Source: Gammaproteobacteria bacterium (GTDB taxonomy: Bacteria > Pseudomonadota > Gammaproteobacteria > Arenicellales > Poriferihabitantaceae). From it: a DNA stretch of 37,696 nucleotides. The notes beneath the pieces were generated by a model. It saw only the letters and a list, made by a program, of their open reading frames with translations. It did not search any database and was not told the origin of the DNA. Positions 1 through 37,696 of this stretch are shown here, piece after piece (positions within the stretch are counted from its first letter, which is position 1; every line of letters begins with the position of its first letter). The translations under genes and the position numbers were made by a program. The stretch lies in contig JALCBG010000010.1 in assembly GCA_028066695.1 (NCBI GenBank), forward strand, positions 21,441 to 59,136, written 5' to 3'.

Positions 1-618
1 GCGGCGGCGGAAAAATCGCCGCGGAAAAACGCCGATGGAAACGGCGCGGAAGAAAAAGCCCCGCGGAAAAGCGCCGGTGAAAACGGCGCGGCGGAAAATC
101 CCCATAAAAACGGCGTGGAAAACGGCGCGAACGGCGACATTTCCGGCGAAACCGGCAAAATCATCGCCGACATCGCCGAATTGCGCGACGGCGCGCGTTG
201 GGGCGCGTTTATCGCGCAATCCGGGCTCAGCGGCCTGGAATTGGAGATGGTGATGCACATGCTGCCGGAGTCGGTCGCCGAAAACACCGTCCATTTGACG
301 CTGGACGCCGAACACGAGCATTTGCTGGATCGCGGGCGAATGGAGGAAATTGAGCGCCGCCTCGCCGAACGCTGCGAATTTCCGCTGAAACTCGCGGTTC
401 GCGTCGGCAAAATCACCGCCGAACAGAGCGAAGATGGCGGCACGCCGGCGGCGCGCAACGACCGCGGCCGCGCCGCGCGCCAGCAAGCGGCCGAGGAGGC
501 CTTTCACCACGATCCGAAAGTGCAGGAATTGGTCAATCTGTTTGACGCCGAAGTGGTCGGTGATTCCATTCGTCCGCCGGTGGCGCCGGAATCATCAAAT
601 GACAAACCGGCCGAATAA
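1..618 (+). CDS. dnaX: DNA polymerase III subunit gamma/tau, C-terminal part (partial, 5' end outside window)
   Basis: The frame is open from base 1 and ends at TAA 616-618, so only about 205 C-terminal residues are visible. The first 50 or so residues are a low-complexity Ala/Lys/Gly/Asn/Glu linker, matching the flexible region between the clamp-loader ATPase part and the tau C-terminus. From about residue 55 the sequence matches the tau domain V that binds the polymerase alpha subunit. It contains WGAFIAQSGLSG and ends with a DAEVVGDSIRPP-like stretch that is typical of DnaX tails. ybaB and recR follow directly, the classic dnaX-ybaB-recR order. Family knowledge: tau tethers the replicative polymerases to the clamp loader. 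The visible A-rich runs have at most five A residues, and I see no canonical slippery heptamer in the reading frame, so a short gamma form cannot be argued from this part. Confidence 0.93.
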   Translation, partial: AAAEKSPRKNADGNGAEEKAPRKSAGENGAAENPHKNGVENGANGDISGETGKIIADIAELRDGARWGAFIAQSGLSGLELEMVMHMLPESVAENTVHLTLDAEHEHLLDRGRMEEIERRLAERCEFPLKLAVRVGKITAEQSEDGGTPAARNDRGRAARQQAAEEAFHHDPKVQELVNLFDAEVVGDSIRPPVAPESSNDKPAE

Positions 619-648
619 TTCACTCCAAATCCTTGAAATAACGCAAAA

Positions 649-996
649 ATGACCGACATCGGCAACCTCGTCAAGCAAGCGCAGGCGATGCAGGAGCGCA
701 TGCAAAAAGCGCAGCAGGAACTGGCCGCGACCGAGGTCTGCGGCGAAGCCGGCGGCGGACTGGTCAAAGTGACCATGACCTGCCGCCACGACGCGCGCAA
801 AATTGAAATTGACCCGTCCTTGCTAAGCGACGGCGGCGATTCCGACAACCGCGAAGTCCTGGAAGACCTGATTGCGGCCGCGATCAACGACGCGGTGCGC
901 AAAGTGGAGGCGGTCGCCGGCGAAAAAATGGGCGGACTCGTCTCCGGCCTCAGCGGCGCCGGGCTAAACCTCGCCAATTTCAAACCGCCGGTCTGA
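649..996 (+). CDS. ybaB: YbaB/EbfC family nucleoid-associated protein
   Basis: A 115-residue protein, normal length for the family. It starts [19 protein letters not shown] with the long amphipathic N-terminal helix, has the central [10 protein letters not shown] beta segment, and ends in helices with a [12 protein letters not shown] tail, all typical of YbaB/EbfC. Members are small dimeric proteins that bind DNA and accompany recR in most bacteria. The gene lies 30 nt after dnaX. Its stop overlaps the recR start by one base (TGATG at 994-998), so the two are probably translationally coupled. No clear Shine-Dalgarno sequence precedes the ATG. The start fits because homologues begin at the same point relative to the first helix. 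Confidence 0.95.
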
Positions 997-1592
997 TGGC
1001 CGACCCGCGCGCAGTTGAGGCGCTCAAAACCGCGCTGCGCCGCCTGCCCGGCGTGGGTCCCAAATCGGCGCAGCGCATGGCGTTTCACCTGCTGGAGCGC
1101 GACCGCGACGGCGCCGCGCAAATTCAGGAGGCGATTCGCCTGGCGCTGTCCGGAGTCGCGCATTGCAGCGTCTGCAACAATTTCAGCGAGACCGAAAAAT
1201 GCCCGATCTGCGCCTCGGCGAAGCGCGACGCGGCGCGGTTGTGCGTGGTGGAAACGCCGGCCGATTTGGAGGCGATAGAGCAGGCCGGCGTGTATCAGGG
1301 CGTGTATTTCGTGCTGATGGGGCGGCTGTCGCCGCTGGACAACATCGGGCCGGCCGAACTCGGCGTGGAGCGCCTGCTGGAGCGCGTCAAAGGCGGCGCG
1401 CTCGGCGAAGTCATTCTCGCCACCAATCTCACCGTGGAAGGGCAGGCGACCGCCGATTTTCTGCTGGACTTGCTGCAGCCGAGCGGCGTGCGCGTAACCC
1501 GCCTTGCGCGCGGCATGCCGATGGGCGGCGAATTGGAATACATGGACGCCGGCACTTTGAACCAGGCGTTTTCCGAGCGGCGCGAGGTGTAA
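996..1592 (+). CDS. recR: Recombination mediator protein RecR
   Basis: A 198-residue protein of standard RecR length. Residues 10-35 form the helix-hairpin-helix region (RLPGVGPKSAQRMAFHLL). Four cysteines at 57, 60, 69 and 72 form the zinc finger. The remaining part is a Toprim domain with VVETPADLEAIE, and the C-terminal RLARGMPMGGELEYMD segment is highly conserved. RecR works with RecF and RecO to load RecA on gapped single-stranded DNA. The ATG overlaps the ybaB stop by one base. This gene ends the dnaX-ybaB-recR unit. A new promoter-like TATAAT follows within 10 nt, but no hairpin terminator is visible after the stop. Confidence 0.97.
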   Translation: MADPRAVEALKTALRRLPGVGPKSAQRMAFHLLERDRDGAAQIQEAIRLALSGVAHCSVCNNFSETEKCPICASAKRDAARLCVVETPADLEAIEQAGVYQGVYFVLMGRLSPLDNIGPAELGVERLLERVKGGALGEVILATNLTVEGQATADFLLDLLQPSGVRVTRLARGMPMGGELEYMDAGTLNQAFSERREV

Positions 1593-1600
1593 CGATTCCC

Positions 1601-1606
1601 TATAAT
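1601..1606 (+). promoter_or_regulatory. Candidate -10 box (perfect TATAAT) upstream of the peptide ABC operon
   Basis: A consensus TATAAT lies between recR and the binding-protein gene, about 50 nt before the ATG at 1661. No good -35 hexamer is seen 16-18 nt upstream, so the promoter would need an activator or be weak. A CCGGAG ribosome binding site sits 7 nt before the ATG. Confidence 0.45.
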
Positions 1607-1660
1607 TGCAATTCGCCCAACTCATTGACTCAATCACAAACCATTCACCGGAGTTTTCCC

Positions 1661-3226
1661 ATGACGCACCGCAAATTTTTCCGCATGAAATTCGCCGCGC
1701 TCGCCGTTTTGCTCGCGCTGCCGTTCGCGCCGGGTTACGCGAAAACCCTCAACCTCGCCTACGACGCCGATCCGGTCTCGCTGGACATTCACGAGCAACT
1801 CTCCGGCGGCACGCTGCAACTGTCGCACATGGTCTGCGACCCACTGCTGCGCTGGAATCAGGAACTCGGTTTTGACGCGCGCCTCGCGAGCCGCTGGGAG
1901 CGGCGCAGCCCGACCAGCGTGCGCTTTTATCTGCGCCGCGGCGTCAAGTTTCATTCGGGGCGCGTGATGACCGCCAAGGATGTCGCGTTCACTTTTGCGC
2001 GCCTGAAAAAGAGCGACGACTTCAAGGGCATATTCGCCAAGTTTCGCGAGGCGCGCGTCATCAATGACCACACCATAGACCTGATCACCGACGGCCCCTA
2101 CCCGCTGGTGGAGCACAGCGCGGCCTTCATCTTTCCGCTGGACAGCGCGTTTTACGCCGGCAAGGACGCGCGCGGGCGCGACAAAGGCGAAATCGTCAAA
2201 CACGGCGACTCTTTCGCCTCCACCAACATTTCCTGCACCGGCCCGTTCACGGTGCGCTCGCGCGAGCAGGGCGTCAAAGTCGTGTTTGAAAGGTTTGACG
2301 GCCACTGGGACGCGGACTCGCCCGGCAATGTGCGGCGCATCGTGATGACGCCCATCAAGGAAGACCCGACGCGCGTCGCCGCGCTGTTGTCCGGCGATGT
2401 GGATTTCGCCGCGCCGATTCCGCCGGCAGATTTGGCGCGCGTTGATCGCAGCAGGAAAGTGGACCTGATCACGATGACCGGCACGCGCATCATCACCTTC
2501 CAGTTGAACCAAAAACGCCGCCCGGAATTCGCCGATCCGCGCGTGCGCCGCGCCATCGTGCATGCCATCAATAACGCCGGCATCGTCAAAAAAATCATGA
2601 AAGATTTCGGCACGGCCGCGGCGCAGCAAAGCCCGAAAGGATACGCCGGGCACGATCCGTCATTGCGCCCGCGTTTTGATTTGAAAAAAGCGCGCGCGCT
2701 GATGAAGGAGGCGGGTTATGCCGACGGCTTCAGCGTCACCATGATGGCGCCGAACAACCGCTATGTGAACGACGCGAAGATCGCCGAAGCGGTCGCCGGC
2801 ATGCTGGCGAAGATCAAAATCAAAGTGGATCTGACCACGATGCCGAAGGCGCAATACTGGCCGAAGTTTGACGAGCGCGCCGCCGACATCATGATGATCG
2901 GCTGGCATTCCGACACCGAGGACTCGGCCAACTTCACCGAGTTTCTGGCGATGACGCCGGATAAGGAGACCGGCTACGGGCAGTACAACAGCGGCAACTA
3001 CTCCAACGCCGAAGTGGACAGTCTGGTGCTCGCCAGCGCGAGCGAAACCAACCCGGAGACGCGCGCCGAAATGCTGCGCCGCGTGGAGCGAATCCTGCAT
3101 GAAGACGCGGCCTTCGTGCCGCTGCACTGGCAGGACCACGCATGGGGCGCGCGCAAGGGCGTGCACATCGGGCGCGTGGTCAGCGTGACCAACTCTCCCT
3201 ACCTCGGCGATTTGGTGATGGACTGA
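1661..3226 (+). CDS. Peptide-type ABC transporter substrate-binding protein (SBP_bac_5, DppA/OppA-like)
   Basis: 521 residues, the usual size for cluster C binding proteins. The N-terminus is a Sec signal peptide: basic MTHRKFFRMK, a hydrophobic core, and likely cleavage after GYA near residue 27. The mature part begins NLAYDADPVSLDIHEQ, the conserved SBP_bac_5 opening. It also has the SVRFYLRRGVKFHSGR and MTAKDVAFTFARLK segments and later YADGFSVTMM. The ATG at 1661 was chosen because it yields the signal peptide and has a CCGGAG ribosome binding site; the frame is open further upstream inside recR. The gene heads an operon with two permeases and two ATPases. Family members import di- or oligopeptides, nickel, glutathione and similar compounds. 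The substrate cannot be told from the sequence. Confidence 0.93.
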   Translation: MTHRKFFRMKFAALAVLLALPFAPGYAKTLNLAYDADPVSLDIHEQLSGGTLQLSHMVCDPLLRWNQELGFDARLASRWERRSPTSVRFYLRRGVKFHSGRVMTAKDVAFTFARLKKSDDFKGIFAKFREARVINDHTIDLITDGPYPLVEHSAAFIFPLDSAFYAGKDARGRDKGEIVKHGDSFASTNISCTGPFTVRSREQGVKVVFERFDGHWDADSPGNVRRIVMTPIKEDPTRVAALLSGDVDFAAPIPPADLARVDRSRKVDLITMTGTRIITFQLNQKRRPEFADPRVRRAIVHAINNAGIVKKIMKDFGTAAAQQSPKGYAGHDPSLRPRFDLKKARALMKEAGYADGFSVTMMAPNNRYVNDAKIAEAVAGMLAKIKIKVDLTTMPKAQYWPKFDERAADIMMIGWHSDTEDSANFTEFLAMTPDKETGYGQYNSGNYSNAEVDSLVLASASETNPETRAEMLRRVERILHEDAAFVPLHWQDHAWGARKGVHIGRVVSVTNSPYLGDLVMD

Positions 3227-3244
3227 GCGCGCGGGAGCGGCGCG

Positions 3245-4222
3245 ATGTTCGCCTTTCTGCTGCGCCGCCTCGGCCAGGCCGTGGTGGTGATGCTGGTCAT
3301 CAGCCTGCTCAGTTTTTCCATTCAGGATGAACTGGGCGATCCGCTGCGCGAATTGGTCGGGCAGTCGGTGTCGGAGGAAACGCGCGAGGAATTGCGCGAG
3401 GAGATGGGGCTGAACGACCCGTTCCTCGCGCAATACATGCGCTTTTTGCGCGGCGCATTGCGCGGCGACCTCGGCGTCTCGTATTTCTTCAAGCGCCCGG
3501 CGCTGGATGTGATTCTGGACAAATTGCCGGCGACCATTGACCTGGTGCTCGCCGCGACATTTTGGATTTTGCTGTTCTCGGTGCCGGTCGGCGTGTTCGC
3601 CGCGGTCAACCCGCGCCACTGGTTTTCCAATCTGGCGATGGGACTCAGCGCGGTCGGCATTTCGGTGCCGGTGTTTTTAACCGCGATTTTTTTGATCTAC
3701 CTGTTCTCGGTGGAACTCGGCTGGCTGCCGTCCTACGGGCGCGGCGAAACAACGGAAATTTTCGGCTGGGAAACCGGCCTGCTGACGCGCGACGGACTGC
3801 GCCACCTGCTGCTGCCGAGCATCTCGCTCGCCTCGGTGATTTTGCCGCTGTTCGTGCGCATGATTCGCTCGGAAATGATGGAGGCGCTGGAAGCCGAATA
3901 CGTCCGCTTCGCGCGCGCCAAGGGCCTGCGCGAGGGGCGCGTTCGCATGGTGCATGCGTTTAAAAACACGCTCCTTCCGGTGATCACCGTCGGCGGCGTG
4001 CAGATCGGCATCATGGTCGCCTACACCATCCTGACCGAAACCGTGTTCCAGTGGCCCGGCATGGGCTTCATGTTTTTGGAGGCGATCAACCGCGCCGACA
4101 CGCCGCTGATAGTCGCCTACCTGATAGTGGTCGGGCTGATTTTTGTCATCGTCAACACCGTGGTGGACATCGTCTACGGCCTGGTGAATCCGGCGGTGAA
4201 ACTTACCGGCAAACCGGCATGA
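3245..4222 (+). CDS. ABC transporter permease, DppB/OppB family
   Basis: 325 residues with an N-terminal membrane helix (VVVMLVISLLSFSIQDELGDP), a periplasmic section, then five further hydrophobic segments. The EAA loop that contacts the ATPases is visible as EYVRFARAKGLREGRV. The VFQWPGMG motif near the end is typical of this permease family. The ATG follows a GGGAG ribosome binding site 18 nt after the binding-protein stop. The stop overlaps the next permease start by 4 nt (ATGA). It forms the heterodimeric inner-membrane channel with the next gene product. Confidence 0.95.
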   Translation: MFAFLLRRLGQAVVVMLVISLLSFSIQDELGDPLRELVGQSVSEETREELREEMGLNDPFLAQYMRFLRGALRGDLGVSYFFKRPALDVILDKLPATIDLVLAATFWILLFSVPVGVFAAVNPRHWFSNLAMGLSAVGISVPVFLTAIFLIYLFSVELGWLPSYGRGETTEIFGWETGLLTRDGLRHLLLPSISLASVILPLFVRMIRSEMMEALEAEYVRFARAKGLREGRVRMVHAFKNTLLPVITVGGVQIGIMVAYTILTETVFQWPGMGFMFLEAINRADTPLIVAYLIVVGLIFVIVNTVVDIVYGLVNPAVKLTGKPA

Positions 4223-5130
4223 ACGCCGCCCCGCATTTGCATTCAAATGTCCTGCGCAGTTTGCTGCGCGACCGCACCGCGGCGGTCAGCGCGGCGGTGC
4301 TGTGCGCGCTGTTGCTGGCCGCGCTCGGCGCGCCGCTGTTCGCGCCGTTTGACCCGTGGGACCAAACGCAATTTGACATCATGGACGCCGAAATTCCGCC
4401 GCTCGGCGGGGGCGCCGACGCGCGTTTCGTGCTCGGTACCGACGGAATGGGGCGCGACATGCTCAGCGCGATGCTGTATGGCGCCGGCATTTCCATCGTC
4501 ATCGGCGTGTTCGCCACGCTGCTGCAGGCCGCAATCGGCGTGGTGGTCGGCCTCGCCGCCGGTTACTTCGGCGGCCGCCTGGACAGTTTTTTGATGCGCA
4601 TCGCCGACATTCAACTCTCGTTCACCACGCTGATGGTGGCGATCGTCATTCTCGCGGTATTTCAGGCCTCGGTCGGTCTGCGTTTTTACGAGGAATACGC
4701 GCTGGTGGCGATCGTGCTGGTCATCGGCATCGCCGAATGGCCGCAATACGCGCGCACCGTGCGCGCCTGCGCGCTCGCCGAAAAGAAAAAGGAATACGTG
4801 GACGCGGCGCGCGTCATCGGCCTGCCGCCGTTCACCATCTTGCGCCGCCACATTCTGCCCAACACCTTCTCGCCGCTGCTGGTCATTTCCACGGTGCAGG
4901 TCGCCAACGCCATCATCACCGAGGCCTCGCTCGCCTTTCTCGGCCTCGGCATGCCGGTGACCAAGCCGTCGCTCGGCTCGCTGATTCGCAACGGTTTTGA
5001 ATTTATTTTCAGCGGCGCGTGGTGGATCACCGCGTTCCCCGCGCTGTTGCTGGTCGCGCTGATTTTGTCGATCAACCTGCTCGGCGACTGGCTGCGCGAT
5101 TTGCTGAACCCGCGCCTCTACCGGCGGTAA
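4219..5130 (+). CDS. ABC transporter permease, DppC/OppC family
   Basis: 303 residues. A short cytoplasmic N-terminus and first membrane helix (VLCALLLAALGAPLFAPFDPWD) are followed by the HPLGTD-like segment (FVLGTDGMGRDMLS). The core helices and an EAA loop (EYVDAARVIGLPPFTIL) come next, then the ASLAFLGLGMP motif, all diagnostic of DppC/OppC permeases. The ATG at 4219 overlaps the upstream stop by 4 nt. The same frame is open upstream, but the coupled start gives the family length. It partners the preceding permease. Confidence 0.95.
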   Translation: MNAAPHLHSNVLRSLLRDRTAAVSAAVLCALLLAALGAPLFAPFDPWDQTQFDIMDAEIPPLGGGADARFVLGTDGMGRDMLSAMLYGAGISIVIGVFATLLQAAIGVVVGLAAGYFGGRLDSFLMRIADIQLSFTTLMVAIVILAVFQASVGLRFYEEYALVAIVLVIGIAEWPQYARTVRACALAEKKKEYVDAARVIGLPPFTILRRHILPNTFSPLLVISTVQVANAIITEASLAFLGLGMPVTKPSLGSLIRNGFEFIFSGAWWITAFPALLLVALILSINLLGDWLRDLLNPRLYRR

Positions 5131-5136
5131 CGAAAG

Positions 5137-6093
5137 ATGCCGCTGCTCAGCGTGCAAAATTTGGAGGTGGTGTTCCCGCTGCCCGGCGGCACGGTGCGCG
5201 CGCTACGCAATGTCAGTTTTGATTTGGACCGCGGCGAGCGCATCGGCATCGTCGGCGAGAGCGGCGCCGGCAAATCGGCCGCGGCGTTCGCGATTTTAAA
5301 CCTGCTCGGCAAGCCCGGCAAAATCCAAAGCGGGCGCATTTTGTTTGACGGCCATGACCTCGCCGCGCTGGACTACGAAGCGATGCGGCAAATCCGCGGC
5401 AACCGCATCAGCATGATCTTTCAGGACCCGATGGTGACGCTGAACCCGGTGCTGACCATCGGCGCGCAGATGACCGAAACGCTGCGCGCGCACCGCCGCA
5501 TGACGCGCGCGCGGGCGCGCGACATCGCGCTGGAAAAATTGCGCGCGGTGCAAATCCCGTCCGCGGAAAAACGCCTGGCGCAATACCCGCACGAACTCTC
5601 CGGCGGCATGCGCCAGCGCGTGGTCATCGCCACCGCGCTGCTGAGCGACCCGCAAATCATCATCGCCGACGAGCCGACCACCGCGCTGGATGTGACCATT
5701 CAGGCGGAAATTCTGGAACTCCTGTTGCGGCTGTGCGAGGATTTTGCGGTCGGTTTGATTTTAATCACGCACGACCTCGGCGTGGTCTTCGGCGTTACCC
5801 AGCGGATTTTGGTGATGTATGCCGGGCGCATCATTGAGCGCGGCCCGACCGCGGAAGTCATCGGCGCGCCGCGCCACCCGTATACGCGCGGGCTGATTGA
5901 CGCGCTGCCGTCGGCGGCGCGGCCGGGAACGCCGCTCAAACAAATTCCCGGGGTGATGCCGTCGCTGCATGAAATTCCGTCCGGTTGCGCGTTCCACGAC
6001 CGCTGCGAATTCGCGCAGGCGCGCTGCGCCGCGGAAACGCCGCGTTTGGAAGAGCAGGGCGCGCGCGCCGCGGCCTGCCACTTTCCGCTGTAA
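5137..6093 (+). CDS. ABC transporter ATPase, DppD/OppD family
   Basis: 318 residues with all ATPase motifs: Walker A GESGAGKS at 40-47, signature LSGGMRQR, Walker B IIIADEPTTALD and the switch histidine in LITHDLGV. The C-terminal oligopeptide-transporter extension includes HPYTRGLIDALPS and a cysteine cluster (GCAFHDRCEFAQARC, later ACHF). In some Dpp-type ATPases this region binds an iron-sulfur cluster. It starts 6 nt after the permease stop and is followed after 5 nt by the second ATPase, so one polycistronic message is likely. It forms a heterodimer with the next product. Confidence 0.96.
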   Translation: MPLLSVQNLEVVFPLPGGTVRALRNVSFDLDRGERIGIVGESGAGKSAAAFAILNLLGKPGKIQSGRILFDGHDLAALDYEAMRQIRGNRISMIFQDPMVTLNPVLTIGAQMTETLRAHRRMTRARARDIALEKLRAVQIPSAEKRLAQYPHELSGGMRQRVVIATALLSDPQIIIADEPTTALDVTIQAEILELLLRLCEDFAVGLILITHDLGVVFGVTQRILVMYAGRIIERGPTAEVIGAPRHPYTRGLIDALPSAARPGTPLKQIPGVMPSLHEIPSGCAFHDRCEFAQARCAAETPRLEEQGARAAACHFPL

Positions 6094-6098
6094 GACAT

Positions 6099-7124
6099 AT
6101 GCCGAACGCATCCGAAACTTCAGACGCGCTGGTATCAGTGCAAAACCTGCGCAAGGAATTTGACATCTCCGGCGGCATTCTGGAGCAGTTGTCGCTGCGC
6201 CGCGGCCGCATCGTCCGCCGCCGCGAGAGCGTGAAGGCGCTGAACGGCGTCACCCTGAACATCGCCCGCGGCGAGGCGCTTTGCCTGGTCGGCGAGAGCG
6301 GCTGCGGCAAGACCACCGCCGGGCGCGCGATCATCGGCCTGCTCGCGCCGAGCGGCGGCGAAGTGCATTACGACGGGCGGCGCATAGATCGCCTGCGGCG
6401 CGCCGAGATGCTGCCGTACCGAAAAAAGATGCAGATGATCTTCCAAAACCCGTATGCGTCGCTGAACCCGCGCAAGCGCGTGACCGAGACCCTGCTGGAG
6501 CCGGCGCGTTTTCATTTTCCGGAGCAAAGCGAGGCCGAGCATCTGCGGCGCGTGGAATCGGTGATGGAATCGGTCGGCGTGGATCCGGCATGGGGCGCGC
6601 GCTTTCCGCACGAGTTTTCCGGCGGGCAGCGCCAGCGCATCAGCATCGCGCGCGCGCTGATGGTGGATCCGGAATTCATCGTCGCCGACGAGCCGATCTC
6701 GGCGCTGGATGTTTCCATTCAGGCGCAGGTGCTGAACCTGCTGATGCGCGCGCGCGCCGAACGCGGGCTGACCTATCTCTTCATCACGCACGACTTGTCG
6801 GTGGTCGGGCATTTCGGCGACCGCGTCGCAGTCATGTATCTCGGGCGGATTTGCGAACTCGGCGAAACGCGCGAGGTGTTTTCCGCGCCGCGCCATCCTT
6901 ATACGCGCGCGCTTTTGAGCGCAATCCCAAAAATCGGCAAGGACGAATCGGCGCACATCAAACTCGCCGGGGAAGTGCAGACGCCGCTGGACCTTCCGTC
7001 CGGCTGCGTGTTCCGCCGCCGCTGCGCGCATGCCGATGAACAATGCGCACGCGCCGTGCCGGAATTGCATGACATCGGCGCGTCGCGCGTCGCCTGCCAC
7101 GCGGTCGCCGACGGGCGCATTTAA
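6099..7124 (+). CDS. ABC transporter ATPase, DppF/OppF family
   Basis: 341 residues with Walker A GESGCGKT at 65-72, signature FSGGQRQR, Walker B FIVADEPISALD and switch histidine in FITHDLSVV. The C-terminal extension has HPYTRALLSAIP and the cysteine cluster GCVFRRRC...C...C. The ATG at 6099 was chosen because it lies 5 nt past the DppD-like stop and gives the family length; an upstream ATG at 5985 lies inside that gene. The stop is only 4 nt before truA. The importer operon therefore probably reads through into tRNA modification and biosynthetic genes. Confidence 0.96.
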   Translation: MPNASETSDALVSVQNLRKEFDISGGILEQLSLRRGRIVRRRESVKALNGVTLNIARGEALCLVGESGCGKTTAGRAIIGLLAPSGGEVHYDGRRIDRLRRAEMLPYRKKMQMIFQNPYASLNPRKRVTETLLEPARFHFPEQSEAEHLRRVESVMESVGVDPAWGARFPHEFSGGQRQRISIARALMVDPEFIVADEPISALDVSIQAQVLNLLMRARAERGLTYLFITHDLSVVGHFGDRVAVMYLGRICELGETREVFSAPRHPYTRALLSAIPKIGKDESAHIKLAGEVQTPLDLPSGCVFRRRCAHADEQCARAVPELHDIGASRVACHAVADGRI

Positions 7125-7128
7125 TTTC

Positions 7129-7920
7129 ATGAGCGAAAAACAGCGCATCGCCGCGTGCATTGAATATTGCGGCGTCAATTACTGCGGCTGGCAACTGCAA
7201 ACCGACGCCGATTCGGTGCAGGCGCGCGTGGAAAGCGCGCTGGCGCGAGTCGCCGACGAGCCGGTGCGTGTCATCGCGGCCGGGCGCACCGACACCGGCG
7301 TGCACGCCTGCGGGCAGGTGATTCACTTTGACACCACCGCGCAACGCGAACCGCGCGCCTGGCTGCGCGGCGTCAACACCCATTTGCCCGACGACATTCG
7401 GCTGTTGTGGGCGCAGCCGGTGGACGGCGAATTCCACGCGCGCTTCGGCGCGCGCGAGCGCGCCTACCGCTATGTGCTGCTGAACCGCGCCACCGGTCCC
7501 GCGTATTTGCACGGCCGCGCCGGCTGGCACCACGCGCCGCTGCGCGAATCGCGCATGCAGCAGGCCGCACACGCATTGCTAGGCCGCCACGATTTCAGCG
7601 CATTCCGCGCGGCCGGCTGCCAGGCGCGCAGCCCATTGCGCGAAGTGCGCGAATTGCAGGTGCGGCGCAGCGGCGACTGGATCTGGCTGGACATCCGCGC
7701 CGACGGATTTTTACAGCACATGGTGCGCAACATCGCCGGCACGCTGATTCGCATCGGCGAATCGCGCGCCGAGCCGGAATGGGCTGCGGAATTGCTCGCC
7801 GCGCGCGACCGCCGCCGCGCGGCCGCGGCCGCGCCGCCCGACGGCTTGTATTTCGTGCGCGCCGAATACGACGCGGCTTTCGGCCTGCCGCCGCCGCCGC
7901 CGCCATGCCGCTTTTGGTAA
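7129..7920 (+). CDS. truA: tRNA pseudouridine(38-40) synthase TruA
   Basis: 263 residues, the family size. The catalytic aspartate is in AAGRTDTGVHA (Asp55). Other conserved blocks are YCGWQLQ near residue 20, the RERAYRYVLLNR and HDFSAFRAAGCQ segments, and GFLQHMVRNIAGTLIRIG towards the end. TruA converts uridines 38-40 in the anticodon arm of many tRNAs to pseudouridine. The ATG at 7129 lies 4 nt after the ABC ATPase stop; the frame is open upstream, but homologues start here. The C-terminus carries an unusual six-proline run before CRFW. trpF follows, the gammaproteobacterial truA-trpF-accD order. Confidence 0.97.
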   Translation: MSEKQRIAACIEYCGVNYCGWQLQTDADSVQARVESALARVADEPVRVIAAGRTDTGVHACGQVIHFDTTAQREPRAWLRGVNTHLPDDIRLLWAQPVDGEFHARFGARERAYRYVLLNRATGPAYLHGRAGWHHAPLRESRMQQAAHALLGRHDFSAFRAAGCQARSPLREVRELQVRRSGDWIWLDIRADGFLQHMVRNIAGTLIRIGESRAEPEWAAELLAARDRRRAAAAAPPDGLYFVRAEYDAAFGLPPPPPPCRFW

Positions 7921-7923
7921 AAT
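7915..7923 (+). promoter_or_regulatory. Candidate extended -10 element upstream of trpF
   Basis: TGGTAAAAT spans the truA stop codon. It has the TGn extension and a TAAAAT box, about 37 nt before the trpF ATG. No -35 box is apparent. It could give trpF-accD-folC transcription independent of the upstream transporter operon. Confidence 0.33.
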
Positions 7924-7960
7924 GCCACCGCCGGCCGATGTCGGGAAGCACCCTCTCTTG

Positions 7961-8623
7961 ATGCGAACGCGAATCAAAATCTGCGGCATCACCGACCCGG
8001 AAACCGCGCGCCTCGCGGCGCAGGCCGGCGCCGACGCCATCGGATTGGTCTTCCATCCGCCGAGCGCGCGCGCGCTTGAACTGCAGCGCGCCGCGGAGAT
8101 TTCGCGCGCGGCGGCGCCGTTTGTCGCCGCGGTCGCGGTGCTGGTTGACCCGGACGCCGATTTGGTGCGCGAAATCATCGCGCGCGTCGCCCCGGCCTGC
8201 CTGCAGTTTCACGGCGACGAGCCGCCCGAATTTTGCGCGTCTTTCGGCCTGCCGTATGTCAAGGCGCTGCGAGTCGGCGGCGACGATGATGATTTGCCGG
8301 CGCGCGAAGCGCGTTACGCCTCGGCGCGCGGCATTTTGCTGGACACCGCGCATGCCGAACTGGCCGGCGGCAGCGGCGCCGCGTTTGACTGGCAACTCGC
8401 CAATTACGGCGCCAAGTTGCCGCTGATTTTGGCCGGCGGTTTGACGCCCGGCAACATCGGCGGCGCGCTCGCGCAAGTGCGCCCGTATGGCGTGGATGTC
8501 AGCAGCGGCGTGGAAAGCGGCGGGCGCAAAGACGCGGAAAAAATCCGCCGGTTTTGCGGCGCGGTTCTCCACGCAAAAACCTCCGCGAAAAACTCCTCCT
8601 CCGCAACCGCGTTGCCGCAATGA
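7961..8623 (+). CDS. trpF: Phosphoribosylanthranilate isomerase
   Basis: 220 residues beginning [12 protein letters not shown], with the catalytic cysteine in KICG. It shows the expected TIM-barrel landmarks: [33 protein letters not shown] and, at the phosphate-binding end, [12 protein letters not shown] and [14 protein letters not shown]. It catalyses the Amadori rearrangement in tryptophan synthesis. An in-frame ATG 39 nt upstream exists, but it would add 13 residues with no family counterpart. The stop overlaps the accD start by 4 nt (ATGA). The last 20 or so residues, rich in Ser, Lys and Ala, look like a non-conserved tail. Confidence 0.96.
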
Positions 8624-9522
8624 ACTGGTTTGAAAAAATTCTCCCGCCGAAAATCAAAACCGGCCGCCTCGGCAAGAGCGGCGTGCCGGAAGGGCTGTGG
8701 AACAAATGCGCGTCCTGCCAGGCGGTGCTCTACGGCGTGGAATTGCAGCACAGTCTGCTGGTCTGCCCGAAATGCGCCCACCACATGCGCATTCCGGCCG
8801 AGGCGCGGCTGCGCGCCTTCTTTGACGAAGATTCGCTTAACTGGCTCGGCGAGGAAGTGCGCCCGCTGGACATGCTGAAGTTTCGCGACCGCAAACGCTA
8901 CCGCGAGCGGCTGAGCGAAGCGCGCAAGAGCAGCGAGGCGAGCGAAGCGCTGCTCGCCGCGCACGGCACGCTCAAAGGCGCGGCGGTCACCGCGGCCGCG
9001 TTTGAGTTTCGCTTTATGGGCGGCTCCATGGGCTCGGTGGTCGGCGAGCGGTTTATGCGCGCGGCCGACCACGCATTGGAGCAAAACCAGCCGCTGGTCT
9101 GTTTTGCGGCGAGCGGCGGCGCGCGCATGCAGGAGGCGCTGTTCTCGCTGCTGCAAATGTCCAAGACCACGGCCGCGATCACGCGCCTGCGCGAGCGCGC
9201 GATTCCCTACATCTCGGTGCTGACCGACCCGACCATGGGCGGCGTCTCGGCCAGTCTCGCAATGCTCGGCGACATCGTCATCGGCGAGCCGGGCGCGCTG
9301 GTCGGTTTCGCCGGGCCGCGCGTCATTGAACAAACCGTGCGCGAGACTCTGCCCGAGGGATTTCAGCGCACCGAATTTCAACTGGAGCACGGCGCGATAG
9401 ACATGATCGTGGACCGCCGCGCGATGCGCGACACCATCGGCGAATTGCTGGACGCGCTCGGTTTCGGCGCGCCGCTGCCGGCGGTGACGCCGCCGCCGCC
9501 GGATGTGCCGCCGGCCGAGTGA
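8620..9522 (+). CDS. accD: Acetyl-CoA carboxylase carboxyltransferase subunit beta
   Basis: 300 residues, close to the usual 300-305. A zinc ribbon with cysteines 30, 33, 49 and 52 opens the protein. The crotonase-like carboxyltransferase core follows, with [36 protein letters not shown] and [11 protein letters not shown]. With AccA it transfers CO2 from biotin to acetyl-CoA, the first committed step of fatty acid synthesis. The start overlaps the trpF stop (ATGA), and the stop overlaps the folC GTG start (GTGA), so the genes are tightly coupled. The tail is proline-rich. Confidence 0.98.
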
Positions 9523-10907
9523 AAGACGCGACGCTCGCCGACTGGCTCGAGCACATCCAAAAACAACACTGGCGCAGCATTGACATGCGCCTGGACCGCG
9601 CCGCCGAGGTCTGGGAAAAACTCGGAGTCGCATCGGATTTGCATTCGCATTCGCTGACCATCACCATCGTCGGCACCAACGGCAAAGGCTCGTGCGTTGC
9701 CATGCTGGAAGCGGTATTGCGCGAGGCCGGGTTGCGCGTCGGCAGTTACACCTCGCCGCATTTGGTGCGCTACAACGAGCGCGTTCGCGTGAACGGCCGC
9801 GAGGCCGGCGACGAGGAATTGTGCCGCGCGTTTTCCGCGGTGGAATCGGCGCGCGGGAGTGTGCCACTGACTTATTTTGAATTCGGCACTCTGTGCGCGC
9901 TGTGGCTGTTCGCGCGCGCGCGCGCACAAGTGCTACTGTTGGAAGCCGGCATGGGTGGGCGGCTGGACGCGGTCAACATCGTCAAAAACGACCTCGCGCT
10001 GATCACTTCCATCGGCATGGACCACGCCCGCTGGCTCGGAGACGATCGCGAAAAAATCGCCGCGGAAAAAGCCGGCGTGCTAAAACCCGGCGCGCTCGCG
10101 GTCTGCGCCGATCCGCATCCGCCGGAGTGCATCGCGCGCATCGCGGCCGAGCGCGATTGCATGCTGCTGCAAAGCGGGCGTGATTACAAAATCGCGCCGC
10201 ATAAAAGTGAAAGCGAAAATGAACATAAAAACGCCGGCGATTTTTTTGATTGGCAGAGCGCGCACGCCGCGGTGCCCGAAAGTTGGCGGTGCATGGATGG
10301 GTTGCGCGCGCCATTGCCCGGCGCGCGCCAGCGCGACAACCTCGGCGGCGTGATCACGACGCTCGCGTTGCTGCGCGGAAAAACCAAACTCGGCAGAACA
10401 ACCATGCGCGCCGGACTTGCAAAAACCGCATTGCGCGCGAGATGCCAAGTCATCGCCGGCGCGCCGGAAATCATTTTGGATGTCGCGCACAACCGCGACT
10501 CGGCGAAAACCCTCGCTGAATTTCTCGCGCGCCGCGCGCCGGCGAAACGCGCCTACGGAGTCGCCGGCATTCTCGCCGACAAACCGCTTGCCGAAATCTT
10601 CGCCGAGATTTGCGGCGCGATTGATTGCTGGCATTTTGCCACCCTCGGCGGCGAGCGCGGACAACCCGCATCCGCGCTGCGCGATGCATTGGCGCAAGTC
10701 GCGCCGGAAGCCGCGTCCGCGGCAAAACTCCACGACACCCCGCTCGCCGCATTTTTGGCTGCGATGGGGGCGGCGGAGGCTGCAAAGGGCGGCGCGGCGC
10801 GCGTGATCGTATTCGGCTCCTTCCAGACCGTCGGTGCTATACTGGGGCACTTGGAGACAGCGCACCCACCCGTAACCAGCCCAGCCAGCCCGAGTTACCC
10901 AGCGTGA
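9519..10907 (+). CDS. folC: Bifunctional folylpolyglutamate/dihydrofolate synthase
   Basis: 462 residues, somewhat longer than the 420-430 typical of enterics. The ATP-binding loop GTNGKGS is at 52-58. It is followed by [19 protein letters not shown], then [26 protein letters not shown] and, in the C-terminal domain, [11 protein letters not shown]. FolC adds glutamate to dihydropteroate and to folates. The start codon is GTG at 9519, overlapping the accD stop by 4 nt. The extra length sits partly in the middle, around a Lys/Glu/Asn-rich insert after [13 protein letters not shown]. The stop overlaps the GTG start of the SPOR gene. Confidence 0.96.
10835..10843 (+). promoter_or_regulatory. Candidate extended -10 promoter element inside the folC 3' end
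   Basis: TGCTATACT has the TGn extension followed by TATACT (5 of 6 consensus), about 60 nt before the GTG start of the SPOR gene. The wider string GGTGCTATACT recurs exactly upstream of the operon starting at 33921 and, with one change, upstream of glpV. No -35 box is visible. It could drive the SPOR-cvpA-purF genes. Confidence 0.4.
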
Positions 10908-11431
10908 CCGACAAGAGCGCCGCGGCGCAACCCCACTATCAATTGCGGCACCGCCTGACCGGCGCGGTCCTCGTGGTCAGCGCGGCCGCGCTGGGAATTC
11001 CGCTGCTGCTGCCCGCGCCGAATTCCGGCGAATATCACGAGAGCGGGGCGCAGGTGGTCTCGTTTGAAATCGGCGGCAATATCCGCGTCTCCGATAGGGC
11101 GCTGGACCAAATCATTGACCCGATTGCGCCGCCCCCCGGAGAATCCGGAGACGAACAAGTCCCGGTGCCGCCGGTCTCGGAAACCGGCGAATGGAAAGTC
11201 AGCGTCGGCGTCTTCAGCAACAGCGAAAACGCCGGCGCATTGCGCATCGCGCTCGCCAAGCACGGCTTTCACCCGCACATTACTCCTATCAAAACCCGCG
11301 AAGGCAAGGACGCCACGCGCGTTTGGCTCGGCCCGTATGCCGATGAAAAAACCGCCAGGGAAGTCGCCGAAACCTTAAACCTGCTGACCGGCGAAAAAGG
11401 GCAGGCGCTCGACCAAGCGCGGCGGCGCTGA
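10904..11431 (+). CDS. SPOR domain protein (DedD-like)
   Basis: 175 residues. A short cytoplasmic N-terminus is followed by one membrane helix at about 18-37 (LTGAVLVVSAAALGIPLLLP). A periplasmic acidic and proline-rich linker comes next, then a SPOR domain from about residue 95 (GEWKVSVGVFSNSENAGALR ... TRVWLGPYADEKTAREV). SPOR domains bind denuded septal peptidoglycan. The position between folC and cvpA is that of dedD in gammaproteobacteria, so a cell-division role is inferred. The GTG start overlaps the folC stop (GTGA); starting here keeps the transmembrane anchor. The tail is Gln/Arg-rich. Confidence 0.9.
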   Translation: MTDKSAAAQPHYQLRHRLTGAVLVVSAAALGIPLLLPAPNSGEYHESGAQVVSFEIGGNIRVSDRALDQIIDPIAPPPGESGDEQVPVPPVSETGEWKVSVGVFSNSENAGALRIALAKHGFHPHITPIKTREGKDATRVWLGPYADEKTAREVAETLNLLTGEKGQALDQARRR

Positions 11432-11508
11432 ACGCGACACCATCATGCGCCGCCGCCCGAATCACCGCCGCATTTTTTCCCGCGCAGCGCCGGCGGCGCA
11501 ATCGCCGC

Positions 11509-12002
11509 ATGATTGATTTCATAGTCATCGCGGTGCTGTTGGTGTCGCTGCTGATCGGCCTGTTTCGCGGCTTCGTCAGCGAGGTGTTGTCGCTCGCATC
11601 CTGGACCGTTTCGCTGTGGGCCGCATACGCGCATGCGCGCGGCGGCGCCGACTATTTCGCGCCCTACATCGCGCAAGGCTCATTGCGCTTGGTCGCGGCG
11701 TTTATCGCGATCTTTTTGCTGACGCTGATTGTCGTCTCGTTCATTGGGCATGTGATTCGCCGCTTCGTGCTGTTCGGCGGCGTCGGCGGCATAGACCGCA
11801 CCCTCGGCATGCTGTTCGGGCTGACGCGCGGCGTGGTCATCGTCGGCCTGTTCGTGCTGGTTTCCAGTTTGATGGGGTTAAACGCCGAGGTGTGGTGGCA
11901 GCAGTCGCATCTGCTCGGCTATTTTGAACCGGCGGCGCGCGGCCTGGTCGCGCTGCTGCCGCCGGAATGGACCGCGTATTTTTCGGTGAACGGCGGCGTC
12001 TG

Positions 12003-12003
<1 letters not shown>
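11509..12003 (+). CDS. cvpA: CvpA family inner-membrane protein
   Basis: 164 residues with four hydrophobic segments. It starts MIDFIVIAVLLVSLLIGLFRGFVSEVLSLASW, the signature of CvpA, and has the conserved GGVGGIDRTLGMLFGLTRGVVIV block. CvpA is linked to colicin V production and envelope homeostasis in enterics; its biochemical role is unsettled. It lies 77 nt after the SPOR gene. Its stop overlaps the purF start by one base (TGATG), the usual cvpA-purF pairing. Confidence 0.96.
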
Positions 12004-13535
<1,532 letters not shown>

Positions 13536-13625
13536 CCGCAAAAAACCCCCGCAAAAAACGCCGCAACCCCCCCTAAAAATCTTTTAATTTTTTTGCCGAA
13601 ACGCCCCCGCCGGCGCATTTCCGGC

Positions 13626-13631
13626 TATACT
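13626..13631 (+). promoter_or_regulatory. Candidate -10 box upstream of comM
   Basis: TATACT lies 69 nt before the comM ATG, in the 165-bp gap after purF. No convincing -35 box or purF terminator hairpin was found in this gap. An A/T-rich patch (13575-13595) could form only a weak stem. A strong GGAGAAAGGA ribosome binding site directly precedes the ATG at 13701. Confidence 0.35.
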
Positions 13632-13700
13632 TCACTCGTTGTATGAGCAGGCGCCGCCACGGCGGTCCGCCCCCGCAGGATCCACAACAGGGAGAAAGGA

Positions 13701-15215
13701 ATGTCACTTGCAATCGTTCACAGCCGCGCGGAAGCCGGCATGGATGCGCCGAAAGTCGCAGTAGAGACGCATCTGTCGCCGGGCCTGCCGCGCTTTTCCA
13801 TAGTCGGGCTGCCCGAGGCCGCGGTCAAAGAAAGCCGCGACCGCGTGCGCGGCGCGATTCTCAATTCCAACTTTGAATTTCCGCGCAAGCGCATCATCGT
13901 CAACCTCGCGCCGGCCGACCTGCCGAAAGAGGGCGGGCGGTTTGATTTGCCCATCGCCATCGGCTTGCTCGCCGCCAGCGGACAGGTGCGCGCCGACGAC
14001 ATCGCCGACTATGTGTTCCTCGGCGAACTCGCGCTGAGCGGCGCGCTACGCGACATTCGCGGCCCGCTGGTCGCCGCGCTGTCATTGCGCGGCTCCGGCA
14101 AAAAACTGGTCCTGCCGGCGAAAAGCGCGAAGCAGGCCGCGGTGGTGGAGGGCGTGGAAGTGCAGGGCGCGAAATCGCTGCTGCAAATCTGCGCCGCGCT
14201 CAACCGCAGCGAAGAGTTGCCATTGCTGCCCCCGGCGCGGCGCGCGCCGCCGCCGGCCGCGGCCGACATGAGCGACGTGGTCGGCCAGCCTTTCGCCAAG
14301 CGCGCGCTGGAAATCGCCGCGGCCGGCGGCCACAGCGTGCTGATGACCGGCCCGCCCGGCACCGGCAAGACCATGCTGGCAAACCGCCTGCCCGGCATCC
14401 TGCCCGACCTGAGCGAAGACGAAGCGCTGGAATCGGCTGCGATGGAATCGCTCGGGCAGTCCGGCTTCAACCCGGAAAACTGGATGCGCCGCCCGTTTCG
14501 CGCGCCGCACCACAACGCCTCCGGCGCCGCGCTCATCGGCGGCGGCAGCATTCCGCGCCCCGGCGAAATTTCGCTGGCGCACAACGGCGTGCTGTTTCTG
14601 GACGAGTTGCCGGAATTTGACCGCAAGGTGCTGGAGGCGCTGCGCGAGCCGCTGGAATCCGGCGTGATTCACATCTCGCGCGTCGCGCAGCGCATGCGCT
14701 ACCTCGCCAACTTTTTGCTGGTGGCCGCCTGCAACCCATGCCCGTGCGGCTACCTCAACGACGGCGCCGACCGCTGCCGCTGCACCCGCAACCAGGTGCA
14801 GCGCTACCGCGAGCGCCTGTCGGGCCCGCTGCTGGACCGGATTGACATCCAAATTGAAGTGCCGCGCATGGATCACCGCCTGTTTCGCCGCCCGCAAAAC
14901 ACACAGGAGGGCGGCGAGGAGAGCAGCGAAACCGTCCGCGCCCGCGTCATCGCCGCGCGCGACCTGCAATTGCGGCGCCAGGGCAAAACCAACAGTTTGC
15001 TGCAGGGAAAGGAAGTGGAGCGCATCTGCGCCCCCGACGCCGCGGCCAACCAGCTACTGGACACCGCCATGCGCCGCTTCGGCCTGTCCGCGCGCGCCTA
15101 CCACCGCATCCTAAAAGTCGCGCGCAGCGTCGCCGACCTCGGCCATGCCCCCACGGTCGGCGGCGAACACGTCTCCATCGCGGTCAAGTTGCGGTGTTTT
15201 GATTTGATGAAATGA
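13701..15215 (+). CDS. comM: YifB/ComM family magnesium-chelatase-like AAA ATPase
   Basis: 504 residues, family length. The N-terminal ChlI/Lon-protease-like domain (residues 1-170) shows VETHLSPGLPRFSIVGLPEAAVKESRDRVR. The AAA core has Walker A GPPGTGKT at 217-224 and a later FLDELPEFDRKVLEALREPLE block (Walker B region). A cysteine cluster is present at ACNPCPCGYLNDGADRCRC. The C-terminal domain carries GLSARAYHRILKVARSVADL. ComM is a hexameric helicase that promotes branch migration during natural transformation and recombination. The start has a strong ribosome binding site. It converges on glpU with only 16 nt between the two stops, and no terminator is visible there. Confidence 0.95.
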   Translation: MSLAIVHSRAEAGMDAPKVAVETHLSPGLPRFSIVGLPEAAVKESRDRVRGAILNSNFEFPRKRIIVNLAPADLPKEGGRFDLPIAIGLLAASGQVRADDIADYVFLGELALSGALRDIRGPLVAALSLRGSGKKLVLPAKSAKQAAVVEGVEVQGAKSLLQICAALNRSEELPLLPPARRAPPPAAADMSDVVGQPFAKRALEIAAAGGHSVLMTGPPGTGKTMLANRLPGILPDLSEDEALESAAMESLGQSGFNPENWMRRPFRAPHHNASGAALIGGGSIPRPGEISLAHNGVLFLDELPEFDRKVLEALREPLESGVIHISRVAQRMRYLANFLLVAACNPCPCGYLNDGADRCRCTRNQVQRYRERLSGPLLDRIDIQIEVPRMDHRLFRRPQNTQEGGEESSETVRARVIAARDLQLRRQGKTNSLLQGKEVERICAPDAAANQLLDTAMRRFGLSARAYHRILKVARSVADLGHAPTVGGEHVSIAVKLRCFDLMK

Positions 15216-15231
15216 CGGCAAACCGGGGGAA

Positions 15232-15516
15232 CTACACCCACCGAAACACCGCCAGCGCAAACAGCGCCGAGACGCCGAGTGCGCCCCACAGCGGCGGGCC
15301 GAGCGCGCCGAGCCAAGCGAGGTGGAGAATCATGCCGCCCAGCACCGAGATGAACAGGCGGTCGCCGCGCGTGGTGTGCAGGCCGAGGACGCCGCGGCGC
15401 GCGCCGCCGCCGGGGCGCAACTTCTCCCAGATCGTCATCGCCACCAGCGCCAGCGCAACCGCGGCAAAAAATGCGGCGGTCGGCCAGGTCCACGCCATCC
15501 ACGAAAGGTCCAACAT
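15232..15516 (-). CDS. glpU: Small membrane protein of the glycerol ABC transporter (DUF2160-type, GlpU)
   Basis: 94 residues with two to three hydrophobic segments: WTWPTAAFFAAVALALVAMTIWE, the LFISVLGGMILHLAWLGAL region, and LWGALGVSALFALAVFRWV. Between them lies a basic Gly/Arg-rich loop with RGDRLFISVLG. Family knowledge: a small protein of this type (DUF2160) follows the permease genes in the rhizobial glycerol transporter locus and is called GlpU; its function is unknown. It is the last gene of the minus-strand glycerol operon, 9 nt after glpQ, with a GAGGGGG ribosome binding site before the ATG. Confidence 0.83.
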   Translation of the reverse strand: MLDLSWMAWTWPTAAFFAAVALALVAMTIWEKLRPGGGARRGVLGLHTTRGDRLFISVLGGMILHLAWLGALGPPLWGALGVSALFALAVFRWV

Positions 15517-15525
15517 TTCGCCCCC

Positions 15526-16331
<806 letters not shown>

Positions 16332-16332
<1 letters not shown>

Positions 16333-17198
16333 CACCGCTCCTCCCCGCGCATCATCAGCGTGTAAAAAATCCAGCACAGCAGCAGGATCATGATGAAGTA
16401 GATCAGCGACATGGCCGCGGCCGGGCCGAGGTCAAACTGGCCGAGCGCGATCTTGACCAGGTCAATGGATAGGAAAGTCGTGGCGTTGCCGGGCCCGCCG
16501 CCGGTCAGCACGAAAGGCTCGGTGTAGATCATGAAACTGTCCATAAAGCGCAGCAGCACCGCGATGGTCAGCACGCGCTTGAGTTTGGGCAGTTGAATGT
16601 GGCGGAACACCTGCCAGTTGCCGGCGCCGTCAATTTTCGCCGCCTGCATGTAGGCGTCCGGAATCGCGCACAGCCCGGCGTAGCACAGCAGCACCACCAG
16701 CGAGGTCCAGTGCCAGACATCCATCAGGATCACGGTGAACCACGCCGCGCCCGGCTGGCGCGTGAAGTTGTATTCAATGCCGAGCGCGTTGATGGCGCGC
16801 CCGAGCAGGCCGATTTCGGGCAGCGCAAAAATGTTCCACATCGCGCCGACCACATTCCACGGAATCAAAAGCGGCAGCGCCATCAGCACCAGGCACAGCG
16901 ACACGCCGATGCCGCGGCGCGGCATGCTGAGCGCGATTGCAATGCCGAGCGGAATTTCTATCGCCAGCACCGTCGCGGTGAAAATCAACTGCCGCAGCAG
17001 CGAGGCGTGAAAGCGCTCGGACTGCAGGATTTGCAAATACCACTTCGTGCCCTCCCAGAAAAACACATTCTCGCCGAAGGTTTCCTGAAAGGAATAATTG
17101 ACCACGGTCATCAGCGGAATGACCGCGTTGAACGCGACCAGCGCGACCACCGGCAGCACCAGCCACCACGCCTTTTGGTTTGCGCTGCGCCGGATCAT
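16332..17198 (-). CDS. glpP: Glycerol ABC transporter permease GlpP
   Basis: 288 residues of the MalF-like permease family. The first helix (WWLVLPVVALVAFNAVIPLMTVV) is followed by a periplasmic stretch with YSFQETFGENVFFWEGTKWY, then five more hydrophobic segments. The EAA loop reads YMQAAKIDGAGNWQVF. The PFVLTGGGPGNATTFLSI segment is typical of sugar and polyol permeases. It overlaps glpT by 4 nt (17195-17198) and glpQ by one base, so translation is coupled. It partners GlpQ. Confidence 0.9.
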
Positions 17199-18280
17199 GC
17201 CGCCGCCGGCCGCAGCAGCCAGCCGTCCCGGTAGACATGCGTATAAGCGCGCTCAAAACGCACGCGCGCGTCTTCGCCGGGCACGGCGCCGCCTTCGGGC
17301 ACATAGATCTTAAATTTCACGCCCTGCAGTTCCGCTTCGGCGATTTGGTAGCGGCCGGCGTCGCGAACGCGGTGCACGCGCACCGGAAAACCGTCGTCGC
17401 AAAAGCGAATGTGCTCCGGGCGCACCCCAATTTCCAGTTTCCCTTCGCCGCGCGCGTCCGGCGCCGACAGGTCGGCGTCCACCGCGATTTCCAGTTCGCC
17501 GATGCGCGCCGCGCCATTCTGCAGTCGCGCCGGAAAGCGGTTCATGCCGGGCGAGCCGATGAAATGCCCGACAAAAGTGTGCTGCGGCCGCTCAAACAGC
17601 GATTCCGGCGTTCCCGACTGCACCACGCGGCCGTCATGCAGCACCACGATTTGGTCGGCAAGCGTCAGCGCCTCGGTCTGGTCGTGGGTCACATAGATCA
17701 TGGTGAAGCCGAAGCGGCGGTGCAGTTGCTTGAGTTTGGAGCGCAACTGCCATTTGAGGTGCGGGTCTATCACCGTGAGCGGCTCGTCCAGCATGATCAC
17801 ATTGACATCCGGGCGCACCAGCGCGCGCCCGAGCGAAATTTTTTGCTTGTCGTCGGCGCTGACCGCGCGCGCGCGGCGCCGCAGCGAATGCTCCAGTTCC
17901 AGCATCTCGGCGACCTCGCCTGCGCGCGCGCGCACCTCGGCCTCGTCCAATCCGCGGTTGCGCAGCGGGAAGGCGAGGTTGTCAAAAACCGTCATCGTGT
18001 CATACACCACCGGAAACTGAAACACCTGCGCGATGTTGCGCGCGCTCGGCCCGAGCGCCGAGACATCCTCGCCGTCAAACAGCACCTTTCCGGCGCTCGG
18101 CTGCAGCAGGCCGGAAATGATGTTCAGCAGCGTGGATTTGCCGCAGCCCGACGGCCCGAGCAGCGCGTAGGAGCCGCCGTCGCGCCACACCAGGTCAATT
18201 TTTTTCAGCGCCCAGTCTTCCTCGCCGCGCGGGCCGGGCGAATAACTGTGCGCGATGTTTTGAAGCGCGATTTCAGCCAT
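17195..18280 (-). CDS. glpT: Glycerol ABC transporter ATPase GlpT (degenerate signature motif)
   Basis: 361 residues of the MalK/UgpC-type ATPase family with a C-terminal TOBE-like regulatory part. Walker A GPSGCGKS is at 42-49 and Walker B VIMLDEP at 161-167. The switch histidine is His199 in IYVTHDQTEA, and the Q-loop reads VFQFP. The signature motif is not LSGGQ but VSADDKQ (140-146), followed by the normal ISLGRAL. The D-loop is also unusual (LTVIDPHLK). ATP hydrolysis at the site completed by this signature is probably impaired. The ATG at 18280 overlaps the glpS end by 8 nt; an in-frame ATG 30 nt upstream lies deeper in glpS. It is expected to pair with GlpS. Confidence 0.9.
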   Translation of the reverse strand: MAEIALQNIAHSYSPGPRGEEDWALKKIDLVWRDGGSYALLGPSGCGKSTLLNIISGLLQPSAGKVLFDGEDVSALGPSARNIAQVFQFPVVYDTMTVFDNLAFPLRNRGLDEAEVRARAGEVAEMLELEHSLRRRARAVSADDKQKISLGRALVRPDVNVIMLDEPLTVIDPHLKWQLRSKLKQLHRRFGFTMIYVTHDQTEALTLADQIVVLHDGRVVQSGTPESLFERPQHTFVGHFIGSPGMNRFPARLQNGAARIGELEIAVDADLSAPDARGEGKLEIGVRPEHIRFCDDGFPVRVHRVRDAGRYQIAEAELQGVKFKIYVPEGGAVPGEDARVRFERAYTHVYRDGWLLRPAAA

Positions 18281-19343
18281 TCGCCGCCACCCGCTCGCCG
18301 CCGGAATCAAACAAAAAACATTTTTGCGGGTCCAGATAGAGTTGCGCGCGCTCGCCCGGCGAAATCTTGTGCACGCCGTGCAGTTGGCACACCCAGTGGT
18401 GGCCGTGCGCGCTGAAATGCAGAATGCTTTCCGAGCCGCTGATTTCGCTGATGTCTATGCGCCCGTCCAGCCGGATATGCGCGTCCGCCTCGCGCAGCGA
18501 GAGTTGGTGCGAGCGAAAGCCGAGCAGGTAATTGCCGTCGGCCAGTTCGCGGTGCCGCGGCGGCGCCGGCCAGCGCAAACCGTCGGCGAGGAGAAAATCG
18601 CCGCCTTGTTTTTCCACGCCGGCGCAGTTCAGCGGCGGGTCGGAAAACGCCGCGGCCGCGGCGCGGTTCGCCGGATTTTTGAACACTTCAAAAGTTTCGC
18701 CATACTGGCAAACGCGCCCCTGATGCAGCGCCGCGGTGCGCCCGCCGAGCAGCAGCGCCTCGCCCGGCTCGGTGGTCGCATACACCACGGTGGTGCCGCG
18801 CCCGGCGAACATGCCGGGAAGTTCCTCGCGCAATTCCTCGCGCAACTTGTAATCCAAATTGGCCAGCGGCTCGTCCAGCAAAATTAACCCGGCGCGCTTG
18901 ACCAGCGCGCGCGCCAGCGCGATGCGCTGCTGCTGCCCGCCGGAAAGTTCGCTCGGGCGGCGCTGCAAAAACGGCGTCAGTTGCAGCAACTCGCAGACCT
19001 CGCGCACGCGCCGCTGAATTTCCGCGCGGCTTTGCCCGGCGATTTTTAACGGCGAGGCGATGTTGTCATACACGCGCCAATTCGGGTAGTTGATGAACTG
19101 CTGGTAGACCATCGCGATGTTGCGCCGCCGCACCGGCCAGTCGGTCGCGTTGTCATCGCCAAACCAAATTTCGCCGCCGCTCGGCCGCTCCAAGCCGGCC
19201 AGCAGGCGCAGCAGCGTGGTCTTGCCGGAAAGCGTCTCGCCCAGCAGGATGTTGAACGCGCCCGAGCGAAAGGTCAGCGAAGTCGGGTGAATCCAAGTCT
19301 CGCCGCCTTCGTCTTTGCGCAGGTCTTTCAGCCGGACTTCCAT
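18273..19343 (-). CDS. glpS: Glycerol ABC transporter ATPase GlpS (switch histidine replaced)
   Basis: 356 residues, MalK-like. Walker A GETLSGKT is at 35-42, the canonical signature LSGGQ at 133-137 and Walker B LILLDEP at 153-159, with Q-loop VYQQF. The switch (H-loop) histidine is replaced by Thr191 in VVYATTEPGEAL. The C-terminal regulatory domain includes LLGFRSHQLSLRE and HWVCQLHGVHKISPGE. Together with GlpT, one composite site keeps every catalytic motif (GlpT Walker and His plus GlpS signature), while the other lacks both. The ATG at 19343 lies 1 nt past the glpD stop; the frame continues upstream inside glpD, but homology starts here. Confidence 0.9.
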   Translation of the reverse strand: MEVRLKDLRKDEGGETWIHPTSLTFRSGAFNILLGETLSGKTTLLRLLAGLERPSGGEIWFGDDNATDWPVRRRNIAMVYQQFINYPNWRVYDNIASPLKIAGQSRAEIQRRVREVCELLQLTPFLQRRPSELSGGQQQRIALARALVKRAGLILLDEPLANLDYKLREELREELPGMFAGRGTTVVYATTEPGEALLLGGRTAALHQGRVCQYGETFEVFKNPANRAAAAAFSDPPLNCAGVEKQGGDFLLADGLRWPAPPRHRELADGNYLLGFRSHQLSLREADAHIRLDGRIDISEISGSESILHFSAHGHHWVCQLHGVHKISPGERAQLYLDPQKCFLFDSGGERVAANG

Positions 19344-19344
19344 G

Positions 19345-20886
19345 TCAATGCGCCGCCATGCGCGCGCCTTCGTTAACTTGCGCGCGCGATTCCAGATGCC
19401 GCTCCAATGCGGCGGTTTGTTCGCGCGAGAACACCAAGCCGAGTTTGCCGCGCCGCCACAAAATGTCTTCGGCGCAAGTCGCCCATTCGTGCTCGCGCAA
19501 ATAGTCAACTTCAATTTCATACAAGCCATGCCCGAAGTGCGCGCCCAAATCCTTGCGCACGCGCGCACCGCGCAACATGTCGGCCGCGTCTTCGCCATAC
19601 GCGGCCAGATAACGCGCGCGCGTTTCCGCCGGCAGATGTGCATGGCGCGATTCCAGCAAGGCGGCTGTATCTTCCAATGTATTTTTTTCGGGCGCTCCGG
19701 GCAAAAAAGCATCGGCGGTCCAAGCCGCGCCCATACCCGGAAAATACGCGGACAAACGCGCCAGTGCGGATTCGGCGAGTTTCCGAAAGGTGGTCAGTTT
19801 GCCGCCGTAAATGTTTAACAGCGGCGCCTCACCCTGCGGTGCGTCCAAACGAATCACATAGTCGCGCGTCACTTCGCGCAAACTTTCGGCGCCGTCGTCA
19901 ACCAGCGGACGCACGCCCCAAAAAGACGACACCACATCCTCGGGCGCGAGCGAGATGTGGAAATATCGCGCTACCGCCGCGCGCAAATACGCGGATTCAT
20001 CCGGCGTGATGCGCGCCGTGCGCGGATCGCCATGATGTTCGCGCTCAGTGGTGCCGATGATTGCCAGTCCATGCGCAAACGGCAGCACGAATATCACGCG
20101 GCGGTCGGCGTGCTGCAGTATGTATGCGTGCGCGCCGGCGAACCATTTCTTTACGACTATATGGCTGCCCTGCACGAGTTTGACCGAATGCGAATTCCGC
20201 GCGGAGGAGGGCAGCGATTCCGCGACCTTTTCCACCCAGGGACCGGCCGCATTGACCAGCGCTTTCGCGGTGCGCGTCTCCGACCCGCCCGATGCAAACT
20301 GCAGTTGCACCTCCCAATGCCCGTTCACACGCCGCGCGCCCGCGCACGATGCGCGCGTCAAAATTTCCGCGCCGCGCCGGCGCGCATCTTTCGCCACCGT
20401 CACCACCAGCCGCGCGTCATCCACCGCGCAATCGCTGTATTCAAACCCCTTCGCAAATTCGCCGCGCAACCGCGCGTCGCGGTGATGCGCGTCCAGCGCG
20501 ACCGCCTTGCTGCGCGCGAAACTCCCGCGCCCGGCGAGCAAGTCATACAGCAGCAGCCCGGCGCGCACCATCCACGCCGGGCGCGGCGCGTCCTTCGCCG
20601 AATGCGGCAGCACAAAACGCAACTGGCGAATTAAATGCGGCGCGCTGCGCATCAACACTTCACGCTCGCGCAACGCCTCGCGCACCAGCCGAAACTCGCG
20701 CTGTTCAAGATAGCGTAGCCCGCCGTGAATCAACTTGGAACTGGCCGACGAGGTGCTACCGCCCAAATCGCCGGCCTCGCACAGCAACACCTTCAGTCCG
20801 CGCCCGGCCGCGTCGCGCGCGATTCCGCAGCCGTTGATGCCGCCGCCGATGACGGCGAGATCAAATTCGGGCGCGGGCATGCGCAT
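19345..20886 (-). CDS. glpD: Aerobic-type glycerol-3-phosphate dehydrogenase
   Basis: About 513 residues. The FAD-binding motif is near the start (DLAVIGGGINGCGIARDAAG), followed by STSSASSKLIHGGLRYLEQ, then VNAAGPWVE, LVQGSHIVV and the conserved NIYGGKLTTFRKLAE, all typical of GlpD. The enzyme oxidises glycerol-3-phosphate to dihydroxyacetone phosphate and passes electrons to quinone at the inner membrane. Two adjacent ATGs (20886 and 20880) fit the family start. An ATG at 20949 would begin inside an intergenic hairpin and add 21 non-conserved residues, so it was rejected. It is placed between the binding protein and ATPase genes, so uptake and oxidation are co-expressed. Confidence 0.94.
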   Translation of the reverse strand: MRMPAPEFDLAVIGGGINGCGIARDAAGRGLKVLLCEAGDLGGSTSSASSKLIHGGLRYLEQREFRLVREALREREVLMRSAPHLIRQLRFVLPHSAKDAPRPAWMVRAGLLLYDLLAGRGSFARSKAVALDAHHRDARLRGEFAKGFEYSDCAVDDARLVVTVAKDARRRGAEILTRASCAGARRVNGHWEVQLQFASGGSETRTAKALVNAAGPWVEKVAESLPSSARNSHSVKLVQGSHIVVKKWFAGAHAYILQHADRRVIFVLPFAHGLAIIGTTEREHHGDPRTARITPDESAYLRAAVARYFHISLAPEDVVSSFWGVRPLVDDGAESLREVTRDYVIRLDAPQGEAPLLNIYGGKLTTFRKLAESALARLSAYFPGMGAAWTADAFLPGAPEKNTLEDTAALLESRHAHLPAETRARYLAAYGEDAADMLRGARVRKDLGAHFGHGLYEIEVDYLREHEWATCAEDILWRRGKLGLVFSREQTAALERHLESRAQVNEGARMAAH

Positions 20887-20931
20887 GCGCGGAACGCGCC
20901 GGGTTTCCGCCGCGCGTGGAACGCCGATTCC

Positions 20932-20959
20932 GCCCCCCTGCATCGGCATGCAAGGGGGC
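20932..20959 (-). other. Intergenic RNA hairpin between glpV and glpD
   Basis: A near-perfect inverted repeat, about five G-C pairs plus TGCAT/ATGCA with one bulge and a 4-nt loop, lies 14 nt after the glpV stop. No T-run follows on the minus strand, so it is not a full terminator. It probably stabilises the glpV message or reduces read-through into glpD. Confidence 0.55.
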
Positions 20960-20973
20960 GAAAGCGCGGCGTC

Positions 20974-22701
20974 CTAGTTCTCCCACCGCTTGACCAGTTG
21001 GTCGTAGTCCACCGTCTCCCCGCGCGGCTTTTCGTTTTTCAGTTTCGCCTTGGGCGAGCCGGAACGCTTGAGCCACTTGCCCGGGGATTCCGCCTTGTTC
21101 AGGCGCGGACCGCAGCCGCCGTAGGTGCCGGCGCGCTCATCGGCCGACTGCATGCGCGCCATGGTCGTGTCCATTTCCTCGGCGAGCCGGTCCATCGCCT
21201 GCTGCGGGGTGAACACGCCCGAATTGACATCGCCGATTTGCTGCCACCAAATCTGCGCGAGTTTCGGGTAGTCGGGGACATTGGTGCCGGTCGGCGTCCA
21301 GCGCACGCGGTCGGGCGAGCGGTAGAACTCCACCAGCCCGCCGAGTTTCGGCGCGCGTTCGGTGAACGACTCGTGGCGAATGTCGCTGTCGCGAATCGGC
21401 GTCAGGCCGACATGGGTTTTTTTCAGCGACACCGTCTTGGACACAGTGAACTGCGCATACAACCAGGCCGCCTGCCGGCGCTTCACCGGGGTGGACTTGA
21501 ACAGTGTCCACGAGCCGGCGTCCTGATAGCCGAGTTTCTGGCCCTCCTCCCAGTAAGGACCGTGCGGCGACGGCGCCATGCGCCACAGCGGAAAGCCCTT
21601 GTCGTCCACGGTGTTGTTGCCTTCGCTCTTCGGCGCGACCATGGCCGAGGTAAACGCGGTGTACCAGAAGATCTGCTGCGCGACATTGCCCTGGGAAAGC
21701 GCCGGCAGCGACTGGTAGAAGTCGTAACTGGCCGCGCCGGGCGGCGCGTATTTGCGCAGCCACTCGTCCCATTTGCGAATCGCATACACCGCCGCCGGCC
21801 CGTTCGCCGCGCCGCCGCGGCTGACCGAGGCCCCGACCGGGTTGCAGCCGTCCACGCGGATGCCCCATTCGTCCACCGGTTTGCCGTTGGGCAGGCCCTT
21901 GCTGCCGGCGCCGGCCATGGAGAGCCACGCGTCGGTCATGCGCCAGCCCAAGTCGGGCGCGCGCTTGCCGTAGTCCATGTGGCCGTAGACGCGCACGCCG
22001 TCGATCTCCTTGACATGCACCGAGAAAAACTCGGCGATGTCCTCATACGCCGACCAGTTGACCGGCACGCCGAGGTCGTAGCCGTAGCGTTTTTTGAAGT
22101 CGGCTTTCAGGTCTTCGCGCGAGAACCAGTCATAGCGAAACCAGTAGAGGTTGGCGAATTGCTGGTCGGGGAGTTGGTACAACTTCCCGTCGGCGCCGGT
22201 GGTGAACGACTTGCCCATGAAGTCGTCAATGTCCAGGTTCGGGTTGGTCACGCTTTTTCCCTCGCCGGCCATCCAGTCGCTGAGCGGCACCGCCAACTGC
22301 AGGCGCGAATGCGTGCCGATCAAATCGGAATCGTTGATGTAGGCGTCGTAGAGATTGCGCTTGGTCTGCATCTGCGTCTGCACCGCCTGCACGACTTCGC
22401 CTTCGCCGAGCAGTTGGTGGTTGACGCGGATGCCGGTGATTTCCTCAAACGCCTTGGTCAGGGTCTTGGACTCGTATTCATGCGTCGGGATGGTCTCGGA
22501 AAGCACATTGATTTCCATTCCGCGAAACGGCTTGGCGGCGTCAATGAACCACTGCATCTCGTCCTGCTGCTCGCGCTTGCTCAGCGTGGACGGCTGGAAC
22601 TCTTTGTTGATCCAGCGTTTCGCCGCGGCGATGTCGGCCTGCGCGGCCGGCGCGGAAAGCGCGAAAAGCGCCAGCGCCGTCATGGTCTGCTTCAGTTTCA
22701 T
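20974..22701 (-). CDS. glpV: Glycerol ABC transporter substrate-binding protein GlpV
   Basis: 575 residues, long for a solute-binding protein but in line with the GlpV type. A signal peptide MKLKQTMTALALFALSAPAAQA is cleaved near residue 22. The mature part has MEINVLSETIPTHEYES and ITGIRVNHQLLGEGEVVQAV, then PDQQFANLYWFRYDWF, and GVRVYGHMDYGKRAPDLGWRMTDAWL. It is the first gene of the minus-strand operon, before glpD and the ATPase and permease genes. The ATG at 22701 has a GGAG ribosome binding site and starts the signal peptide; the frame is open further upstream without homology. It captures the substrate in the periplasm; glycerol is inferred from glpD, glpK and glpU. Confidence 0.9.
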   Translation of the reverse strand: MKLKQTMTALALFALSAPAAQADIAAAKRWINKEFQPSTLSKREQQDEMQWFIDAAKPFRGMEINVLSETIPTHEYESKTLTKAFEEITGIRVNHQLLGEGEVVQAVQTQMQTKRNLYDAYINDSDLIGTHSRLQLAVPLSDWMAGEGKSVTNPNLDIDDFMGKSFTTGADGKLYQLPDQQFANLYWFRYDWFSREDLKADFKKRYGYDLGVPVNWSAYEDIAEFFSVHVKEIDGVRVYGHMDYGKRAPDLGWRMTDAWLSMAGAGSKGLPNGKPVDEWGIRVDGCNPVGASVSRGGAANGPAAVYAIRKWDEWLRKYAPPGAASYDFYQSLPALSQGNVAQQIFWYTAFTSAMVAPKSEGNNTVDDKGFPLWRMAPSPHGPYWEEGQKLGYQDAGSWTLFKSTPVKRRQAAWLYAQFTVSKTVSLKKTHVGLTPIRDSDIRHESFTERAPKLGGLVEFYRSPDRVRWTPTGTNVPDYPKLAQIWWQQIGDVNSGVFTPQQAMDRLAEEMDTTMARMQSADERAGTYGGCGPRLNKAESPGKWLKRSGSPKAKLKNEKPRGETVDYDQLVKRWEN

Positions 22702-22745
22702 TTCAATACTCCGGTTGGAAAGGGAAAAAACGAATGCCAAATTGT

Positions 22746-22754
22746 AGTGTAGCA
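22746..22754 (-). promoter_or_regulatory. Candidate extended -10 promoter of the glpV operon
   Basis: On the minus strand this reads TGCTACACT: TGn plus TACACT, about 45 nt before the glpV ATG. It is one base away from the GGTGCTATACT element seen twice elsewhere in the window. No -35 match is seen, which fits an activated or extended -10 promoter. Confidence 0.4.
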
Positions 22755-22793
22755 CCGCGGAAAAACGGAAAATGCCGGCGGAAAATGTCGCAT

Positions 22794-22821
22794 GCGGACG
22801 AGGTCCCTCTGACTCGTCCGC
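22794..22821. promoter_or_regulatory. Perfect inverted repeat, candidate operator shared by glpV and glpK
   Basis: GCGGACGAG and its exact reverse complement CTCGTCCGC flank a 10-nt spacer. Arm centres are 19 bp apart, about two helical turns, as for a dimeric regulator. It sits between the minus-strand -10 (22746-22751) and the plus-strand -10 (22847-22852). A GlpR-type repressor is possible, but no regulator gene is in the window. Confidence 0.5.
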
Positions 22822-22846
22822 TCCGCTCGCCATGTCCCGATTTGCA

Positions 22847-22852
22847 TATACT
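22847..22852 (+). promoter_or_regulatory. Candidate -10 box of glpK
   Basis: TATACT (in GCATATACTAC) lies 33 nt before the glpK ATG in the divergent glpV-glpK region. No -35 hexamer is recognisable. The ATG has no clear Shine-Dalgarno sequence upstream. Confidence 0.4.
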
Positions 22853-22885
22853 ACAACGAATTTCGCGCGCTTTTTGACAATTTCC

Positions 22886-24433
22886 ATGAAACCCCAAAAC
22901 CTCCTCTCCCTGGACCAAGGCACCACCTCTTCGCGCGCCATCGTGTTTGCGCGGGATGGGGCGGTGGTGGCGGTGGCGCAGCGGGAGTTTGCGCAGCATT
23001 ATCCGCATGAGGGGTGGGTGGAGCACGAGCCGGAGGAGATTTGGCGGACTACGCTGGAATCGGCGCGCGAGGCGGTGGAGAAAGCGGGCGGCGCCGGGTG
23101 CATCGCCGCGGTCGGCATCGCCAATCAGCGCGAGACCACGGTGGTGTGGGAGCGGGAAAGCGGCAGGGCGGTGCATAACGCGATTGTCTGGCAGGACCGG
23201 CGCACCGCGGAAAAATGCGCGGAATTGGCGAAAAAGGACGGCGAATTGCCCGAAAAAATCGCCGCGAAAACCGGGTTGTTGTTGGACGCGTATTTTTCCG
23301 CGCCGAAAATCGCCTGGATTTTGGATGCAGTGGACGGCGCGCGCCGCCGCGCCGAGGCGGGCGAGTTGGCGTTCGGCACGATTGACGCGTTTTTGCTGTG
23401 GCGGCTGTGCGGGCGGCACCTCACCGACGCCAGCAACGCCGGGCGCACTTTGCTGTTTGACATCCACAAACAACGCTGGGACGAGGAATTGCTGGGCGCG
23501 TTCGGCGTGCCGGCCGCGGTTTTGCCGGAAGTGCGCGATTGCGCCGATGATTTCGGCGCGACCGCGCGCGAGTGGTTTGGGCGGGAAATTCCGGTATGCG
23601 GCGTCGCCGGCGACCAGCAGGCCGCGCTTTTCGGGCAGGCCTGCCATGCGCCGGGAATGGGGAAATGCACCTTCGGCAGCGGCGCGTTTTTGATGGCGAC
23701 CACGGCAAAACCGGCGAAATCGCGCCACCGCCTGCTGACCACGCTCGCCTCGCGCCTTCACGGGCGCGCCGCCTACGCGCTGGAAGGCTCGGTGTTCAAC
23801 GCCGGCACCGCGCTGCAGTGGCTGCGGCAAATCGGTGTTTTCGTGGAGAACAAGGAAATCAAGGAGTTATTGGAAAAATCGCTTAAAAAAGATGAGGAAA
23901 ACGCTGCCGGAAAAAACCCGTCGGAAACTGTCGGAACGGAGAGTATTTGCATGGTCCCAGCCTTCACCGGCCTAGGCGCGCCGCACTGGCGGCCGCATGC
24001 GCGCGCGGCGATTTTTGGGATTACCCGCGGCGCCGGGCGCGCCGATTTGGTGCGCGCGGCGGTGGAGGCGGTCGCGTTTCAGACGCGCGATTTGCTGGAA
24101 GCGATGCGCGCCGACGGCGCCGAAATCACGGCGTTGCGCGTGGACGGCGGCATGGCGGTCAATGATTACCTGCTGCAATTTCTCGCCGACATCAGCGGCG
24201 TCACCGTGGAGCGCCCGCGCGTGACCGAAACCACCGCGCTCGGCGCGGCGTTATTGGCCGGGCTGCAGTGCGGACTTTACAAATCGCCGGAGGAAGCCGG
24301 CGCAGTGTGGCGCAAGGAAAGGGGATTTTCTCCGAATCCCGCCAAAAAAGTCCGCGAAAAAGTCGCGCGGAAACTGGCGGTTTGGGAGGACGCGCTGGCG
24401 CGGGTGAAAGCGAAAAAAGGCGCGCCCGATTGA
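22886..24433 (+). CDS. glpK: Glycerol kinase
   Basis: 515 residues of the FGGY kinase family (enteric GlpK is about 500). The ATP-binding opening is LLSLDQGTTSSRAIVF. Further family blocks are GWVEHEPEEIW, IANQRETTVVW, IVWQDRRTAEKC, VAGDQQAALFGQ, GTGK-like KCTFGSGAFLM, PAFTGLGAPHW and LRVDGGMAVNDYLLQF. It phosphorylates glycerol to sn-glycerol-3-phosphate, trapping imported glycerol for GlpD. The ATG at 22886 gives the family N-terminus; upstream in-frame ATGs would add unrelated residues. A Lys/Glu-rich insert sits near residue 330. It is divergent from the transporter operon, and its 3' end overlaps the terminator of the neighbouring outer-membrane protein operon. Confidence 0.97.
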   Translation: MKPQNLLSLDQGTTSSRAIVFARDGAVVAVAQREFAQHYPHEGWVEHEPEEIWRTTLESAREAVEKAGGAGCIAAVGIANQRETTVVWERESGRAVHNAIVWQDRRTAEKCAELAKKDGELPEKIAAKTGLLLDAYFSAPKIAWILDAVDGARRRAEAGELAFGTIDAFLLWRLCGRHLTDASNAGRTLLFDIHKQRWDEELLGAFGVPAAVLPEVRDCADDFGATAREWFGREIPVCGVAGDQQAALFGQACHAPGMGKCTFGSGAFLMATTAKPAKSRHRLLTTLASRLHGRAAYALEGSVFNAGTALQWLRQIGVFVENKEIKELLEKSLKKDEENAAGKNPSETVGTESICMVPAFTGLGAPHWRPHARAAIFGITRGAGRADLVRAAVEAVAFQTRDLLEAMRADGAEITALRVDGGMAVNDYLLQFLADISGVTVERPRVTETTALGAALLAGLQCGLYKSPEEAGAVWRKERGFSPNPAKKVREKVARKLAVWEDALARVKAKKGAPD

Positions 24434-24448
24434 AAAACCGGGCGCGCC
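24413..24448 (-). terminator. Intrinsic terminator of the outer-membrane protein operon
   Basis: Read on the minus strand, a perfect 10-bp GC-rich stem (GGCGCGCCCG with CGGGCGCGCC, 10-nt loop) is followed by TTTTTT. It lies 14 nt after the stop of the second beta-barrel gene. The far arm lies inside the glpK coding end, so both convergent genes share this DNA. On the plus strand only a short T-run (TTTT) follows, after a 5-nt gap, so it may act weakly for glpK as well. Confidence 0.85.
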
Positions 24449-24461
24449 CGCGACTTTTCTC

Positions 24462-26303
24462 CTAAAAGTCGTAGATCACGCTGAGGCGCGCGCCGAAGGA
24501 GATTTCGTCCTCCAGTTCGTAGCGGATGCTCTGGCTTTCCGCGGCGAGTTCGTCGCGCAGGTTGCTGACCGCTTCCAGACCGATGGTCCAGCGGAACTTC
24601 TCGTTGATCAGCGAGGAGCGGTAGACGGCGAGGCCGAAGTAGGTGCCGACAAAACCGCCGAGAACGCCGATTTCGCGGTTTTTGTCCGGATCCAGATAGC
24701 GCGCCACATTGAAGGCCGGCGCGAAAGTGGCGCCGGCGCCTTCATCCGCGCCTTCGGCCGCGTCCTGCAGTTTGCGCAGACTTTCGTCCTCCCAGGTCTC
24801 GTTCAGATACAGCATGGTGAGATTGAGGCGCCACTTGTCGCCGTCGGTGTCGGCGCCGATGGCGGTGATGGTGCGGGTGGCGTCCATCGACAAACTGCCG
24901 GCGTTCGGCAGGCCGGCCTTGTTGAACCCGGTGCGCTGGTTGATCGCGCGGTAGTAGTCAAGGCGCGCCTGGGCGAGGGTGTCGTCGGGATTGCCTTCCG
25001 CCTCGCCCTGCGCATTGACCAAAATCGCCGAGGAAAACGCCTGCAGGTCCACGGTGGTGTCCGAGTAGAGCATCTCAAACTTCCACACCCAGTCGCCGCG
25101 GGGAATGGCAAGTTCAATGCCGTAGTTCTCGGTCGGGAACAGATTAGCGTTGCTGAAGACGTTGTAGATTTCCGCCTTGGCGTCCTGCACGTGTTTGGGA
25201 TCATCTGAGGGAAGCACCCTCACATTGTTGGTGGTTCGCACGCAGGAACCGGCAGGAGTGCCGGCAGGGGTGGGGTTAGCACCAACGCCAGCGACTCGCC
25301 CATCCACACTGGTCAACTCACGCTTCCTTCCTTCTCCGCGAACGGTCGTCCCGCCCGCAACCGCGGCATCAATGTCGCCGGCGCATGCCAGCCGCGCGTT
25401 CTTGGACTCAAACCCGAGCGAGTCATTGGTGTCGTGGTAGGTGAAGCCGAGCGTGCCCCAGTTGTTGTAGAACACGACCCGCAACGCGCCATGCTCGTGG
25501 TCGGTCAGGTCGTTGTCCGGCGCAAGAACTTCTTCTTGCGTGAGCCGCATACTCGCGACAGTTGCAGGATCGACATTATAAATGTCATCAGTCGCCCCTT
25601 CAGGCTGGCTGCCGCCGGACAGCACGCTTTCAAACAGCGGATCCAGTTGCACCGAGTTGAAGTAGTAGCCGCTGATTTCCATGCGCGGAGTCGGGAACCA
25701 GGTCAGCGCGACCTGGTCCTGCGCGAACAGCGTGGCGATTTTGTCGGTCACCGCGTCTGCGCTTTGCAGCGACACCGGCAGCGACAGCGAAATCGGCGAC
25801 AGCAGTTCAAACTGCCCCCAGTTGACGCGGCGGCGGCCGGCGGTGACTTCCAAATTTCGCAGCAGGTCAAACTGCACGAACGCGTCGTTGACGATGGAAG
25901 TGTCGTCGCGCACCGTCAGGTCGTCGGTTTCCGGCTCGGGATTGCCGTCTTCGTCCGGCATCGGATTGCGTTTCGCCGCGTCGGTCAGAACGCGCGACAC
26001 GGTCAGATCGCTGCTGCTGGCGAGGCCGTTGAAATAAACGCGGCCGCGCTCGCGGGCGAACGGCATGTCAAAGCCGAGTTGCACCGAGCCGTAAGTGTGC
26101 TGAACGCCGGTGCCGGCCGAGCCGGTGCCGGAGAGGGTTCCAAAGAAATCGCCTTTGGATTTCGCCGAGTAGGCGCCGTCGTCTTCCTCCTCGATGATTT
26201 GCGCATGGGCAGCGCCGGCCGCGGCAAAAATCGCGGCGGCGGCGAACATGCGCAGCCAGGGAAAGAACTTGAAAACAGCGGGGGTGGTAGTGGAGTGTTT
26301 CAT
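24462..26303 (-). CDS. Outer-membrane beta-barrel protein, second paralogue
   Basis: 613 residues. A Sec signal peptide ends at AAHA (residue 34), followed by an acidic IIEEEDDGAYS stretch. The rest alternates polar and hydrophobic residues as in beta-barrels, ending in the outer-membrane terminal motif LSVIYDF. Conserved with the neighbouring paralogue are KGDFFGTLSG, NDAFVQFDL, GRRRVNWGQFELLSPI, FAQDQVALTWFP, the D-D/H-TDHEHG-like segment, the FGIELAIPRGDW-type strand and ARYLDPDKNREIG. A loop at about 25190-25400 contains two cysteines and unusual codons. I infer an RND-associated outer-membrane channel or receptor, perhaps DUF1302-like; the family assignment is not certain. A GGAGG ribosome binding site precedes the ATG, and a terminator follows the stop. 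Confidence 0.85.
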   Translation of the reverse strand: MKHSTTTPAVFKFFPWLRMFAAAAIFAAAGAAHAQIIEEEDDGAYSAKSKGDFFGTLSGTGSAGTGVQHTYGSVQLGFDMPFARERGRVYFNGLASSSDLTVSRVLTDAAKRNPMPDEDGNPEPETDDLTVRDDTSIVNDAFVQFDLLRNLEVTAGRRRVNWGQFELLSPISLSLPVSLQSADAVTDKIATLFAQDQVALTWFPTPRMEISGYYFNSVQLDPLFESVLSGGSQPEGATDDIYNVDPATVASMRLTQEEVLAPDNDLTDHEHGALRVVFYNNWGTLGFTYHDTNDSLGFESKNARLACAGDIDAAVAGGTTVRGEGRKRELTSVDGRVAGVGANPTPAGTPAGSCVRTTNNVRVLPSDDPKHVQDAKAEIYNVFSNANLFPTENYGIELAIPRGDWVWKFEMLYSDTTVDLQAFSSAILVNAQGEAEGNPDDTLAQARLDYYRAINQRTGFNKAGLPNAGSLSMDATRTITAIGADTDGDKWRLNLTMLYLNETWEDESLRKLQDAAEGADEGAGATFAPAFNVARYLDPDKNREIGVLGGFVGTYFGLAVYRSSLINEKFRWTIGLEAVSNLRDELAAESQSIRYELEDEISFGARLSVIYDF

Positions 26304-26372
26304 GAGTTTTGCCTCCGGATCGTAAGATCAGTAGGGTTGGTTGGGGGGGAAATGCAAGGCTCCGTCGGATTG

Positions 26373-27998
26373 TCAGAAATTATAAATGAAACTGAAGCGG
26401 CCGCCGCTGGAGATGTCGTCGGCGAGTTCGTAGCGGTTGCCGTCGGCGTTGGTCTCGGCGGCGAGGTCGTCGCGCAGGTTGCTGATCGCCTCGGCGCTCA
26501 GCGTCCAGCGGAAATTGTCGCCGATGGTGGAGGTGTAATAAAAAGACGCGCCGAAATAGGTGCCGAGAAAACCGGCGAGAAAGCCGGTTTCGCGCTGTTT
26601 GTCGCCGTCCAGATAACGGGCGATGTTGATGGTCGGGGCGACCTGGGATTCGCGGTCGCTGGCGCTGGTGCCGAACGCGGCGTCTCCGAGTTTCAGCAAC
26701 TCTTCGTCCTTGGTGTCAAACGACTGGTCAATGCCCAGAATCATCAGATTGAGGCGCCAGTTGTCGGTCTCCACATCGGCGCCGAAAGCGATCAGAGTGC
26801 GCTCCACCGGGACATAGAGTTTGCCGACATCGGCGGCGCCGCCGCTGCGCATGTCAGCGTTGAACACCGCGTTGTAGAACGCTTGTCCGGACGGCGTGAA
26901 CGGCTCCGGAGGAGTGCCGATCATGCGAGTGATAAATTCTCCACCGACGACACCGCTGATGTCGGTGAAACTTTCCTGCTGCAGGTATTCAAACTTCCAG
27001 GTCCAGTTGCCGGCCGGAATGGCGAGTTCAAAACCGAAACTCTCCGCTTCGGGCAGGTCGGTGTTGTTGATGACGTTGTAGACATCGGTGGCCCCATTAA
27101 CCAACTCCGCCTTCGCGAGATCTTCGCCGAATGACAGCGTGTCCACGCCGTCCAGATAGGTAAAGCCGAGAATGCCCCAGCCGGGATAGAACAGAATGCG
27201 TCCGCCGGTCTGGTCGTGATCGGTGAAATCGTTCGGCTCTTTTGTAGGGCTCGGCAGACTCGCTCCCGTCGGACTGTAAAGTTCATCGCCGTTTTCCTGC
27301 TGGAGTTCCAGAATGCGCTCAATCAACGGGTCCAAGTGAACGCCGTAGAACTGATACGCCTGAATTTCCATGCGCTCGCCGGGGAACCAGGCGAGGCCGA
27401 CTTGGTCCTGCGCGACCAGCGAACTGATTTTGTCAATGACCGGCTCGGCGCTTTGCGGCGTCAGCGGCAGCGCGAGATTGATCGGCGAGAACAGGTCAAA
27501 CTGCCCCCACGAGAGGCGGCGGCGGCCGAGGGTGAATTCCATCGCGCCCGGCAAATCAAACTGCAAAAACGCGTCGCGCACATCAAAAGCGCTTTCGGCG
27601 ATGGTGATGGTCTGCTCGTCTTCAAGACCGCGAAGTTCCATGCACTTGGCACTGCTGGGAGTTATGCACGCCTGATTCCGTTCCTGCTTGGATGAATCCT
27701 TCAAAACCAGATCCAAATCCAAGTCGGTGTTGCTGCCCAGTCCGCTGAAATAAAAGCGTCCGCTCTCGCCGGCAAACGCGGTGTCGTAGCCGATTTGCAG
27801 CGCCTGATAGAGCGCGGTGGTGCTGCTGCCGGGCGCGCTCACTCCGCTGAGGCGGCCGAAAAAGTCGCCGCGCGCCGGCGCGGTGGAATAAACCTCGTCT
27901 TCCTCAATCACCTGCGCATGCGCGGGCGCGAGCAAAAGCGCGGCCGACAGGGCGGCGCACAGGCGGAAAAGGGTTTTGGTGCTTGCCGGAATGTTCAT
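26373..27998 (-). CDS. Outer-membrane beta-barrel protein, first paralogue
   Basis: 541 residues with a signal peptide cleaved after APAHA (residue 28), then QVIEEDEVYS. Shared blocks with the next gene include RGDFFGRLSG, RDAFLQFDL, GRRRLSWGQFDLFSPI, VAQDQVGLAWFP, FGFELAIPAGNW, ARYLDGDKQRETG and AEAISNLRDDLAAE. The C-terminus FSFIYNF is a BAM-type terminal strand with final Phe. The ATG overlaps the RND transporter stop by 4 nt and has a CGGAGAA ribosome binding site, so translation is coupled to the transporter. A loop near residue 110-125 has two cysteines (QACITPSSAKC). The role is inferred from context: outer-membrane partner of the RND and LolA-like proteins. The two barrels probably arose by tandem duplication. 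Confidence 0.86.
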   Translation of the reverse strand: MNIPASTKTLFRLCAALSAALLLAPAHAQVIEEDEVYSTAPARGDFFGRLSGVSAPGSSTTALYQALQIGYDTAFAGESGRFYFSGLGSNTDLDLDLVLKDSSKQERNQACITPSSAKCMELRGLEDEQTITIAESAFDVRDAFLQFDLPGAMEFTLGRRRLSWGQFDLFSPINLALPLTPQSAEPVIDKISSLVAQDQVGLAWFPGERMEIQAYQFYGVHLDPLIERILELQQENGDELYSPTGASLPSPTKEPNDFTDHDQTGGRILFYPGWGILGFTYLDGVDTLSFGEDLAKAELVNGATDVYNVINNTDLPEAESFGFELAIPAGNWTWKFEYLQQESFTDISGVVGGEFITRMIGTPPEPFTPSGQAFYNAVFNADMRSGGAADVGKLYVPVERTLIAFGADVETDNWRLNLMILGIDQSFDTKDEELLKLGDAAFGTSASDRESQVAPTINIARYLDGDKQRETGFLAGFLGTYFGASFYYTSTIGDNFRWTLSAEAISNLRDDLAAETNADGNRYELADDISSGGRFSFIYNF

Positions 27999-30286
27999 TG
28001 GTTCTCCGAGTTGTAAGGGGAGTTTTCGGGGCTGTCAAGATGGGCCGGCGCCGGCGCCTGCCGCCCGGATACCATAGCAAGAAACGCCGGCAAAAACAAC
28101 AGCGCGGAGGCGAGCGCGCAGGCGATGCCGAACGAGGCAAAAAGCGCGAAGCGGCGCAACACCACCAAATCGGAAAACGCGACCACGCCCAGTCCGCAGC
28201 AAAACAGGACGGTGGTGACGGCGATCGGGCGGGCGGTGCGCCCGAGGGCGCGGCGGCGCGAATCGGCGGCGCCGTTGCCGCGGCGGTAATGGTGCAAAAA
28301 GTGGATGGTGTCGTCCACCGACAAACTGAGCGTGACGCCGGCGATGAGAATCGCGGCGAAATCGTAGGGATAGCGCAGCCACGCCACCAGTCCGGCGGTG
28401 GCCGCAAGCGGCAGCATATTCGCCAAAAGTCCGGCGAAACCGGCGCGCCAGCCGAATTGCGCGAAGAGGAGGGTGGCGATAATCAGAAAAGTCAGCGCGA
28501 GACTGCTCGCCTGGGTGTTCAGCACATGCTCGCCGAGGTTGTGAATGAACACGCCGAAACCGGTGATGGTGGTGGTCAGGGCGGTGGAGGAATTGTCGGG
28601 CGCGGCCGCGACATGCGCCTCGGTCTCGGCGATGGTGCGCTCCAATTCGGGCGAGAGGAGATTCGCGGTCTGCAAACTGAGGCGCGCGCCGGACTCGTTG
28701 AAATCCAAATACGGCGCGAGAACGCCGCGCTCGGTCTCGCTGCGCGACAGCGACAAAAACAGCAATTCCTGCGACAACTGCCCGTCCGATTCCGGCAGAC
28801 CGGAGCCGCCGAATGCGGTGTCGGCCATGCCGACCGGGAGGAGATAACTGTCCACATAATGGACCGTGTCAATCTCGCGCAGGCGCGCCGCCAGCGACTC
28901 CACATCGCGCATCGCCGCGTGTTCGGCGAATTGCTCGGGCGCGCCGCGGCGAATCACTTCCACGCGGTTGGAGCCGCCCAAATCGGCGTCCACCAAATCA
29001 AACGCCTGCCGCACCTCGCTCTGCGGCGAGAAAAACACCGCGAGAAAGTTGGTCTCGGTGCGAAGCAGCGACAACCCGCCGCCGAGCAGCGCGGCGAAGC
29101 ACAGCCCGGCGAAAACGATGCGGCGCGGGCGCGTTCCGGCGGCGCGCTCAAACGCGCCGGCGAGTTTTTCCCAGGGCAGCCGCGACGGCGGTTTTCGCTC
29201 CATGCCGGGGAAAATCCACAGCGAACCCCAGACCGCGCCGGTGATCAGCGGGTAGGCGTAGAGAATGGTCAGCGCCGAGGCGAAGCCGAAATGCTGCAGC
29301 GGGGTCAATTCGCTGACCGAAAACGCGCCAAAACCGGCGGCGCTGGTCAATGTGGCACCGAGGCAGGGCAGCCAGGTCTGGGCGATGGTCTTTTTTATGC
29401 GGGTCTGCGGGTCGTGCAAATGGGGCGCTTCCAGCGCGTCCCATGTGGCGAGAATGTGCAAGCCGTCGGCGACCGCAATCACCGAGACCATGACCGGCAG
29501 CACCAGCAAAACCGCGTTCATCGGCCAGCCGAACGCGGCCATCAGGCCGAGGCAGGAGGAAACCGCGGCGACCGCGGCCGCGAAAATCACCGCGGCGCGC
29601 CGCCAATTGCCGCAGGCGAGCCGCAGAAAAATCACCAGCATGATTCCGGCGAGCGCGAGCAGATACGGCAGTTGTTCGCGGGTGGCGCGGTTTAGTTCAT
29701 CTTTCAGCGCCGATTCGCCGGCGAAATGTATGTTTTCCCAGCCTTTTTTGTCGGCCTCGGCGCGCGCCGCGGCGATGACCGCGGCCACCGATATGCCGCG
29801 CGCGACCGCGTCAATGCGCTCAATCGCGACCCGCAACAGCACTTTGCGCTGGTCGGCGGAGAGGAGCCGGCCGGCATAGGGGGAGGCGAGGAATTTTTCG
29901 CGGAAAGCGTCGGCGTCGGCGAGAAACCCTTTTTCCATCGCTTCGTCAAAACTGCCGATTTCCAGCGTCTCGCCGGTGTCAATGATGGTGGTCGCGCTGA
30001 GTGGCGACAGCACCGATACGGTTTCCGGCAGCGCGTCAAGAACTCCTTCTAACTCCCTGATTTTTTGCGTTTGTTCCCCGCGAAAAAAGTCCTCCTGCAA
30101 TTCCACCACCAGCAGGAATGCCTCGTCCGGCTCAAACTCGGCGCGGAAAGTGTCCAGCGCGACCTTGCGCGGATTGTCCGGCGGCAGCCAGGTGTCGTTG
30201 TCAAAGCCGAGGCGGTGCAGTTGCGAAGTGGCCGCGCCCGCCAGCGCGAGCCACAGCAACGCCACGCAGGCGCGCGCAACGCGCAT
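27995..30286 (-). CDS. RND superfamily transporter, MMPL-type
   Basis: 763 residues with two repeats. An N-terminal helix (4-20) is followed by a periplasmic domain (about 25-205), then five to six helices carrying VADGLHILATW (Asp274). A second helix precedes a second periplasmic domain (about 410-590), and a final helix set carries SLSVDDTIHFLHHYRR (Asp658, Asp659). Such acidic residues mid-membrane power proton-coupled transport in MMPL and HpnN-like proteins. No membrane fusion protein or TolC-type gene is nearby, which argues for lipid or hydrophobic cargo trafficking rather than drug efflux. It starts 2 nt after the LolA-like gene stop and overlaps the first beta-barrel gene by 4 nt. 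The substrate is unknown. Confidence 0.92.
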   Translation of the reverse strand: MRVARACVALLWLALAGAATSQLHRLGFDNDTWLPPDNPRKVALDTFRAEFEPDEAFLLVVELQEDFFRGEQTQKIRELEGVLDALPETVSVLSPLSATTIIDTGETLEIGSFDEAMEKGFLADADAFREKFLASPYAGRLLSADQRKVLLRVAIERIDAVARGISVAAVIAAARAEADKKGWENIHFAGESALKDELNRATREQLPYLLALAGIMLVIFLRLACGNWRRAAVIFAAAVAAVSSCLGLMAAFGWPMNAVLLVLPVMVSVIAVADGLHILATWDALEAPHLHDPQTRIKKTIAQTWLPCLGATLTSAAGFGAFSVSELTPLQHFGFASALTILYAYPLITGAVWGSLWIFPGMERKPPSRLPWEKLAGAFERAAGTRPRRIVFAGLCFAALLGGGLSLLRTETNFLAVFFSPQSEVRQAFDLVDADLGGSNRVEVIRRGAPEQFAEHAAMRDVESLAARLREIDTVHYVDSYLLPVGMADTAFGGSGLPESDGQLSQELLFLSLSRSETERGVLAPYLDFNESGARLSLQTANLLSPELERTIAETEAHVAAAPDNSSTALTTTITGFGVFIHNLGEHVLNTQASSLALTFLIIATLLFAQFGWRAGFAGLLANMLPLAATAGLVAWLRYPYDFAAILIAGVTLSLSVDDTIHFLHHYRRGNGAADSRRRALGRTARPIAVTTVLFCCGLGVVAFSDLVVLRRFALFASFGIACALASALLFLPAFLAMVSGRQAPAPAHLDSPENSPYNSENQ

Positions 30287-30288
30287 AT

Positions 30289-31089
30289 TTAGCGCCGCAA
30301 TCCCTTGATGCCGACCCGGTCCTCCTCAATGACGCGGTCCAAGTCAATGTCGCTCTTGGTCATCTTGGTCGAGCCGCCGCTTTGGTGGTTGGTCATCTCC
30401 GCCTCAATGACCATGTACATGCCCTTGACCTTGCGGATGCGGTTGTTGGTCAGGGTTTTGAGTTTTTTGCCGCCGCGGTCGTAGAAGGTGATGCTCGCCG
30501 GCACCAGCACTTTGCGCAGCATTTCCACCTCCAGTTTGGAGTAGAGGTCGCTGCGGTCACGCGGAATGCTTTCAATGTGGATTTTCTTGCTGTCCTGGCG
30601 GACGATGCGGTGCTTGTCGCGCGACACCTGGCGGCCGGCGATGTCGCCATTGGTGAAGTCGGAGCCGACGAAACTCTTGTTCTGGTCGTCGGCGTTCAGT
30701 TGCTTGACCGAGCGCAGCGCCGGCAGGTAGATCCACTGGTCGGCGATGTCGGCGCCGTCCAGCGTCTCGCTCAGAAGGCCGGTGTTTTTGACGCTGGGCG
30801 GGCGGTCAAACTTCATCAGACTCTTGGTGCGCTCCGGGAAGATTTTGTGCCACATGCGAAACTCGCGCACGCGGGTTTTTCCCTCGCGGTTTTTGATCAG
30901 CAGTTCCACCGAGGCGCGCTGGTTTTTGTGCTGGCGCGACTGCTCGTAGGAGGCCTGCATGACCGCCTGGCCGCTGGAGTAATTCTGCGCGGCCACATTG
31001 GCGAGGGGCAGGGCGGTGAGGAGAGCGGCGGCCGGCAAAATTGCGGCAATGCCGCGAATCAAGGTTTTGAGAGTTTTCATAGTTTTCAT
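30289..31089 (-). CDS. Periplasmic LolA-like outer-membrane lipoprotein-sorting family protein
   Basis: 266 residues from the ATG at 31089, with a signal peptide ending near NVAAQ. Characteristic blocks are DRPPSVKNTGLLSE, ADQWIYLPALRSVKQL and SFVGSDFTNGDI. These fit the LolA_like family (PF17131) often found beside MMPL transporters. The fold is a half-barrel with a hydrophobic cleft that carries acyl chains, so a periplasmic shuttle between the RND pump and outer membrane is inferred. The start is ambiguous: a TTG at 31101 and ATGs at 31089 and 31080 are in frame, none with a good ribosome binding site; repeated AAAACT-ATG units surround them. It is the first gene of the operon. Confidence 0.88.
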   Translation of the reverse strand: MKTMKTLKTLIRGIAAILPAAALLTALPLANVAAQNYSSGQAVMQASYEQSRQHKNQRASVELLIKNREGKTRVREFRMWHKIFPERTKSLMKFDRPPSVKNTGLLSETLDGADIADQWIYLPALRSVKQLNADDQNKSFVGSDFTNGDIAGRQVSRDKHRIVRQDSKKIHIESIPRDRSDLYSKLEVEMLRKVLVPASITFYDRGGKKLKTLTNNRIRKVKGMYMVIEAEMTNHQSGGSTKMTKSDIDLDRVIEEDRVGIKGLRR

Positions 31090-31144
31090 GGCAGTTTTCA
31101 ATGGAAGTTTTCAGGGGGGACTTTACTGCTTCGCATCGCAGCGG

Positions 31145-31173
31145 AATATAGCAAATCGCCGCGGAATGTGCAA
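31145..31173 (-). promoter_or_regulatory. Promoter of the LolA-like/RND/beta-barrel operon
   Basis: On the minus strand: TTGCAC (-35, 31173-31168), a 17-nt spacer ending in TGC, then TATATT (-10, 31150-31145). Both boxes and the extended -10 fit sigma-70. The predicted start is about 50 nt before the ATG at 31089. Confidence 0.6.
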
Positions 31174-31209
31174 AAGGGGCGCGTAAAAAATCCGTAAAAA
31201 AATTGTAAA

Positions 31210-31671
31210 TCAGAAAATCCCGGCTTCCAGCCCGGCCGCCATCAGCGCGCCCAATTCCTCGCATTGCGGCAGAAAATCGGCGCGAAAATCGCCTTTCAGC
31301 ACCAGGGTCGGGCGCACCAGTTTCCACTTCATGCCGCCGATAATCCGCTCCATGCTGGTCTTCGCGCCGGTGCCGTCCAGGCCGCCCTTGACATACAGCG
31401 CGGCCGGCAGGCCCTCGGTTTTTTCCAGGCAGGGGTAATAGACGCGCTCCAAAAAGTCCTTGATCTGCCCGCTCATGTAGCCGAAGTTTTCGGTGGTGCC
31501 GAGGATGACGCCGTCGGCCCACAACACATCGTCGGCGGCCGCGTCCGGCGGCTCGCTCGCGCGGGTTTTGATTCCGGAAATTTCGTCGCGCGCCGCGCCG
31601 GCGCAGACCGCGCGGTGCAAGGCGCGCGTGTTTTTGGAGGGGCAGTTGGCGACTATTAAAAGGTTGGGCAT
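31210..31671 (-). CDS. Flavodoxin-like / NAD(P)H-dependent FMN reductase family protein
   Basis: 153 residues. The N-terminal strand and phosphate loop MPNLLIVANCPSKNTRAL matches an FMN-binding P-loop. The middle block ADGVILGTTENFGYMSGQIKDFLERVYYP is typical of flavodoxin-like oxidoreductases, where the flavin ring is contacted by the ENFGYMS loop. It lies 7 nt after the preceding gene and ends the redox operon. It may shuttle electrons to or from the Rieske/heme protein, but that is inference. No terminator hairpin is visible after the stop; only T-rich tracts follow, overlapping the region upstream of the next promoter. Confidence 0.85.
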   Translation of the reverse strand: MPNLLIVANCPSKNTRALHRAVCAGAARDEISGIKTRASEPPDAAADDVLWADGVILGTTENFGYMSGQIKDFLERVYYPCLEKTEGLPAALYVKGGLDGTGAKTSMERIIGGMKWKLVRPTLVLKGDFRADFLPQCEELGALMAAGLEAGIF

Positions 31672-31678
31672 GGACGAA

Positions 31679-32503
31679 TTAAAAACGCGCCAGTCCGCCC
31701 GCGTTCATTTTGACGAACAGCAAATCTCCCTGCCGCAACAATTCGCCGCGCACTTGCACCGACTCGGCCGCGAGCGGCGCCAGCGATTTCGCCGCAGAAG
31801 TTCCGTCGGTGTTCAGCAACAGGTAACCGAACTTTTCGCGTTGCGCGTTTTGCACCACCAGCATCGGCGGAATGCCGCCCAACAAACAGAGTTCCGCGCA
31901 TGCTTTGTGCACGGCGCCGGCGCCGGGTTTCATTACGCCGAGAAAACATTTGGAGTCGGCGATTTCGCCGCGAAACACGACGCCGCCGAGGGATTCAAAA
32001 CCGAGTTCGGCGCGCAACGCGTTTTCGTCGGGGATTTCCGCGAGGGAAATTGTGCCGGAGTTTTCCCCGGAGTTTTCATGTCCGTTTTCATTTTCAGTTA
32101 CCGAGGGGATTTCCAGCATCCGCCAGTTTCCGCGGAGAATTTCCGCGCCGCGAATCGCGACCGCGCGCCCGTCAAAACGCGCCGGCAAATTCGCCGCGTG
32201 TTTTCCCTGGCCGACCAACAGCACCGACTCAATCCGGCCCGGGTTTTGCGGGTGAAAGCGGTGCAGCGCCGGGTAGGGGCGCAAGGTCAAAACCCCGCGC
32301 AAAACCTCCGGCGCCGCCGGCCGCCAAGTCGCCTCGCCGGCCGATTGTTGCTGCATCGCCCAGAAATGTCCGGCCGCGGCCGCCGCGGCCAGCAGAAGCA
32401 GCGCGAGCGGCCAATAAAAACGCGCCAGCGCGGCCGGCATCGGCAAATAACCGACGAAGAAGGGTTTATCAGGTTTTTCGGGGGACTTTTTGTCAGCCAT
32501 CAT
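31679..32503 (-). CDS. Membrane-anchored protein of unknown function with Cys/His motif
   Basis: 274 residues from the first of two tandem ATGs (32503, 32500). A cytoplasmic N-terminus contains KPFFVGYLPMP. One membrane helix follows at about 27-46, then an extracytoplasmic part with an Asn/Glu/Gly-rich linker (NENGHENSGENSG). A C-terminal domain has C-x12-H-x2-C-x3-C: Cys186, His199, Cys202, Cys206 in KCFLGVMKPG...HKACAELC, followed by LGGIPP. I do not recognise a characterised family. The motif suggests a metal or heme site, or a disulfide. The start overlaps the Rieske fusion gene stop (ATGATG), so the two are coupled and probably form one complex. Confidence 0.8.
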   Translation of the reverse strand: MMADKKSPEKPDKPFFVGYLPMPAALARFYWPLALLLLAAAAAAGHFWAMQQQSAGEATWRPAAPEVLRGVLTLRPYPALHRFHPQNPGRIESVLLVGQGKHAANLPARFDGRAVAIRGAEILRGNWRMLEIPSVTENENGHENSGENSGTISLAEIPDENALRAELGFESLGGVVFRGEIADSKCFLGVMKPGAGAVHKACAELCLLGGIPPMLVVQNAQREKFGYLLLNTDGTSAAKSLAPLAAESVQVRGELLRQGDLLFVKMNAGGLARF

Positions 32504-33549
32504 TTTTCGCCGGGAATTTCCACCACCGGGCGCGGCGAGCCGGCCGGCAGCGGCGCCGGGTCCAGCAAGACGCGCGCGCCCTCCACTTTGACGCGGTAGG
32601 TCGGGATTTTTTCGCCGAAAGGCGGCGGCGAGCAGCCGTCTTCGGGGCGGTATTGGTAGCCGTGCCACGGGCAGGTGATCAGCCCGTCCATCACGCGCCC
32701 CTCGCCGAGCGGCCCGTTTTGGTGCTGGCAGACATTGGAAACCGCGGCGATTTTGGTCGCGCCGGCATTGTCGCGGTAGCGAAACACCGCGACCCGCTCG
32801 GCGCCGCGCAACGCGAAAATTTGCGCGCGGTTAATCGGGATGTCATGCCAGTCGCAAAGGTCCAACCAAGAAGTTTCTGCGGAACTTTTTGCGGCATGAA
32901 AATCCGCGCCGGATTTAAAAAGCGCCGCCAAAATGTGCAATCCGCCGACAACGCAAACGCTCGCCATCGCCATCCACGGCGCGAAACCGGTGTCGTTTTG
33001 CTGCAACGCGCCGAACAAAATGTGCGCGATGATCAGCGCGTAAGCCGGATACACCAGCATGTGAATCGCCTTCCACAAAGGTCCGCCGAGCGTCGCGTTC
33101 CAGTAATCGTGGCTGGTCGCGGCCATCAAAAACAAAATCGCCAATGCAATCGCGCCGAGCAATTGAAACGGAAAATCTCCGCCGACAATTGCAATTGACG
33201 CGAGCGGATTGATCACGCCGAAGCCGTGATACCAATAAATCGCCAGCGCGGCGTGCAGCAGCGCGACCACGAACATGGACACGCCGAGGTGGCGACGGTT
33301 GTAGAGGAGCGGCAAAAAGCGCGGGGAAAGGCGGGCGAGGGGGCCGATGCACAAAATCACATTCAACATCAAAAATGCGCAGGTGGAAAGCGCGCGCATC
33401 AGCACGATCGGCGCGGACAACGCGTCGGCGCCGGCGAGGTCGCTCGCGCCAATGAACAGCGCGAGGTAGAGCGCGACGCAGGCCCAGATGCACAGGTCGT
33501 AAAGGAGTTTGCGGCGGTTCCACTGAACCGCGACGAAACCGTGGCTCAT
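32500..33549 (-). CDS. Ferric-reductase-like transmembrane domain fused to a Rieske [2Fe-2S] domain
   Basis: 349 residues. Residues 15-212 hold about six hydrophobic helices. RRHLGVSMFVVALLHA (His87, His99) and IHMLVYPAYALIIAH (His163, His176) match the paired heme-ligating histidines of ferric reductase/MsrQ-type domains. From about 228 a Rieske domain follows, with cluster ligands Cys274-x-His276 and Cys293-x2-His296 in CQHQNGPLGEG and CPWHGYQY. No FAD or NAD(P)H domain is present, so electrons must come from another partner or from quinol. It lies 4 nt after a 61-codon membrane-protein gene and overlaps the next gene by 4 nt. The substrate is unknown. Confidence 0.92.
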   Translation of the reverse strand: MSHGFVAVQWNRRKLLYDLCIWACVALYLALFIGASDLAGADALSAPIVLMRALSTCAFLMLNVILCIGPLARLSPRFLPLLYNRRHLGVSMFVVALLHAALAIYWYHGFGVINPLASIAIVGGDFPFQLLGAIALAILFLMAATSHDYWNATLGGPLWKAIHMLVYPAYALIIAHILFGALQQNDTGFAPWMAMASVCVVGGLHILAALFKSGADFHAAKSSAETSWLDLCDWHDIPINRAQIFALRGAERVAVFRYRDNAGATKIAAVSNVCQHQNGPLGEGRVMDGLITCPWHGYQYRPEDGCSPPPFGEKIPTYRVKVEGARVLLDPAPLPAGSPRPVVEIPGEK

Positions 33550-33553
33550 GACA

Positions 33554-33739
33554 TTAATTAAGGGGTCCCTTGCCGATGGCGCGCAGCGCGGCCGGCGCGT
33601 TCGCGTCGTTGGGCGGGGAGAGCGTAGTGTCGGGCGCGCTGAAATAAAACAGCGCGACCAACAACGCCGGCGGCAACAGCAGCCAGACGAAGCGGTGAAT
33701 GACGCGTTGCGGCCGAATCATTTTTTGTTGCGACTCCAT
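33554..33739 (-). CDS. Small single-pass membrane protein
   Basis: 61 residues starting MESQQKMIRPQRVIHRF, with one hydrophobic helix (FVWLLLPPALLVALFYF, about residues 17-33) and an extracytoplasmic tail SAPDTTLSPPNDANAP. It overlaps the preceding small gene by 22 nt in another frame and ends 4 nt before the Rieske fusion gene. I do not recognise a family. The layout suggests an accessory subunit of the membrane redox protein. A second in-frame ATG at residue 7 is possible. Confidence 0.62.
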   Translation of the reverse strand: MESQQKMIRPQRVIHRFVWLLLPPALLVALFYFSAPDTTLSPPNDANAPAALRAIGKGPLN

Positions 33740-33921
33740 TTGACGGCGAGGAGCGGCCAAAGCGCAATCGCCGCCGGCGTCCAAAGCAACCGCACCCCAA
33801 ACGAGGCGCCGCGCGCGTCCGGGGTGATGACCGCGTGACCGCGCCAAAAAAACGCGGCGCCGAACAGGAGGCCCGGCAGCAAATAGGCGGCGGCAAGCAA
33901 AAGGGGGAGGGGCGCGGACAT
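33718..33921 (-). CDS. Small two-helix membrane protein, first gene of the redox operon
   Basis: 67 residues: MSAPLPLLLAAAYLLPGLLFGAAFFW forms one helix, a short loop HAVITPDARGASFG follows, then a second helix LLWTPAAIALWPLLAVKW and a basic tail SRNKK. No characterised family was recognised. The ATG at 33921 lies only 6 nt after a TATACT -10 box, so transcription should begin at or beside the start codon and the message is probably leaderless. The frame is open far upstream, but those codons precede the promoter. Confidence 0.62.
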   Translation of the reverse strand: MSAPLPLLLAAAYLLPGLLFGAAFFWRGHAVITPDARGASFGVRLLWTPAAIALWPLLAVKWSRNKK

Positions 33922-33927
33922 TTTTGC

Positions 33928-33936
33928 AGTATAGCA
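33928..33936 (-). promoter_or_regulatory. Extended -10 promoter for a leaderless redox-operon mRNA
   Basis: On the minus strand this reads TGCTATACT, then six bases, then ATG. The wider element GGTGCTATACT is identical to the one inside folC. It is arranged as a mirror image to the TATACT of the thioesterase gene 41 bp away. Confidence 0.5.
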
Positions 33937-33968
33937 CCGCCGCTCCACCATTCCGGCGGCGAAGCGGT

Positions 33969-33974
33969 TATACT
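33969..33974 (+). promoter_or_regulatory. Candidate -10 box of the thioesterase gene
   Basis: TATACT in GCGGTTATACT, 16 nt before the ATG at 33991, implying a leader of 10 nt or less. It is divergent from the redox-operon promoter; the sequences AGTATAGCACCGC and GCGGTTATACT form an imperfect mirror pair. No -35 box is evident. Confidence 0.42.
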
Positions 33975-33990
33975 CCCGCTCGAGCCGCCC

Positions 33991-34443
33991 ATGCCCGCGC
34001 CCCGCGACACCAACCTCACCGTTCAGGAATTCAACCGCATCGCCGATGCGCGCCTGCCGTTTGCCGCGCTGATGGGATTGCGCGCCGAATCCATCGGCTT
34101 TGACGGCGCGGTGATGCGCGCGGTGCACCGCGACGATTTTTTGCGCCCCGGCGGCAGCATCGCCGGACCGATTATGATGGGGCTCGCCGACGCGGCGTTT
34201 TACGCGGCGATTCTCGGCAATATCGGCGCGGTGGAATTGGCCGTGACCACCAACTTTTCCATGCACTTTTTGCGCAAACCCCCGCCCGGCGACATTCTCG
34301 CGCGGGCGCGCCTGCTGAAACTCGGCAAACGCCTGGCGGTATGCGAGGCGACTTTATGCAGCGAGGCGCTCGGCGACGAACAACCGGTCGCGCACGCCAC
34401 CGGCACCTATTCCATCCCGCAAGACGCGAAAAAAGTCTCGTAA
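33991..34443 (+). CDS. PaaI-type hotdog-fold acyl-CoA thioesterase
   Basis: 150 residues of hotdog size. The helix motif LRPGGSIAGPIMMGLADAAFYAAI (residues 51-74, Asp67) matches the PaaI/YigI-type active-site helix. It is followed by AVTTNFSMHFLRKPPPGDILARARLLKLGKRLAV and the last strand VAHATGTYSIP. These are typical of small thioesterases that hydrolyse aryl- or acyl-CoA. The ATG at 33991 follows a promoter-like TATACT closely; the frame is open upstream but without homology. It is divergent from the redox operon, and the natural substrate is unknown. Confidence 0.88.
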   Translation: MPAPRDTNLTVQEFNRIADARLPFAALMGLRAESIGFDGAVMRAVHRDDFLRPGGSIAGPIMMGLADAAFYAAILGNIGAVELAVTTNFSMHFLRKPPPGDILARARLLKLGKRLAVCEATLCSEALGDEQPVAHATGTYSIPQDAKKVS

Positions 34444-34448
34444 AAACA

Positions 34449-34532
34449 ATGGAAAAAAATGCAAATCGCGAGTTCTTTATGAAAAAAAGACCGCGTGAAA
34501 ATCTCCACGAAAACCGCCGGAACGCGCGATGA
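34449..34532 (+). other. Possible 27-codon leader ORF coupled to the CDF transporter
   Basis: An ATG at 34449 opens a short basic peptide (MEKNANREFFMKKRPR...) whose TGA overlaps the transporter ATG (ATGA at 34529-34532). No ribosome binding site or known family is visible. It may be chance, or a coupling or leader peptide. Confidence 0.2.
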
Positions 34533-35473
34533 AGAGAAAATCCGGCTCGGTCTGGGTCGTTCTGGCCGCGATGATCGGCAACGGCCTGATCGCCATCACC
34601 AAATTCATCGCGGTCGGCATCACCGGCAGTTCGGCCATGCTGAGCGAGGCGGTGCACTCGGTGGTGGACACCGGCAATCAGGGGCTGCTGTTGTGGGGCA
34701 TGAACCGCGCCAGCCGCCCCGCAGACGAGCGCCACCCGTTCGGCTACGGCATGGAACTCTATTTCTGGGCGTTCGTGGTCGCCATTCTGATTTTCGCCAT
34801 CGGCGCCGGCGTTTCGCTCTACGAGGGCATCCACAAACTGCTGGAGCCGAAGCCGGTGCTGCACCCGATTGTCAATTACGTGGTGCTGGGCACGGCAATG
34901 ATTTTTGAGGCTTTCGCCTGGATAGTCGCGTTTCGCGAGTTTCGCCGCAACAAAAAGAAGACGCAGGGCTATTTTGAGGCGGTGCAGTCCAGCAAGGATC
35001 CGACCGTTTTCACCGTGCTTTTTGAGGACAGCGCGGCCATGCTCGGGCTGATTTGCGCGTTTATCGGGGTGTTTTTGACCGAACACCTCGCCGACCCGCG
35101 CTTTGACGCGCTCGCCTCCATCGGCATCAGCATCATCCTCGCCGGCACCGCCGCGGTGCTCGCCTACGAGAGCAAGGGGCTGCTGATAGGGGAGGCGGCC
35201 AGCGACGAGGTGCGCATCGGCATTCGCCGCATTCTCGCCGAGGAAAGCGGGATTATCGGCATCAACGAGATTTTGACCATGCACCTCGGCCCGCAGGATG
35301 TGCTGCTGACGGTGAGTCTGGATTTCTCCGACGAAATGTCCTCGGCCGATGTGGAGGAAAAAATAACGCAATTGGAAACAATCATTAGGAGCAAGTTTCC
35401 GGAAATCGCGCGAATATTCATTGAAGCGCAGAGCCAGTTCGGCCACCTGCGGAATGTGCGGCGGTTTCGGTGA
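34529..35473 (+). CDS. Cation diffusion facilitator (CDF) family transporter, SLC30A9-like
   Basis: 314 residues. About six helices occupy residues 8-210. Helix 2 carries MLSEAVHSVVDTGNQ with His43 and Asp47 as H-x3-D. The HPFGYGMELYFWAF loop follows. Helix 5 reads VLFEDSAAMLGL, so the usual second H-x3-D has lost its histidine (Val163) and shows Glu166-Asp167, as in the SLC30A9-type branch. A cytoplasmic C-terminal domain ends with FIEAQSQFG. CDF proteins export Zn, Mn, Fe or Co by proton antiport; the metal cannot be told. The start overlaps a tiny upstream ORF and has a weak GGAA ribosome binding site. Confidence 0.92.
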   Translation: MKRKSGSVWVVLAAMIGNGLIAITKFIAVGITGSSAMLSEAVHSVVDTGNQGLLLWGMNRASRPADERHPFGYGMELYFWAFVVAILIFAIGAGVSLYEGIHKLLEPKPVLHPIVNYVVLGTAMIFEAFAWIVAFREFRRNKKKTQGYFEAVQSSKDPTVFTVLFEDSAAMLGLICAFIGVFLTEHLADPRFDALASIGISIILAGTAAVLAYESKGLLIGEAASDEVRIGIRRILAEESGIIGINEILTMHLGPQDVLLTVSLDFSDEMSSADVEEKITQLETIIRSKFPEIARIFIEAQSQFGHLRNVRRFR

Positions 35474-35573
35474 TTTTTCGCTGGCTTCCGAGGTTTTCCG
35501 CGGGACTTTTCAATATTGGCGCCGTTTTTCTGCGGCCCTTTTCGCGCCTTGCCGTTATTACTTATTCGCATAA

Positions 35574-35588
35574 TTTACATTATGTAAA
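35574..35588. promoter_or_regulatory. Palindrome in an AT-rich island, candidate operator
   Basis: TTTACAT-T-ATGTAAA: perfect 7-bp arms about one central base, inside a 45-bp AT-rich patch in otherwise GC-rich DNA, 59 bp upstream of the -35 box of the DUF47-PiT promoter. It is typical of a small dimeric repressor site; the regulator is unknown. Confidence 0.4.
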
Positions 35589-35633
35589 ATAACTGATTTG
35601 CGCAGGCGCGGATGGACGCCGGCAATTTTTTTG

Positions 35634-35646
35634 CCCCCCCCCCCCC
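35634..35646 (+). repeat. Homopolymeric tract of 13 cytosines
   Basis: A run of 13 C residues directly abuts the TTGACA -35 box of the next promoter. It is the longest homopolymer noticed in the window. Such tracts are prone to slipped-strand length changes; the length should also be treated as possibly affected by sequencing error. Confidence 0.9.
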
Positions 35647-35674
35647 TTGACATGCCTTTTTCATTCGCTATTAT
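35647..35674 (+). promoter_or_regulatory. Strong sigma-70 promoter of the DUF47-PiT genes
   Basis: Perfect TTGACA (35647-35652), a 16-nt spacer, then TATTAT (35669-35674). This is the best consensus promoter in the window. Transcription would start near 35681, giving a leader of about 50 nt before the ATG at 35733. Confidence 0.72.
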
Positions 35675-35732
35675 CCGCCCGCGCCGCCACCCCTCCAGCC
35701 TCCAAAAAGTCCCTCAGAAAACTCCCGGTCTC

Positions 35733-36410
35733 ATGTTCTCCGGCCCGTTCACCAAACTCCTCAAGCGCTCGCCGCTGGACGACATCCAGCAGCACATGCA
35801 AGTCGCGGTGGAATCCGCGCGCGAAGTCCCCGGCCTGCTGCGCGCGCTGCGCGACCAAAACACCGGCGAGTTTTCGCGCATCAAAACCCGCATTTACGAC
35901 GCGGAAAACGCCGCCGACAAAATCAAAAACGAATTGCGCGGCCGCCTGCCGCGCACGCTGTTCATGCCCATCGCCCGCCGCGACCTGCTGGAGGTGCTGC
36001 ATTTTCAGGACAGCATCGCCGACACCGCGCAAAACATCGCCGACCTGCTGGACGAGCGCAGCATGAAAATCCCGGCGAAACTGGAAGAGCCGCTGATTTC
36101 CCTCGCCGAAAGCAGCGTGCGCGTCTGCGAGTTTTCGCTGCGCATCATTCAAAAACTGGACGAATTGGTCGGCGTCGGTTTCCGCGGCGCCGGCGCGCGC
36201 CGCGTCCGCGAAATGACCGAACAACTCAACTTGTTTGAGCACGAAGCCGATGAAATTGAGCGCGACCTGTCGCGCGCGCTGTTTGAAATTGAATCCGAAC
36301 TGGATCCGGTCTCGGTGATCATGTGGTACCGCATCATTGAATGGATCGGCGACCTTGCCGACCACGCCGAAAAAGTCGGAGACCGCGTGCGCCTGTTCGT
36401 GGCGCGCTGA
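35733..36410 (+). CDS. DUF47/TIGR00153 family PhoU-like protein, PiT accessory
   Basis: 225 residues, mostly helical. The start MFSGPFTKLLKRSPLDDIQQHM, the IYDAENAADKIKNELRGRLPRTLFMPIARRDLLEVLHFQDSIADT block and a DLADHAEKVGDRVR ending are characteristic of the family. Members are PhoU-like and usually sit next to pit, where they are thought to modulate low-affinity phosphate transport. The ATG at 35733 gives family length; an earlier in-frame ATG (35598) would place coding sequence across the promoter and C-tract. The phosphate transporter gene follows after 36 nt. Confidence 0.93.
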   Translation: MFSGPFTKLLKRSPLDDIQQHMQVAVESAREVPGLLRALRDQNTGEFSRIKTRIYDAENAADKIKNELRGRLPRTLFMPIARRDLLEVLHFQDSIADTAQNIADLLDERSMKIPAKLEEPLISLAESSVRVCEFSLRIIQKLDELVGVGFRGAGARRVREMTEQLNLFEHEADEIERDLSRALFEIESELDPVSVIMWYRIIEWIGDLADHAEKVGDRVRLFVAR

Positions 36411-36446
36411 TCTTTTTTTCCACGCCCCCTTCCCCGGAGAAACCCA

Positions 36447-37696
36447 ATGGAAGTTATCGCCCAGCACGGCGCGACGCTGCTGATCATCGCCATCGCCTTC
36501 GGCTGCTTTATGACCTGGAGCATCGGCGCCAACGACGCGGCGAACGCGATGGGCGCGTCAGTCGGCTCCAAGGCGATCACCGTGACGCAGGCGGTGTGCA
36601 TCGCCGCGGTGTTTGAATTCGCCGGCGCGTTTCTCGCCGGCGGGCATGTCACCAAAACCATCCGCAAAGGCATCATTGACCCGCAGCAAATTCTCGGGCA
36701 GCCGGAAATTTTGGTCTACGGCATGCTCGCCTCGCTGCTCGCCGCGGCCGCCTGGCTTCTGGCCGCATCGGCGCGCGGCTGGCCGGTTTCCACCACGCAT
36801 TCCATCATCGGCGCAATCGTCGGCTTCGGCGTCGCCGGCATTGATTACAGCGCGGTCAACTGGGGCAAGATCAACACCATAGTCGCGAGTTGGGTGGTCT
36901 CGCCGATGGTCGGCGGCATGCTCGCCTTTCTTTTGATGATCAGCATTCGCCGCCTGATCCTCAACACGCCCCGCCCCATTGAAAAAGCAAAACAATGGGC
37001 GCCGCTGTATGTCTTCTTGGTCGGCTTCGTGGTCACGCTGGTCACGGTGTTCAAGGGGCTGAAACATTTGAAAGTGGACCTCAGCGTGCCGCAGAGTTTT
37101 GCGATCGCCTTCGCGGTCGGCGTCCTGGTCGCGTTCATCGGCCGCCTGCTGATCGCGCGGGTGCGCGTCGCGCCGTCCGGCGGCGATGACATGAGCGCGG
37201 ATTTCGCCGCGGTGGAAAAAGTGTTCACGCCGATGCTGCTGTTCACCGCCTCGGCCATGGCGTTCGCGCACGGCTCCAACGATGTCGCCAACGGCATCGG
37301 CCCCCTCGCCGCGGTGTTCAGCATCGTGGAAAGCGGCGGCGAAATGACCCAGACCGCCGCGCTGCCGCTGTGGATTTTGTTCCTCGGCGGCGGCGGCATC
37401 GTCCTCGGCCTCGCCACGCTGGGCTACCGCGTCATCCGCACCATCGGCACCAAGATCACCATGCTCACCCCGACCATGGGTTTCTGCGTGGAACTCGCCG
37501 CGGCCGCCACCGTGGTCCTCGCCTCGCGCACCGGCCTGCCGGTCTCCACCACCCAAATCGTAGTCGGCGGCGTAATCGGCGTCGGCCTCGCCCGCGGCAT
37601 CGGCGCCATAGACCTCCGCGTAGTAGGCGGCGTCTTCGCCTCCTGGCTGGTCACCCTCCCCGTCTGCGGCGTGCTGTCGGCGCTGTTTTTCTTTAC
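36447..37696 (+). CDS. pit: PiT family inorganic phosphate transporter (partial, 3' end outside window)
   Basis: 416 residues are visible with no stop before the window edge; family members are about 420, so little is missing. The two inverted PiT signatures are GANDAANAMG (27-36) and GSNDVANGIG (276-285). The paired PVSTTHSIIG (113-122) and PVSTTQIVVGG elements are also present. About ten hydrophobic helices are separated by a central hydrophilic loop (about 236-255). PiT proteins are proton- or sodium-coupled phosphate or metal-phosphate symporters. A CCGGAG ribosome binding site precedes the ATG. It is co-transcribed with the DUF47 gene. Confidence 0.95.
   Translation, partial: MEVIAQHGATLLIIAIAFGCFMTWSIGANDAANAMGASVGSKAITVTQAVCIAAVFEFAGAFLAGGHVTKTIRKGIIDPQQILGQPEILVYGMLASLLAAAAWLLAASARGWPVSTTHSIIGAIVGFGVAGIDYSAVNWGKINTIVASWVVSPMVGGMLAFLLMISIRRLILNTPRPIEKAKQWAPLYVFLVGFVVTLVTVFKGLKHLKVDLSVPQSFAIAFAVGVLVAFIGRLLIARVRVAPSGGDDMSADFAAVEKVFTPMLLFTASAMAFAHGSNDVANGIGPLAAVFSIVESGGEMTQTAALPLWILFLGGGGIVLGLATLGYRVIRTIGTKITMLTPTMGFCVELAAAATVVLASRTGLPVSTTQIVVGGVIGVGLARGIGAIDLRVVGGVFASWLVTLPVCGVLSALFFF

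Follow-up and report, generated by a model that had tools for sequence, protein, structure and literature searches.

A gammaproteobacterial operon for an RND pump, a LolA-like carrier and two paralogous outer-membrane barrels as a candidate exporter of hydrophobic cargo

Introduction

An RND pump that lacks a membrane fusion protein raises the question of how hydrophobic molecules get across the periplasm. It arises for a four-gene operon in a 37,696-nt stretch of a gammaproteobacterial contig; this whole stretch is referred to here as the window. The original prediction, made from the DNA letters, presented this operon as a self-contained candidate system for envelope lipid transport. Here we ask whether its parts belong together, which known systems they resemble, and what cargo they might move and in which direction.

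Results

An ORF check of the window showed four genes on the minus strand in the order carrier, pump, barrel 1 and barrel 2, confirming the four genes of the predicted operon. The first gene encodes a LolA-like periplasmic carrier (31101-30289; 270 aa with the TTG start as called, an in-frame ATG at 31089 or 31080 being the likelier start) and is separated by 2 nt (30288-30287) from that of an HAE3-like RND/MMPL pump (30286-27995; 763 aa). The pump gene overlaps by 4 nt (27998-27995) the gene for outer-membrane barrel 1, a divergent DUF1302-like protein (27998-26373; 541 aa), and a 69-nt spacer with a GGAGG leads to the gene for its paralogue, barrel 2 (26303-24462; 613 aa). The predicted gap and overlap were exact, and no further gene lies between those for the carrier and barrel 2. 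A convincing intrinsic terminator follows on the same strand (24418-24449), with a 14-bp stem and a U-tract, a fold z-score of -4.5 and none of 200 shuffles equalling it. Since the opposite strand also folds (z = -4.0) and the element overlaps the 3′ end of the convergent glpK (stop at 24433), this terminator is possibly bidirectional and may be common to the operon and glpK. The predicted promoter fared less well: the minus-strand hexamers TGCACA/TTTGCA and TATATT at 31145-31174 amount to two overlapping 9/12 matches, within the chance level of 1.1 ± 1.1 expected in shuffles. Because the gene next upstream (31671-31210) shares the strand of the operon and lies 108 nt from it, self-containment is plausible but unproven. 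A Pfam scan identified the operon neighbors as FMN_red and glpK and, as predicted, found no membrane fusion protein or TolC among the operon and neighboring genes. The source genome comprises 2.08 Mb in 89 contigs and is 92% complete.

The carrier matched a single Pfam family, PF17131 of the LolA superfamily, at 138 bits (curated cut-off 30; E = 3.1e-40), in line with the original prediction. Its N-terminus looks Sec-like on inspection and the protein contains no cysteine, so that a soluble protein of the periplasm is most likely, rather than a lipoprotein. A profile search returned 9TP6, 3BK5 and 4Z48 as its closest solved structures, the first of which is LolA3 of P. gingivalis, a protein that has a hydrophobic groove, shows very weak LolB binding and is without the hallmark arginine of LolA and leucine of LolB (PMC13103446). 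Comparison of the carrier profile with DUF1329 (PF07044) gave a probability of 1.1%.

The second gene product belongs, as predicted, to the MMPL-type RND proteins (PF03176, E = 9e-24). RND proteins are expected to have 12 transmembrane segments; a hydropathy scan of the pump detected 10 clear ones, and weaker segments may escape such a scan. Its best NCBIfam model was HAE3 TIGR00921 (E = 1e-31), with 110 bits, below the subfamily cut-off of 352, and comparison with Ame-type RNDs by hhalign gave 99.6%. A family-profile search placed MmpL4/5 and HpnN as the closest solved relatives; assignment to HpnN itself was rejected, given a score far under the cut-off of model TIGR03480 (26.6 bits against 751.85) and a separate clade. 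A putative proton relay is formed by Asp274 in TM4 and Asp658 in TM10. The latter is kept in all 24 aligned RNDs; the former is kept across the window clade but not in Ame-type pumps.

The two barrels are paralogous (45 and 42% identity over two segments, E = 2e-63) and are sisters in the tree (support 99/99). Barrel 1 carries a WGQFDLFSP motif and a C-terminal Phe, and barrel 2 has a long inserted loop that holds its only two cysteines (307 and 354). The outer-membrane barrels of the original prediction were borne out by an AF2 model of barrel 1 and by profile links to DUF1302. The model, built from 18 sequences in place of a poor one from seven (pLDDT 65), is a beta-barrel with a pLDDT of 79 and a pTM of 0.79, loosely resembling AlgE and general porins (Foldseek TM-scores 0.35-0.45); a PDB sequence search with the barrel profiles returned nothing usable. 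Neither window barrel alone matched any Pfam family at E ≤ 0.001, PF06980 included, and PF03349 (FadL/TodX) had no match in the barrels or in the whole source genome. A homolog from genome G038 that is 42-45% identical to the window barrels did score above the PF06980 cut-off (32-33 bits against 23.2). In profile comparisons DUF1302 matched the window-type barrels directly at 75% (E = 2e-5); an indirect link ran at 98% to barrels of about 400 aa and from these at 94% to DUF1302. By these profile links, the window barrels are probably divergent DUF1302 (PF06980) relatives, and would hence belong not to an unrelated porin family but to a superfamily already known beside HAE3 RNDs and LolA-superfamily proteins. 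Separate duplications were seen in the tree for the window lineage (99/99), an alphaproteobacterial MAG (98/95) and Arcobacteraceae (100/99), which makes three apparently independent duplications of the barrel; with 12 sequences and several long branches, the deeper branching of this tree is uncertain.

Barrels of the window type are rare, being present in two of 100 close relatives besides the source genome and in four of 369 genomes of the class, one of them marginal. A motif-limited scan of a named genome collection gave eight loci, partly in the same genomes, and a phylum-wide barrel-profile search returned, beyond the source genome, only short marginal motif matches. At nine such barrel loci outside the window (L055-L061, L054 and L050), a LolA-like gene adjoins the barrel in eight and an RND gene in seven. 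The order is LolA-barrel-RND in G105 and G146, in Arcobacteraceae locus L058 (barrel found by tblastn) and in L061, from a MAG labelled Actinomycetota. It is LolA-barrel-RND-barrel in Arcobacteraceae locus L059 and in alphaproteobacterial locus L056, where further barrels follow. In G038 it is LolA-RND-APH kinase-barrel, and G102 has LolA-barrel and no linked RND. Linkage in G002 is not assessable, since the contig with its LolA and RND genes ends within the pump gene and a barrel is on another contig. The RND proteins of these sets form one clade (100/100), as do their LolA-like proteins (95/96), with members in other Gammaproteobacteria, the alphaproteobacterial MAG and Arcobacteraceae, and the grouping of the parts spans Pseudomonadota and Campylobacterota. 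The neighborhood survey therefore upheld the expected co-occurrence, with carrier, pump and barrel together across classes and phyla.

Several of these loci have features of their own. In L056 (2944-11706, LolA-like and RND genes included), a row of further barrels runs on behind the LolA-like, barrel and RND genes to the contig end, and one of them (9439-11197) is split into two ORFs, possibly by a frameshift or an assembly error. The barrel of L061 (8546-11251) has 901 aa and weakly matches S-layer homology; an outer-membrane system being at odds with an Actinomycetota label, this MAG may be misnamed or mixed. The extra gene of G038 (L039, 3257-4240) encodes a kinase of the aminoglycoside-phosphotransferase family (PF01636); a 329-aa ORF upstream in the window, considered as its counterpart, is unrelated. 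In G102 (L049, 2591-10983, the same as L057), the carrier and barrel genes lie upstream of same-strand genes for VanY, HMG-CoA reductase, a PlsC-like acyltransferase, an FAD-linked oxidase and a short-chain dehydrogenase, possibly a lipid-synthesis context.

PF17131 itself is common in the window's order (71 of 100 relatives), with an MMPL domain within 6 kb at 41 or more of 99 loci. Forty such PF17131 loci were read gene by gene, in 34 of which the carrier was among the genes called. A barrel lay no more than three genes away on the same strand in 28 of these 34, an RND in 17 and both in 16; carrier and barrel are thus the most closely linked pair, whereas the gene for the pump may be located elsewhere. 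PF17131-MMPL-barrel operons of this order, for example L075, L076, L089, L122 and L129, have the same three components as the window operon, homologous by profile (hhalign 98-100%), but with smaller barrels of about 400 aa, usually one, and with pump and carrier outside the window clade. At other loci (L086, 2703-7932; L090, 387-4730; L093, 4021-8065), PF17131 carriers adjoin LolCDE-like ABC/FtsX genes, assigned from sequence appearance and gene order, and L086 and L090 also have a DUF1302-like barrel by profile. This suggests that carrier and barrel may be served by different inner-membrane engines, RND or ABC. Ame-like cassettes (L094-L099) are common in this order as well, consisting of DUF1302, a presumed DUF1329 protein of about 455 aa, a presumed YCF48-like protein of about 320 aa and an RND. 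In P. gingivalis and P. intermedia, PF17131 and MMPL operons are under strong iron regulation (PMC10434189).

Discussion

An RND with a barrel and a protein of the LolA superfamily, the architecture that the original prediction implied to be novel, has been on record since 2018 in the form of AmeABCD of Castellaniella defragrans. AmeABCD brings together an HAE3 RND, a DUF1302 barrel and a LolA-superfamily protein, and on its deletion cells tolerate monoterpenes less well and accumulate more Nile Red (PMC6394551). The window operon has similar components, an HAE3-type RND, a LolA-superfamily protein and a barrel that is probably related to DUF1302, and likewise no classical membrane fusion protein or TolC, so that we infer a shared Ame-type architecture and logic. 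It differs from AmeABCD in having a short PF17131 carrier where Ame has the larger DUF1329, in having two barrels and no YCF48-like protein, and in a pump that falls in a separate, well-supported clade. We did not file it as an Ame member because DUF1329 and YCF48 are missing and its pump and carrier have clades of their own; we see it as a divergent form, with more than one barrel, of a kind of transporter known from bacteria that deal with oils and other hydrophobic compounds. Betaproteobacteria regulate operons of Ame-type composition together with aromatic metabolism (PMC6449761), and expression of such operons is on record for an anaerobic benzene degrader (PMC13101534).

Other systems share parts of this design. 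PP_0765, PP_0766, PP_2018 and PP_2019 of P. putida are required for Tween 20 metabolism, and AF2 predicts barrel-carrier and carrier-YCF48-RND complexes for them (PMC10866462); they resemble the window operon, with its probably DUF1302-related barrels, in that a DUF1302 barrel, a LolA-superfamily protein and an RND work jointly on a hydrophobic substrate, but are spread over two loci and have a fourth periplasmic protein, a DUF1329 carrier and one barrel. In Thalassolituus oleivorans, TOL_3187 (MMPL and LolA-like) is up 42-fold on the alkane n-C28 and the porin TOL_3188 appears only on that substrate (PMC6304351). The resemblance here is one of description, an MMPL and LolA-like domain with an adjoining porin-like protein that has no known domains; there, a single protein holds both the LolA-like domain and the pump, and there is one barrel. 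HpnN (hopanoids) and BstABC (sterols) are likewise MMPL-type RND systems tied to lipid movement towards the outer membrane, and Bst has periplasmic and outer-membrane-associated partners, but BstB (PF12974, the phosphonate-binding family) and BstC are neither LolA-like nor barrels (PMC10942540). AupA and AupB of Marinobacter are interacting outer- and inner-membrane proteins for alkanes; homology was rejected, as AupA is FadL-like, AupB is not described as an RND and LolA is unmentioned (PMC5989066). From HAE1 tripartite efflux pumps the operon and its neighboring genes differ in having no membrane fusion protein or TolC-type channel.

We favor, at a probability of roughly 60%, the reading that the operon encodes an exporter driven by the proton-motive force and independent of a membrane fusion protein and TolC, which would pass a lipid-like or apolar cargo through the carrier to the barrels. 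The RND would use the proton-motive force to export the cargo and pass it to the LolA-like protein; this would ferry it across the periplasm in a hydrophobic half-barrel, replacing a membrane fusion protein, and the DUF1302-like barrels would take it over and discharge it into the outer membrane or across it. This proposal starts from the observed parts, their families and folds, their conservation and their evolutionary grouping, and adds to them a presumed physical hand-over, hydrophobic cargo and outward direction. In favor of export are the persistence of carrier, pump and barrel together in distant genomes (LolA-like 8/9, RND 7/9), the matching pump and carrier clades, the barrel at 28 of 34 same-order PF17131 loci with an RND too at 16, the aspartates of TM10 in every RND aligned and of TM4 throughout the window clade, the hydrophobic groove in the closest solved carrier (PMC13103446), and the precedents of the AmeABCD deletion phenotype (PMC6394551) and the P. 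putida AF2 complexes (PMC10866462). Against it count the missing DUF1329 carrier and YCF48-like protein of Ame-type systems and the RND that stands apart from the carrier and barrel pair in half of the loci read. A hydrophobic cargo is a sensible expectation; a lipid as cargo, like the outward direction, is more conjectural, the studied relatives being tied to monoterpenes, alkanes and Tween 20, and the lack of any lipid-synthesis gene immediately around the operon counts against the export reading.

The P. putida and Thalassolituus data can also be read as uptake, the main rival, in which the barrels would admit a hydrophobic nutrient (alkane, fatty acid or sterol), the LolA-like protein would carry it inward and the RND would energize the transfer or clear excess from the inner membrane. 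The need for the P. putida proteins in Tween 20 metabolism (PMC10866462) and the n-C28 response of TOL_3187 and TOL_3188 (PMC6304351) fit this, but characterized RND pumps drive cargo outward and the Ame deletion increases dye accumulation (PMC6394551), and we hold uptake to be rather unlikely. Of 143 genomes of the class, 94 have a FadL-type importer, but none of six genomes with the system does, which would also suit uptake; we set this aside because 36 of 60 close relatives lack FadL as well, so that this lack does not mark out genomes with the system. That the carrier belongs to the LolA superfamily, that PF17131 stands beside LolCDE-like FtsX/ABC genes in relatives (L082, L084-L086, L091 and L093) and that a comparable proposal exists for Borrelia BBJ28 (PMC13078400) would suit handling of lipoproteins in the manner of Lol, a role made improbable by the very weak LolB binding and missing hallmarks of P. 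gingivalis LolA3, the closest solved relative (PMC13103446). The operon also differs from the Lol pathway in its engine, an RND in place of the LolCDE ABC transporter, and in that no LolB-like gene was found in it. We know of no case in which an RND extracts lipoproteins, which weighs further against this role. Ordinary porins lying by chance beside a carrier and pump, with no common mechanism, would agree with the modest Foldseek scores to generic porin-class barrels; yet the barrel stays with the carrier even where the RND is elsewhere, the set occurs in both Pseudomonadota and Campylobacterota, and DUF1302 barrels go with Ame-type systems, and we regard mere coincidence as very improbable.

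In our preferred reading, the two barrels of the window operon, a lineage-specific duplication, would provide alternative exits or form a hetero-oligomer. The apparently independent duplications suggest the barrel as the site where specificity may be tuned. A more far-reaching and doubtful version holds that the operon belongs to a distinct clade of RND exporters free of membrane fusion proteins, in which a LolA-type shuttle would deliver lipid straight to repeatedly duplicated barrels acting as heteromeric or alternative exits; if true, this clade would be an RND-powered route of lipid to the surface separate from Lpt, Mla and Lol. The compact set, a soluble LolA-type carrier with its own barrels, makes the hand-over testable with few proteins.

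Two further features of the window were observed. A glycerol-use cluster (17195-24433) that runs convergent with the transport operon contains glycerol kinase, an FAD enzyme resembling glycerol-3-phosphate oxidase, and an ABC importer together with a solute-binding protein. In a single ORF (32500-33549), a membrane domain similar to ferric reductases is followed at the C-terminus by a Rieske [2Fe-2S] domain.
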